Assembly: GCA_037176885.1 (NCBI GenBank)
Contig: JAWWNJ010000274.1
Coordinates: forward strand, 1 to 64,000
Direction: 5' to 3'
DNA length: 64,000 nt
From: Favolaschia claudopus
Taxonomy: Eukaryota; Basidiomycota; Agaricomycetes; Agaricales; Mycenaceae
Under the pieces are notes generated by a model. The model ran no database searches. It was given only the letters and a program-made list of their open reading frames with translations, and was not told where the DNA came from. The translations under genes and the position numbers were made by a program. The first letter of the stretch is position 1. Every line of letters starts with the position of its first letter. This document shows positions 1-64,000 of the stretch, piece after piece.

Positions 1-520
1 GATGCCGCTCGTTTCAATCTCACTGGTACATACTCAGGCGTCGCAAACTGGCGCTCACGCCCGCCGGGAGGCGCCAACTATTATTATCATTAACGGGCGG
101 GTCAGAGAACGAAGGAGATTCGGATTCGGGAACTACGACGTCGCGACGGGGGAGGCCAGGACACAACGAGGAGGACATTGAGCTCGCCGCTAGCAGGGTG
201 AAGTTTTGCCCTGTCCGCGTTTCCCCCCTTCTCTGTTGCCTATGACCTTTCATCTGGCGGTGATACTCGCCGCCTTGTACATACGTCGACACTTGCTCTG
301 GTCCTTGCTTTTACATGATACGAGGTTTTGCTATGGCTATGCTTTTAGATACTCTCCGTTCCTTTGAATGAATGGATGTTATAAATGGATGGATTTTTTC
401 AAGCAAAGGACGACAATGAGAATTAAAAAATTGTATTATAGCAAGGTTAACGACAGTAAGCAAAGAGCGGTATGAAGGGCAGGGAAAAGGAAAAGTAAAC
501 GGCAGATAGAGACCGGAAGT
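1..520. other. Left edge, no recognisable gene
   Basis: Only short unrelated reading frames are present, with no domain, no run of plausible splice sites and no repeat that I recognise. It lies just downstream of the 3' end of the TET/JBP-like gene and may hold its 3' untranslated region. Confidence 0.4.
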
Positions 521-2123
521 CTAGTACAAAGGGGTGAGGCCACCGTATTTGAAGTCGCGTTTGCCTGTAGGTAACGTCGAGGAGTATGGGAAGGCGCGGA
601 TGGCGCGGGTGTGGGCCTCACGGCGAAGACACTCGCGCGCTGAGTGCTCGGCCTCCGTAGCACCGACTGCGAACGTCATGTCGTCGACCTCGCGGTTCTC
701 GAAAAATCTGCGGATCCCCCCTCCCGTCCACTGAATCATCGAATACCTTGTCTCCCCCGGTCTCACAGCGACAAACGAATACCGAATGAATGGTGGAATC
801 AAGATGTGGTCGCCGGGGGCGAACCAAAGTACCCAGCCCAGATCCCATAGAATAATCTGTCCCCCGTGGGCGGGGTCGTAGTCGCCCAGAGCGGTGAGTA
901 CCATCCAGGTGCTGGGGTCGTATGTGTACGGCAGACCGCGCTGGTTCGTGCGACGGTGCGGGCCGCCGAGCTCGAACGTGATGGCGGAGTAGTCGCTGGT
1001 CTCGCATGGAAAATGCGCCAGCGGGTCATGCGCGAGGAGCTCGCGCTTTTGACTTTTAAGAAGGCGGGATGTCTTCTTGCAGTAGGTGTCCACAAGCCCT
1101 GCGTATTGGGTGTGAGCTGAGAGGCAACGCAGATATTGTATTCGTACCTTGGCCGAACGAAACCAAGCGCTTCATTGGGACGGTTGACAGCAGGTTCATG
1201 GCAGCCAGAGCGTCCTGCGCACGATCCCTGGGGTCTCTGGGGATTGGTACGGCGGGGGTCTCGCTCGCCTACACGAAGAAAGGGTCGTCAGCATGACAGA
1301 ACCGATGCGAAATGCACAGACAACAGACCTTTGGCTCATTGAAGTAAGTGCCGACGCCAGTGCTCAGAACAAGCGGATCTCCTGCCCCCGTGCGCGAGCG
1401 GAGGGCAGCCGCCTCCTCATCGAGCTGCGCATTGACCGGTTGCACGATCTCGGGCATCCAGGCATATCCCTGCGCTCGACCGCACATGAAGAGGACCGCG
1501 CGGCGCTGCGCCGCGATGACGCGGACTTCTCTGAGGACAGAGAGGGTAGAGTTAGATTGAGATGAGGGGATATATATTAGAGGCACTGACTTTCCAGTCC
1601 AGTGAACTTGCCGCATTCGGAAGCGCGAGTCAGGTCCCGCGACCTCCGCTAGAGAATAGTCACGGTCTTCGATTACGCTGAAGTCGAAGTCGTCTGAGGG
1701 GTCGCCAACGTGCACCACATTAGTGGGGGAAATACGCTCCAGTCGCAGCGCCATCACCGCCTCCAGTAGGCGGATATGTCGCTGCTTTCGCAGGGCGGCC
1801 ATGCGCGCACGTTCGCGTTGTTGCTTGGTGTCGGGGACGACAATGCGGACAGGCTTGTCGGAGCCTGGGGGAAGGCACGTCGATTCTCGGCCAAGGTGAG
1901 GTTCGTCAGGTAAAGTGCAGCCCGTGAACGGAAGCGATGGGTCGTCGACGGCGAGAACGTCGTGCAGGCGCTCCTCAAGATCAAAGTCGAAGTGCGCGGG
2001 CTCGGTGACAACGCGAGGGTCGATGCCTGAGATTTCGAAACGCGGGATGAGAGGCGGCGGAGTCACCTCGGCGACGCGAGCGAGGGTGTAATTTAGAGAG
2101 CGGCGAGGGAAGGGGGGGAACAT
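521..2123 (-). CDS. TET/JBP-like 2-oxoglutarate/Fe(II) dioxygenase family protein, probably catalytically degenerate
   Basis: Four exons read well on the minus strand: 1591-2123, 1329-1530, 1148-1268 and 521-1098, giving about 477 residues. The introns are 49-60 bp with GT-AG ends. The start was set at 2123 (MFPPFPRR) because upstream in-frame sequence looks like leader. The protein has a variable basic N-terminus, a WTGK region with a two-strand segment, and then the double-stranded beta-helix core with ALGDYDP, GGQIILWDLG and GETRYS. These are hallmarks of the fungal TET/JBP family that is expanded with KDZ transposons. Known members act on 5-methylcytosine or thymine in DNA. The expected HxD metal motif reads HRR here, and the distal histidine position reads RYS. 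The arginine that binds 2-oxoglutarate (GETR) remains. The family match is strong, but activity is doubtful. It lies divergent from the acidic-protein gene and 2.3 kb from the KDZ transposase. Confidence 0.85.
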
Positions 2124-2549
2124 GGTGAGGGAAAGACAAAAAAGTGAGATGGGGCGATATTTTGGAATGACGAGTTTAAGTGCGGTGAGAGACCTAAGGA
2201 GACAGCGTCCCAATACAGCTAAATCGGGGAGTGAATCGGGCAGACGGGAAAATAGCCCTGTTTCTGAAAATGGGACCTTGCACGCGTTGTGGTGATTCCC
2301 AATTCTCGGGTGGCGCTGACGAAATTCCACATTGGGATATCGCAATGGGACTCGCTTAGCTAGCTCGGTCATGGCAGAGCCGAGCCGGTACGAGCTGGGT
2401 CGTTTGAGATGCTGGGGAAGAGATGCTGGGGAAACAATATATAAGACTCAAGAGGTGGAGAGGGAAGGGGAGCAAGCGCACTTGCCTCTGGGTTTTTTTT
2501 GTCGCCTCGTCTTTCACCGTTTTCGTTATCTCTCTTCCACTCGCTATCA
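2124..2549. promoter_or_regulatory. Divergent promoter region with TATA box
   Basis: This 426-bp spacer separates two divergent genes. A TATA-like string (ATATATAAG) lies near 2436-2444 on the plus strand, about 110 bp before the ATG at 2550. It is followed by a T8 tract and a pyrimidine-rich leader (CTCTCTTCC) directly before the ATG, as is usual for expressed basidiomycete genes. No clear counterpart for the minus-strand gene was seen. Confidence 0.45.
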
Positions 2550-4055
2550 TGAGCGCCGCTGCCAGAGCCACCGACAACACTCCTGCTGCCGACCCCGCCC
2601 CATCCGTCCCCGGTGCCGATGTTAATATGACCGACGCCGCCAACGGGACTGCCGACGGGGTGAACGCGACCACTGGTATGTTTTTCTTCGATTGAAGCCG
2701 TTCTATACGAGGCTGACGATGACAGGGGATGCAGCGGACATTGATAAAACCCTGGTTGACGAAGTCACGAGCACCATAGCAGCCTCCCCCGCCGTCGACG
2801 CCACCGACAACACTCCTGCTGCCGACCCCGCCCCATCCGTCCCCGGTGCCGATGTTAATATGACCGACGCCGCCAACGGGACTGCCGACGGGGCGAATGC
2901 GACCACTGGTATGTTTTTCTTCGATTGAAACCATTCTATATGACGCTGACGGTGAGCAGAGGATGCAGCGGACATTAAAAGAGCCCTGACCTACGACGTC
3001 GTGACCACCAGCGTGATCTCAGGACTTCCTGTGTACGTCGTCCAACCTGCCTTACGTGTAGGCGTCGTGCTAACTCCGACTCGTTCCAGCGTGCAAAAGG
3101 GCAGGCTCGTCGGTGGGTGGCGTCGCAGGCATCTCGAGCAAGAAGATCCGGAGCACGCAAACGCGGAGGACGATGAGGAGGTGTACGCCAGGATCGGGGC
3201 CTCCTACGACATCTCCTGCTACGCTTTCCGGGCCTCTCACGAGATGGATGTCTTCCATGCCGAGCAACGGGCTAAGAAGTGGGATTGGTAAGTCGCAGTC
3301 AGGTATAACCATGGCGGTGAGCTCACTTCAGACAGTCATACTGACTCCGACGACGACGACGACGAGTTGTTCGACGAGGGCCCCAAGCTTGAAGACATCA
3401 TCATTTGGGACGGCACGAGTCCCGAGAAAACCGCCCACACGACGACCGATGCGGGGGCTTGTGGCGGACCAAGCCATCGCCAAGGCTTTGCGCGACGACA
3501 GCGCCGAAGACGTTCGCACCGGGAAGAAATATGCCGCGCAGGCTGTGAAAAGGTATGGGCAAAAGATCGTGAAGGATACATAGCCTGACTGACGCACCAA
3601 CGACAGCAACGAGGAGTCGCCCTTCTTCAAGTTCGTCCCAGCTTCCCTGATTCTTGCTGAAGAATCCGACGACGAGGACGATGCCGGCCTGTATGGCGTG
3701 GAGCATAGCCCGATCCCCAGCCTGCAGTCCGCCCCCCCCAGCCCGATCCCCGACCTCAACTTGGGTGAGCGCATGGCGGATGTAGACATGAGTGCCGCGA
3801 GTAAGACTACCGCAGCCCAAGCGGCAAGAGACCCATGTGGTGCAGGTGAGTTTGGGTTTGGTGACGTGTCTTTCGCGTTCGGTGGTACTAAGGGAGCGGC
3901 AGCTGGTGAGAATCGGCGGCTTTCGCGAGGTTCAGTGCAACTGTCAAGATGGGAAGCACTCGGGGTTGCGCGCTCGCAAGACTTTTGCGTTCGAGGCGTC
4001 CAACGGGACCGTAGTTGTGAAAAAGTTCAGGACGATGGTCGTGGCCCTGAACTGA
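2550..4055 (+). CDS. Acidic hypothetical protein, multi-exon, with internal tandem duplication
   Basis: I do not recognise the family. The start is ATG at 2550 after the TATA box and pyrimidine-rich leader. The first three exons encode low-complexity, Ala/Asp/Thr/Pro-rich sequence including a duplicated block. A central exon (about 3092-3287) is more structured (DISCYAFRASHEMDVFH). It is followed by an Asp-rich stretch, a segment with KALRDDSAEDVRTG, a Pro-rich segment and a C-terminal exon ending near 4055 with QCNCQDGKHSG and FAFEASNG. Introns are mostly 45-60 bp. The reading frame breaks beside the G5 run at 3453-3457, and the joining of the last two exons is uncertain. It sits between the TET/JBP-like gene and the KDZ transposase on the transposase strand, so it may be cargo of that element. 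That role is inference. Confidence 0.5.
2567..3010 (+). repeat. 233-bp tandem duplication of an exon-intron unit
   Basis: The block from 2567 reappears at 2800, an offset of 233 bp. The copies are almost identical over the first 130 bases, including the splice donor GGTATGTTTTTC, and remain recognisable through the intron into the next exon (GATGCAGCGGACATT in both). The duplication therefore covers exon end, intron and the beginning of the next exon, and keeps the frame. Confidence 0.85.
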
Positions 4056-4439
4056 GGAGGTCGGGGAGCGTGGGGTAGAGAGCTGAGCAGGGGTACGGGT
4101 TCGGTACAATAGACGTAGAGGGCGTTGATGCATGTACATTGGTAGTGGTAAGTAGAGCAGAGGCGGGAAAAGCTCCAAGTACATTTTCTCACGTTCAGGT
4201 ATGATTACGTTATGCAATCCCATCCTCGTTTTTCCTTTGTTTCTGCGGGAGTTGAGCTCTCTTTCACTTGTTCTCTGTGCGCTCGTGTCTGCGACTGGCG
4301 ATGGTATCTGCTATCTCGGCTTTCCCCAATAGGCTGCGGGGATGTGACACTTGGGTTTCATCTCGCAATTCATTGGACCCTCATCCCACTTTCCTGAACT
4401 CTGGACTTTCGATTGGAGGCTGGCTACTCTACAAGACCA

Positions 4440-7400
4440 ATGACTTCCTTGAACGTATCTCCTACGCGTCCCGGCACACGTTTTGAGCGGAATGAATCAT
4501 TCGTGGAGTTCGAATCACACATGGGCGACACGACACGCGACACGGAATTTCAATTATCGCAGGACGGGCGGCGTGGACACCGCATTTCCGTCAATGTGCA
4601 AGCTAAGAGGCGAAGGCTACATCCGTCTGAGTTGGAGGACGCGTTTGCTGCTTGGGTGCCCCTGCGCGAGGATGGGAATGACCTGGGTTTGGATGGCGGT
4701 GCGGAGGAGGAGGAGGAGGACGCGGAAGGTGCTGCGGGGGATAAAAGGAAGCGATATGTCAGTTCGGTACGTTTGGGACTTATTCTGGGGGCGCGGCGCG
4801 TCTGACATGAGTGAGACGCTTAGGACGATCCAATGAAAGTATGGCGCCCGATGACCAGTTTTTTTCTGGGCGAGTTGCTGAGGAGGGAGCGGTTGGGGGA
4901 TAAGGCGAGTACTTGCGCCTGCTGCGCTGGCGGACGGCGACGTTCGGGTGCGATGTCAGGATTGTGGGGATTTCGTCCAATGCTCGGAGTGTGTGATCTC
5001 GAGACACGGGGTTATGCCGCTGCATTCGGTGGAGGTGAGCAGTTTTGTTTCTGGCTTTAATGTAAGGATGGCTAACGGCTTGTTGTAGCGGTGGAATGGT
5101 AGATATTGGGCGAGGACCTCCCTGGCGTCCTTAGGGTGTGTCTATCAGCTGGGGCACGGCGGATTCCCCTGTCCCCATCCCGCCGCCAAGGAGCGGGAGA
5201 TGGTGGTCATGCACTTTCCAAACATTCACACCGTCAGGTACCGGTATTGCGGATGCGATGTCTCTGACCACGCAAATAATCTACAGCAATTGTTGAGGAA
5301 CGGTTGGTATCCAGCCACCACTGTTGATCCCGCGACCTGCGCCACCCTGGCGACGTTGCGGATCTTCCGTTCACTAAACGTGATTGGTAATATCACGATT
5401 CATGACTTCATCAAGACTCTTGAGCGGAGTTCGGATGCGGCAGGTCTTCATTCGGTGCCGGTGCGTTAACAGCAACTGAGGGGGTGGTTTGTGAGGCTGA
5501 CTGGCAGAAGGATCGGTATAAATCCTTTGGATTGATGTCTCGTCAGTACGCCTTTCTCAAACGCCTGATGCGGGCGGGGCGGGGCCACGACGACCGTGGG
5601 GTAGATGGAACGCAGCCGGGAGAGTGCGCCGTGTTGTGCTGGGCTTGCCCGCACGACGGTATGAACCTCCCGGAGGGGTGGCGGGATGTTGCCCCAGAGT
5701 TTCAGTGAGTCGAAATTGCCATTAGATCCAGGAGTGGGATTCTAACATGCTTGAAGGTTCCTATTTATTCTAATCGTAGCTATGGACGCAAATTATCGCC
5801 TGCGCCTTAATGAAAAAGATGATCCCCCTCTAGGGTCGGGTTGGGGGTATTTGGTCGAGGAGACAGAGTATCACGAGCACCTTCGCGGTTATGTAGGAGA
5901 GGAAGATGTGAGTAGATTTCGACTGACTGGATTGAGGTTCGCTGACAAGACGGTGAAGGTTAGTACTTGTGTGGCTTTTCAGGCGCTATTGCAGAAAGAT
6001 ACCCGGGTGACAACGGGCTTGCGATGCTCTGGCGTCGGGGGCGTTGTGTGCGCTCGCCATGAGGTGGTTCGACCCCAGGGTATCGGTGACCTTGAAAAGG
6101 GTGAGAGGTGAGTGCTGAGGCCGGGAGTGAGGTTGTACAACACTGACGAATGGTCCTAGATATGCGAATATGGATTATGTTTTGCTGTCGTCGCTGTTGG
6201 GCATAACGGTGATGTTCTTGGCTATTTCGTACGACATTGCATGTCAATGGCGGGTGAAGTTTCCGCAGCGGATGAAGGAGATGCCGGAGAGACTCAAGTT
6301 GGATCTGGCAAAGATTACCTTGTTGTTTGCGCTGCCGGTCTGGCATGCGGCCGCGCACGAGCGCTCGTGCCAGGTTCAGAATTCATTATCGTATACGGTG
6401 GGGGTGGGGCGTACTGATGGTGAGGGAGTCGAGCGTGTGTGGTCGAGGCTGAACCCTCTGGCTTGGGCGACGAGGGAGAAAGGGAGGGGTGCACGGGCGG
6501 ACACGATCGAGGATGAGGTTGATTACCTCAATTTCGAAAAGAACATCAATCTGGGTAACAGAGAGAGTGCTCATCTGTGGGTGCTTGTTACTGACTACAT
6601 CACCAGGTACGACGCTTCCGCGAAAGCTGGTGGTAGCCATCGACGAACGCGAACGCCAGGTGGCTGGATTTAAGCAAGTCGACGAGACATTGGACAATGA
6701 GACGCGGAAAGAGTGGCAGGCAATAATCGACTGCTGGCAGCGAGATCGGACGTCCAAGAATCCGTATGCACCAGCTGATGAAACTCGAGGTTCGTGGATT
6801 AGATTGCGCGGAAGCTCGAGAACGTGCTGACAGTGAGTTATATGGGGGTCAGAATTCTCTTCGGCTGCGATTCGTGTGCAGTTGGCGCAGGAAGAGTTGG
6901 ACGAGGCCGGCGCCGGCGAGGGGAAAGCTGCATGCGACGAGCATGAGCTCTTTTTTGGTCGCTGGTCTGCAGCTAGAGACCCATCAGTGAGTATTTCTTG
7001 GGGAGGCACGCACTTGGATGAGCGCTGACTGGATATATAGATTGCGGATACGCCGGGAACTGAAAGGCCGGCCGCTCCTGGTTGGTGACCAGAGCGAACG
7101 TGTTTCGCAGCTGCGGCGGTCGTTTTTCGTCAAGTTGGGGCGGTTTCGCAAGGTGCAGGGGCTGTACATGCCTGAGGCCGCGGACCAGTTGTTGGAAGAC
7201 GAGGAGCGGCGGGATCCGGAGCTGATGCCGCCTCTTGCAGAAGACGTCAAGATATACTTGCCATCCGAATTACCGGGAAACAGGAGGGAAGGTTGCTCTG
7301 AGAAGCTGAGGGAGAGGGAGGCGCGTTTACGGCGCGGTGTCCTGACTGACAGCGTGGCGAAGCTTCGCCGGTCGCTGTTGGCCAAACGGCATCTGGTGGA

Positions 7401-8137
7401 CTGGCGAGAAGGGGCGGTAGGTCAGCGGGGGACGACCCGAGCTGCAACGTTGGTTCAGCGGGTTGATGAGAGGATTGATGGGTTGACCAAGGCCTACAAG
7501 CGCTCGCGCGACGCTCTGGTGGCGCTGGTGGGCTTGGGAGACTGTGAGTGGAGGGAGTTGCGTGCGGAGGACCTACGTGTGGAGGAAGAATTGGAAGATG
7601 ACACGGTGGCGCGGCGGAGATTGGGCCTGGTGGGTTCGCAATCGCGGGAACGGCGGGTTTCGAAGGCGGCAGGGAAGAGGTCAAAGGACAAGGACAAGAG
7701 AAAACACAAAATGTCGTGGATATGGACGAGCGGGGGAGGCCCGGGCCAGGATGAGAAGGAATTGAGAGACGGTAAGGAGCAAAGTATGAATGAACGCACT
7801 TGACTGATTTTATTGGCTAGCTGTGCGAATTGAGTGGTCAAAGGCCAAGGCGCGGAGGGATCGGTGGGTTGAGGAGGTGCAGCTACTGCGAGAAGAGATG
7901 CGGAGGGTGCTCCGCTTTTTGGCGTGGCGGGCTGGGTGGTGGGAGGAAAGGGCGGTGGTGGAGCGGGAGGTTAGGCAGGAACTGAATGAAGGCGCGCAGG
8001 CGTACGCCGCTCGCCAAGCGGCGATGACGCGCCAGATTGGGCGACGCTTCAGGAGCGCGTGGGACACTTCTGCCTCGGAAGCGGTGCGCGCCGCTGTTGA
8101 GGAGGATCGTGCAACGGAAGGGATTGGGTCAGCCTAG
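4440..8137 (+). CDS. KDZ (Kyakuja-Dileera-Zisupton) family transposase, intron-containing, with frame breaks
   Basis: This is a plus-strand multi-exon gene. The N-terminal part has RPGTRF and a basic/acidic tract, then a CxC2-like cysteine cluster near 4915-5035 (CQDCGDF, CSEC, RHGVMPLH). The catalytic core follows: the first Asp in MDANYRL (5785), the second in YDIACQW (6233) and a Glu in DGEGVERVW (about 6422-6433). The C-terminal helical tail is coiled-coil-like, contains the family signature MSWIW near 7710 and ends at 8137. The order and spacing match the cut-and-paste KDZ transposases common in Agaricomycetes. Introns of 45-60 bp join well at most positions. Two places do not join in frame, near 4918-4935 inside the cysteine cluster and near 6925-6950, so the copy may be inactive or the sequence may contain errors. 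ATG at 4440 is preferred; ATG at 4413 is in the same frame. Confidence 0.9.
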
Positions 8138-8459
8138 ATCATGCTCTTGTGTAGAATGAGTCGTGAATCATTGTATTTAAATTGCCTTTTTGAGTACCAT
8201 GGCGTTGTGGCACCCGATAAAGAAAGATGTCAAGAATTGACACACTTCGATGACAGCTGATCGCCGTGACAGCTGTTCCCCGTGGTTGGATGCCGCCACA
8301 TATCATTTGTGGGTGATGCGGACTGTTCGCCGCCAGTGGGGCCTTGGTTAAGGTATGGGTCGCCATAAGCATGGCTAGAGACAGGAAAAGAGTTAAAATA
8401 CCAGGGGTTTTTGGCTTGCTAGGTGGGTGGGTGGCTCCACGCAAAAAGACAATTTACGT
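8138..8459. other. Gap after KDZ transposase, nothing recognised
   Basis: This 322-bp stretch follows the transposase stop codon. I see no domain, no convincing open frame and no terminal inverted repeat. Confidence 0.3.
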
Positions 8460-8735
8460 TTAGGCTAGAGCCTGGTAGGAAGTCTTTACTTTACTTCCAG
8501 TGTTGGTACTTGAGTCACTCATATCAACTTGGCTGGCGTCGGGAGAGAAAGGAGACGGAGACAAGGGTTGCGTGTGATTTCCTGTTGCAGGTTTACATTG
8601 GCTGCGGCCCTCGTGAAGAAGATCGAGGTCGTCGAGACCATTGTCGGCGAATGGAAGTCCGAGCTCCGCAATGGAGGACTGGAACTCTGATTCATCGGGG
8701 ACACTCTCAACGGTGACACGAGTGGAGGGCGGCAT
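8460..8735 (-). CDS. Short hypothetical ORF, possible gene fragment
   Basis: This minus-strand open frame starts at an ATG at 8735 (MPPSTRVTVESVPDE) and continues as a Ser/Pro-rich tail. Acidic N-termini beginning with a VPDE-type motif are frequent in short element-associated proteins of mushrooms. I see no domain and no partner exon. It lies beside the KDZ transposase end and may be a decayed fragment. Confidence 0.25.
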   Translation of the reverse strand: MPPSTRVTVESVPDESEFQSSIAELGLPFADNGLDDLDLLHEGRSQCKPATGNHTQPLSPSPFSPDASQVDMSDSSTNTGSKVKTSYQALA

Positions 8736-8839
8736 GAGCAGGACAAGGATTGTGGTGGTGGTGAGGTGGCGAGGTGGCGACGTTTCACAAGAAGAGTTTA
8801 CGAAAAAGAAGTGCTTAATTTGTGGGGAATAGTTAAGTT

Positions 8840-8890
8840 GCCTATGCACACTTTCCGTGTCCCCCGGGGACAGAAAAGGTGTGCATAGGC
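8840..8890. repeat. 51-bp near-palindrome
   Basis: GCCTATGCACAC at the left end is matched by GTGTGCATAGGC at the right. The arms are about 25 bases, differ at a few inner positions and meet at CCCCCGGGG. It could be a solo terminal remnant of a transposon or a hairpin. No target-site duplication was identified. Confidence 0.7.
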
Positions 8891-9437
8891 ATTCTAACAG
8901 GTATCCGAGGCCTAAAAGCTATCTACACCTTCCCGCGTACCCCTGTAGAAGTGGAGACTGCGTCAGTCATGATGCGCAAGGTGTGGAGTCTGCATGATGC
9001 TTACCAGTGACACAGACAGTCGGCGAGAGCTCGGTTCCGAGCCAAGGGACAGCATTGCAAGTGTACAACACTCGCAATGCCCTTGAGCGGGCTGAGTTCA
9101 GGTGAATAGAAACAGAGTGGGTTGAGGGACGAGACATACCTTTTGAATATGAGATTTTTTCATCCAAGGACGGCCCCGGCCGCGGTGTATTTGGACTCAG
9201 ATTGCATATCGAATGTTCTAGAGAGCTTGTAAGAGCCTTAACGAATGCCTAGCACCCGTGGTTCATGCAAAAAGACGGAGATTTGCCGAAGATAGGTGGA
9301 ATTGAAGTTGGACTTGCAGTTTGCATTCCTGGCCAGTTGAGCTTCAGAGAGTGTTGCCAGCTAAGTATCCAGCTATTGGGAGTGTTCTAGTGGCTGAGCT
9401 GGAGTTGGGGGCACAGAGGAAACCAGGTAGGGACAGA
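8891..9437. other. Spacer without recognisable gene
   Basis: No reading frame here has a recognisable domain or a consistent exon pattern. Confidence 0.3.
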
Positions 9438-10155
9438 CACACCGCGGGAGCGCGCAAAAAAGGCTCCCCACAGTTAGATTTTAATTTTAGATATTAAGGT
9501 ACAAAAAAAACTCCTAATATAGTGCTTTGATATCGAAGATAACAGGCCCTCTGAAAGTTCCCCCGATTAGTCTTAAACTTAGGTGCAAAACAGGCTTCGT
9601 CATTTTTGAGATAAAAAGGTGCGACTTCAGCGGCTCATTTCTACGCAATTTACACCGGGTATCAGGGCACCTGATTTTCGCTTCTTTTTCACGGATAATA
9701 AAGAGCTGTTTTTGAACCTGTTTTGGAGCCTGATTATTACATATAACGGGCTCCATATTGCGGCATTGGGGCGCAAGATAATGCAAATATCAGGACCACT
9801 TTTACCTAGCTTGATATTTGCCATATCTTGCGCCCCAATGCCGCAATATGGCGCTTTTTATACGTAATAATCAGGCTCAAAAACAGCTCTTTATTATCTG
9901 TGATAAAGAAGGGAAAAATCAGGCGCCCTGATACCTGGTGTAAATTGCGTAGAAATGAGCCGCTGAAGTCGCACCTTTTTATCTCAAAAATGACGAAGCC
10001 TGTTTTGCACCTAAGTTTAAGACTAATCGGGGGAACTTTCAGAGGGCCTTTTATCTTCGATATCAAAGCACTATATTAGGAGTTTTTTTTGTACCTTAAT
10101 ATCTAAAATTAAAATCTAACTGTGGGGAGCCTTTTTTGTGCGCTCCCGCGGTGTG
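9438..10155. mobile_element. 718-bp foldback (long inverted repeat) element
   Basis: The whole block is one long inverted repeat. The left arm starts CACACCGCGGGAGCGC and the right arm ends GCGCTCCCGCGGTGTG, the reverse complement. Complementarity can be followed inwards for about 340 bases per arm to a short spacer near 9785-9820. The arms are similar but not identical: the left arm has an extra CCTGTTTTGGAG segment near 9718 and several single differences. There is no coding capacity; apparent frames are mirror images between arms. AGA lies immediately outside both ends, a possible 3-bp target duplication. It is best read as a non-autonomous foldback or MITE-like element. The autonomous partner is not visible here. 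Confidence 0.85.
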
Positions 10156-10981
10156 AGAGAATACGACGAGATGGGGCCAGGTGGTGGGAATCAAAGGTGA
10201 TAGTAAGCAACAACAAACAATGGGCCGAGAACAAAAACATTCAAGTACTTAGTACAACCACCTCGATGAAAGCTCAGAAAAGTCGCAAATTGTTCTTAAT
10301 TGAAGCAAGAGAAATATAGGAGACTACATATATATATTTGAGCCAGAAAAAAGCTTTGGGACGAAAAATATTCCGGGAATAAAGCACCGAATCGAACTTG
10401 GATTAGACAGCATACGACGTGCTCGGGCGACAATTAAAACACCCAAATACCCTACAAACTAAAGGCAGAGGACACCCTGGGGTCCTAGATGGCCGGCGTG
10501 CATGGCCATCACCCACCCATCAAGGATCGTCCGATGGGAGGCCTAGTCAGGTTTTGTTGCCATAGTTGTCTCCTTGTATCAGTGCAGGGGAAATTCTCCC
10601 TCATTTAACTGACAACGTCGACTCCGAGTCGGATGGCAAGTGCCCGCACTCTCACGGTTGCTCGCTTCAGTTTCCGCGCGAATAAAATATTTGAGAACCA
10701 TTGAGAAACAGTAAGATAGCCGAGCCAAATGCCAAACGGGTCATCGGCCATGCAGTGGGCATCACTGGAGCTATGAGTATGGCCCTACAAATGCCGGAAC
10801 TTGCCTCGAGTCAAACCGGTGAAGGAAGACTGAACCAATCCAAAGAATCCGAGGAGGAACTAAGTTTGAGAAAACGTATAATAGCCGGCAGGCTAGGTGC
10901 GGCATCGCTCAACCTCGCGTCGATCGTGGTCGCGGGGATCGCAAGAAGAAATGAAAAAAGCACGCCAAAAAGATTGGGAAA
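10156..10981. other. Spacer without recognisable gene
   Basis: This stretch is AT-rich near the foldback element. No domain or exon chain was recognised. The part next to the tRNA contains T-runs on the minus strand that can serve as its terminator. Confidence 0.35.
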
Positions 10982-11052
10982 TGCGTGAACCGGGAGTCGA
11001 ACCCGGAGCTAGGCCATGGGAAGACCCAATGTTACCGCTACACCATCCACGC
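10982..11052 (-). tRNA. tRNA-Gly (anticodon CCC)
   Basis: Read on the minus strand, a 71-nt cloverleaf forms. The acceptor stem GCGTGGA pairs with TTCACGC with one G-T pair, leaving discriminator A. The D-arm has the A-box string TGGTGTAGCGGTA. The anticodon stem is GGGTC/GGCCT with loop TTCCCAT, so the anticodon is CCC. The T-arm is CCGGG-TTCGACT-CCCGG, which is also a B box. There is no intron. T5 and T6 runs follow within about 40 bases. It is the one canonical tRNA I find in the window, a useful contrast to the tRNA-like array at 48-56 kb. Confidence 0.93.
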
Positions 11053-11503
11053 GCTAAAGGGAAGCGAAGTCAAATGCACATACCGCACATGTCACTGACC
11101 GGAGGTGGTCTCTTCTGAACTTACTTTGCAATTGTACTGCAGATCCTTGAACCAGCTGCCATTCGCCAAACTTGAAGGAACTTCCGAAACTAAACAATGC
11201 ACTCTTCAAACGGACTGAAGAAGTGCTCAGAAGCAACTCAGAAGGTCATCGGAATGCGTAGCTATAATCACGCTCCTTGAAAGACTAATTCTTACCTCCC
11301 TTCGGCAAGCAAATGAGCTGCAAATCAGTAAGGGGATGAATCCTGTAACGGTGCCCCAGTATGGCACCCCAGACGTTAATCGCGTTAGTAGGATACATTG
11401 CGGGCATCCCTTCGATGAGCAGCGTACCTACTCCGGAGTCACGAGATGATAAACTCTAATTAGTGCAGTAATATTATCTATCGATATGCTTTGTTGAAAG
11501 AAG
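11053..11503. other. Spacer between tRNA and P450
   Basis: No gene was recognised. Part of it is probably the 3' untranslated region of the P450 gene, whose stop codon is at 11504. Confidence 0.35.
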
Positions 11504-13998
11504 TTACAAGACCCGTGCAACCTTCAAAGGGACTCCCTTTCCTCCGTCCCTCATAGTAGGCTGCAGCGTATTGGCGATCCCCACGCGAATCGGATGCTCT
11601 TCCGAGAGAGAAAAGCTAAACTTGCCAACCAGTTCGCAGAGAACGACTTGCATCTCCATTATTCTGTTAAAGTTGAATGGAGGTTGGTTTGGAATCAATG
11701 AATCGACGGAAAGGACTCACGCGAATCGCCATCTAATTGATACGAGAAGTAAGTTAGAGTCCATGAAGAGATTCGACGATCAGAATTGCTTACCCCAGAC
11801 AAGTATGCGGACCGCCGAGGAACGACAACCTAAATGTATCATCATCGGTCTTTCATGAACATACAAAGGTCAGCGCTCACAGATTCGCATATGGCCCAAC
11901 CGCATCCCCCTTCGCAATCGACCCCTCCAACCATCGCGAAGGACGGAACTCGTGCGCGTCTTCCCCCCATCTTGATTGAATGCTACGAAAGAGGAAATCG
12001 GAAATCGAATACAAAAAGAACGAAAATAAACAAGTAAGATGAAGGAGACAACGCTCACCGCTGATACGACGCGACCCCCACAACCACCACCTGTCCCTCC
12101 TGCAACGGAATCTGCTTCACCTCCTCCCCAGTCGAAGTAGTGATGCTTTCAGATAGAGGCAGAACGGTGTCGCGCGTAACCATGCGTTCGGTGAAGGCTT
12201 CCGAGGGGTAGAACCGTAGGGCTTCCTACAGCAAAAAAAAGTGAAATTTGCAAAGAGTTGAGGTAGATGAACAAATAAAGCCAGCGCACCTTGATAAAAG
12301 CATTCAACAGAGGCATCTTATCGTACGCGAAATTCCCCCCATTCGAAAGTTGGTGAATTTCCGCGCGAAGGGAGTCTTGGAGGGTGGGATTTTTGGCGAG
12401 TTCCCAGAGACCGAATGAGAGCGTGTTTGTCTGAAGATAATTGGCATCGAGGAAATTTGGAGGAGGAGGAATGGGAGGGAAAATTTTCGTACCGTAGTTT
12501 CCTGACCTGCGAACAAAAGAAACGCGTCGAAAATGCAGTGAGATGGAGGAAGCAGGTGGAGAGAGAGGGAATGAGAACGAACCGGCAACCATAACAATTG
12601 GTGTCTGTGTGATGATCTCGTCTCTTGTAAGTTTCGTTTCCGTGCGTTCCGGATCCACTAAAAACCAAAACATCAGGAGATCCACCTCGAATGCCAAAAA
12701 AAAGAAATCAAACCAACGCACATAACCCGCCAAACACATCCGTCCGCACATCAACACCGCTCTTCATCAGCTCCTCCTTCCTCCCGATAACTCTAGACCC
12801 GATACTTCGGGCAAGGGTATTCGACTTCCTGGCTGCGTTCAACGTTTTGGTGGGAAGGAGGAGGAAGAGGCGGAGGACGGAGGATGGGAGGAAGGCGAGG
12901 AGGGCGTCGGCGAGGAGTTGGAGTGGGGATTGGTTTGAGGCGGCTGCCCTGTACGCGAGGAGAGGGTAAGGGTAGAGAATGAATGAAGGTGGAGACAAGG
13001 AGAGATGGAAACAAGGAACAAGAACGGTGGAGAAGAAAGAGGGGGAGGCGGAGGAAGAGAGAAGAGGTGACGTACATAATCTCAGCATTTGCGGCAACGT
13101 ATTCGGATCCTAAATCTTCAGCTGTGCAGCCCAGGGCAGCTAAGTTCATGCAATGAGTGAATAGGAACATGGAAGATGAAAACACAACGAACGAACCTTC
13201 TGCAATAGCGCCTAGCGTGACTGCATTGAGCAGAGGAACCACATCGATAACTTCCTGTGATTCTTCTGCCGCAGATGACTTGGCCTCCAGTTCTTGACTG
13301 ATCTAGCGTTCAAGGATTTTCAATAAACAATGGAAAGAGTGAATAAAATCAACTCACGGCTTGAGCCACCTTCTCGAAAATCGGAAAATATCCACGAACC
13401 GCAGCAGCTGTAAATGCTGCGTTGAACTCGTTACGGAGGCGTTTGTGTAGTTTTCCTACTCGCAGAAATCAGTCGGTGCACAGAGATACAGACGGAACGA
13501 CGCACCTCGAATTCCCATCAAATTCCCCTCCCCAAACACCAACGCAACGGTATTCTGCGTCGTAGGCGATAAAGCGAAGTGCGGGCTGTTGAAGATGTAT
13601 TGGAATGCGACGGGGTCGGATACCATAAGGCGATTTTGCTTTCAAAGTTCAAAGTCGTTCAATGCTAAGTGAAAATGCGAAGCTTTTAGTGATTATATAT
13701 GACGCACCCCGAAACAGCCTTTGAAACGATACACTGGCCCGAAGGCTTTGAGCCATTGGAACTCGAAGTATCCGTAGGTCGGGGCGAGGGTTAGTTGGCG
13801 CATGTGTCCTGCATATATATGTGCGTCCAATTCAATGGCGACGCGGGTGGACAGAAAGCAATTGAATGACGCACCGTAAAACCATGACGGGGATGGAGGC
13901 CCTCTGATGTGGCGGATACTGCTTCGTGATCGTTGGTGGAAAGCAATGAGAACTGTTAGGGGGACGAGAATGAGGGCGACCAAAGTGGTCGTGGACAT
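11504..13998 (-). CDS. Cytochrome P450 monooxygenase, about 14 exons
   Basis: The start is ATG at 13998. The N-terminus carries a membrane anchor (TTLVALILVPLTVLIAF) and a RGPPSPSWFYG hinge, so the enzyme is expected in the ER membrane. Hand splicing gives roughly 520 residues, normal for the family. The I-helix oxygen-binding motif AGQETT is assembled across a 14-nt exon. The K-helix reads EALR (ExxR) followed by FYPSEAFTER. The PERF-like region has WGEDAHEFRPSRWLEG, and the haem loop reads FLGGPHTCLGWRF, with the Cys ligand and a His where Arg is usual. The C-terminal exon ends at 11504. Sequence style resembles basidiomycete CYP4-clan-like P450s such as the CYP5150 type, but I cannot assign a family or substrate. 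All key residues are present, so it is probably functional. Neighbours give no pathway. Confidence 0.92.
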
Positions 13999-15133
13999 GG
14001 TGCTAAAAGAGGGAGAGCGTGAAGGGTGAGAAAGGAGAAAGGAGAGGGACACGTACGAGACCTTGTGAATTTTTGTATTTCTTCCGAGTCTTTTGTTCTG
14101 CTTACGCAAACCGCGTCAACTTCCGTCTTCCCAGCAGTTCCCGAGTTGATAGAAGCCCGCACCTTAGCCGGGGCCGACGAAAGAATGTGTCGGCGGAGAT
14201 GGGATGAATAGGATCTACGACTTCGAACCTCTTCGAACAGACGAGATGCCGCGTGAACTTTGCGCTTGGGTCGAAAGATGTGATAGCCTGTTGGGTAGAA
14301 GCAAAAGTCGGATGCTATTGATGGAGGCGAATCAGGGCTGGACAGGGGTGGGTAGCTCATGCAGACGTGCATCGGAGGAAGAACGAGACGCATGGTAGTT
14401 CAATAAAGGCCGATAATCGACATGTAGCCCCTCTTCGAGAATTTTCGAGCGTCAGCACGGTGAGTGCCAGTGTCTGAGCGTCGCTGCGTCTGACGTCAGG
14501 TAAACGAAGAATCTGTCCGGCAAGTATGTAGACGGATAGTTTCTTAGCAGATCATCATCTTGCGAGGTACCCATGCCCCGTTCATGGGTGTGCTGACTCG
14601 CGAGCATCGTGGTTGGGGAGAAGGGAGAAGCATCAAATATTATGTACGCATCAACCGAAACGCCGATCAATAAATAACGACAAGCAAGAGCATCGCTTAC
14701 TCGCCCGGCGATCACCGGACTCTCTTGGCTGTTACCATCCACTTCCACGTTAAAGCTCTCTCGACTCTCCTCGGACGCAGCTGAAAGCTCTTGCAATGAA
14801 CAAAATCTGCTTGTAAGCATATCGCCGGCTGAATGAACTTTCTTTCCGACAACCTACTGGGACCGGGAATGTCTAGGTTTCCTCACAAATGCAATACAGA
14901 TTATACAGTTCTCTGACTCGGAGTCAGTGCGAGCTTCGAGCCTGAGCGAAATCGGAGGTGCCGTGAATAGTATACCCCTTAATTCGAGACTCTGACGTTG
15001 ACGGCAGGTCAGAATGCAGGAAAGACTTCGTACCGTTTTTGCGTCAGCGATGACTCGAGAGAGACTGTTGCCACTAGTAAGTATTTCCAATTCCGCGTAC
15101 ACCAATGGCCGACTTCGAATTCAGCTGACTTTA
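13999..15133. other. Spacer between P450 and F-box-like gene
   Basis: This spacer is about 1.1 kb. Short frames on both strands lack domains and coherent splicing. The first few hundred bases upstream of 13998 should contain the P450 promoter; I see no clear TATA box. Confidence 0.3.
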
Positions 15134-16046
15134 TCAGGTATCTACTGTTCGATGCTGGGGATAGTTCAAAATGCTCTCTGCTCCCTCCGTCCTCGCTATC
15201 CACTCCTTCAACAACTGGCTCCAGTAACGCAGATAGGTCGAGAAAAAATTCGCATACATTTCCTTGTCTTCGGTCACCAGTGGGTCCTCATCAGCTACGA
15301 ATTTCTCGGGAATCCCGGCAAGAACGAACATAGCGGCCTTCAGATGAGGTATATCCTCGCAAAGCGATCCCACTGTCGGCATGGGACACCGGTCCGCCGC
15401 ATACGCGATGTACGCGAGATTTGGACAGTCGCCTGTGTCAGGGAAGTACAAGTCTCCCCATGACCGAAAAGGCGTCATTTCCCGCAGATCCGCTGGTGCG
15501 TATATGACCAACTCTTCCAACGCGTCAGGATGCTGCAAATTTGCTAGGGATGGCTCCGTAGCTGGATGCGTGCGATCCCAGAATAGGTAGAGGCTTTTCA
15601 GCGCAAGAGAGCCGCATTGGTTGGGTAGCTCAATCCAAATGCTCCACGGCACCGCCAGATTTTTGACCCCATTGGCAGCTTCGACCAATCTCGCGATCGC
15701 GGATAATTCGTCATCCGAAAGCGACCCTTGAACGAGTGGCAAATCGACCACCAAGGTCTGAATGAGAGCTGCGTTTGGGATTAGGACGTCGCTAATGCGC
15801 CTCGTCCAGTGTTCAGTGCGACGAACTATGACGGTGCGGTGAATATGAGGTTTGGTCCTAGCGCTTCTGTGAGCGACCGAGTGTGCACCGAAAGAAGTCG
15901 CAACTGACCAAGAATAGAATCTAGATGCTACAAGAGCCATGGTGTTGCACATCTCCTTCCAGCTCATACAACGTCGCGTCGACTATCGCTCGCTCTACGT
16001 CCTCCGGGAGAGTATTTGGTGGGGTCGGATTCGATGGGGCAGCCAT
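15134..16046 (-). CDS. F-box-like hypothetical protein of a mushroom-expanded family, with apparent N-terminal frameshift
   Basis: The long minus-strand frame reads WKEMCNTMALVASRFYSW, VVRRTEHWTRRISD, LDLP-like strands and AYAADRCPMPTVGSLCED. These are hallmarks of a large Agaricomycete family usually annotated as F-box-like or hypothetical. Its N-terminus should read LPEDVERAIVDATLYE. That stretch is present, starting at ATG 16046, but in a different frame. The two join only if one base is shifted near 15960-15967, and no intron fits there. The gene is therefore a recent pseudogene or contains a sequence error. If it is a true F-box protein it would recruit substrates to an SCF ubiquitin ligase, which is inference. 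The C-terminus ends at 15134 in a polar tail. Confidence 0.6.
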
Positions 16047-16489
16047 AGCGGGAGGGGAAGAAATCAATCACTGCAACCCCCCCGACCAAAGTACTTTGTA
16101 TGTGCCCAGCCATGTTTCGTCGACCTTGACGACGCCGGAACTGATATATTTGCATCATAGCCTCCGCTTGTAGTGCAACACTCGGCAATTGCAAACTGGC
16201 CAAAGTATATTTGGGACTGAGTAAGTTTACTCGGGTCCTTGTTGCTCGGACCGAATACTATTGCGGATCCTCGTTGCCCGGATCGAATATTGGTTTCGAT
16301 CGCAATTGAATCTGATCCCACAGCAATTCAACCCCGACTCCCGAGACAATATAAGGACCGGATGTATCGTGCAGATAGTATTCTCATTCTCCCGGCTGGT
16401 CCACCTTTTTCTCGCTTCTTTACGCTTTCCCCCCTCTTCTCAATCAGCAACTTATTTCACTTCGCTCCTTCCTTCTTTGACTCGACGCC
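16047..16489. promoter_or_regulatory. Promoter region of the micro-exon gene
   Basis: ATATAAGG at about 16348-16355 is a TATA-like element some 140 bp before ATG 16490. It is followed by pyrimidine-rich leader sequence (CCCCCCTCTTCTC) typical of well-expressed genes. The rest of the stretch contains no gene. Confidence 0.4.
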
Positions 16490-19032
16490 ATGCGCATCCC
16501 CTTCAACGCTATCTTCATCTCCCTTGCCCTTACGCTACCGACCCTTTCTGCGCCGGTGCTTCGGAATGTTCAGGTACGTCATTGTATTTGAATTCCACGG
16601 AAAAAGGTCGTCCGAAACTAATTCTTTTCCGTGTTGTGTAGCCACAGGATCTCGCTGCCCGCACTCCAGACGATATTAATACCAACCATGAACCCGCTAA
16701 TATACAACCGACATTCGACAACGATGACCTCGAACTCCATGATGAACCCGTGCGCTGCAAGTCACCGCAGATATATGCCATATAGCTAATACGAGTATCA
16801 TTAGGTGTTGGAGGGACGCGCAAAAACGAAGACGGTGGCGAAGACGCCTGTTGCGAAGCCAGCCGGTGAGAGTTTCGTGTTCCTTATCGAAGAGAGATGT
16901 TACAGTATGCTGATACCGTCTGATCAAAGCGCCAGTAAAGGCGAAGCCAGGTGCGTTTCGCACCCTAAGGATGCATAATCTGCATCAATGATTACTTTTC
17001 CAGTTGCGAAACCCGCCGCGAAGCCAGGTAGGCCGACGACAGCTCCCGTTTGAATTATCAATCTAACGGAACTTAGTGGCTAAACCTGTAGCGAAGCCTG
17101 GTACGTGTTGCGGTTCTTCTACTAGACATGCTATCAGTTTTCGAACATTATATAGCTGCTAAACCCGTCACTCCGGTTAAGGCTCCAGCCAAAGCGCGTG
17201 AGTAGCTTCGAAGATTCTTCTTTTTTCTATCTTTCTTTTTTCTTATTTTGACTTCCTTTCAATTTGCCAGCCGCAAAACCCCCAGTGAAAGCCCCGGTCA
17301 AAGCGCGTATGTCGCTCCCAGATTCTCCTTCGTTGAATTCAGCTCATTTCGATTCGCAGCTGCTAAGGCTCCTGTCAAGGCTCCGGCCAAAGCACGTATG
17401 TATTGGAAAATCAGGCGTCAATTCAAAACTGAGGATGGATTTTCCAGCTGCTAAAGCTCCTGCGAAGGCCCCAGCCAAAGCGCGTATGTACTATGTGTTT
17501 CCAACTAAGAGTCTTCCTTGGCAGATTGAAGTCTTACTTCAAATTCGTTGTAGCTGCAAAGGTGCCAGCAAAGCCTCCGGCAAAAGCGCCGACTACGCCG
17601 CGTATGTACTTCCGAGAAATCGGCGTTCGAAATCTGACGATGCTTCAATCAGCTGCCAAGGCACCAGCAAAGGCCCCAGCTAAAGCGCGTATGTCCCTTG
17701 TCGAACTGTTTATTTCCTCGCAGTCAATCTGATACGGGATTCATACAGCTGTGAAGCCGCCGACCAAGGTTTCAGGTGAGTGTTTTCTTTCTTGCTGCTT
17801 GAGGTCATCCATGCCAACTGAACGCCGCACCAGCCTCAAGTGCACGTCCTTCGGCGAGTATAACTCAAACGCTTCAGTGCATATTCTCTGATCGCGTACA
17901 ATACAATCAATCAGGCGTCTAAAGCGGCAGCTCCTGTGAGCTGTCCTATTCCCGGCAGCTCGAAGAAGACGGCGGCAAAGAAGACTTCAAAGCTTTTCGG
18001 CCGCGCTATCGCTGCAACCCAATTTCACGCGACATGCAAAAATTTCGCTGCTTCGATTAAGAGTCAGGTTCAGGCTGGGACGTTCGTCCTACAGCCGGAC
18101 AGAATTTTCCCCAACGAGTTTACATGGTCTGGTGAGCCGTTAGAATCCAACTGGCCGTTTCGAATCACTCTGAATTATCGTTGTCGGCTTTAGGTGGATT
18201 CTACGTTACCCCAGATAAAGCTAACGCCGAGCTTTTTGGTGCGACTTTCCTTGCGGATAAGTGTGCGACACAGGGTGGCACAGTCGTTATGGGTGTGTCT
18301 CATACTTAGTTACTTTAGACGAGTAACTGGTGGCTCAGATTCATTTTTAGAGTTTAGCCTTGATTCCTCTGCCCTCAAGTACGTTCTAGGAATGTCCAAT
18401 CATTAATGCTACTAACCTTTATCTAGAGTCAACGACGTTGGGACCTCAAAATCAACTGTAGACAAGGTGCGTATTATGGTAACAGTAGATCGTTCGGAAC
18501 TCTCTGATATTTCGCATTAGTTCCGGGCAGACCAGGCTCGACTTGGAGGCGCAATCACCCGTTTCCTGAAGAAGACTACTCCTGCTGAACCTCCCACCGA
18601 TGAGGGAATCAGCAAAGATGACAACCCATCCCATCCGGCCCCGAAGATCCCCATTCCTACAGTAGAGCAGGTCGACGCTATGCTCACGGACAAATCTTTC
18701 AACGCCCAGAATAAGGCTGCATTCGCGGCAATGAGGGACGTCGACATCGTCGCCGGCGCTGGCTCTCTCTCCCCCGCACAGAGAGTGACAGTTGAGGACG
18801 CAGGGAACGAAGCAGTGGGGATCCCTCCTCTCAAACAACCGTTCAATCAGGTTGTATTAGTCTCGGATAAAGGTTAGGCAGTTTCTTGGGGCAATTGGAT
18901 TGTCGATTCTGACCGTGCTTGGTAGCGATGTCAAAACTCAGGTTCGTCGATCAGGAGGACCTGAACGACTGTCTGGCTGCCGCACAGCCGAAACTGGTCG
19001 CATTTTTGAAAAAGAAGGGACAAAGCGCATGA
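16490..19032 (+). CDS. Predicted secreted protein with Lys-Ala-Pro repeats encoded by micro-exons
   Basis: The start is ATG at 16490. The N-terminus is a signal peptide (MRIPFNAIFISLALTLPTLS, then AP), so the product is probably secreted. An acidic linker follows, then a long Ala-Lys-Pro repeat tract of the type AKAPAKAP, spread over ten micro-exons between 16936 and 17775. Downstream exons encode a compact domain with two cysteines (VSCP, HATCKNF), a GGFYVTPD strand motif followed by FGATFLADKC, and a helical C-terminus ending at 19032. I do not recognise the C-terminal domain with confidence. GGFYxT followed by a helix occurs in some ADP-ribosyltransferase-like folds, but catalytic residues cannot be identified. 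The cationic tract could bind cell wall, nucleic acid or acidic polymers, which is inference. Exon joins after 17775 up to about 17925 are uncertain. Confidence 0.7.
16936..17775 (+). repeat. Array of ten symmetric phase-1 micro-exons
   Basis: Consecutive exons at 16936-16950, 17004-17027, 17077-17100, 17156-17197, 17271-17306, 17360-17395, 17448-17483, 17554-17601, 17653-17688 and 17749-17775 measure 15, 24, 24, 42, 36, 36, 36, 48, 36 and 27 nt. Every one is a multiple of three and begins and ends in phase 1. They are separated by GT-AG introns of about 50-75 bp, most starting GTATGT or GTACGT and ending CAG or TAG. Typical exons begin CTGCTAARGCTCC and end AAAGCGC. Each adds one or more Ala-Pro-Lys blocks. 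Confidence 0.85.
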
Positions 19033-19877
19033 GCTGAGCTATATGGGACGCGTACTGATGATGAGTATGAAGTAGATGGTGAAAATAGTTCATAGCATCT
19101 CGTTCCTTAACTTGAACACTCAATACTTCGAGTTTGACTGTTAGCTGGTTCCTACTCAAATTTAGAGTGTTCCATAGGCATGTTGGACGCCCTCACTGCT
19201 CATCGATGTTAAATTCGGCGTAAACCTCGAGTTTTACCGTAAAGAAAGAGAGCAAGCGAACAGAACGCGATCACGTGGGAAGGCGTTCGCGCGTTCCTAC
19301 TTGGTTCCTACCCTGTCTTCTGAGGCTGTTTCGCGCGAGTCATCAAGGAAGGAAGGAACTTGGAGGTTGTGTGTTGTTGGACGCGGAATATGAAACGTTC
19401 GGAGCGTATACTAGAAAGTATGAGCGGCATTGAAGGTAAGAAATATAGCCTTGGAGAATCGTTATTTCGCAACAGGGGCAGGCGGGCATTCCGAAATTTC
19501 CTCGCAAATTCTCAGAGTATCGTAATCTGAGACGACTGAGTGATCTCGGAGAACGTTTGCTTTGTTTGCAAGAGAACATCGCTTCTTCTCACCTTTTGTC
19601 AATGATCTACACTGATGTTGTTGCATCTAGCGCAATCTACCGCATCGAAGAAAGTACAGATTACTTCATATTAAGAGCAGGATACAATACACACTAGTTT
19701 CGAGCCATTCAAGTATCGTGAGTATTTCGTGAAAGCAAGTCCAGAGAATTAGCGAAAACCTTCGCTGGTTTATTTTGGAAGATGAGATCGGATCGCGATT
19801 GAGTCGGAAGGCAACAGCCGGAATTAACCCGTACACTTGCTGCGCCGCATAAAGCTCCAGCACCTCCGCGAGGCTGC
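19033..19877. other. Convergent intergenic region
   Basis: This stretch lies between two convergent genes. No domain-bearing reading frame was seen. It probably contains both 3' untranslated regions. Confidence 0.35.
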
Positions 19878-20861
19878 CTACTTGAGCTTCAAGAGCCGCA
19901 AGCTTCGAACAACGTCATCCATCCCTCGCACGCCGCTCCACTCCCCGGTCCACTCCTTCTCCTCTCTCCTCACGCTCGCGCGGTCTATCTCGTCCTGAGA
20001 GTCCGGCGAAGGCGCGCGCGATCTCGACCTCGACTTGGATCTCGAGCGCGAATGATCCGAACTGGAGCGCGAATGGTCCGCACTGGAGCGCGGAGGCTGA
20101 GACCTCGAGCGAGGCGCGCGTGGAGGCGCGGGCTCAGGGTCTGCAGCAAGGAAGTCGTATGGCATTTGGCGAGGGAGGGACGATGGCGATGGCGATGGCG
20201 CGAGCGAGGCGGGGGAGCGGGGTGCGGTGGGAGACCGAGACGTTGTCGTTGGCGAGGGTGTCATGCTATTGGGGGGAGATGGAATGGGATAACGGCCGTC
20301 CTGATTCGTGTTTACAGGGTTCGGGGAAGCATTCCAACGGTGGGAAGCTTTCATATAATGCGGACTGCGCGGTGGTGCCCCGGGGACGTGTAGCCGCGCG
20401 TCGTTTTCGTGATCGTATTTGGAGTCATAGCGGGAATGGCGTGAGGGGGACTTTGGAGGATTCGAGCCATATGGGGTTGGAGCGAAGCCCGGTGAAGGCG
20501 GCGCAACCGAGAGCGACGGGCGCGATATGTATTGACCGGGACCGGAGGCGGAACTATCGTATGTGGGCATGGGAGAGGAAAGATTGCGCTGTGGGGTGGA
20601 AGGACGCGAGCCCCATAGTTCGTGGCGCGAGGGTGGCGGCGCTGGGGAGGTGGTACGTCGACGAGGCTCGTGGGATGGCGCAAGCGCTGCAAGGAGCGTC
20701 GGAACGACAGTGGCATGAGACTGGGAGGGGGACGACGATGCGATGGAGGACGCGGACGACGCGGGTGGCGAATTGTCACTTCCACTGCCGCCGAGCCGCC
20801 AATGTCGCCGTGAAGTGGATGAACGAGCGTCAGATTCTTGGGATGATCGAGGAGTGGGCAT
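19878..20861 (-). CDS. Intrinsically disordered Ser/Pro/Arg-rich protein, 327 aa
   Basis: This is a single uninterrupted minus-strand frame from ATG 20861 to a stop at 19878. Nearly the whole protein is low complexity: Ser/Pro-rich with many SP and SPS sites, then RS dipeptide stretches (SRSRSKSRSRSRAPSP) like those in splicing-related or nuclear proteins. The last 40 residues are different, with an acidic helix (ASVRREEKEWTGEWSG) and a C-terminal RGMDDVVRSLRLLKLK. That part looks structured and conserved enough to be a short interaction motif. I do not recognise a named family. The lack of introns is unusual for this window, and overlapping reverse-strand frames are shadows of the GC-rich codons. 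Confidence 0.65.
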   Translation of the reverse strand: MPTPRSSQESDARSSTSRRHWRLGGSGSDNSPPASSASSIASSSPSQSHATVVPTLLAALAPSHEPRRRTTSPAPPPSRHELWGSRPSTPQRNLSSPMPTYDSSASGPGQYISRPSLSVAPPSPGFAPTPYGSNPPKSPSRHSRYDSKYDHENDARLHVPGAPPRSPHYMKASHRWNASPNPVNTNQDGRYPIPSPPNSMTPSPTTTSRSPTAPRSPASLAPSPSPSSLPRQMPYDFLAADPEPAPPRAPRSRSQPPRSSADHSRSSSDHSRSRSKSRSRSRAPSPDSQDEIDRASVRREEKEWTGEWSGVRGMDDVVRSLRLLKLK

Positions 20862-21795
20862 TAGAACGAGCGGGAAGGGGGTAAAGGAAGGTCTTGAAGT
20901 GGGGAAGGCTGAAAGGGAAGGGAGAGAGAAGGGAAAGAAAAACGCAGACTCAGCAATTCAGCGACGGAACAAAAAATAAAGGCCGTAAGACGAGTTCGAC
21001 AGCGGCTACCAGCGCTTCTTGCGCGTTTCATCCATTGTTTTCTCATGTTGGAGCGGACATATCAGATCCGAGAGCGGCCACGTTTTGGTATGGACTCGGG
21101 ACGATAGGTGAAAACTGCTTATGAACAACGTCGTTGTACATGGAGTTATCTAGTTCTTGGGCCTCGAAATATAGTTTTTCCATTATTTTTCTCTCACCTT
21201 GGAATCCTGAACAGCGCGCGGAGAAGAGCCGAAAAGCGATAAGGTTCACGATGACAGCCTGAGTACTGTAAGTATACCATTTTCTGTTGGAACAAGTCAG
21301 CAAGGAAACAGCTGGACAACGGGAGATAAAACGAAAGTGGGACTGATCAGTCGCCTTTGAACTTTACTACGTTGATATAGTTGTACCAGTTATAATTATT
21401 AGCGAGAGCTTCAAATAAGGTGGACTCCCACCCGCGAGGAACCCAGAAGGTGGTATGCGTACCGGAGCGAAAAGGCTTTGTGCATACAAAACGCGTCGAG
21501 AACTTCTGAGCGGAGCGTTTCTCACCAGCATGGCTCTCCCATAGGTCTGAGTAGGTGCGCAGGTGATGATCAGCTCGCACCCTCTTGCGACGTTTTTGGC
21601 CAGATCAGCGCTCAAGTGCTATAGCAAACGACAGCGGCGTCGTCAACCATGGTGGTGGTTGGAGGTGAAGCGGATCCGCGAGTGACGTTATCACATCATG
21701 ATGCGCCGGGACTCTGGCGGGTCAATGTTGTGACCGTCACATCACTCATCTGTCTTCCTTCCACAACCGTGACCACCGTCGACGGTGGTTTGACG
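20862..21795. other. Intergenic, no recognised gene
   Basis: Short frames only. The two neighbouring genes are divergent across this interval, so it should contain both promoters. I see no clear TATA box. Confidence 0.3.
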
Positions 21796-23187
21796 ATGGC
21801 CGACGGTCACGCCTCTCCCTTAGACCTCCTCCCATCATCGCTCAACAAAAGCCTTGCACCTAACATCATTCATGAAGCCATTCAGCAGGGTGAATGGCGC
21901 AGTTCACATTTGGAAAAACTGTGGAAGGATTTCGACTCTGACGAGGTTTGCAATCTTCCTTCCGAACTGATTCGAAAGATTATAAGAAAGGATTATTGCA
22001 GCTGCCATCACTACGTTTCGGCTTCGTCCAACCAATGGCCCCGGTAACCTACAAAGAGACCCTCGACCTCACCAAGTTAACTCTGAAATGTCTGGGCAAC
22101 GAACGTTGGATGCATCTCATTTCCCCAAAATACCGACACGTACCCCACCTCCTAGCCGCTCTGGACGCCGCGAAATCCCTGTACGACATCCTCAAGAACT
22201 TATCGATCTCCGGCAGCCGAATTCAATTTCCCTCATCTCATATCCAGCGAATTGGAGCATGAGCCTCACGCAAGAGACTCTCAACGGAACGCGTTATTAC
22301 ATTATACATCCACGAACTGACGACGGTCTCGCTGATGAGTTCCGAATCTTACTCCCCAGCGCAGCCAACACCCTCCATGTCATCCGAATGAGCCTGGGCT
22401 CCACGCCTCCCCTTTCACTCCACACCACCGCCCTCCACCTACTCGCTCTCGGGATGGAATTCCGTCTCTGCCTTCGCAACGCCCAACACCTTCCCGACCT
22501 CTCGCCCGACCCCCGCCCACCCCTCCAAAACCGCTACACCGGACTTGGCTTCCGCAGTATAGGCTTCATCCCCGATCTCGCCGACTACGAAATCTACGTC
22601 GAGTTACGGCGGAGATTTCTGAGCTCTCCTCGAGGACGGTGTGCGTGCTTTGCAGGGGGTGTGATTGGGAGGCTGGCTAGGTCGGAGATCACTGACGAGG
22701 ATTTGGATTTTCACAAGGGGCGGCTGGCGCCGAGGGAGGAGAACGTTTTGTTAAACGAGATTCGTTTGTGGGATGGTCACAGCTCGACGGCGTATTGGGA
22801 CGATGCGCTGGAGGATCAAGAGATCGATCTTATATGTGGCGTATATGAAATCGCGACAGGTATTCTTGTCATCTCTCGCTCTCAAACCTTGGTTCTAATC
22901 GACTATCATGAACCCCAGGCCGCTTCGAGAACGGCGAACACCAAACGTCGCGCGTCTCCTGGTGGCCAAAACCCAACGCATTCAGCCACTCTGGACTAAA
23001 CATCGGCTTTTGGTCACTCGATTGCGAATATTGGTTCCAACACCGCCTAGCAAAGATTCGGAGTGGGGAAGAGAAGGTGCATACTCAGGCGGAGTGGAAG
23101 AACTGTATACGGTATTATAGGAAAGCGAGGGATCTAGCGATGGCGAATGAGAGGATTGCGGGCGAGTTTCTGAGTGGGGTGTTGTGA
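21796..23187 (+). pseudogene. Mushroom-expanded hypothetical family gene, probably decayed by two frameshifts
   Basis: The segments belong to one recognisable Agaricomycete family but lie in three frames. From ATG 21796: LPSSLNKS, HLEKLWKDFDSDEVCNL and CSCHHYVS. From about 22035: VTYKETLDLTKLTLKCLGNERW and SPKYRHVPHLLAAL (the family's conserved core). From about 22225: SYPANWSMSLTQET, RILLPSAANTLHV, GLGFRSIGFIP, SPRGRCACFAGGVIGRLA, WDGHSSTAYW and LICGVYEIAT. An intron (about 22861-22918) then joins correctly to WWPKPNAFSHSGLNIGFW, FQHRLAKIRSGEEK and a stop at 23187. Neither frame change coincides with a usable splice pair. Function of the family is unknown. It is either a young pseudogene or a good gene with two sequence errors. 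Confidence 0.65.
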
Positions 23188-23417
23188 TTTGATGGGTTCA
23201 TCGTTGTCTTTCGTTGCTGAGTGTAGCCCCTTTGCTCCCGATCTTATTGTGTGCTTACTATTCCTCTTGGCCTTGGCGTTTGGCTGCTCTTCAAATAAAT
23301 TCCTGACTTCCGAAGACAGTTGCAAGACAGTCGTTTATTCTTCGGCATGTCCATTTGCCGAGAGCATCGGGTTGATCACGGGTGCGGCCCGCATCCAAAA
23401 GGAGAAATAACGAAGTC

Positions 23418-23426
23418 TTTTATAAA
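23418..23426 (+). promoter_or_regulatory. TATA box of the dehydrogenase gene
   Basis: TTTTATAAAG sits about 65-70 bp upstream of ATG 23491, a plausible TATA position for a short leader. Confidence 0.4.
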
Positions 23427-23490
23427 GTGCAGAGAAATCGACTCAGCAATTATCGTCACGCAGTCGTACACGCCATAACGCTCAGCAGAA

Positions 23491-25065
23491 ATGTCGAGCT
23501 TCACTCGCATACATAAGGTGAGAACACTTCACCTTCTACTGAATCCAGACAAAAACTCCGTCCCAGATTCTCAACCCACCTCGAATCCCGCCTTCACCAG
23601 GAAGCAACCCCCTGAAATTCGGTATTCTCGGCGCAGCACATGTCACCTCGAAGGCTTTACTCTCCCCGGCGAAATCGCATCCGGAGGTTGTCATCTACGC
23701 TATTGCAGCTCGAAGTAAAGACCGCGCCACAGCGTTTGCGAAGGAACATGGCATACCAAAGGTTTTTGGTGGGCCAAGTGGCTACCAGGGTACGTTTAAA
23801 TTCAAATCTCTTCTTGGAGCGACAACGATACCTTATTGATTGGTGGTGAATAGAGATGCTTGACGATCCAGAAATCGACGCTATATATAATCCGGTGCGT
23901 TCGGAAATTCAATAGCCAGAAGCCGCTCATCGAGATACGACTCACAGCTTCCCAACGGGCTGCATTACGAATGGACCATGAAGGCCCTCGCCGCCGGAAA
24001 ACACGTCCTGCTAGAAAAACCATCATCCAACACGGCCGAAGACACACGAAAAATGTTCGACTTCGCTGAATCCAAGGGTCTCGTTCTTCTAGAAGCGTTT
24101 CATTACCGGTGAGTAACCTTCCTTCGCATCCTTTGGGGCATATCAGCAAGATAAACGCTGATTATCCTCATCAGATTTCATCCCGTCGCCAATCGCGTCA
24201 GAGATATCGTTCAAAGCGGCGAACTCGGCGCATTGAAGCACACCAAAACCACGCTCATCCTTTCGCCCGGGTTCTTGAATCTCAAGGGTGACGACCCCAT
24301 CCGATACAGTTTCGACCTCGGAGGAGGGGTGTTAATGGATATGGGGTGTAAGTTCGTTCGTCATCGTCAAAAAGAACATGGTCGCCCACTCACCCATTGG
24401 CAGGCTACACTATTAACGCCATGCGTTTCTTCACCAACCTCGAGCCGACCTCCGTTCTCTCTGTCAAGCACGAGCTCCAATGCCCAAAGATCGATCGAAA
24501 AAACCATCGCGACGTTCGAATTATCGGATTCCAGCAAGGCGACCATCCATTGCGAGATCGCACCTGACAAAATCGTACCGTCAATGCCCGAGTTGAACGC
24601 CGTCATCGAGTGCGAGAAGGGAAGAATTGAGGTAATTCATTCCTGCGTGCCTCTAGAGTAGATATAGCGCATATGACTGAATTATCTTGGTAGGTCTTCA
24701 ACTATATGTCGCCCTCAATGTATCACTCCATCACCGTCACAAATGGGAAGAAACGCCGAGTTGAAAAGGCGTACACCTTCCGGAACCCAGACTTCAAAGG
24801 CGAATCGTGGTGGGCGTCCTATCTATATCAGCTCGAGGCCTTTGTCAGTAAGGTCAAGGGCCGCACTCCTCATACGTGGATCACGAAGGAGGACTCGATT
24901 CGGAATATGGAGGTGATTGAGAGCGTTTATGCTAAGGTGAGTCTAGATCTGCTGTTGATATTTTTTTTTTTTTTGTGCGCTGGCTGGAGTTATTGATTGA
25001 CTGCGATGAATTTCTAGAGCGGGTTGGGGATTCGACCGGGGTCGGGTTATGTATTTCCTGGATGA
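23491..25065 (+). CDS. Gfo/Idh/MocA-family oxidoreductase (dihydrodiol dehydrogenase-like)
   Basis: Exons join well from ATG 23491 (MSSFTRIHK) through a 49-bp intron to ILNPPRIPPSPG and the Rossmann strand KFGILGAAHV. The family's N-terminal NAD(P)-binding half continues through AIAARSKDRATAFAKEHGIPKVFG, DPEIDAIYNPLPNGLHYEW and the EKPSS motif (EKP is diagnostic). LLEAFHYRFHP and DLGGGVLMDMGCY follow, then the C-terminal sheet domain with MYHSITV and SWWASYLYQLEAF. The gene ends IRPGSGYVFPG at 25065. Family members oxidise sugars or trans-dihydrodiols with NAD(P). This sequence type is widely annotated as trans-1,2-dihydrobenzene-1,2-diol dehydrogenase, but the substrate is not proven. One problem: the frame breaks at an A6 run (24498-24503), between CPKIDRK and TIATFELS, with no intron to explain it. 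Either the run is miscounted or the gene is newly broken. Confidence 0.85.
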
Positions 25066-26008
25066 TAGAATAGGTGAATGTGGCACAAGAATCTGCTTTG
25101 AGTAAATAAATACCCTAACAAATGAAGATAAATTGTGAAACGCACGAGAAAACCCGACTTCTCCCTCGCGCGGGCGCGGAGTGAGGGTCATGATCTTTCG
25201 TTGCACTTGTGCCGGTGCCGGTTCGAGGAGGTGATTGTACGATTGTGGCGCATCGCTTCACCACCGATTTTAGAGTCCTATGAAATATCAGCAACACCGA
25301 CCGGGAGAATGACAATTTGGAAAGACACAGTACTGACCCAGATACTTGGCGCAAACAATTGGCGTGTACACCTTTCAACGGACGCCGGAATTCTGCTTAT
25401 TCAAAGGCTTGAGGACTTTCTGACGTTGCCACCTGAGACCGTTGTGAATGAGCTAATAGATTCAACAGAAAGATGCGAGTTATTGACAGAGATCGACATC
25501 TAGAAGTTCTTCAGCAAGTAAGGTAGGGGACAGACAAATACGCTTGCCCCACGTGATTTCACCTTTTTGAGAAGATGTACTACTAGGTAGTCCGTTTGAC
25601 CTGTATTTGAGAGAGAATAAGAAATTTAGCCCAACAGTTTTGTGTAAATACATCCTTAGGACTCACCAATCAAATCATCTTACTCGCAAAGAGTCCCGGG
25701 AATCCCTCCGGCGAGTCCCTTCTTTGCAATTGCCCCAAACTTTTGAAATTGCCACGGGCCGCGGCTAACATTTTTCAAATCCTCGAAGAACGAAGTGTCG
25801 AGTCATTGAGGGAAAGGTCGATATACTGTCAGAGCTTCTTCTTAGTCTGCTGCTGAAGTAAAGGAGACGAGCGCCAGGTGCGTTGGTCGTGGTCATGGTG
25901 AAGAGGTGAGGTGTAGACGTGACTCGAACATTGTGACCATGCCACATGACCCATCTGATGCAGTATGTCACCATCACTTCATCACGCCACATTCTGCTTT
26001 TCACCGCC
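25066..26008. other. Intergenic, no recognised gene
   Basis: This 0.9-kb gap contains a 122-codon plus-strand frame at 25135-25503 without recognisable domain or introns. It is not called as a gene. Confidence 0.3.
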
Positions 26009-27018
26009 ATGGCCGACGCAGCCATCGCGACCGACGTCGTCCGCGAAGAAAGTCTCTGGTTTTCGGACGGGACGCTCGTTCTACAAGCCGGAAACTACCT
26101 CTTCAGGTTATCCCCGGGCATTCTATCTGCCAAATCGATAGTCTTTCAAGACATGCTCGCGTTTCCTCAACCAGAAGACGGCCCGATGTACGACGGATGT
26201 CCTTTGGTTCATCTACCCGATCCTGGACAGGATGCTATGTATTTTCTCAAAGCGATCTTTCACTACGAGTCAGTCCACGTTTTTCTTCTTGCTCTTCGTC
26301 TCATGCGAGTCGGCGACATCCAGCTTCTTCGAATCCTGGCCAGCAGATGTAGATTATTCCGTCATGTCGGGGATTCTACGGCTGAGCCACAAATACCAAG
26401 TCGAACCTCTCCGCAAACGCGCGCTGATTCACCTTTCCAAACGATTCCCAACCTGTTAGAAGAATTTGGATGTGTCGACGAGTGGAGCGTGGACCCTACG
26501 CTCATTGTCAACCTCGCTCGCGAGGTAAATGCCGACTGGGTTCTTCCTATTGCCCTCTACTCGTGCGCATCTCTACAACTCCCGCAACTGTTCGAGAGCT
26601 GCCTAGCGCCGGGAGATCTATTAACAGTGCTTCAAGCCCGCGACCAACTTCAAACACATTGGACGACCGCCATTCTGGACTTTCTGTGGAACCACTACAG
26701 ATATCGAAATGCATCTCGCCCAGTGCATGTCTGAATGGCCGCCTGAACGCACGTAAAGAAGCTGAGCTCTCGCGATCCGATCATGTCATCACGCTATGTC
26801 TATGGAACGACGACGACTGGAACGAACTGGACGGGGTTTGTAACGCTTGCTTGAACCATATGAAGAAAACGCATAGAGAGAGGCAGGAAGAATGTTGGGA
26901 TGCACTTCCGGCCCTATTCAATCTCCCGGCGTGGAATATACTCTTGCTATCGCGATTCAAATCCGTAGGAAATATTCCTCGAGAGGTCTACTGTGCGTTT
27001 CTCTTCTGGTTCATATGA
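26009..27018 (+). pseudogene. BTB/POZ-domain protein gene, apparently frameshifted
   Basis: From ATG 26009 the frame reads LWFSDGTLVLQAGNYLFRLS and FQDMLAFPQ, a basidiomycete BTB/POZ start. After an intron (about 26270-26324) come FFESWPADVDYSVMSGILRLS and KYQVEPLRKRALIHLSKRF, the end of that domain. Then the frame shifts near 26445-26455 before WSVDPTLIVNLAREVNADWVLP, typical of the following helical region. It shifts again near 26700-26730 before NACLNHMKKTHRERQEECWDALP. Neither shift has splice signals that fix it. BTB proteins often serve as adaptors, for example for cullin-3 ligases; the role here is unknown. The stop falls at 27018, just before the 3' end of SDR copy 1 on the other strand. 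Confidence 0.6.
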
Positions 27019-28862
27019 TATCGAATGTGAATGGAACTAACTTTGACCCATAGACTGAAGCTCTGTGTCCGTTTTAAACCAAATGATTACGCTCTTTGTG
27101 CTCGAGATCTTCTCAGTTGCGGCGGCTACACCGCACTGGAAAATCAACTCGAAAACTCGAACTTCTCGCCAATATCTCCTCAGTCACTTCCCAAAGCTTC
27201 TCCGCATTTGCCTAAACAATGACTCAGCCTTGTCAGGTTGATTGTCGAATCAATTTCACGACGCACCGGATCCGAGCAAAAGGCGGAAACGAGCTCGTTG
27301 GCCAAGACGCAGTCATTCAGGTATGCTCCGGCGGCCCCTAAAAATTCGGTTCAGAATGAACACATGCCTCTATCTGAATACTCGACGGAATGCCAAGCTT
27401 ACCCTCAATTCTAGGATCGAATGCTGCAACGACTGTGCTGCAAGACGGGATTGATTATCGAGCACTGGCCCCGGAAGAGGATTCCAAGAAACTCACGTCG
27501 CCGCTCCTTGAGGTATGGATTTGAATATGCTTTCGTCCTTCGGCTGACCCTTCTCGTCAAGTACTCCTGAACATCAAACCATCTGCAAGACTGTTTGAGT
27601 GAATTTGAGATCAACGCACCAATTGCCTGCAATCCAGCCGGCGCTTCCTCTTTTTGCATAATCTTCGTGAAGATCGCTGCAAAGCTCTTCTCATTCTCCG
27701 CCCCGAAACGAAAACAATACCAAATCCATTTGCACGCACCTCCCGGATGTAAACTATACGCTAGAATCTTCCCCTTGGCGCGCCTCGACAACTCCACCGC
27801 CGTGAGCACATTCGCCGCCTTGGTGTCGCAATAAGCCGCCATGGATTGAAATTGCTTCTTATCCGGGTGTCCGAGCGTAGCGAAATTGATCCCGGGGCTG
27901 AGGGCATGCCCAACACTGGAGAGGAACACCACGCGCGGGGTGTATGTGGCGGAATGTGCTGCGAGGAGCTTGGGGGTTAGGAGCTTGGTCAAGAGGAAGG
28001 GACCGATGTGCCCTGTGGCGATTTGATTTTCAAGGTTGTCGACGGTGAGTTTGAATGGTGCGATTATTGCTGCTGCGTTGTTAATGAGTACCTTTGGGGA
28101 ATTTAGTTTACATAATTGTCAAGGAAGCGATGAGTGGTGCGACGCACATGGAGTGGCTCGGGCCACGAGTTTACCTCAGCTGCGGCTGAGCGTACGGCGG
28201 CGAGGGACGACAGATCCAGGATGAGCCGCCGAATGTTGGCGGATGGGATTTCCTTCTTGATCGCCTCTTCCGCGAGTTTCAATCTGCCCCAAACTCATCG
28301 AAATGACTGGATTAACGCTGATCAAATACTCACCTATCTTCGTTATATCCGGTAATAACTACTAAATTCGCGTATTTTGCGATCACGCGAGCCGTGTCGA
28401 AGCCTATCCCATTCAAGGACGTTCCAGTGACGAGCACTGTGAGTCGAAGCAGTTATTCAAAGGCAGTAAGTCTCAGGATCATGAGTAGCATAAACATAAA
28501 CACCGACCATTCTTCCCAGCAATTATCTCGGAGAACGCGGTGGCGACCTCGTCGGCTGTCGTGTGGAAGGAGAATGTAGGGTAGGAAGACATGTTGGTGG
28601 GTGAAAAGTGATAAGCCTGACATTGAAAGGGCCCGACGCCTTTATAATGCAGCGACTTTCCCAGAATCAACCCTCCGGCTACTATATGGCGCGAGAAACG
28701 GATCGTGTCAGTCAGGTTTCCAGAGCAATTCGAAGCCTTTTTGAACACTTCTGGTTCCTTGAGCTTTCCGAGTGGTCCAACGCTCTGCTTCGGAGCTCTC
28801 TCACCGCGAAACAACCCGATTTTTCCCGTGGATTGTTTCGTTTCATCCAGAATTTCGCATCT
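27014..28862. repeat. Segmental duplication, copy 1 (about 1.85 kb)
   Basis: This block matches 31480-33294 along its whole length, including the SDR gene, its introns, about 270 bp of upstream sequence and some downstream sequence. Scattered substitutions and small indels separate the copies. Homology begins around CATATGATATCGAATGTGAA and ends near CATCTACCAAGG. Confidence 0.85.
27113..28592 (-). CDS. Short-chain dehydrogenase/reductase, copy 1
   Basis: The start is ATG 28592 (MSSYPTFSFHTTADEVA). The nucleotide-binding loop VLVTGTSLNGIGF follows the first intron. Later come ITGYNEDR, LILDLSSLAAVR, NNAAA-type sequence, VVFLSSVGHA and the catalytic YCDTKAANVL (YxxxK, with the upstream Ser), then LHPGG and IPQGAAT. 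This is a classical SDR of the retinol-dehydrogenase/WW-oxidoreductase-like type, predicted to use NAD(P). The substrate is unknown. The C-terminal exon differs from copy 2 by one missing T (GATATTGG versus GATTATTGG). This shifts the last codons, so the protein ends with about 17 unrelated residues and a stop at 27113 instead of the IIGEKFEF end. The catalytic core is intact. A TATA box (TATAAAG, minus strand, about 28639-28645) lies some 50 bp upstream of the ATG and is shared with copy 2. Confidence 0.85.
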
Positions 28863-31479
28863 ACCAAGGACACTGTGAAAAGTAAAAGCACTCATATGTA
28901 GCGCCGGGCACTCATTTTCGACTCATATGTAGTGCTCTGGGAATGAGTGCTTTTTGGGGCGCTTTTTATTAGTGCTCCGAAGCACTAATTCCTGAAGCAC
29001 TTCATATCAGTGTCGGAGAGTAATTTAGAGCCGTATCGGCAAGGTGGGTTGCCAGAAATGCCGGAACAGCCGCAACCGACGGAATTGCAACAATCAATGG
29101 TTCAATCGTGTCTTGGACGCTCGCACTTTTGAAAGTTACCTTGAGCTTGTACGGCCCGTTTATGCATGCCCGTGTTTCGCTAAAATAGCCCAGGAAATGA
29201 GAAGAGCGCCGTATCAAGCGCCTAGGCTTGGCTCACAGTGTGAGTGTGAAGGCTGGCAGTGCACACTGCAGCGTTAACAATTTCAATTTGTTGAAACTTC
29301 AAATCTTAAAGATTTCGGGAGTTGAGAAACAATGAGTCTGAATACTCGTAGGAGATGTAAGCGACCCACTGGCGCAGCGGACAAATAATTGAAATTTATC
29401 TGAATTTTTGGGATTTTTCGGCCGAGTCGTTCGAAACGCGACTTTCGGACTTGGCGAAAAAACGCGACGCGTCAGTCATGTGATGCGTCACATCAGTAAC
29501 GTGTAACATCGCTCCTCTCCCTCTTCCTTCATCTTGGGGCTTGTCCCGCGGCTTCCCGTCACTCTACGGCCCGGAAGATGATACAGGTCGACTCATAAAG
29601 ACTATCGACACGTCCTACGCCGCTGAAATGCTCCGATACGGCCTAAATTCCGGCCTCTGAGGCTGATTACATCTCGGAACGACATCGCCATTTCGCGCCT
29701 GCAAGACGCGTCCAAAGGTCTCATGCGGGTGCTCTGACGACTATGAATCCTTTGAATCTTTATGAGCTTGCCGACTATCCTCTCCCGCCTCTCTTTGAAT
29801 GGCACGAAGGACACGGTATGACCATCATTTGCATCGCCGATTCACGCGCTCCTCATCCTCTCGATACTTTGCAACTAGCACTAGCTTCAAGACCCTATGA
29901 GAAAGTATGCAGAGTGACTCACTCCCAAGCGGCTCGACACTCCACCATGTCCCGCCAACGGCTCGTTTCCGCCACCATCTTGTTCCCAATCAACGCCAAT
30001 CTCCGCAACACGCCACCGACCGCCTTATATCCTGATCAAAGGTGAGTGTTTCGTTTATTCTCTCCCTCTCGTCGGTGTCATCCACCTCCCTTCAACTTCA
30101 TCTACCCGTCGTGCAGCTCGGCGCCGAAAATGTGTGTCCCTCCTCTTTCCCCCTCCACCCTATCCTACAGCCAACTTCGTCCGAACACCCATCTCCTCCC
30201 CAACGCTATTCCTCGGTGCCTCTGCGAGGAGTTCAGATGCCGCGAATGTGCGTCGGGTTCCGCTTTCTTTTTTGTACTTGCGCTAATGCAATCACCTTCC
30301 CTTCCGCTACCCTCTCCTTCCCTTACACCTCCACCTCAGCAACCCGTACCCACAGATGCCCTGTCCAGCCGCCGTCGCCGTTTCCGCGCCCGACGCAACT
30401 AACTGCCCGTCCTCAATGGTCACCCACCAAATTTCCCGGCTTCGATATCCGCCTGCCCCTCGTTTTGACTGCGACAATACCCCACATGACACCCTCCTCA
30501 CTTCCCTACCACCACCTTTTCCACGCCGTCGGAGGTGCGTTGCTCCGCCTTTCCTGTTGGTGTCTGCGCTCACGAAATACTTCAGCGCACTCCCTCAGAC
30601 TCCCTCACCCTCTCCCGATCACATGACCTGCGCACGCCATACCCTCTCGCTTCCATTGCTCCTCCGATTATCGCGCGGTAGGTCGCCCCCCGCCGACGCC
30701 GCGTCGTTCGCGCGGCCGGCACCGACATGTACGTACTAACAGACAAGTACAGAAACGTGCGTCTTCCTTTTTCGTCTCCTTCCCGCGTAGTCTTATCTTT
30801 CTCTTTTATCCTTCTTACCTTCCCGTTTGCCTTCCCCAAACTGCCCTGATCTTGACTTTCGATCGTATGGCAGGTGCTTCTTATTTGGTTCCTACTGTTT
30901 GGCGCATCCTAACTTGAAGTCTTCTCCCATCATGGTTTGTTTCCTACTCTTAAATCAATTGATTCCGCCTGAATTGAAGGCAGAAAAAACATCAAAACCA
31001 GTATATGTCGGCGTCGGTACGTAGAATTTGGTCCAACACGAAGTCTTACATTGACGCAATGCTGCTTTCCGGCAACATCCCCCTCTCTAAGGAGTCGGTG
31101 TCTCCGAAGCTAAGTGTCTCGTTCGTCGTATCATGCAACGCAGCTTAGCATTGCTTCAGTTCGCTGCCTGGGAAACAATTTCAACGCTCGCGGGGCTACA
31201 TGCTACAAAGTCGGTTACATAGCTTCCATCATCAAGACAATCGAAACTTGAGTTTCTTGAATGTCAGATGCGCATATTCGTGAGTAACAATTCTCTTCCA
31301 CCCATGTCAGCGTTCTGATGTATCTCATTTCACAGTTTTCCGCGACTTCGTCTCTTCGAATAACACTTTTCGCGGTTGACTTGGTGAGTTGCCTATTATT
31401 TTGACTTGGGTAGTCTGGATTCTGAGACGCATTGCGATAGATCATGGGTTGTATTCTGTCGACGGTTTCTCTTCTCGTC
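28863..31479. other. Spacer between SDR copies, no confident gene
   Basis: Between 28890 and 28990 there are two direct copies of ACTCATATGTAG and a hairpin ATTAGTGCT-CCGA-AGCACTAAT (28969-28990). From 30.0 to 30.9 kb the plus strand is strongly pyrimidine-rich with several overlapping low-complexity frames. It might be a leader or intron-rich region, but I cannot assemble a protein with any known domain. Confidence 0.35.
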
Positions 31480-33294
31480 CACATGATATCGAATGTGAAT
31501 GGTGACTTTGACCCATAGACTGAAATTCTGTGTCCATTTAAATTAAATTATCACACCCTCCATGCTAAAACTCGAACTTCTCGCCAATAATCTCCTCAGT
31601 CACTTCCCAAAGCTTTTCCGCATTTGCCTAAACAATGACTCAGCCTTGTCAGGTTGATTGTCGAATTAATTCCACGACGCACCGGATCCGAGCAAAAGGC
31701 GGAGACGAGCTCGTTGGCTGGAACGCAGTCATTCAGGTACGCTCCGGCGGCTCCTAAAAATTCAGAATGAACACATCCATCTATCTGAATACTCGACGGC
31801 ATGTCAAGCTTACCCTCGATTCTAGGATCGAATGCCGCAACTACTGTGCTGCGAGACAGAAATAATCATCGAGCACTGGCCCAGAAGAGGTTTCCAAGAA
31901 ACTCACGTTGCCGCTCCTTGAGGTATGGATTTCATTACGCTTTGGTCCTTCGGCTGACCCTTCTCGTCAAGTACTCCTGAACATCAAACCATCTGCAAGA
32001 CTCTTTGAGTGAGTTTGATATCAACGCACCAGCGGCCTGCAATCCAGCCGGCCCTTCCTCTTTTTGCATAATATTCGTGAAGATCGCTGCAAAACTCTTC
32101 TCATCCTCCGCCCCGAAGCGAAAACAATAACAAATCCATTTGCACGCACCTCCCGGATGTAAACTATACGCTAAAACCCTCCCCTTGGCGCGCCTCGACA
32201 ACTCCACCGCCGTAAGCACATTCGCCGCCTTGGTGTCGCAATAAGCCGCCATGGATTGAAATTGCTTCTCATCCGGGTGTCCGAGCGTAGCGAAATTGAT
32301 CCCGGGGCTGAAGGTGTGCCCAACGCTGGAGAGGCACACCACGCGCGGGGTGTATGTGGCGGAATGCGTCGCAAGGAGCTTGGGAGTTAGGAGCTTGGTG
32401 AAGAGGAAGGGACCGACGTGCCCTGTGGCGATTTGATTTTCGAGGTTGTCGACGGTGAGTTTGAATGGTGCGATTACTGCTGCTGCGTTGTTAATGAGTA
32501 CCTTTTGGGAATTTGGTTTACATAATTGTCAAGGAAGCGATGAGTGGTGTGACGCACATGGAGTGGCTCGGACCACGAGTTTACCTCAGCTGCGGCTGAG
32601 CGTACGGCGGCGAGGGACGATAGATCTAGGATGAGCCGCCGAATGTTGGCGGATGGAATTTCTTTCTTGATCGCCTCTTCCGTGAGTTTCAATCTGCCCC
32701 AAACTCATCGAAATGCTGAATAGATCGAAGCAGATTGAATACTCACCTATCTTCGTTATACCCCGTAATGACAACTAAATTCGCGTATTTTGCGATCACG
32801 CGAGCCGTGTCGAAGCCTATTCCATTCAAAGACGTTCCAGTGACAAGTACTGTGAGTCGAATTATTTTGAGGCATTGATTCCCAGGATCATGAATAGCAT
32901 AAACATAAACACCGACCATTCTTCCCAGCAATTATCTCGGAGAACGCGGTGGCGACCTCATCGGCTGTCGTGTGGAAGGAGAATGTAGGGTAGGAAGACA
33001 TGTTGGTGGGTGAAAAGTGATAAGCCTGACAATGAAAGGGACGCCTTTATAATGCAGCGACTTTCCCAGAATCAAACGTCCGGCTTCCATAGGGCGCGAG
33101 AAACGGATCGTTTTAGTCAGGTTCCCAGAGAAATTCGAAGCCCCTTCGAACACTTCTGGTTCCTTTCGTTTTCCGTTTCACTTTCCGAGTGGTCCAACGC
33201 TCTGCTTCGGAGCTCTTTCACCGCGACACAACCCGATTTCTGCCGACCTCGGTAAGGATTGTTTCGTTTCATCCTAAATTATCAATCTACCAAA
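31480..33294. repeat. Segmental duplication, copy 2
   Basis: Partner of 27014-28862, in direct orientation 4.4 kb apart. The copies are visibly highly similar in exons, introns and promoter. The differences are spread evenly, which argues for duplication of a whole segment and not retrotransposition. Confidence 0.85.
31565..33001 (-). CDS. Short-chain dehydrogenase/reductase, copy 2
   Basis: The gene has the same structure as copy 1. It starts at ATG 33001, with the TGxxxGIG-type loop TGTSLNGIGF, LILDLSSLAAVR, VCLSSVGHTF, YCDTKAANVLTAVELSRRAKG and LHPGG. The VLDEKG/IPQGAAT region is reached by an intron that splices cleanly. Then come TTVVAAFDPRI, AAGAYLNDCVPANELVSAF, the C-terminal helix KLWEVTEEIIGEKFEF and a stop at 31565. 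This copy keeps the complete family C-terminus and looks fully functional. A conserved TATAAAG (minus strand) lies about 50-60 bp upstream of the ATG. The reaction is NAD(P)-dependent alcohol/ketone redox by family; the substrate is unknown. Confidence 0.88.
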
Positions 33295-33950
33295 GATCGG
33301 GAAGAAATATAACCATAAACGCGTGACCGCGATACTTACCACTTGCCGCTTCACGAGATGGGAAACAAGTGGCACTCTATTCATCGGGTAAGCCTCAAGA
33401 CGCCGTACCAAGAACCAACTTCAGATTAGCGGTAAAATCGGCTTGAGCTTGGCCTCAAAACAATCTCACCGGGTTGCTCGTCATTCGATGCCTCCTGCTC
33501 CCATGAAGCTACGTATTTCCTCCCCGGATTTCACGAATCCGAAATGACGATTTCATTTCCATGCCACACTGGCACCCCTGTCACATGAAGAATCAACCGT
33601 GCACGTTTTCCCTTGGATTGGATGCATAGTTCTTCTTCCTGCTACTCTGGAACTTCCGTGACACCAGATATTGAATGCGCATGGTCTTCGCCATAACATG
33701 TTCATGCTGACATTCTTCGAAACACACAAACGGCATTACTCTCGGCAATTTGTAATCACTCATGCAATGGACGGCAATCCGCCGACTCTTGTTCCGGCCT
33801 GTTCCGAAATTCCGCAACAGATGACGATCATTCGGCTTGCCCCCGCCGCCTTAGTTTTAAATTCGAGTGCAGGGCAGGTACGTGGACCTCGAATCAATGT
33901 TGACGACCCATCTGATAATTCAGATTCACACTTGAACACCCAATGAACAC
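33295..33950. other. Spacer, no recognised gene
   Basis: Only short frames are present, with no domain, and no repeat was recognised. Confidence 0.3.
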
Positions 33951-35434
33951 CTATTTCGCCCGCCCAAACTGAAGCAACCACTTAACCCCATCATGCCAAT
34001 CCACTTCCCATTTCCTCCCCATTTTAGTGAGAGGGAACATTGAGGGGAAACCGTGCGGTACGCCTGGGTATCTGTCAAAGAGAAAATCAATTGTGAGTGC
34101 CTTCTTGATTCCAAATGAATCATGACATACACATGCAACCTCGTGGTAACCCCGTTCTCGCGGAGAAGTCGTTCGTACAACAACCCCTCATCCCTGAGCG
34201 GATCGAGCCCGCAGATTCCAATCTGGGTAGGCGGGAGACCGGTGAGGTCGCCGAGGAGGGGAGAGAAGTCTGGGGAGGTTGGTGGGGCGGCGTAGCAGTC
34301 TGTGGTAGAACATTAAACGAGTAAGAGGTTGAAAAAACTCGATGTGTGGAAGAATCGTTTAAGGAAGAAAAAGAGAGACTGTATCAAACGCACCCGCGAA
34401 TACTTCCATCGCAGCTCGAGTCAGAATCGGGGCGTTGGCATTCTGTTCGTACGAAAGTAGTTCGCTGGCGTACCTGTACACGAGCCATATGTTAGCTGAT
34501 GTTGAAAGGGAAGTCCGAATTCCAGGAAGAAAAGACAGACTCGGGTGGAGGTGCTCTTGGGTTGATGATCACCGGAATCTGCAAAATGCTTCCAGTGATT
34601 TTGTGTGCTGCGAAGAAAGGATCCTTAACGGATCGTTGGGTGACAACGGCTGCGAGGTTTCCGCCTGCTGAGACGCCGCAGGTGAGAAATCCTTTATCGA
34701 GGGAGGCGTGCAAGCTGTGGGCGTTGTCTACTGTCTGTCGGCGTGAGGTTCATTAGTTCGAGCTTGTCAAGGAGAGACAAGGGAGAGAAGACGGAATAAT
34801 ATGCACCCATTTCATTGCAGTGTAGGAATCCTCGACGGGGATAGGGAATGGATGTTCTGGTGCCAATCTGATCGTCGAAGAATGTGATGAGATTTTGGCC
34901 GAGTGAACAACTGCATGCATACCTATAATCAACACTAACGACGACCACACGACAATTGACACTGAGGATACGCAGATCGAAGTCGTCCATGGAGAGGTCG
35001 CCAACACACCATCCTGTCAGCATGGATCTCAGTAATTATTCTGGAAACTGAAAACGGAACGCGTACCTCCTCCGTGAATGAAGAACATGAGGGGGAATTC
35101 GAAGTCAGTGCCTTCGTCCGGTGTGGGTGTGGGTATGATTGCGCGAATCGTGATTACTGCGCCATCGACGGCGACAGGGTGGTCTTCGACTTTATAGGTG
35201 GATTCTGGCAATACGGCGAGCCAGTTTATGTTCAGACAACCGACGAAACGAGCGAAGGATGAATTCGAAGCCGTACTTACCTGCAGGCAGCCGTCCCTCG
35301 AAATTCTCCAATCTCTGCTCAAGAGGTATGTCCAACGCTTGCCTCAGAGTATACATTGTCTCCCGAGTGACGGCGAAGCTGGGTATATCCGGGACTTCGG
35401 GGTCTCGAATGGATAGGTGAACGTATTGAGCCAT
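33951..35434 (-). CDS. Alpha/beta hydrolase fold-3 (HSL-type) esterase/lipase
   Basis: The start is ATG 35434 (MAQYVHLSIRDPEVPD); an in-frame ATG further upstream at 35542 is less likely. The oxyanion-hole motif HGGG is assembled across an intron (FFIHGG then GWCVGDLSMDDFD). VVSVDYR and RLAPEHPFPIPVED follow, the family signature. The nucleophile elbow is GVSAGGNLA (GxSAGG). The catalytic Asp is in ICGLDPLRDEG and the catalytic His in GVPHGFPS, and the protein ends at 33951. All triad residues are present. Members hydrolyse small esters or acyl groups. No signal peptide is visible, so the enzyme is probably intracellular. It lies between SDR copies 2 and 3 on the same strand. A shared pathway is possible, but nothing in the sequence proves it. 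Confidence 0.88.
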
Positions 35435-37314
35435 TGTTAGAATTCGGGTCGGGGTGGCGAAACGTTGGGAGCTGGAAAGGAAATTCGGAAGAGCTGGAGC
35501 TTTATTCAAATCCTTAAACCGTGATGGCCGCCCATTGACCATGTAAGTAAGTGATATGACGGTAAAGCTTCCGCGGATCCGTGTAGTGGTAAAAAAATTG
35601 GTAAAAAAAAATCCCGCGATGGTCGGGAAACTTACGGAGCAGCCAAGGTATTATGGCAGACCACACTCACAAATGTTTCTTTTCTTCGGTGTAAATTGAA
35701 TGGACCACGAAGAGAGGCGCCTGCGAGAAGTTATGGTCCTTTGCGACTCGGAGATGACAAGAAGAACCACTTTGGAGCGAACGGTCAGCTTTGATGACAA
35801 CACGGGGAGATCGACATGGCTCCTCATGGCAGTCTCATGGCTCAGCCAGGCTCAGCCGGGGTCACAACCGCGAATCATCATCGTTTTTCTTAATCTCGGC
35901 TCCAGATCTTTTCGGGCTGATGGCCGGGGCACTGTGATCACAAAATCACAGTACACCATCACCCCTCTAAGATCTGGTGCATTTTGACCGCGGGGACTGC
36001 GCTCAGTGACATTCGTCACAAACATAACACTTGTCACACTCGTGACCCACTGCAAATTCAACAGCTCATACGACCGACCAAGAAGCAGAATGGAGTGCAG
36101 AAAATATCCCTTCGATCAATGATAACTAGTCTGGCATTCTGACAATTTTTTGAAGGCAATCTGAAGTCAACCAGGATTCTTTCTGTGAGTAAATACATCC
36201 TAGGCTTGTGAATTCAGTATGATTCGGACAAGGGCAAAGGAAGGCAATTGCGGGTGATATATTGCGACTGTCTCAGGCTGCAATGAGTTCCAGAGGGCCT
36301 ATGGTTTGTGCAAAGTTCAACTGTCACGCTTTTGGCGGAGAAAGTCGACAGCGTGACACGAGCGCAACTTCCGCGGTCAAACTGCACCAGACGTTATAGA
36401 GCACTCACCCGCGATCAAATTTCTCAATCAATCTGCCTCGCTGACATCGAGACATCTCAACATTTCCCTTTTAGGGTGAATCCGCGAGCGCAGCGAGCGG
36501 TGCGGGTGGTGCCAAGGTGGTGCTCTATAACTTCTGGGAACGAGACTACGTTTTTCTCAGTGTGCTGCGGCTCGCTAGGGCTCGCTACCATTGCGCTACC
36601 AGCCGATTTGTCCCAGATACTTTCCGGATGCTGCCAAGACGTTTCAGCCATTTCGAGTGCCAGTGATCTAGCAGTGAACAGCCCTGGTGGATCGAATCAA
36701 GTCGAGCAAGACAAAAGGCCCTCATTTCAGAGCCTAACCATGAAATGGGCAAGAGCCAAGGAAGCGCAAGCGAGGTGTTGGAGAGTGGGAAGCCAAGAGC
36801 GAGCTGTCACAATGCGATGCGGCAATTGCCGGCTCGGATCATCAACTGCCGAATGTTCAACCTTTCTTTTTCTCTTTTTGCAGGGTGTTGGTCTAACTAA
36901 ACGCTTCTCAGCTCCCTTGTGAGTCCTCCACATAATTTCTGGTTTTCCTCTCAAAGACTCAGTCTCATTGCGCATGGTAATCACCAGTTTAGGACGACGT
37001 TCAACTCTTCTGACTTGATCAACCTCTGGAGTGATGTCTGTCATCCCGTTCGGTCGCTTGTCTTTGAGTGAAGCGGGCTCAGCTATTTCTCGAATCAAGA
37101 AACACAGAGCTCCACGAAGCGGTGAAGAAAGTCAACAAAAACGAGAAAACACCACAAACGAGAACTTTGAAAACCTGCGGTTTGTACTTAATATTCAACA
37201 ATGAGACTCACCTACGGACTGAAGGCTCAAAGATGCTTCCAGCGAAGTCACGGATAGTATGAAATTGACAAATTTCAACAGTATTTCACAGCGTATACGA
37301 TCTCCTTTCTATGA
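35435..37314. other. Intergenic, contains a small inverted-repeat element
   Basis: The long plus-strand frame at 36308-36922 has no domain and looks like chance. Apart from the 151-bp inverted-repeat element listed separately, nothing was recognised. Confidence 0.3.
36387..36537. mobile_element. 151-bp element with 18-bp terminal inverted repeats
   Basis: CCAGACGTTATAGAGCAC at the left end matches GTGCTCTATAACTTCTGG at the right as reverse complement with one mismatch. The interior is GC-rich and non-coding. Size and ends suit a miniature inverted-repeat element. No clear target duplication is visible, so a chance long-range inverted repeat is not excluded. Confidence 0.5.
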
Positions 37315-38668
37315 TTAGAACACGAATCTTTCGCCAATAATTTCCTCCGTGGCCTCCCACAACTTCTTCGCATTTGCTGGATCAGAGCTGTGCGGAGAGA
37401 TCTTATCGTTCGCTGCAGTAGAGTCGTCGAGGTATGCTCCGGAGACAGCTAATCAGCACCATACATCAGTTTGTTATCGTCGATTATCTGGGTAGATACC
37501 ACTCACCGTTGAGTTTTGGGTCGAACGCAGCGGCAACGGTGCTGGAAGGATAAATGAGAATTCAAAATTCCAATTAGAATTCATTGGAAGGCGTACGTCG
37601 CAGCACCCTGGGGAATCGTCTTCCATTGATGATCGTCGGTATTAGGGGTCCCATCGGGACGCAGCACACCTGTGCGTTTGAGGTGAGTATATACTTACAC
37701 TTTTCCGAAGAGGAAAACGACGAACCAATAGCCTGCATATCAGCGATAGATTCTGGTTTCTGATTTATATTCGTGTAGATGACTATCCCAGTTCGTTGAT
37801 ACTGCAAAGTAATCAAGGTGAAATGAACGCACTTCCGGGATGCAGACTATACGCATTAATCCTCCCCTTCGAGCGTTTCGAAAGTTCGATAGCTGTTAAA
37901 ATGTTGGCGCTCTTGGACTGGAAATACGCGTCCATCGACTGATATTTCTCCGCGCTCGGTTTGCCGATCGTTTCAAAATTGACACCCGTGCCAAAAGTGT
38001 GCGCTGCGCTTGAAACAAATACCACTCGCGGAACGTAGCTCGATGTACCGGCGGCGAGGAGCTTGGATGAAACCAGTTTAGTGAACAGGAAAGGGCCGAA
38101 ATGAGCTGTAGCGAGCTGAGTTTCGAGCTTATCGACGGTGAGCTTGAACGGGCCGATGGCGGCGGCGGCGTTGTGTATGAGCACCTGAACCTCTGCGATC
38201 AATTTGTCGAGATTCATAAACGGATTGCTTACGTGGATGGGCTCTGAATAAGCGTTGACTTCGGCAGCGGCCTTCCGAACGGCAGCAAGTGATGAGAGGT
38301 CAAGAATGAGGCAGCGGATATTAGCAGAAGGGACGTCTTGCTTCAGAGCATCTTCCGACAACTTAAGCCTTTGAATTCGCATCCGAGTCGCAAATCAGAA
38401 AATTAATATTAGCAATTCTGGTCAGCTAGACACACCGTTCAGCGTTATATCCAGTTATGATCACCAGATTCGCGTGCTTCGCAATGACTCGAGCGGCTTC
38501 AAAGCCGATGCCATTCAGCGATGTCCCAGTAACGAGAACTATCGAGGCCGTGAATTTTGTGGAACCCAAGAGAATGATTGACCAACCGTTTTTGCCTCGA
38601 ATCTCGTTGGCGAAGGCCGTGGCCACCTCTTCGGCAGTAGTGGTGAAGGAAAATTGAGGGGAAGACAT
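37315..38668 (-). CDS. Short-chain dehydrogenase/reductase, copy 3 (diverged paralogue)
   Basis: The start is ATG 38668 (MSSPQFSFTTTAEEVATAF). The exons give VLVTGTSLNGIGFEAARVIA, ITGYNAERC, LILDLSSLAAVRKAAAEVN, VLIHNAAAAIGPFKLTVD, VVFVSSAAHTFGTG and the catalytic FQSKSANILTAIELSKRSKG. LHPGS, VIYTNINQKPES, a hinge with PDGTPNTDDHQWKTIPQGAA and the C-terminal KLWEATEEIIGERFVF follow, with a stop at 37315. Where copies 1 and 2 have YCDTK, this copy has FQSK: the usual catalytic Tyr appears as Phe (DAYFQSKSAN). An adjacent Tyr one residue earlier could be a shifted equivalent. It is the oldest member of the local trio. Substrate unknown; activity questionable because of the Tyr position. Confidence 0.82.
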
Positions 38669-41600
38669 AGAGGTGACTCAGTGTCTGGAGATGAGTTGCT
38701 GACAGTGACAAAATGAATGGGGAATAATCAAGGACTGGTCGGACAGCAAATTTATACCTGAGCTCGTAGGTCAGCATGAATAAGAGAACTGATTTCGGAC
38801 TTCCGCCAATACCACGATTAGAAAGAGATGACAAAATATGGGCTCAGGTCGAGCACAGAATTACTCAGCCATCGAAGGTGGCACCGAGTGTGAGTATTTT
38901 CTCGAATTTCCAGGCAGTTTCTGAGTAATCATGAGTTTTCCCGTTCTAGCAAAGAAGTCCGCAGATGTCTGATGTTAATGAACATGATTAATAGGGGAAG
39001 TCGAGTCCTGGCTATCGCTGCTGAGTTGAAATCTGGTTAGTATGAGGCCAGAGGTCCATACCATGCCGACAATTTTGGATCCATGAGAACTGCGTACGAG
39101 ATCGAGTAAGTAAACGGCCAGGCCTCAAGCCGTCATTGAACAGACCCGCAGTTCGAAAGGTCGGCGTGAATAGAGCTTTGCGGTTTGGATATCAGAAACT
39201 TTGCATGAGCTCCGAGGTCCAGGCTGAAAGCGAGCGAGTCAGCACGTTCACATTCGATGGCGGTCTGTGGTGGTGGTTCGGAAGCAAGAGGGTGACCGAA
39301 ATGTGACCCCAACAATGATTGACACCGGATTGACGGTAACGCGGTAACGCGTGACTCCGCATCTTGCTTCCAGCTTCCACCAACCCAGCCGTTTGCGTGG
39401 ACCTCGTCAACTCAATATCTGAACTCTTGTTTCCGCACGGTATCTCAAAACTTGCGCTCATTGCGGCGTCGCCTAATCAGCAATGATCACTGGACCTTAA
39501 CTTGGCCTTGAGTCCCTTGACTGGGAAGAATAACTGGCTTCAACCTTGTCTCAGTCATCGAGTCGCGACTCGATTCCTATTCCCTCAAGCTCCTTTTCTT
39601 TCAGCACAGTCGTTTGTGTTGCTTCTTCTATGCACGGCGTCTTGATGTCACTTTTTTGGGCACTCGGATAGAACACGTCTTGCCTAATGGTCACTAGCCT
39701 AATAACGGGTCGGTGATGAGCTCCACCGGTACAGTTTTTCGGGTGGAATTGTATTGACAGACAGTTCAAGGTTTTCACACAACCGTACACAAACTTGTAT
39801 TATTTTCGACAAAATACCGGCATCACAGAAGACTCCTGGGGACCTTGGTTACCTGATTTCGAAACCAGGGCAAAACCTCACTTGCTTCGCGGCGGTTGGT
39901 ACGTCTAACATACGTAGTTCGCTGGCTTGAGAATAGACCAGGATCACGGTGAACCAAGTCCTGTTTTATCCATCGGAGGAGAACAGAAGACCGCTCTGAC
40001 AGGTCGAACTGTCCATTCCGACATGTCCATGTTCGCCGAGCCACGAGAATACAGTAACGTTGTGTTGTATTTTACTGTCAACAATGACGTTCAGCCGGGG
40101 CCGAGTCACCGAAGGGTCAAGGAATATTTGCAAGAGTGGCCACGGCATGCGGAGGTATGCAGAACTTCTTGCTGCGGTGATTTTGGATCGAACTCAATAC
40201 ACTTTCAGTTTCACAGCCAGAGAATGAATGCTTACGTGCAGATGGAAGATAGCCTAAGAAGAATGCGCGCCCTCAGTTCGACTGCTTGTCACTGTCAGTA
40301 GTGAAGTTCGGGCGGAGTATCAAATCAAGGAGATGAACCTCGATATTATAGACGCGTACGCCTCAAGGGTTGTGATTCGTATCATACATACCTCAGATAT
40401 CAGCAGCTATACCCGCGTCGATAACTGAGACGCCCGAAGGAATTCCGGCGGGCACTATTATCCACCTCCGAGTCCAACAACATCTGAGTGATGTGAGCTC
40501 TCACTCATCCCTTGGGGAGAATGCGATTTGTTGGGCTAAGACACCATCTCCGGCGATGTTCCATTTGAATAGTAGGCATCCCATTCCACGGGATTTTGCG
40601 AAGTAAAGGGTTGTGCTATAGGTATATGCTTGACGTCAATTCGAAGGTAAATAAGGAACAATTTCGATACCAGTGGATGATTGTTTTGATTTCAGCCAGA
40701 CGCGCGCCGACACCGTCTGAACAGTATAGATACGTACCCGCCTCGCCCAAGCACACCACTGGCACTCATTCAATCATAAACATAACTTGACGTATCGTAT
40801 CAGTAATTCCGAAACGCTCAGTACCTGTTAACCTTCTCAATCATACAGTGACCCGGTTCCCGTATAAATCAACCTCATATGCTGTCTGTAACGCGCTGCA
40901 CAGTGGAATGACGAAGTTAAACGACAAGACAACGGAGATTAGATAATTATTCACGCTCGGGCCAGCAGAGCGCAAACTTCCGCGAGAAAATCCTCCAAAT
41001 GAGGACTCTGACGTCGCATCGCTGAGTGCTGTGCTGGCATCGTGCGGACCTAAATATTTAGGTGTACGCGAAGCGATTCAAATCACTGGTCGCGGGCTGG
41101 TAAGATACGTCGCGAGCATGAGTTGTTTTCAACCACTCGATTCGCTGCGGTCAGCACTGGGCTATTTGAAAGTCGGATATGCATACGTACAGCGCGTGGT
41201 GAAGCACGAGCCTGAGGAAAAAAGGTATTCTGGATAGTACTGTCAGCGCAGTCGGTTTGTATCCGACTCGAGGGCGTCGGAATCAGATGAAGGTAGGACT
41301 CATTCAATGAACTTATGATGAGTATACTAAGAACAAGCGGCCTCAGCGGCAATCGTCGGTATGGGCGGAAAGAAACAGCTCAAGGTTTGAGCTCTCGATA
41401 TCAAGAATCGAAGACAGGCAATTTTGTAAATTTAGAACCGTGGCAGCTGTTTGATCCCCGTTTGACTAGGAGCGTGGAGACGATACGGATGCAGACCCGG
41501 AGACAACGTTCAGCTGGAATTTTCAATGTCCCGCGGGCTGAGAATTTCCGCCATTGAATAATCCTGTCGTAGGCTGTCCCATGGGCGTCAGCCTGGGACC

Positions 41601-42391
41601 GGACGTAACTGCGCGATAGGGGTCCGTCGAACAAATGATATAAGACGCTGAGTTGTCCAATGTGTACTTCCGTGGTCATCGTGAAAAACCAGTGTCACTG
41701 CCTAAGGCTTGTGGAGCTTCAACAGGAAGCAATACCTGGGGCAATACCTGGGGCCTTTGGGACTGGAACCCACTGCAGATATGTTGAGCAAATAAAGACG
41801 CACGAGTTGAAGTTCACACTAGTAAGCCGGCTGTTCACGGCGTCACGCAATTTCGGGGAATTTTGATTCTGAAGCAGAGGAACCTCTGTGAAGGAGTGGT
41901 GATAGGACTCTCTTATCTTCGCCAACGCATTATCTGCATCTGTTGTAAAAATAATTGAGAATTACTGTAAACAAATAAAATTGAGACGTACAGTACAATT
42001 CAATCAATGAATCGGATGTACACCTCGTGATATCGGTTAGAGTTTCCATCCGAAGCTGAAAGGAGAGTTGTAGCCTCAAGTGGGCAGCTTATCTGATAAT
42101 TATTATAACAATCAAACCCTCCAGCACTGCGAGAGAAAAAAGCACGCAATCTAAACCCGACGACACCGGTTTCTCTCTGTTGGCGGAAGTACAAGAATAC
42201 TCCTCCATCACGTCGCAGCTGTAACGGAATGGCAAAGCAGCAACACCTGTCCATCCACCGGCACTCTAACCTCGGACGATCGGCGAAGAAAAAAAACTCA
42301 CGAGTATGTATTGAATGCGCCGCTCTCGTTAACCGTTCATTCCAATCGCAGGCGGCAGTCGGATGGTTGACCAGCTACGATGCGATTCTGA
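38669..42391. other. 3.7-kb intergenic region
   Basis: Frames of 60-125 codons occur on both strands, but none has a domain, a start context or a chain of splice sites that I can support. A short direct repeat (GCAATACCTGGG twice) lies near 41730. The region could hold diverged repeats or non-coding RNA that I cannot recognise by eye. Confidence 0.35.
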
Positions 42392-43570
42392 TTGCACCCT
42401 GGACCCGGCGTTGGGGTATTGTCGTATCTTGACCTATATATGCTGCCCGGGGTCAGTCGAGGATCGTATCACCGTCCATGTATAGGCAAGACACTATGCT
42501 CTTCGATTCGCTGCGAAGAGAACTGGAGAACAAGCCCACGGGTTCCGTGCCTGCAGAGGCATATGCGACGTCTTCAATTCAGGGATGCTGGAATTTTGGT
42601 GATTCTCAGCGCCGCGCATGTCAGAAACATTTTACTGAAGCCACGTTTCACCAGACTTACCTGCTACTCCATTCCCCCAATCCGCCGAACGACTTTATCC
42701 CAATCCTCACTCGTCGTCTGGCGGGCTACTATTCAGGAATACGACCTTGGCTCTCTAGCAGCAAGCTCCGAGAGCAAGGATTGGCCGCGCGCTGTGGTGC
42801 GACCACCCCTACACCTAGAGACATTGTCCTCGTCAGCAGCTGAGGCAATTGAGCCGTTCGATTCGGATTCGTGGAACGCTATGATCCTGGGCGTGCTCGA
42901 AAAAAATGCCCCCGCCGTGACTATCGCTCTTCCGACACCACTGGCAGCACCTGAAGCGTCCCCTTTCCAGATACCCTCGATGTCCTCACTCAGCTACTTT
43001 GCTTCCCGCCATTCGCCCTCCCTGTCGTCGGTGGGGAATACCTCCTCCTCCGCATCCATGACATCCTCAAGTGGTGCATCGAGCCCCACAATCCCGAACA
43101 ACACCGTAGTGGAATCCATCTCGCGCTTCAAACAAAAACCGCCATCCGCACCGTCTCTATACCTCCCGCCGCCCATCCCCAAAATCTGCTCCCACTGCCA
43201 CGCCACGCGCACTCCCCTCTGGCGGCGCTCCCCCTTCTCCAACCTCCCCCTCTGCAACGCCTGCGGGCTCTATCTCCAACAGCGCGGCAAGATGCGGCCA
43301 GCAACGCTCATCGCCATCGATGCCGCGGATGAAAGCGGCGGAGGGGATGCGGAGAGTGTTGGCATCGAGGGCGAAGACACACCGCAATGTTGCCACTGTC
43401 AGAGTCGACACACAAGCGTATGGCGAAGAGGACCAGGCGGGAAGAAGCTTTGTAATGCTTGTGGGGTGTATAAGAGGTTGAGGGGGAGGGATAGGCCGTT
43501 GGAGTTGAGAAAGAATAAGGTCAGGCCCAGGGCGAAGCATCCGAAGAAGGTCCCGATGCATGTTTCATGA
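42392..43570 (+). CDS. GATA-type zinc-finger transcription factor with two fingers
   Basis: The secure part is the second half. A Ser-rich linker is followed by finger 1 (CSHCHATRTPLWRRSP ending LCNACG, C-x2-C-x18-C-x2-C). A 37-residue acidic linker precedes finger 2 (CCHCQSRHTSVWRRGP then KLCNACGVY, C-x2-C-x17-C-x2-C). A basic tail (RLRGRDRP and KVRPRAKHPKK) ends with the stop at 43570. Both fingers keep all zinc ligands and the TPLWR/TSVWR core that contacts GATA sites, so it should act in the nucleus. The linker lacks the cysteine-rich region typical of iron-regulating GATA factors of the Urbs1/SREA type, so that role is unlikely. The N-terminal part (before about 42850) is unconvincing, and the true start may lie in another exon or frame, for example near 42478. 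Confidence 0.8.
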   Translation: MHPGPGVGVLSYLDLYMLPGVSRGSYHRPCIGKTLCSSIRCEENWRTSPRVPCLQRHMRRLQFRDAGILVILSAAHVRNILLKPRFTRLTCYSIPPIRRTTLSQSSLVVWRATIQEYDLGSLAASSESKDWPRAVVRPPLHLETLSSSAAEAIEPFDSDSWNAMILGVLEKNAPAVTIALPTPLAAPEASPFQIPSMSSLSYFASRHSPSLSSVGNTSSSASMTSSSGASSPTIPNNTVVESISRFKQKPPSAPSLYLPPPIPKICSHCHATRTPLWRRSPFSNLPLCNACGLYLQQRGKMRPATLIAIDAADESGGGDAESVGIEGEDTPQCCHCQSRHTSVWRRGPGGKKLCNACGVYKRLRGRDRPLELRKNKVRPRAKHPKKVPMHVS

Positions 43571-44122
43571 GCGGTTTCGAGTCTGAGTTGTTTGCTGATT
43601 ATTCGAGCGCGAGCGCTCTTCTGTAGTCAACCTCTTTCATTCCTTGTAGGATCGGCGGATATTCATCATTATCCTTGGTGGATGGCCAGAAATGAGGTGC
43701 TTGCCGATCATCTTCGGAGACCGTAGCAGAAAACGTTATCCATCAGATTGACGCTTGATACTTAGACTTGTTCCAGTTTCCGTCAGGTACCAGGGCGAGG
43801 GGACAAGCAGATAAGGAGTCAAGGCCAAGTCAAGGCGATCTTGAGTTGTCGGACAGAATGAAAACAAAAAAAAAGCTCGGAAGACTGCCGCACAATGCCT
43901 TCATCGTCAGAAATCGAACTCATCGGGGCTCATTCAATCGGGGCAGCAAACATGAAGGAAACAGAAAGTAGACCAAGGAACAGGAAGAGCAGGAGGACTC
44001 CGACAAGATTGTGGAAGCGAAGGCAACGTGGCGCCGAGTAATGCGGGACCGAAGCCGGATGAGCATGTGATGAGCGTAATGTCACGCGTGACTTCCGACC
44101 TTGCCTCTTGCTCTCGTCGTCC
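43571..44122. other. Intergenic with promoter of the F-box-like gene
   Basis: No reading frame was recognised here. The segment before ATG 44123 resembles, in its arrangement, the segment before the truncated relative at 62704. Confidence 0.3.
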
Positions 44123-45091
44123 ATGTCTCAACAGAACGAGTTTCCCTTATTACCCTTGGAGATTGAGCGGGAAATATTTGAAACCTGCGCCGTACGTCGT
44201 CCGATCTCTATTCCCACCCTCATGCTGGTAGCTTGGCCAATGGCGCGTGAAAGAATGGTGTGCCTTTTCTTGCACGTCTGTTGGGCTAAATATTCAAGTG
44301 AAAGGCGTATTGAATACAGGGTCGAGCCTTTGCTATTTCGCACAATAGCGGTGGGATTCAGCGTTTCATTGGAACCTTATCCCATCTTCACCTGGAAGGC
44401 TTTGCTCTCGGCTGTCCGCTCAAAACCTGCGTCATTCTTCCACACCGCTGTACGAAACCTCTGTGTTCTTGATGACTCATTGTACGCTTCGACGGAGGAG
44501 GTCTTTGCGGCTTGTACGGGTGTAGCAAACTTCTCTCTCTGGAGTGATCTGCCGCCTACTCAGTTCGCTCATCTCCGCCCCACCCGGCTCACCAGTACCG
44601 TTGCAAAATTGTTTCCCCTCCTGCCCCCAACCCACAATTTCTTCTCTTGGCTTACCCATCTGGAAGTGCGGCATAACAGCCTTCCTCCAGAAGCGCCAGG
44701 TGATCTGAAACTCCTTCCTGCGCTCACGCATCTCGCTGTCTACGACTTTCGGACAGAAGATATTCAAGAGCTTTTCGATGTGTGCACCCGTTTGCAGGTC
44801 CTTGTTGCCTTGTTCCAACGCACTGCGCCTACGATCCACGACAGGCGCTTTGTAGCAATGGTCAACGGAGGACAATTGGCCGACTGGCAGATGGCAGCGT
44901 ATCTCGGAGAAGATTATTGGACACTTGCAGAACAAATCGTCGCTCGGCGTCCCCCTGGACCGGTAAATGGTAGGTCCTCTCTACTCATCTTGATTCGACA
45001 GACTCGTTGATCAGGTTTAGCATCGGAGTGTCGTTCAGACAAATACGTGCCTGGTATCGCCAAACCGGTAATGCGCGACCGTCCGATCTGA
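44123..45091 (+). CDS. F-box-like protein, LPLEIEREIFE type
   Basis: The start is ATG 44123 (MSQQNEFPLLPLEIEREIFE). The opening LPLEIEREIFETCA helix and the RPISIPTLMLVAW stretch match the F-box-like family that mushrooms carry in many copies. VEPLLFRTIAV, HTAVRNLCVLDD, leucine-rich-like strands (LTHLEVRHNSLP, LPALTHLAVYDF) and a C-terminal WQMAAYLGEDYWTLAEQIV follow. A final intron (about 44970-45016) joins to a short last exon ending at 45091. In most relatives an intron follows an RVKEW motif. Here that motif sits one frame off (44237-44257), so the 44.25-44.31 kb part may be misread or may contain an intron. It would act as a substrate adaptor for SCF ubiquitin ligases, by family inference. 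A truncated relative lies at 62704. Confidence 0.72.
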
Positions 45092-45184
45092 CGGCTATCC
45101 CGTCTGCCATATTGTATTTCCAGCAGTTTGGGAGCTACGTTCCTGAATTCTCCCCATCCTCATTGTTCCAACTACTTACTTACT

Positions 45185-46680
45185 CTACTCCTCATATTCT
45201 GGCGGCGGCGCACCATGACCCTCCATCTGCTGTAACGTCGCGGATGACGACGACAAAGGCGCCGTAGCTACATCCCGCTGCCTTTCCCCTTCCATCCCCC
45301 GCGTCAGCTTGTTACTCCGAGTCATGTTCATCCCTCCCCTCGCTTGTCCCTGGGTGGGAAGCGTACCCAGAAATGGCTGTACATGATAAGGTCCATGCGA
45401 GGAATCCAACGCAGACAGAGACGCTGAGGCGTTTGAAATTTGCGGGGGTTCTGCGTCGGGGATGGGTGGAATGGCGTGTCAAATTGGTATAAGAAAAGGA
45501 AACGACGAAGGTGAAAGGACGAACGATTTTGAGCCGAACCAGAACTCTGCACGCGCTTCTTTGCGCGTCGTTTTCTCCACCAACAGATAAACAGGCTGAG
45601 ACCTAAAAGCAACGACAGCCCAATCCCCACCACCAAACCTACAATCCTCCCTATCACCGGCGCCGATCTTAGGTGGGCATTTGAGTGTGGTGGGCCAATA
45701 GAGGACTGCGAAGGGAACGCGGAGGAAGAGCTGGCACCGGCTGACGAGGAAGACAACACAGACCCAGCCGGGTCAGGCGTGATGAGGAAGTAATCCGCCC
45801 ACACCGGCTGGTCGTTGGTGGCAGTTACCACCAGCTCATGCGTCCCCGGTGTCAAATCCCCGGACTCAAATATCAGATTATTCGTCCGACCAGCCGTAAC
45901 CGGCGGCACCCAGAACACCAGCGGGCCACCATCGATCGACATGGACGCGTTGACCGTCGATGAGGTAACGCCTCCATAGAACGATATCGACTTTCCTAGA
46001 ATTAGATTCAGAAGACAGATAAAATCGAGAGTATACAATCAAAGAGAAAAATAAACCACCTTCAAACTGCAGCGTCAACGAATCGCCCTGCGCCTGACTC
46101 GCCTGCGACGTATGATGAAGATCTCCATCCAACCCGTAAACCTGCCACGCCGGGGAATACTGCACCCTCGAGTCCCGATCGTCGACAAAATACGCAGCCA
46201 CAGACGCAGAGGTAGTAGTCGTAAACATGATATAATCAAGGTATATCACGCTAATAGTGGTATTCGTCGTCTGCTTGATCACCAATTTGTGCAGGCCGTC
46301 GTTGACTGAGAGGGAAGGCGAGGTCCAGAGAGCTTGGTGGTGCACGTTGGCGCTCATCCCCTGCGCCGGCGTGAATTTCCCAAGCACGGAGCCGTCGACG
46401 ACGAACGCCCAGGTGGGCTGGGTGATGAGGTTTCGTACGCCGATGGTGCCGTAGACGGTGACGGACGTTCCTGCGAAGATTGAGGCTTGGCTGGGCATTG
46501 AGGAGTACACATATACGCACCAACGAAAGAAAACGTGGCCGAGGCATCCGGCCCAGCCGAGTACGTCGTCGTGTCTTTGAACTCCACCGCTGAACCCGCC
46601 GGGCCCCAGCTCCCGGAGTAGGCGATGGTGGGGTCTCGGTCGTCGACAACTGCGGTGTGAGTGGTCATAGTCGTGTTCAC
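45185..46680 (-). CDS. Single-pass membrane protein with two beta-sandwich ectodomains
   Basis: The start is ATG 46680, with a second Met at 46668. Two related modules lie in the N-terminal part: VVDDRDPTIAYSGSWGPAG with ATFSFVGTSVTVYGT, then FVDDRDSRVQYSPAWQVYG with SLTLQFEGKSISFYGG. Each begins with a DDRD motif and continues as a beta-rich sandwich like carbohydrate-binding modules. A Ser-rich stalk leads to one hydrophobic helix (GRIVGLVVGIGLSLLLGLSL), a basic stop-transfer WWRKRRAKKR and a polar cytoplasmic tail ending PPPEYEE at 45185, reached through an intron near 45425-45480. No signal peptide is seen. The architecture matches a widespread basidiomycete transmembrane family of unknown role, possibly a surface sensor or adhesin. 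It is convergent with the F-box-like gene, only 93 bp apart. Confidence 0.75.
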
Positions 46681-48001
46681 GTTGCTTCACTGCCTGTGCG
46701 CAAGGGGGCAGGAAGTACTAGTAGTAGAGGTAAGAAAGACTTGAAGCGCACGCAGGAAGGTGGCGGTAAAAAGCAAGCGAGGAAGAGCATGGTGAACAGA
46801 TCAGGCAAACCATAGCTTGATCGAAACCGATGGCCTTCGCCAGATTTATGTAATTGGGGAGCGAAGATGACCCTATTCCGAAGGGAAATCACGCCCGTTT
46901 GAAGACAGGAGCGGAGACAGTCAATGGACCAGATGAATACAAGACGTTCGTCGAGAGTCGATGTAGATGCGAGCATTCAATCAGGCGCCACTACGAGGTC
47001 TTGTAACCAAGAACCAGATATGAGAAGAGAGAGAAAACTGGAGTTCACATTGTGCGGTCCTGTATGAGTGCAACGAGAAAGCGAGTATTTCCGAGGGTTC
47101 CCGATTCTTTCTGCCAGCCAGCCCGCGTTGAATACAGACCCCTCGCAAACCTGCCCAGAAAGCTGCATGAATACCATCGAAAACAAGAGCAATGATCCAA
47201 GTTCTCACCGCCTTCCGGGACTTCAGAAGTTACAGGCGATAAATTGGCGATAAATGATATCCTTGCTGTGAAACTCGAACGCCGCTGAAAGCAATCAGCG
47301 TCCGGTACAAGAATGACTGCGAGCAGTCAGACGTCGTTTAAAATTCTTCCTCTCAGCAAGTACGTACCTCGCCCGGCCGCGGCATGAAACGTACCAAGTG
47401 TTTTAACGTTTCTGCGGATGTATCCGAGATTATTATGGACTCCTATCATCCGAGGCTCAATGAGCCAGTGATGAACGAAAGTGTAAGTTTCATTCGTACC
47501 TCGTCCGCTTTTCCGTCGCATGAGTCACACCCGGAACTTCAATCACAGGATGATAGAGTTAAGTATCGGCTTTGCTTGAATTTTTTGGCAAGGCTTTGGT
47601 ATACTGAGACTCTGCGAGGTTGCGGTGACGGGCTGACTACAACGCGTACAGATTGAGGTCGTCAAGCAGGGGCGAGGTCGACCGACAAAGATTCAAGCCA
47701 CTGAAGCCAAGTATCGAGTATCGACGCAGTACTTACTTACCACCCACTCCATCCAAGTCCTTGATCCGTCCTCCAGAGAGATCCGACAGCGGTAGGGGCA
47801 AGCCAGTACTGGTAGCCGTCAGAGGGGAAGAGGACGAAAAACGCCGGTTTGTTTACGTTTACTTGGCACCGGCATTACCCGCTTCCGCGCGGCTCGGCAT
47901 CCTCGGTATCCGTCTTAGCCGACGGCCAGTGCTCCACCCCTATTTAGCTTGGCTCCGACTCGAAGACCCTACGATTGATTTCGAACAGATCCAACTTGAA
48001 A
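46681..48001. other. Intergenic before the tRNA-like array
   Basis: Several 60-118 codon frames are present (for example plus-strand 47653-48009) without domains. Nothing was supported. Confidence 0.3.
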
Positions 48002-48078
48002 CCCTGTGATATAACAGAAGGATTGCCGAAGATCGAATACTTAATCCTGCGGAACGCTCGTTCAGTTCGGGCACAGGC
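48002..48078 (+). repeat. tRNA-like unit A1, eroded
   Basis: The ends still pair (CCCTGTG with CACAGG). The 3' half has TGCGGAACGCTCG-TTCAGTT-CGGGC, so the T-loop is altered from TTCGATT. The 5' hairpin of the family is not visible. T8 occurs 35 bases downstream. It is a degenerate member at the left edge of the array. Confidence 0.45.
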
Positions 48079-48257
48079 AGTGATACAGTATTAATTTCCT
48101 GTCTGTTTTTTTTCTTTTTCTCATTTTGCGTTGTTGGCAGATGGTAAGTACCGGTAAGTTCGGGAATCACACTAGCATTTCGAATTCGAGACACTGCTTT
48201 ACTTCTTCACCGCGCTGCCTGGAAATCTCTCTTGAGCTTTGTCTGTATACTGATATG

Positions 48258-48350
48258 CAGGTTTGTTGCACACGAGGGCATCCGCTCACTGGGCTGGAGC
48301 TAGAGCTGGAAGTTCCGCGGAATAATACCCGTCCGATTCGGGCTCAGTCT
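48258..48350 (+). ncRNA. tRNA-like unit A2
   Basis: This unit has GCATCCGC and its partner TTCCGCGGA, which close the variable middle stem, and an ACCCG-TCCGATT-CGGGC T-arm. The 5' hairpin is partly eroded (GCACACGAGGGC). T8 at 48373-48380. Its downstream spacer is homologous to that of A3. Confidence 0.6.
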
Positions 48351-48512
48351 GTTTGAAGAATTCTTCTCGCAATTTTTTTTGTTGACAGGTTGTCCAATTC
48401 TACGATAATCATCCTTACGCCGAATTTCCAGACTGTTTTACAGATTCTCTAACAACCTACACGCTTCATATGAGTTCAAGCTACCTAACCTATTAAAATG
48501 CTAACTACACGA

Positions 48513-48600
48513 GCCTGTGGCACTGGTGTGCATCCGCTCTCAGTATACTTCTGACAGTAGAGTTCATTCCGCGGAACGCCCGTTCGATTCGGGTACAGAC
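48513..48600 (+). ncRNA. tRNA-like unit A3
   Basis: This is a good family member. The 5' GCCTGT pairs with 3' ACAGAC with one mismatch. Hairpin GCAC-TGGT-GTGC follows, then stem TCCGC with GCGGA enclosing about 33 nt, then T-arm CCCG-TTCGATT-CGGG, which is a B box. T9 at 48626-48634 could terminate pol III. Confidence 0.72.
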
Positions 48601-48832
48601 CCCTTCTCCATCAGGCGACGTGGCGTTTTTTTTTGCTCGCTGCACAACAACAATCCTGAAACCGAACTTTCCGAACTGCTTTACGAATTCTCTGACAATC
48701 TACACATTTTACTGGGTCCACTGCTTAATACGAAACCTCCACTCTCCCCTCTACTTGAAACAGACCGCATATACGTATATTGATATTCTTCTTCCCCTCA
48801 TTGAGATGTCTCTCTGTATAATAATCTGCGCA

Positions 48833-48920
48833 GGCCTGTTGCACTGGTGTGCATCCGTTCTCAGTACTTCTGATAGTAGAGACCTATCCGCGGACCCCCC
48901 GTTCGATTCGGGCACAGTCC
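48833..48920 (+). ncRNA. tRNA-like unit A4
   Basis: GGCCTGT at the 5' end pairs with ACAGTCC at the 3' end. Hairpin GCAC-TGGT-GTGC is intact, TCCG/CGGA closes the variable part, and the T-arm is CCCG-TTCGATT-CGGG. T5 at 48946-48950. Confidence 0.72.
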
Positions 48921-48977
48921 ATTCCCTCTTCACATATCTGAGTTCTTTTTCGTTTGCTTGACGACATCGACCTCTCA

Positions 48978-49008
48978 CCGAATTCCCTGTTCGATTCGGG
49001 CGCAGGCC
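48978..49008 (+). repeat. tRNA-like unit A5, 3' half only
   Basis: Only CCCTG-TTCGATT-CGGGCGCAGGCC is present, about 60 bases after A4. The 5' half is missing, so this is a truncated copy. A T6 run follows near 49034. Confidence 0.55.
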
Positions 49009-49125
49009 GTTGCTTGAATTCGCGCTTGTGAACTTTTTTCGCTGAAGATTTTCCAAGTTTGACTTGCAAACTGGTTCACGAACGTACATGCTTCACTTGG
49101 TTTACTTCCACCGGGCACTGTCACA

Positions 49126-49209
49126 GGCCTGTCGCACTGGAGTGCATCCGCACTGAATATGGCTGAGAAGACATACGAGCGGAACGCCCGTTTGATTCGG
49201 GCGGAGGCC
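49126..49209 (+). ncRNA. tRNA-like unit A6
   Basis: 5' GGCCTGT and 3' GGAGGCC can pair in part. Hairpin GCACT-GG-AGTGC keeps pairing through a T-A change. TCCGC/GCGGA closes the middle, and the T-arm is CCCG-TTTGATT-CGGG. T6 at 49235-49240. Confidence 0.68.
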
Positions 49210-50079
49210 GTTCATCCATATTATATATGTTTTGTTTTTTGCTTGCTGGACGACAACGATCCTCACACCTCTCGAGTTTTTAGACTGCTCTACAAACTTC
49301 GCTTGGTTGCTTTACTTCTTTGCTTCGATTGCTTTACAAACTTCTCTACTTCTATTACAACGTCCATTCTACTCGAAACCGGAGCAAGTTCACCTCAACG
49401 TTCAACAGAAGCCTACGTGTTGATATCCTTCTTTGCGGCGCCGGCTTTCTCTTGGACTTTGCCTGTAACAGGTAAAAGTGAGCACGATTATTTGGAATCG
49501 GGAGGAATTGAGGCGGTGAAGAGAATGAGAGGGGGACGAAGAGAAGAACAACAACAACGAAATTGCCGAACAACAAGATAAGAGAGGTCATGGACGCGGA
49601 GAGGAGAGGAAGGACGTCGAAGCGTCCGATAGGTGCCTGATCAGTAGGCGAGACGATTGGGCGAGAACCCCGTCGATAACCGAGAACCTCGTCGATGACG
49701 CATGGAGCAATAACACCGAGGAACGGGGGTAACAGGGAAGAAGGATGTATAGTCGACCGGACGGACCCCAACGGAACGAACGACAAAAAGGAATCAACGG
49801 CGAGGGAGGGAAAGGGTGTGAAGGGGAGAGAGTGGAAGGAGCGAACGAGAAATGAAGAAACGAAAGAAGAAGAAAGAACAATCAAAGATAAATTGGACCA
49901 AGCGGTGGGGAGGAACGAGGTGGAGGTCGATCGCGTCAAGAAAGAGAAGCAAATGAAAGATGGTGCGAACCCTCAGACACCGCGCTAGACGCCGATGAAC
50001 GCCCACGCCCCTACGCCGCTGCCGCCGTCGACGACAACAAGGAAGGCCTAAACTCCGACGTCGACGTCGAACGCGAGAG
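49210..50079. other. Interval between cluster A and the CsbD-like gene
   Basis: The plus strand around 49985-50200 has an Arg/Asp-rich frame (EGLNSDVDVERESQR). The minus strand at 49355-49939 has a hydrophobic low-complexity frame. Neither has supporting splice sites or domain, so no gene is called. Confidence 0.3.
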
Positions 50080-50419
50080 TCAGCGCACACGCATCGTCGC
50101 CCCGACTGCACGCCGGGGAGGGACGATGCAGGAGACGGGAGAACGCCGTCGAGAGACGAGAACCGCGTGGTGTAGGCGGGGTCGAAGGAGTAAAATAGAA
50201 AATAGAAATGGATTTGAATGGAAGAGAAGATAGACCGTAGAGAACAAGGGAAGAGAAATAGAAGACAGATGTCTCGTCCGTTCGCGTGCATTCGCCCCAC
50301 ACTCGACGTTCGCGAGTTCCTTTTCGCGACGGGCGAAGGAAAGTGGAAGAGAGGGGAAAAGAACCAGATGAAAGGTGGAAACAAGCGCAAAAGGAAAAGG
50401 AATGCGAGGAACAACGCAC

Positions 50420-50899
50420 CCTGGGCCTCCTGCGAACCATCTCCAGTAACGGACCCCATGACGCCAGTGACGATGCCAGCGGCCTGGTTGTATGCGCCGG
50501 AAGCGGCGTCGAGGACTTGGGCGGAGACTTGCTCGACGGTGCCCTGCGGAGTTGATGTAAGTATGAGGACGCCAGGGAAGAAGGGGAGGGCACAGGAAGG
50601 ACCAGAAAGAGAGAGAAAGAAATCGAAAGAAAACCCCGCAACTCACCTTAGTCTGATCCGTCTTCCCCTGGTTCTGCATCGACTCGCTCCCCACGACGTT
50701 GCCGAAGCCCTCCTTCGCCTGGCCGACGAGGTTGGTCATGTTGCCGTTGGTTTGGCTGGGGGCGCTGTGGGTTACATCGTCAGCATTGCGTCGCAAATTG
50801 CATACGGGGAGCAAGAATAGAGTGGGAGAGGCAGAGAAGGGTGGGGCATAAAGTCAAGAACGGGGGGGAGAGATAAACGCACTTGGAAGAGGAAGACAT
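50420..50899 (-). CDS. CsbD-like / Hmp1-like small protein, 3' end not resolved
   Basis: ATG at 50899 opens a very short first exon (MSSSSN), spliced to APSQTNGNMTNLVGQAKEG, then SESMQNQGKTDQTK. After a second intron it continues with GTVEQVSAQVLDAASGAYNQ and GVMGSVTGDGSQEAQG up to 50420. The pattern (GQAKEGFGNVVGS, GVMGSVTGD) resembles CsbD-like proteins annotated in basidiomycetes as mismatch and cruciform DNA-recognition protein Hmp1. The function is taken from those relatives. A donor (GTGCGT) follows at 50419, but the last exon is uncertain. One candidate begins near 50103 and stops at 50080. The gene is flanked by tRNA-like cluster A on the left and cluster B on the right. Confidence 0.55.
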
Positions 50900-51531
50900 G
50901 GTTTCGAATACGCGTTATTCGCGGTACGGGGTTGAGGCAAAGTCAAAGTCAGAAGTCAAAAGACGACCCCCCAAAACCGCCCACCACCCGCCTTATATAC
51001 CTCCCAGCTGCGTGTCCTATTTGTCTGTCTGCGCTTCTACTTCTCCTTCTACGAGGTTCGACGAGGTTCCGCTGGGGAGCGAATAGGCTATCGACATCCA
51101 GTCTTGAATTTGAGTTTGGTCGGCTTCTAATTGAATTTTTGACGCATTGACGGATTCGACGAGTCACGGAGGGAGAAGACGACTTTGCCGTCGAGATAAA
51201 TTGCAGATAAATTCATCGATAGAAGCAGGGAGGCGAATAACCACAATCACGATGGTGGAGGGAGAAAGGAAAAACGCCACGTGGCACTGGCTGAAAATGA
51301 TTGATTGATGCGGGGATTGCCGGAACGGCACGAAATGCCGAATCAAGTTCAAGTATAAATTTGGGAGTCTGGGTGGGAGATCCAAGCGAGCCCCAGTATG
51401 TGGCCAGAGAGAATTCATAGAACAGTCTAAGGAAGGATTACAAGTAGATACTCAGACTCGACAATCTGTAAATGCCAAAGAGAGAGAAAAAATCACTTCA
51501 AAAAAGAATTGGACATCGCTCACAGTCGGAC
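50900..51531. other. Promoter side of the CsbD-like gene and spacer before cluster B
   Basis: CCTTATATACC near 50990-51000 reads on the minus strand as a TATA-like GGTATATAAGG about 95 bp upstream of ATG 50899. No coding sequence was recognised in the rest. Confidence 0.4.
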
Positions 51532-51617
51532 GGCCTGTGCCCGAATCGAACGGTCGTCCCGCGGAATGGTGTACGCCCAAGGCTATTGAGAGCGGATGCA
51601 CACCAGTGCGACAGGCC
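51532..51617 (-). ncRNA. tRNA-like unit B1
   Basis: This is the best-formed member. The minus-strand 5' GGCCTGT pairs perfectly with 3' ACAGGCC. Hairpin GCAC-TGGT-GTGC follows directly. TCCGC pairs with GCGGG-type sequence to enclose about 36 nt. The T-arm is CCG-TTCGATT-CGG. Length 86 nt. T6 (complement of 51500-51505) lies about 27 bases past the 3' end. Confidence 0.75.
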
Positions 51618-51838
51618 TGCATCATAGTGTGCTCACACTCAGTTACAGTAAACCCCCAATCGGAGAACACCGAGGCTGCGAAGAAGGAGGACTTCAAATT
51701 CAACACGTAGGTGAATTAGATAGAGAAAGAAATGGTGTGAGGATTAGAGAACAGTCCAGAAATCCGGTGCAACAATCTGCGAACAAAATAATAAAAAAAG
51801 AACAAACCAAGCCTGGCAAGCCACTACCAATATCGCAT

Positions 51839-51923
51839 GACCTGTGACCGAATCGAACGGTCGTTCCGCGGGATATTCAAGTGTCCCAGTAGTGAGAGCG
51901 GATGCACACCGGTGCCACAGGCC
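51839..51923 (-). ncRNA. tRNA-like unit B2
   Basis: The minus strand begins GGCCTGT and ends ACAGGTC (one G-T pair). Hairpin GCAC-CGGT-GTGC, stem CCGC/GCGG and T-arm CCG-TTCGATT-CGG are present. Length 85 nt. T7 (complement of 51793-51799) lies downstream. Confidence 0.74.
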
Positions 51924-52156
51924 TACGTATTGACATGTATAAGTATGTACTCACAGCCAAACCCGATCCTGAACCAAAAATTAATGCCGCATCAAGTTCA
52001 ACTTTGGAAATTGGACGCTTGGTGGGCAGCTGGTGTACACTGTGAGGCAATTCGGTAATGCAAATCGGAATCATTCATAAATTACTTGATGGGACACAAT
52101 CTGTCAACAAAATCAAAAAGAAAGAAGAAAAAACCCCACGTTCACGCATCGCGCAT

Positions 52157-52247
52157 GGCCTGCGACCGAATCGAACGGTCGTTCCGCAGGATTGTACATG
52201 GACGAGTCGAACCAAGTGAGAGCGGATGCACGCCAGTGCGACAGGCC
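52157..52247 (-). ncRNA. tRNA-like unit B3
   Basis: The minus strand begins GGCCTGT and ends GCAGGCC. Hairpin GCAC-TGGC-GTGC, stem TCCGC/GCGGA enclosing a longer variable part, and T-arm CCG-TTCGATT-CGG are present. Length 91 nt. T6 (complement of 52128-52133) lies downstream. Confidence 0.74.
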
Positions 52248-52493
52248 TGGTATACGTACTGCCAGCCATATTCCGATTTGAACTCCGGCGCTGGCAAGAA
52301 GAATTCTAGTTCATCACGTAGTCGGGCATGAGGAAGCGGAGGTGTAACAAAGATAGAAATAGCTGGAAAAATGGAATGAAACCTACTTACCTACGTCGCC
52401 AGAGAGAATTGGTCAAACGATCCGGTGCAGTTGCGATGCATTCGACAATCTGCAAAAATGAAAACCAAAAAAAACATACTCGATCCAACCTAT

Positions 52494-52583
52494 GACCTGT
52501 CCCCGAATTGAACGGTCGTTTCGCGGAAATAATGGTGAAATCTGAAGGCTATTGAGGGCGGATGCACTCCAGTGCAACAGGCT
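52494..52583 (-). ncRNA. tRNA-like unit B4
   Basis: The minus strand begins AGCCTGT and ends ACAGGTC. The hairpin is GCACT-GG-AGTGC (five pairs). CCGC pairs with GCGA-type sequence, and the T-arm is CCG-TTCAATT-CGG, with one change in the loop. T8 (complement of 52467-52474) lies downstream. Confidence 0.7.
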
Positions 52584-52839
52584 ACATCGGAGTATACTCA
52601 CGCTTTGTTACAGTAATCCTCCAATCGGAGAACGCCGAGGCTGCGGAGAAGGAGGACTTAAATTAAAATTCAACACGTAGGTGGGTTTGAGGTTGCGGAG
52701 TTGCAACAAAGATAGAAATAAAGCTGAAGAAATTCCGGTGAGGTCCAGAATCAAACCTGCTTACTTACCTACGGCGTCATATAAATTGATAGATCAGTCC
52801 AACAATCCGGACAATCTGCAAATGAAATAAAAAAGACCC

Positions 52840-52925
52840 GGGCTGTGACCGAATCGAACAGTCGTTCCGCGGGATGATCATCAACTCCAGCCAGGTGAAG
52901 CGGATGCACACCAGTGCAACAGGCC
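52840..52925 (-). ncRNA. tRNA-like unit B5
   Basis: The minus strand begins GGCCTGT and ends ACAGCCC. Hairpin GCAC-TGGT-GTGC, stem CCGC/GCGG and T-arm CTG-TTCGATT-CGG are present. Length 86 nt. T6 (complement of 52829-52834) lies downstream. Confidence 0.72.
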
Positions 52926-53280
52926 TGCATAGTGGTATACTTACAGCTTCTGAAGCTCTAATTGAATTCGAGAAAGCCGACGCAGCGAAGGAGGAATTTA
53001 AATTCAACCGTCGTTTCGGTTTCGGGGTAGGGAGCGAAGTCGTATGATAGTTATAACTTAGCTCTTCCCTAACCAATATTAATCAGTTTAGGTAGTAGTC
53101 GACAAGGAAAGTTAGGTTCAACTCGGTTCTCCGAGCCGTCAGTGGATAGGTAGGTAGGCGTGATTGAAAGAGGAGAGGGCTAGAGAGAAGAAAGTGAAGG
53201 ACATGAGTAAGGAGTGCGTTCCCGCTCTACTTAAGCTTATGCTAATATTCATTATCAGTTACCTCGCTTCAATCTTTAAC

Positions 53281-53372
53281 AACCCGTCGCGTTGGTACGC
53301 CAGCCAGATTCCATCAGAAACTCTGCGAATGTTATGAAGCGGCTTGGTCTCCTGTTCGATTCGGGAACGGAT
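53281..53372 (+). ncRNA. tRNA-like unit C1
   Basis: First member of a second family on the plus strand. It starts AACCCGTC and ends AACGGATT. The hairpin is GCGT-TGGT-ACGC: the same shape as family A/B but with different base pairs. AGCC pairs with GGCT around the variable middle. The T-arm is CCTG-TTCGATT-CGGG. T10 at 53397-53406. Confidence 0.7.
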
Positions 53373-53506
53373 TATAGGTCATGTATGACTTGGCTGTTTT
53401 TTTTTTCTGCTTCCGAATTATCATTGAGTGTGCAGTAATCGTTTTCGAGAGGGAACAAAAACTGAGAAGACAGGACTTAGATAAGCGTTTTCTGCTTATT
53501 CGCAAT

Positions 53507-53605
53507 AACCCGTTGCGTTGGTACGCCATCCGCGCTCCATAAGGGGTAAAAAGGTTTGCACCCTTCCGACGCGGTTTGGTGTCCCGGTCGATTCGGGGAC
53601 GGGTT
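53507..53605 (+). ncRNA. tRNA-like unit C2
   Basis: AACCCGTT pairs with GACGGGTT. Hairpin GCGT-TGGT-ACGC, stem CCGCG/CGCGG around a long variable part, and T-arm CCCGG-TCGATTC-GGG (first T of the loop changed) are present. T6 at 53622-53627. Confidence 0.7.
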
Positions 53606-53755
53606 CTAACATCTGCTTGGCTTTTTTCTGACTTATTCCTTTCATCGAGTTTAGAGTAATCCTAGAGGGCCAAAGAAACAAACCAACGGTTCTTGGATGA
53701 GTGAGAACCAGTGCATTCCCTGTCTACACATGCCAACAAGCACTAAGAGTTCAAC

Positions 53756-53846
53756 GACCCGTCGCGTTGGTACGCCGGCCGCACCTCATGGCGAGAGACC
53801 GAATATTGCACGCGGCTGGGTCTCCTGTTCGATTCGGGGACGGGTT
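53756..53846 (+). ncRNA. tRNA-like unit C3
   Basis: GACCCGTC pairs with GACGGGTT (one G-T). Hairpin GCGT-TGGT-ACGC, stem GGCCGC/GCGGCT (G-T at one end) and T-arm CCTG-TTCGATT-CGGG are present. It is the best-formed family C member. T5 at 53870-53874. Confidence 0.74.
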
Positions 53847-54000
53847 CTGGCATGGGCATGATTTGGCTATTTTTCTTCCCTTCAATTTTCTTCCTTCAAG
53901 TCATCATTGATTCTACAGGAAATAATCCTAGATAGTTCTGGAGAGTCACAAAGAACAGCTAGGTTAGGTACTTACATGAGCGCTCTCTGCAATTCCCAAC

Positions 54001-54091
54001 AACCCGTTGTGTTGGTTCAACACCATAAGAGGGAATAACGGTTGCACCGTTACGACGCGGCTTAGTGTCTCGTTCGAACCGGGAGCGGGTT
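54001..54091 (+). ncRNA. tRNA-like unit C4
   Basis: AACCCGTT pairs with AGCGGGTT. The hairpin is altered (GTTGTG-TTGG-TTCAAC). The T-arm CTCG-TTCGAAC-CGGG has a changed loop 3' part but still pairs. T7 at 54111-54117. Confidence 0.65.
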
Positions 54092-54291
54092 CTGGTTTGG
54101 CGATGGAGGCTTTTTTTCGTCTTCCTTATTCATCGAGTTCAGAACTATCGTAGATTTATGAAAAGACAAGCAGTCAGATGAGTAAGTAGATATCTGAATG
54201 ACCGGTATACATTTTGGCTGCCTCGAATTCCATTGGGTAGTAGTTGGAAGGCCTCAATTCTCGTTATTAGGTGGTGAGACTGTGTCCTTCA

Positions 54292-54393
54292 ACAGCCCAT
54301 CGCGTTGGTGCGCAGGTGCGGCTAGCGTACTCCATACAGCACCCACAATCAAATGTCGCACGGTTCGGTCTCCGTTCGATTCGGGTGAGGGTG
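54292..54393 (+). ncRNA. tRNA-like unit C5, partly eroded
   Basis: GCGT-TGGT-GCGC forms a hairpin with one T-G pair. The T-arm CCG-TTCGATT-CGG is intact. The end pairing is weak. T5 at 54418-54422. Confidence 0.58.
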
Positions 54394-54990
54394 CTTGAAC
54401 GGGACAGTGATGTTAGGTTTTTGTTCTGTTTTCCTTGGTCACCAGCTCAATTCCGAGGTAGATATTGTGAGCCTGAATCTCTCATCGTTGTTCTCGAAGC
54501 GAGTCAATTCCTAAGTTCAACAACGTTTTAGTTCCCACGGTTGAATTTCGGACTCTGGATCCCGCGATTGCCGGGAATCAGGGTTTCGAGAGTTACAGAT
54601 AGGGAGTCGAGACTCGACACGCGACCGTGGTAGTTTCAGCTGCATGCTACGAGTTCACAGTCCATCTTACGACCTGCAGCGGAATGAGGTTTGGGTAGGT
54701 TCGTGTTCAAGGTTTCAACTCTTTTGCATGTGAGTGGAATACCGACTGCGGCATCATGATCCGCCATCTCCCCAAGTGACCCTGCGGCGGGCCTGCGCCT
54801 CTGGGGCTCGCATCGTGCCTGATTTCGCCGTACATAAGACTGACTGTTCGTCCGTGTACAGCCCCAACAATTAGATCAATTTCCGTTCACTTGAGCTTAC
54901 TACGAGTCTTGAACGCGCTATAGGTGCTAACTATCCAGCACACAATTGAATACTACCTACATAGTGCTTTGTTCTGACGCAGAAAAACGA
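54394..54990. other. Spacer between families C and D
   Basis: No gene and no intact tRNA-like unit were seen. GACTCTGGATCCCGCGATTGC and similar stretches show no T-arm motif. Confidence 0.3.
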
Positions 54991-55078
54991 TGCCTGTAGC
55001 ATTAGTGTGTCCCCGAAACTCGTCCCAATGCGTGGTCACAGGATCAAGCGGAAGCTCGCTCGATTCGGATGCCCTGTC
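54991..55078 (+). repeat. tRNA-like unit D1, eroded
   Basis: It has TGCCTGTA, hairpin GCAT-TAGT-GTGT, GCGGAAG and CTCG-CTCGATT-CGGA. The 3' end no longer pairs with the 5' end. A T5 run follows at 55108. It is a degenerate member. Confidence 0.5.
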
Positions 55079-55225
55079 TTATCAGTAGGTATTCTGGAGT
55101 GAAAATGTTTTTGCTACCGTTTCAATGTGGCAATTTCAATCGTCTCCGAACAGTTGGTCAAGGTATCATTTTTTGCTTGTTAAGTTGTCCTTGTTGAGTA
55201 CTGAGTCCCCACTCCGATGAAGCCC

Positions 55226-55320
55226 AAGCTGTGGCATTGGTGTGTTTCCGCATTTCATAAGAGTGCTTGCCGATCGTACCTTCAAGCCTCGGAGAACCCG
55301 TTCGATCCGGGTGCCAGTTC
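55226..55320 (+). ncRNA. tRNA-like unit D2
   Basis: AGCTG can pair with CAGTT at the ends. Hairpin GCAT-TGGT-GTGT keeps pairing with G-T pairs. TCCG pairs with CGGA around the middle. The T-arm ACCCG-TTCGATC-CGGGT has five perfect pairs. T11 at 55339-55349. Confidence 0.68.
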
Positions 55321-55548
55321 TATTGTAATCTCGTGTGGTTTTTTTTTTTGCCATTGAGCGTTGGGTAGAATTTCGCAAGACATGAATGATTTATATAAAT
55401 TATCTCGTGCAGCAAAGTGTACACAAACAACAAACACAAGTCGTCCCGCTTCGGTGGGTGAAGGTTCACTAGAAGCCGGTCGCATTTCCCTAGACTGGGG
55501 TCTATACATCAAGGGAATGGCTATTCCCCCCTATATTCTGCCCGTCAG

Positions 55549-55640
55549 ATGCCCTGTAGCGCTGGTACGAAACTGTGTTTCATCAGCAATCCTCGTCCTC
55601 AAAATCGTTACACCAACCCGTTCGATTCGGGGCAGGTTAT
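55549..55640 (+). ncRNA. tRNA-like unit D3
   Basis: CCTG pairs with CAGG at the ends. The 5' hairpin is damaged (GCGC-TGGT-ACGA). The T-arm is CCCG-TTCGATT-CGGG. T7 at 55661-55667. This unit and about 100 bases of its 3' flank recur in inverse orientation at 60.0-60.16 kb. Confidence 0.66.
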
Positions 55641-55940
55641 GGTCGAGCATATAATGATCCTTTTTTTCTTCTTGTCGATCGAGGTTTCAGATTGCCTTGA
55701 ATTCTGAGATTTTCTCCTCCCACGGTAAGCAGTGTCGAATTTTCGTTATCATTCTTGATTTTGGGTTCAGGACGATTTCATCATATGATTGAAATTAATG
55801 ATCGTTCAGTGGTCGTCTGAAATAGTGAAATTCAATCGAGGTATATGTAAAATGCATAGTAAGCAGAATAAGGCATGTAAGTATTCATAGAAGATGAGCA
55901 ACGAAGCAAGGAAACAATGCATCACGAATGTATTCCGTGC
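55641..55940. other. 3' flank of D3 and spacer
   Basis: The first 120 bases (GCATATAATGATCC, then CCTCCCACGGTAAGC) are shared with the flank of unit D4. The rest shows nothing recognisable. Confidence 0.4.
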
Positions 55941-56612
55941 TCATCCAATGTTCATCTGCCAAGTCTCGATGGAATTAGGCGAAGGTGAGAGTCCGAGAAA
56001 TTTGTTGAACCCAACCAAAAAATCCACTCTCTTTACCCCGCCGTGTTTCTCCTCGCGATACCCCCGCCTTCCACGCAACCGCTCATATCGTGCTCGATAG
56101 GACTCCGACACCTGCCGCACAAGCCGCCGCGACCCCAAAGCGCTAAATTCAGCCTGAGTGACATTCACCCGCAGCGCATTGTACACCACCTGGAAAACAT
56201 CGTTGACGGTGACGTGCCGCCCATTGGAGGCGGTTACGACGATCGACCAGGGGAGGTGTGGCGTGACGAGGGAGATGCACGGCTGTGGCGGGTATACGGC
56301 GGATTCCGCCGTAGAGAGACGAGGGTGGTGCGTGTAGATGGATGATGGTGGGATTGAGACGTCGAAATTGAGAACGGGCGAGTTGGAGAAGGTGAGGAGC
56401 GGATGAGCGCGGGACTGGCGCTTCGGACGATGGGTTGCGTATTGGAGCGGGTATGGGGTAGGTCCGGGAAGGCTCGCGTAGCTGTAAGATGGTGGAGTGA
56501 CGGGACCCGATGAGGAGGCTGCGGATGAGGAGGAAGCCTCCATGAGAGGCGGGGGATTAGGAGGAGGAGAGTGGAATGTGTTCGTGGAGGCGAAGCGGAC
56601 GCGAGCTGGCAT
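55941..56612 (-). CDS. DUF6699 domain protein, 223 aa
   Basis: This is a single minus-strand frame from ATG 56612 (MPARVRFASTNTFHSPPP). The N-terminal third is Pro/Ser-rich and disordered. The C-terminal domain then has VLNFDVSIPPSSI, SLVTPHLPWSIVVTASNG, VTVNDVFQVVYNALRVNVTQ, EFSALG and GVKRVDFLVGFNKFLGLSPS. These are hallmarks of the basidiomycete DUF6699 family, whose function is unknown. An upstream in-frame ATG at 56714 is less likely because the codons between do not resemble the paralogue. A second member lies 1.5 kb away on the same strand. Confidence 0.82.
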   Translation of the reverse strand: MPARVRFASTNTFHSPPPNPPPLMEASSSSAASSSGPVTPPSYSYASLPGPTPYPLQYATHRPKRQSRAHPLLTFSNSPVLNFDVSIPPSSIYTHHPRLSTAESAVYPPQPCISLVTPHLPWSIVVTASNGRHVTVNDVFQVVYNALRVNVTQAEFSALGSRRLVRQVSESYRARYERLRGRRGYREEKHGGVKRVDFLVGFNKFLGLSPSPNSIETWQMNIG

Positions 56613-58155
56613 TTCAGAACCTGTATGCTTGTGCTTGAGAATTTCAGATGGTGGTTGAAGTTCAGGAGCTTGCGAATCCACGAAAGGTTTTATGCCACCT
56701 CGAATACAAGCCACGATTCCAAATTATGCATGCTTGGCGCATGGGTAGCAGCAGGAAAATAAAAATACCTCGCAATCAAACCTTTATCGGCAATGAGACG
56801 GGGGCGGACAACAGCACTTTGCTTCGTCTCTACAGCTTCTTGTTACTCTCGTCTTCGTTCCGTTACCTCTATTTCAATACTTACCCATTTCGAGTAGCCT
56901 GACGTACAACAGAGAACGCACGATCAACGACAATATAAAGAGTGTGGGACGATGACACGCACCGCACGGTTAATCCCCCAGTCAATCTGACTCGATGACT
57001 TTGACGCTCGCACATCACAACCAATTCAAGCGCGCGCGTATTGCTATTGGGCTGCAAGGAGCGCGAAAATAAATTGATTTGAGTGTCCATCATATCAAGC
57101 CTCGTTGAAAGCGACACAATCAAGGTGGAGGTGGTCTGTTTATCTCAGAAGTACGAATGGGAAAAACGTGCAGTACCCACCGACGCCCCAATACAGTGCC
57201 CTCCGCAGTTGATGTCAGCAAATAAACAGATGCAAGGCTCGAAATACCACTGCTTTGACTGCGACGCCCGCAATTACTCCGAATAGATACAATGTAAAGT
57301 GCGGTGGGTTCCAGAATACCTTTTGGAGATGCAATCCCACATTATCCCAGCGTCTAGTCGGAGTGGCGTAATTCGAACGAAGCCAAGACCCAATCAGGAA
57401 TGGAGCTTCTAAATCTGGATGCGAGCCTCGTGGTGAAGCAGACGTTCGGAAATGGTCGGAGTGACTGTTTCTATAGCGCAACGGTGGTTGGCGTGAGGAT
57501 TCGTATCAGTGCGGAGTGGGGGAGAGGGGAGAACAATAACAACTTACTAAGATTTGCCGCGCATCGACATGTGGAACGATTGCCTGGACCGCCTTGGTGC
57601 TGTGTACATGTAAGCCTAAGGGCAGAGGGCTATCTGAACGCCGTGTGAGACTGTGAGTGTCGGGTAGACAGACCAGATAAGTAAATCGCCCAAAAATGGA
57701 GGGATTGACAGAAAATGATCCACACCGAACAATGTGGCGTGCTGTTCAGATACGCTGCATCCGCAATCCCGCATTTCCAACAGGAGTCGGCAGAGTCACG
57801 AAAGACGATAACGCGAGGCTCGAGTTGCAGCGACCAACGTTGGCAACCCATTAACGGAAACGTTCCAATTAATACAGGTTTTATATGCGTGGTACAGTGG
57901 TAGTACATTTTTGATTCGTAATTTTGATTGAGTACAGCAGAGTGGGAGACGATTAAGCTGGGAACCAGATAGCAAATTAGCAAGCAAGCAGAGAGCCGTA
58001 TGATAACAGAGTCAAGGAAGAGAAACAAAGGAAGCAGAAGAGAAACGGCACGCATCTATACTGGACTTCAGGGCGCAAATCGCATCCGTGAAATCCATCT
58101 AGTTTTCAGATACAATCTTCCTTTCGTGAACTTTTCTCTCCCGTCCCACGGGAAT
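56613..58155. other. Intergenic between DUF6699 genes
   Basis: No confident gene. A string with A-box character (TGGTACAGTGGTAG, about 57889) has no matching B box within 100 bases and was not called a tRNA. Confidence 0.35.
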
Positions 58156-58959
58156 TCACACCATATTCAGCGACCACACATTATGCGTGGTTCCCACCAA
58201 CGGCCCCGAAAGCCCCATGAACCTCGTCCTCCCTTCAAGGAAATCCACCCACTTGACACCTCGTTCCGCCTCCGTCTTCCTCCCTGGCTCGTCCACTCCG
58301 ACGAGCGCAAGCCCCGCCACGCGCTTAAAATACGCCGTGTCAACGGCACCGCGGCGTTCCGCCGGCAACACGTCGTATTCTGCCCTCCGGATCCCGGTGT
58401 GCAGCTGTGTGTGTAGGGAAGCGAGAACGTCCAGGACGGAGACGAAGGGTGTTGTTGGGTGGGGAGGGGTGATCTGCATTGCGTGGGAGAGGTGCGGGGA
58501 GGTGAGGGTGAGGGTTGGTGTGGGGGGTAATGTCGCGGGGCTGAGGAAGGCGGGGGTTATACGAGGAGTGAGGACGGCGAGGGGGTGTGCGAGGTCGAAG
58601 ATGAGGTTTGGCGGCGCGTGTGGGGTGAAAGAGAGGAGGGAGTGGATGTGAATTGGGGACGGTAGCGGAACAGCTAGGGAGGTGGGACGAGGCGATGCGA
58701 ACGCGGCGTATTCGACGTCCGAGGGCCAAACGCTATAGACGATGGGCGCCGGTGGGGCGAATGCGCCGTCTGAGACGAGGAGCGGTTCCTCTTGGACATC
58801 CTTCGTGGCATCTTTCGTCGGTGGCGATTCCGGCTGTGTGGGAAATGTGGCGGCGGAGGGGGACGGTGGGAGAGAGGAGGTGGAGGCGCCAGGGGATGGC
58901 GTCCACGGCAGGGGCGAGTACAGGGTGTTGGTAGTGGAGAAATGGACGGTCTTGGTCAT
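58156..58959 (-). CDS. DUF6699 domain protein, 267 aa
   Basis: This is a single minus-strand frame from ATG 58959 (MTKTVHFSTTNTLYSPLP), the same opening style as the neighbour gene. A Pro/Ser-rich linker is followed by LIFDLAHPLAVLTPRITP, TLTLTSPHLSHAMQITPP, FVSVLDVLASLHTQLHTGIR, EYDVLPAERR and GVKWVDFLEGRTRFMGLSGP. Both members share the order strand, PxL, VSVxDV helix, GVKxVDFL and FxGLS, so they are tandem paralogues that diverged long ago. The role is unknown. Confidence 0.82.
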   Translation of the reverse strand: MTKTVHFSTTNTLYSPLPWTPSPGASTSSLPPSPSAATFPTQPESPPTKDATKDVQEEPLLVSDGAFAPPAPIVYSVWPSDVEYAAFASPRPTSLAVPLPSPIHIHSLLSFTPHAPPNLIFDLAHPLAVLTPRITPAFLSPATLPPTPTLTLTSPHLSHAMQITPPHPTTPFVSVLDVLASLHTQLHTGIRRAEYDVLPAERRGAVDTAYFKRVAGLALVGVDEPGRKTEAERGVKWVDFLEGRTRFMGLSGPLVGTTHNVWSLNMV

Positions 58960-60066
58960 GGTGGTGGTCTGAGACGAAGCGACGCGTGAGCCCGGCACAT
59001 CACTTACGGGAGCAAGCGCCAACCAAAAATACCAAAAGTGTTAGACGTATCACCAAGGCATCCCTTGATCCATTCGGCGTGTCGACGGAGACAGGCTGCG
59101 TCCGGTGAACAAAGTTCAGGACGGGAATAGCCAGTCAGACATGTTGAAAAAACACCGGCTTGAAGGCATATATTGCAGTTGAAGCTGCATCCGTTGGCTG
59201 AGGTGGCAAGAGTTTTTCACTGGCAGGGTAGCGGGCGTTGTTGCTATGAGCCCCCGGATCACCCAGAGGGTTGCCTTAACATAGCTTGTTGATGCATCTC
59301 TGTGCGACAGGATGAACCGCATTGAGACATATTGAGCCAGATTCGCGTGAATAGCCTTGGATGACGAGACAGCTTTAGACAGACGTCTCAGATCGACCGA
59401 GAGGCTAGTCAGATGCGGACAAGGCCTTAGTTTAGTGATGAGTTTTCGTCTCGAGACTTTGGATGATGTGAAACCGTTGAGCCTGAAGCTGCAGGTTGGG
59501 CATTTGGGTCAGATTGCAGCATGAGAGGAGAAGGAGAGGTGTTACGAATTCGTAACGCCGTCACAAATTGATTGCCCTGGGGAGATCTCCGAACTCAACA
59601 CGATCACGTGAGGGACAGGACCGTCACGCGTCTTTAACTTAGACTTTTTATGTTCAACTTGCGTCCACGCGCATTGCAGGGTAGAAATTAGGCTTTTTTC
59701 CCCCTCCAGTTGGTTAAATCAACAAAACTTCTGTTCAAAAATCGATCCGCTCTAAACTGGAAGATCGAGCTAAAAATCGAAGCAAACTGGCAATAGCAGA
59801 CGCGCTCCCAACAGACTGGTCATGAAAATTACACCGGTAGACTCCTATTGCAGAAACTGAGACTACTAAAATGAAACATTACAACGAAACTCCAGCCGAA
59901 TTAAAGTTTTAAAGCATACTCGATGAACCCGTTCTGAACCTAAATTGAATAAAAAAAACGGTGATGAAAATTGAACGCGGCTTACCGTGGGAGGAGAGAA
60001 TCTGAGAATTCAAGGCAAACCAGAAACCTCAATTAAAGAGAAAAAAGGATCATTATATGCTCGACC
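58960..60066. other. Intergenic, with a 16-bp palindrome
   Basis: A perfect palindrome GTTACGAATTCGTAAC lies at 59541-59556. The last 120 bases correspond to the 3' flank of tRNA-like unit D4. No gene was recognised. Confidence 0.4.
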
Positions 60067-60158
60067 ATAACCTGCCCCGAATCGAACGGGCCTCCGTGAT
60101 GATTTTGAGGACAAGGATTGCTGATGAAACACAGATGCGCACCAGCGCTACAGGTTAT
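60067..60158 (-). ncRNA. tRNA-like unit D4, dispersed inverted copy
   Basis: The minus strand starts ATAACCTG and ends CAGGTTAT: eight perfect pairs. Hairpin GCGC-TGGT-GCGC is perfect. The T-arm is CCCG-TTCGATT-CGGG. The unit shares the string TGTGTTTCATCAGCAATCCT in its variable part with D3, as well as its flanks. T6 (complement of 60041-60046) lies downstream. It is better preserved than D3. Confidence 0.72.
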
Positions 60159-60467
60159 CTGACGGGCAAACTGTATGGAAGAACATCAAGCAAACCGATG
60201 AATTGAACATGCTGTCGATTCAGCTTCTAGATTGCCCTGGCTCTGCTTGAATCAAATTGAGTGGCGAAATGACCCGTATCTTGTTGTAAACTTCGACCCA
60301 CCGGCGAAGCAAAATAACTTGTGTCTGCGTACAGATTGCTTCACGAGATAAACGATCTATCTCATTTGGAATTCGATGATCAACGGTAGAACAAGCAGGG
60401 AAAACTCCTATTGAAAGAGTCCGCCACCATCCAATCCGATGAACGTACATATGTACACCAAGAGCCT

Positions 60468-62040
60468 TCAAAGAATCTTCGGATTCCCAAGCCTCTCCAA
60501 GGCCTCTCTATTCATCTCCTTTAACTTCGCCGGCGCCACCAACGTCGCAACCATCCCAAACCGGTCCAGCTTCCCCTCATTCTCCTCCTTCAAAAGCTTC
60601 TGCAACCGTTTCGTATTATGGTTGTCGCCGATAAACTCCGTCATCATCCACGGCAGAACGCTATCGTTGTCTGCGGCTCCTTTGATCTTGACGCCGAAGG
60701 ATTCGGCGAGGTCGAGGAGCTTCTCGGCCGGGTCCGGGATCATGTTGGCGCGGCAGGTGAGGACGAGGACGGGGAGGAGGTGTTTGCAGGCGGCTGGAGA
60801 GGTAAGTGCGACCTGTGGAAGGTGATCAGGAATGCAACAAAGAAGAAAAGATCGGCGCGAAAGTCAGACCTCGAGAATCTTATCACCAGGAACCGTCCTT
60901 CCGCCTGGCGGTCCTTCCCTCCCAGGGCTCAGCATAACGAAAAGCAGATCAAGGATCCTCGTCCCGGCAATATCCGGCCAAAACTTCTGAATCGGCAACG
61001 CCACACAAGCGACCAACTTGTCGAGCTCCTCGAACCGTCTTGTCCAGCTCAAACACCTTCCGATCAATTGGTCGATGAGATCCGTCGTAGGTTTTCCATG
61101 CGCAAAAAGGATGCCGCTGCCGTTTTCGAGACGGAATGTCCCACGATTCCAGAAGGGACTCGAGAAGAGGTTGAGCAGGGCGGTGTTTTGCGCGGGGGTG
61201 AATTTGCGGAGATGGGGAAAGAGACCGGCGAGGATGTTGGCATTGACCTGGTGGTAATTAATCGCAGGTGAGCGAGTCGAAACTCACCAAGGCATGTAGG
61301 AGGATCGAAAACTTACCTGGTTTTGCCACATCTCATGCCCACCGCCATTGGGAAGGCGAACGTGAAGAATTGCGTCCAGGACAATATCGATCCATTTGGT
61401 TTCAGTGCTATAATGGGGCTAGTGAGATCGGGATCCGATTCATCAAGTATGAACACGTACGTGATGGGCGAAAGATACGTCGTCCAGAAGCGCTGCGATT
61501 TACGGTTGTGCACCTGAGCCTTCGACTCAAGTTGTTCCCGCTGCATCGCTTCGAGTCTCCAGAAATTGCCCACGCCGTCGTCTTCCTCGTAGAAATCCTC
61601 ACCGCTGGTGTAAAAACTTAGTACTTAGTGAAAGGGGGGCAAGAAGACAACGTACTTGGCGCCAGAGATCAAGGAGGGGTTGAGATTCAACGACATGCTC
61701 TGCTCATAGATGGTATGTTGGGCACCGATGCGCACTAGCTCGTTGAGTTGGCTTTGGGTCCCGACTTGTGCGCCGGGAGGAATCGGATTCGTTGCGGCTT
61801 TGCATTGCGTTTTGTGGGATTTCCAATCAGCTGAAATAGTGATTTTTAGAGCGCACATCGCGATATTGATTAAGAAATCACCTCGTTGGCATTCCTTTGA
61901 GCAGTAGGAGGCTACGGGAATTCGGGTAAGTATCAGAATTTACGCATCCGATGTCAGGCGAGCCACTCACCGAGTTTGCAGGCAGAGCACCTATTAATGG
62001 CAGGCTTCCCACAGATACAAACGTCGTCCGAGCTAGACAT
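60468..62040 (-). CDS. MYND-type zinc-finger protein
   Basis: The start is ATG 62040 (MSSSDDVCICGKPA). The MYND finger is spread over three exons: CICGKPAINRCSACKL, a 30-nt micro-exon giving SYCSKECQR, and DWKSHKTQCK. All cysteines and the histidine are present. The rest is a mostly helical region: IPPGAQVGTQSQLNELVRIG, RFWTTYLSPITYVFILDESD, LFPHLRKFTPAQNTALLNLF, FWPDIAGTRILDLLFVMLSP and the C-terminal PDPAEKLLDLAESFGVKIKG. The stop is at 60468. MYND fingers bind proline-rich partner peptides. No SET or other catalytic domain is visible, so it is probably an adaptor of unknown role. It is typical of a mushroom-expanded MYND family. Confidence 0.82.
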
Positions 62041-62703
62041 ATTGCGGTGGCGATTGATATTTGTCGAGAATGTGAGCGATTTCAAGTTTTTTCTTTCAAG
62101 TTCCAAGTGAGTGGCAATGACAAGGGCAGCACAGAAGTCCGCCAGAAGGGAAAGGGAAAGTGAGGTGTGATATCGGTAGCGAGAGTAGCTCAATCTGAGC
62201 CAAAGGGTGCAACAGAGATGGAGGTAGAAGACAAGGAACACGCTCTTTGCCCTTGTTGTGCATCACGCTGTTTGCTGATGATCACCATTTGATGTGATCA
62301 ATTTCAAATGGTTATTGGTTAAGGTTTGAATCCGCTCCCTCCGTCGTGGCATAGGTGTGTTGACGACTGGAAAGGGACAACAAAAAAACCAAAAAGACAC
62401 GGAGTGCACGACCACAATATCTTACCAATTGGGGAAAAAAAATTGAACTGACATATAAGTATTTCCGCTGAATACGCAAACATTGATTGAGGCAAATGAA
62501 GACAAAGAGACAAACGAGAGTGCTCCTGTTGGGTGAGTAGAGAATCGGATGTCACTCAACTCGTCAACATGCTGGCACTGCTGCCCATATGCCAATGTTA
62601 TGTGGTTGAAGCGGTTGTCCGGATCACGCCGAACAATTCACACGGCCGTGACGTGTGTGACACTCGTTCTTCTTCTTCTTCCCCCACATCGTCGACGCTC
62701 GCA
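62041..62703. other. Intergenic
   Basis: No gene was recognised. The part near 62640-62700 looks like the promoter or leader of the F-box fragment. Confidence 0.3.
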
Positions 62704-62820
62704 ATGTCTCTACACGCCACCCAACCTGCGTTCTCGCCAGAAATCGAACGAGAGATATTCGAAACTTGCGCTCTGTTGCGCCCCATCTCGATCCCGAACC
62801 ACCTTATTGTGGGGGGATAA
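62704..62820 (+). pseudogene. Truncated F-box-like gene, N-terminus only
   Basis: This is a 38-codon frame starting MSLHATQPAF and continuing FSPEIEREIFETCALLRPIS and PNHLIV, then stopping at 62820. It matches the N-terminal part of the F-box-like protein at 44123. All downstream parts of that family (RTIAV, leucine-rich strands) are absent. Sequence after the stop is unrelated to the family, so the gene was cut off here. Confidence 0.7.
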
Positions 62821-63158
62821 TATACCACCCGCTCTAATCAGCAATGGTGCGTGGTGGAATCAAACCAGAGGATTAGAGTGATTTCTAATATACTACCTTA
62901 GAGTGCTTAGGCAGGGGGTAGGCTCACCGTCAACAGTGAGCTCGCAGTCGTTGTCGTCGTGGAGGGCAGCGAACAAGAGAGAACAGGTAGATACGTAAAT
63001 ATCATCAAATTTGCATATATTTGCGCAACGGTCTCGAGCGTCGCTTGGCGCTGTCGAGCACGATGAGCTCGATAGGCAGTTAAAAAAATAGCGTAAAATC
63101 TACAAAAAATAGAGTACATGGCTAGCTACTGTCGCATACTACAGCGTAGAAATAACGA
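62821..63158. other. 3' side of the second KDZ element
   Basis: No coding sequence was seen. The inverted strings CTCTAATC and GATTAGAG lie at about 62833 and 62871. No clear transposon terminus could be fixed. Confidence 0.3.
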
Positions 63159-64000
63159 CTACATTGTCAATATTTCGTCCGTATAAGAAGGATTAATGGG
63201 ACGGGCGGGCAAAGTAAGTATCGGCTCATCTTCTTCCTCACTCTCCTCGTCCGCATCCGCAGGGGCAACGGCTGCCTCCTCTGATTCACCAGCTCCATCC
63301 CCCAGCTCCCCGGCACGTCCTCGTCGAATCAGCTCATCCAGACCCGTCCACTCCTTCGCAAATTCCTCGGCCAAAGTACTTTGAATCGCTGCCTGTCGAA
63401 GCGCGTAAGAAGTCTCGCCTTCAAGCTGCGGACCCTCAGCCAGCCCGCGACGACCAATCTGCTGCTTCCACCAGCCAGACCGCCATCGCAGATACTGCAA
63501 GGTACGCCGCATCTCCTCCTCGAGGAGGGTGACCTCTTCCTGCCAGCGCAAGGCGCGTGCGCGCGTCTTCGCCCACTCGATTCGGACCGCTGGTGAGAAG
63601 GTTAGAATGAGAAGATGCGGAAGGATGGACTGTAATATAAACCTTCATTCATCGCCGCATCGTCACCCGGATTCCACTTCTCACCTCGCGCCATCCAAAT
63701 CCACGAAAGCGGCCGCGCTTCCTTCCTTCTACTCTTCTTCTTCTTTCGCTTCTTCCGCTCTGGGTCATGAAACATCGCCTGGGGCAAACCCCGCACGTCC
63801 TCTTCCCGCAGCTCCTGCAGCGTCCACTCCCATTCTTTCCGCCCTAATTCCCGCCCCAGATGTACCAAAGCCGCACGCGCGGCACGATATGTGGCTGAGG
63901 CACGTTTCACCTGCTCGTTCAGAGCGGTGATCTTGTCATTCGATCTCGTGTTTGCACGCACCCCCCTCGAATGCGCATCTTTGAGCTTGTAAAGATGGGT
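63159..64000 (-). CDS. Second KDZ transposase, C-terminal part, cut by the window edge
   Basis: The exon at about 63602-64000 encodes the helical tail with TYRAARAALVHLGRELG, WEWTLQELREEDVRGLP, a Lys/Arg-rich stretch and the family signature PLSWIW. The intron around 63598-63644 leads to VRIEWAKTRARALRWQEEV, EEMRRTLQYLRWRSGWW, ALRQAAIQ and an acidic tail ending at 63159. These segments line up with the end of the KDZ transposase at 4440-8137 (MSWIW, VRIEWSKAKARRDRWVEEV, EEMRRVLRFLAWRAGWW) but differ at many residues, so the two are separate insertions of related elements. The catalytic core would lie beyond position 64000. Confidence 0.88.

Follow-up and report, generated by a model that had tools for sequence, protein, structure and literature searches.

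The window, the whole 64,000-nucleotide stretch of Favolaschia claudopus DNA analysed here, carries between protein genes a tandem array of tRNA-like units arranged in four groups, A to D. The units were catalogued with a covariance model, R1, which was trained on 34 of them and searched across 110 kb. Up to an E-value of 1, R1 returned 54 matches, comprising 52 full-length units and two bare T-arm fragments, which were left out of the 52-unit set. The 52 units occupy three syntenic places in the assembly, the window and two more, which share the order and orientation of the four groups and hold 15–19 unit copies per locus version. Within 48001–55639, R1 finds 18 full-length units: five A on the plus strand, five B on the minus strand, and five C and three D on the plus strand. 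They are 80–101 nt long and start 226–342 bp apart within a group, in line with the 85–100 nt and 230–350 bp given by the preliminary description, which was made from the sequence alone. That description had counted about 20 units at 48002–55640, with group D on the plus strand. Two of our 18 score at noise level, and one more D unit, on the minus strand, lies beyond that interval at 60068–60156.

Group A begins with two poorly kept units. A1 (48001–48080, 13.7 bits) is degenerate, especially in its 5′ half, and has a run of eight Ts 25 nt downstream; A2 (48260–48351, 15.5 bits) is diverged, and its counterpart at the second locus, C8, scores 25.8 bits with flanks 0.98 and 0.88 identical. Both scores lie within the noise of R1, and the two units are counted by position only. 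A3 (48512–48602, 74.2 bits), A4 (48833–48921, 73.4 bits), which was also folded, and A5 (49126–49210, 68.9 bits) are well kept. Between A4 and A5, a truncated unit consisting of an orphan T arm and acceptor 3′ strand lies at 48985–49009 on the plus strand, with a T-run about 25 nt further on; it was found as a repeat match and as an R1 fragment (48986–49000, 14.7 bits). Group B, on the minus strand, comprises B5 (51531–51617, 80.2 bits), B4 (51838–51923, 76.2 bits), B3 (52156–52247, 81.9 bits), whose free fold is near the cloverleaf, B2 (52493–52583, 59.9 bits; outside the training set) and B1 (52839–52925, 70.9 bits). Group C, on the plus strand, comprises C1 (53281–53374, 71.0 bits), C2 (53507–53606, 69.6 bits), C3 (53756–53847, 70.6 bits), C4 (54001–54092, 33.1 bits), which lies outside the training set and has a broken D arm (two of four D-stem pairs), and C5 (54294–54394, 44.8 bits), in which the alignment places an 8-nt insertion 3′ of the D arm. 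In group D, the plus-strand units are the degenerate D1 (54991–55080, 25.7 bits; outside the training set), D2 (55226–55320, 64.8 bits), with poor acceptor pairing (four of seven), and D3 (55551–55639, 49.0 bits), with a damaged D arm (two of four D-stem pairs). D3 is a copy of the minus-strand unit D4 (60068–60157; R1 match 60068–60156, 68.9 bits), which combines an 8-bp acceptor with a 4-bp T stem. Several unit copies have decayed.

The noise level of R1 was set by 0.8 Mb of unrelated DNA, in which the best of 42 matches reached 18.1 bits. A pattern scan had provided this DNA (26 stretches of viral contigs and at least 120 of prokaryote contigs, 80 of the latter made into loci), and 98 of the 106 viral and prokaryote loci were scored; since the best R1 score among them was only 18.1 bits, we treat these pattern loci as a noise control. 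In the window, a strict pattern of a D-arm half and a T arm matched eight times, as compared to none in 100 shuffles.

The units follow a common plan, with a 7-bp acceptor, a 1-nt connector, a D arm with a 4-nt loop (TGGT), a stem at the place of the anticodon stem, a T arm with TTCGATT and a downstream T-run. In a set of 44 units, from which eight of the 52 were dropped as diverged or shifted, GG occupies the middle of the D loop in 42 and the B-box motif GTTCGANTC is present in 35. Over 34 units, 81.4% of the acceptor cells, 96.3% of the D cells and 93.5% of the T cells are paired, bearing out the paired ends, the short TGGT hairpin and the B-box-like T arm that had been read from the sequence. 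Taken together, the 16 acceptor, D and T pairs are formed in 88.9% of the cells, as compared to 80.6% in shuffles and 21–54% when slid.

The stems covary between groups. Over the same 16 pairs and 34 units, cells with a double change number 71 against 28.6 (sd 6.7) in shuffles, and the covariation score is 0.398 against 0.247, the observed value being reached by none of 500 shuffles. Other measures are less pronounced. Over all groups, nine pairs show a double change against 6.5 in shuffles, a modest excess (24 of 500 shuffles reach nine), and further pair types are not in excess (21 against 21.7); in groups A and B alone, only one of 21 pairs has a double change. The units stem from few ancestors, and the covariation therefore represents few independent events. 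Folding of 16 units from groups A and B predicted four stems; RNAalifold on all 34 units recovered the D and T stems and missed the acceptor. Only 13 of 43 units have a cloverleaf no more than 2 kcal/mol above the unconstrained optimum, and 21 have one no more than 4 kcal/mol above it; the folding z-scores of eight units range from −3.14 to +0.37.

Near the place of the anticodon stem, a full 5-bp stem is formed in 35 of 50 units, as compared to 16.0 (sd 2.9) in shuffles and 22.8 (sd 3.3) when the 3′ part is taken from another group; in 29 of the 35 it starts at unit position 22–23. In three counterparts of one D gene this stem reads TCTGT/ACGGA, TCTGG/CCAGA and TCTGT/ACAGA, so that the letters differ and pairing is kept, and it is lost in the damaged fourth copy at 55551. 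The stem closes a loop of roughly 25–45 nt. On the stem, this corrects the preliminary description, which saw no 7-nt anticodon loop on a 5-bp stem.

Conservation follows this architecture: the unit ends are kept, and identity in the centre and spacers falls close to the random level. Within groups (48 of the 52 units), identity is 0.72–0.91 at the 5′ end, 0.77–0.84 over the last 30 nt and intermediate (0.50–0.64) in the 10 nt before this 3′ end part; in the centre, spacers and trailers it is 0.42–0.57, against 0.41–0.48 for shuffled letters. In 13 pairs with similar flanks, among which units recur, the ends are more identical than the flanks (Wilcoxon p 0.0005). Diversifying selection on the centre was not found in 13 pairs (centre minus flank −0.03, p 0.59). 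About 7 nt lying 3′ of the 5-bp stem are partly conserved (45 of the 52 units). A repeat comparison also showed the spacers to be homologous within groups. The earlier reading of tandem amplification is supported.

A run of five or more Ts begins within 75 nt downstream of 48 of the 52 units, upstream of three and inside none; the corresponding share is 8–9% for window positions and 28–35% for array positions. They accompany all four groups and start at a median of 21.5 nt after the unit (quartiles 19 and 24; 50 of 52 units), confirming the downstream T-runs noted previously. The trailers are unlike between groups, yet the distance to the T-run is nearly fixed, and at about 21 nt it exceeds the approximately 11 nt of the one ordinary tRNA gene in the window. 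A pattern check for a canonical A box found it in none of 44 units.

As had been proposed, the units are not ordinary decoding tRNAs, because U33 is present in only 10 of 44 in the frame set by the stems and the anticodon varies. R37 occurs in 17 of 44, several triplets are found per group and they differ in both frames. Groups A and B, read in the canonical frame, have TCA at the anticodon place in 16 of 24 units. A14 could not be accommodated in the 4-nt D loop. ARAGORN called no unit in default or intron mode, and no Rfam tRNA match up to an E-value of 10 was found in 47900–55900. Rfam identified none of the units; its sole match in the array up to an E-value of 10 was a ribozyme family (E 3.5), far below the gathering score. 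With the A-box pattern also absent, we rejected an ordinary tRNA assignment.

The units could instead descend from intron-containing tRNA genes, an explanation that we consider unlikely but the strongest of the rivals. The centre drifts at the flank rate, as an intron would, the partly conserved stretch after the 5-bp stem has the size of an anticodon loop, and once the frame is moved by one base U33 appears in 20 of the 24 units of groups A and B and in 7 of the 10 of group D. Relaxed ARAGORN settings (-ps, with introns) call four units and place introns in three. However, the shifted frame fails in group C (1 of 10), the four units called are assigned to Met, Ile, SeC and Ala, and paired ends kept in three diverged locus versions are not expected of pseudogenes; the silence of the standard ARAGORN modes, the scarcity of U33 and R37 in the stem-set frame, the differing anticodons and the short D loop argue in the same direction. 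The single SeC call, the frequent TCA and the GG-bearing TGGT loop recall selenocysteine tRNA genes or their relics, which we regard as extremely improbable and rejected: RF01852 gave no match in 47900–55900 up to an E-value of 10, nor, over the genome up to 0.001, among the 53 of 27333 candidates scored, and in the alignments the units have a 7+5 rather than 9+4 arm, a 4-bp rather than 6-bp D stem and no variable arm. A quite improbable reading, concerning at least group B, is that the units are borne in introns of a spliced pol II transcript, resembling a snoRNA host, with the T-run serving as the polypyrimidine tract. Of the 16 B units, 11 have GTRNGY no more than 45 nt upstream together with a pyrimidine-rich YAG site no more than 110 nt downstream, a combination found at 1.5% of window positions and absent from the preliminary description, although the B copies are tandem duplicates and the count thus reflects few events; of the 13 C units, 8 are likewise followed by the 3′-type signal by itself. 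Five of the 16 B units lack one or both signals, and both occur together in none of 13 A, none of 13 C and one of 10 D units, yet 35 of these 36 have a T-run.

Conservation of the B box, the best conserved piece of the unit, and the position of the array between protein genes would also suit elements acting at the DNA level, namely B-box arrays that serve as TFIIIC-bound chromatin boundaries and make no functional RNA. Such elements predict neither the covariation of the acceptor, D and anticodon stems nor the near-constant spacing between unit and T-run; we rejected a pure DNA element, which seems very improbable. An origin as parts of mobile elements, whether a SINE derived from tRNA or LTRs, solo or in tandem, from a TRIM of the Helenus type with a pol III promoter in its LTR, would account for the spacer homology within groups, and PMC10886601 reports Helenus TRIMs with tRNA-like LTR sequences in some Agaricomycetes, with tandem arrays for the family LTR-11_DR. 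For Helenus, a published abstract deems a functional RNA unlikely. Searches with DNA of all four groups and with single B, C and D units returned copies at C274, C8 and C101 only, although diverged copies could escape them, and this restriction to three loci weakens the SINE reading. Given the common order and orientation of the three syntenic loci and conservation that tracks the stems and not the promoter boxes alone, we rejected this explanation as most unlikely.

The tandem tRNA-like array is therefore confirmed as an observation, and its interpretation as amplified non-coding RNA genes is partly supported; the fungal origin that the preliminary description presumed is correct. Judging from sequence, we consider it reasonably probable that the array consists of tandem RNA genes of one family, tRNA-like, of pol III type, under selection and without a role in decoding. 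Weighing against this reading are the lack of a canonical A box, the few independent events behind the covariation, the acceptor missed by RNAalifold, the low number of units with a cloverleaf near the unconstrained optimum, the decayed copies, the splice-like flanks of group B and the long trailer. Pol III would initiate at the 5′ end of the cloverleaf or slightly upstream of it, with the T arm serving as the B box, and would terminate at the T-run, yielding predicted precursors of 95–129 nt (median 117). The RNA would fold as a tRNA-like cloverleaf that keeps the elbow elements (D-loop GG and T-loop TTCGATT), lacks a constant anticodon and bears an unconstrained hypervariable loop on its anticodon arm. 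Such a structured RNA may be bound by proteins that recognise tRNA-like ends, and purifying selection on these ends could maintain the family. Given the hypervariable loop and the lack of a constant anticodon, the product probably acts outside decoding, and since the middle looks random where the decoding part is expected, the units probably encode a non-coding RNA not described before. A bolder and rather doubtful proposal is that they represent a new eukaryotic RNA class, in which a tRNA-like scaffold presents a different 25–45-nt arm in most copies, the set serving as decoys, guides or adaptors and not in decoding. Comparison of the 52 variable centres with the window and the loci L009–L013 gave only four matches outside the arrays (13–14 nt, E up to 0.05), and hence no guide target was seen there.

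RNA genes without homology to described families are hard to spot in fungal genomes, and here covariation, conserved ends, terminators and synteny directly mark one. If transcribed, the units would constitute an undescribed pol III RNA of mushrooms and imply that a tRNA body whose D loop is reduced to the tRNA-Sec size can outlive decoding; no published description of the family was found among open-licence PMC papers, taking the 8–15 best-ranked where many matched.

Comparison with known systems places the units close to tRNA. With canonical nuclear tRNAs they share the 7-bp acceptor, the 5-bp T stem, TTCGATT, a 5-bp stem at the anticodon place, the D-loop GG and the T-run, but they differ in the 4-nt D loop, the 1-nt connector, the lack of a constant anticodon and U33, the loop of about 25–45 nt and the trailer of about 21 nt. 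tRNA-Sec typically has a UGGU D loop of 4 nt that contains GG, a 9+4 acceptor/T arm, a 6-bp D stem and a long variable arm; the units share its D loop, whereas their arm is 7+5 (8+4 in one D gene) and their D stem is shorter. Vault RNAs (RF00006) have paired conserved ends, a B box and a hypervariable middle and occur in small clusters. The conserved paired ends and variable centre are common to the units, which differ in their full cloverleaf with a D hairpin and in lacking an Rfam match; a search for the MVP shoulder domain gave no match in this genome, nor in the control genomes. Helenus TRIMs and tRNA-derived SINEs are likewise reported from fungi and have a tRNA-like pol III promoter, whereas the units were found at a single locus, are syntenic, have covarying stems and yielded no dispersed copies. 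Serpula lacrymans is, like Favolaschia claudopus, an Agaricomycete. Its tRNA-Ser(UGA)-like elements are described in PMC8450103 as identical, high-copy and prone to isotype confusion; the units share the tRNA likeness and the confusion of isotypes, but are diverged and gathered at one locus.

The preliminary description proposed some 20 tRNA-like units in a tandem array at 48002–55640, and such units were indeed recovered, first as repeats and in a scan for the B box and cloverleaf, and then as matches to a covariance model. This model, R1, was built from 34 units with the acceptor, D and T pairs modelled. It was searched at a threshold of E 1 against the window, the next 10 kb of its contig JAWWNJ010000274.1, and C8 and C101, two other contigs of the same assembly carrying syntenic versions of the array. 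R1 gave 54 matches at E ≤1. With two bare T-arm fragments (48986–49000 and 42854–42866) excluded from the count, 52 full-length units were obtained at E ≤0.24, of which the window contains 19, C8 18 and C101 15. Eighteen of them lie outside the model set and score 13.7 to 80.9 bits. The top score in a noise control of 0.8 Mb of unrelated DNA was 18.1 bits, and the two weakest window units are therefore accepted on position only. At 48985–49009 lies a solitary 3′ half-unit followed by a separate T-run; nothing corresponding to it is present in C101 at the equivalent position, downstream of the counterpart of the unit at 48833.

Favolaschia claudopus is a mushroom of the Mycenaceae, and the assembly used here is 264.6 Mb. 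The genome paper (PMC10905254) reports a size of 265 Mbp for strain CIRM-BRFM 2984, with 86.8% of BUSCO genes duplicated; most loci are therefore present in the assembly in two or more copies. Sequence comparison revealed the array in three places, with the same order of groups A, B, C and D, the same strand pattern, and 4–5 copies of A, 4–7 of B, 4–5 of C and 3–4 of D per version. The long flanking blocks of C8 and C101 are 86–92% identical to the window (69% in one outer C8 piece), whereas the intervening array and CsbD stretch align in pieces, mostly at 67–89% identity. The three loci are presumably alleles or homoeologues. Genome DNA searches with each of the four groups gave matches at these loci only, as did single-unit searches with B, C and D at E ≤10 (21, 6 and 4 matches). 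Recovery by the single-unit searches was incomplete, at 21 of the 29 units of groups A and B, 6 of the 13 in C and 4 of the 10 in D. Diverged copies elsewhere can therefore escape detection.

A CsbD-like gene (~49.9–50.9 kb, minus strand; Pfam score 28.5, under the curated cut-off of 40) lies between groups A and B, and its DNA is 75–78% identical in the other two loci. Beyond the array, the segment carrying the DUF6699 genes (~55.9–60.4 kb) has, with respect to the array, the opposite orientation from that in C8 and C101. In the window it is bounded by two inverted D-type units (55551–60157), which may have mediated the inversion. One DUF6699 protein of the window matches a Favolaschia claudopus protein at 99% identity across 91% of its length. 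Three similar minus-strand open frames (27411–28118, 31935–32528 and 37813–38394), which from reading the sequence we presume to be short-chain-dehydrogenase-like, are apparently duplicated; Pfam gave no match for the one searched.

Each unit begins with a 7-nt acceptor strand, one connector base, a 4-bp D stem around a TGGT loop, in keeping with the D-loop of about 4 nt described previously, and one further base. A 5-bp stem follows, with the sequence TCCGC/GCGGA in the majority of group A and B units; it closes a loop of ~25–45 nt that opens with 7 partly conserved nucleotides, TCTCANT, ACTCCAT or ATTTCAT. After a few nucleotides come a 5-bp T stem with TTCGATT and the 7-nt acceptor strand. 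In one D gene (60068–60157 and counterparts), the acceptor/T split reads as 8+4. The preliminary description had denied the units a 7-nt anticodon loop on a 5-bp stem; the loop is indeed not of 7 nt, but a 5-bp stem does occupy the anticodon-stem place. Scored as the best within a small search span, it is full in 35 of 50 units, as compared to 16.0 and 22.8 in two controls, and 29 of the 35 start at position 22–23.

Over 16 pairs in 34 units, 88.9% of positions are paired (21–54% when slid), and covariation is 0.398 versus 0.247 in shuffles. Pair-type counts over all groups were not above shuffles, and double changes inside groups A and B alone occurred in 1 of 21 pairs. RNAalifold predicted all four stems from 16 A and B units, and omitted the acceptor when all groups were aligned. 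Folding z-scores of eight single sequences ranged from −3.14 to +0.37, and the cloverleaf lies ≤4 kcal/mol above the optimum in 21 of 43 units.

Among 48 units, mean within-group identity is 0.72–0.91 in the first 25 and last 30 nt, 0.50–0.64 in the 10 nt preceding the 3′ part, and 0.42–0.57 in the centre, both flanks and trailer (shuffled letters, 0.41–0.48). In 13 pairs with still-similar flanks, which share units and are not independent, the ends exceed the flanks in identity (p 0.0005), whereas the centre does not differ from them (p 0.59); thus the ends are constrained and the centre is free to vary. Nothing in these comparisons points to selection favouring particular sequences in the centre, or to diversifying selection there. 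Taken together, the sequences provide good evidence of selection on unit structure.

The downstream T-run, previously placed at 15–40 nt, was borne out: T5+ occurs within 75 nt in 48 of 52 units (T4+ in 50), at a median distance of 21.5 nt (quartiles 19 and 24; 50 units). T5+ is found upstream in 3 (T4+ in 8) and inside in none (T4+ in 2), against a background of 8–9% of window positions and 28–35% of positions inside arrays. Of 44 units, 35 carry an exact B box GTTCGANTC and none matches the A-box consensus; CAAC immediately precedes 8 of 13 C units. We infer that pol III reads the unit genes; their RNAs would presumably have a function. The only window tRNA gene in default ARAGORN, tRNA-Gly(CCC) at 10982–11052 (minus strand), has its T-run ~11 nt downstream, nearer than in the units.

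Group B (51450–53010, minus strand, with counterparts in the loci L009 and L011) has a distinctive context. A signal scan found splice-site-like signals, GTRNGY-type and pyrimidine-rich YAG-type, on both sides of 11 of 16 B units. The same combination occurs at 1.5% of background positions and in a single one of the 36 units outside group B, although 8 of 13 C units are followed by the 3′-type signal alone. The group B signals either reflect a context passed down from one ancestral repeat or point to a host RNA that is spliced.

The earlier view that these are not ordinary tRNAs agrees with the comparison with decoding tRNAs. With the 5-bp stem setting the frame, 10 of 44 units have U33, and the triplets at 34–36 vary between and within groups. 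Shifting by one base increases U33 to 20 of 24 units in A and B and 7 of 10 in D, with no such gain in C (1 of 10), and yields different, again varying triplets. Rfam (47900–55900, E ≤10) returned no tRNA family, its sole match being a ribozyme family at E 3.5, below the gathering score. Judged by the top-ranked results from the open-licence PMC literature, the family is apparently undescribed. It is possible that the units derive from an intron-containing tRNA. ARAGORN called none of them at default or intron settings, and relaxed thresholds yielded four, as Met, Ile, SeC and Ala. On their sequences, the units probably constitute a family of non-decoding, tRNA-like pol III RNA genes.
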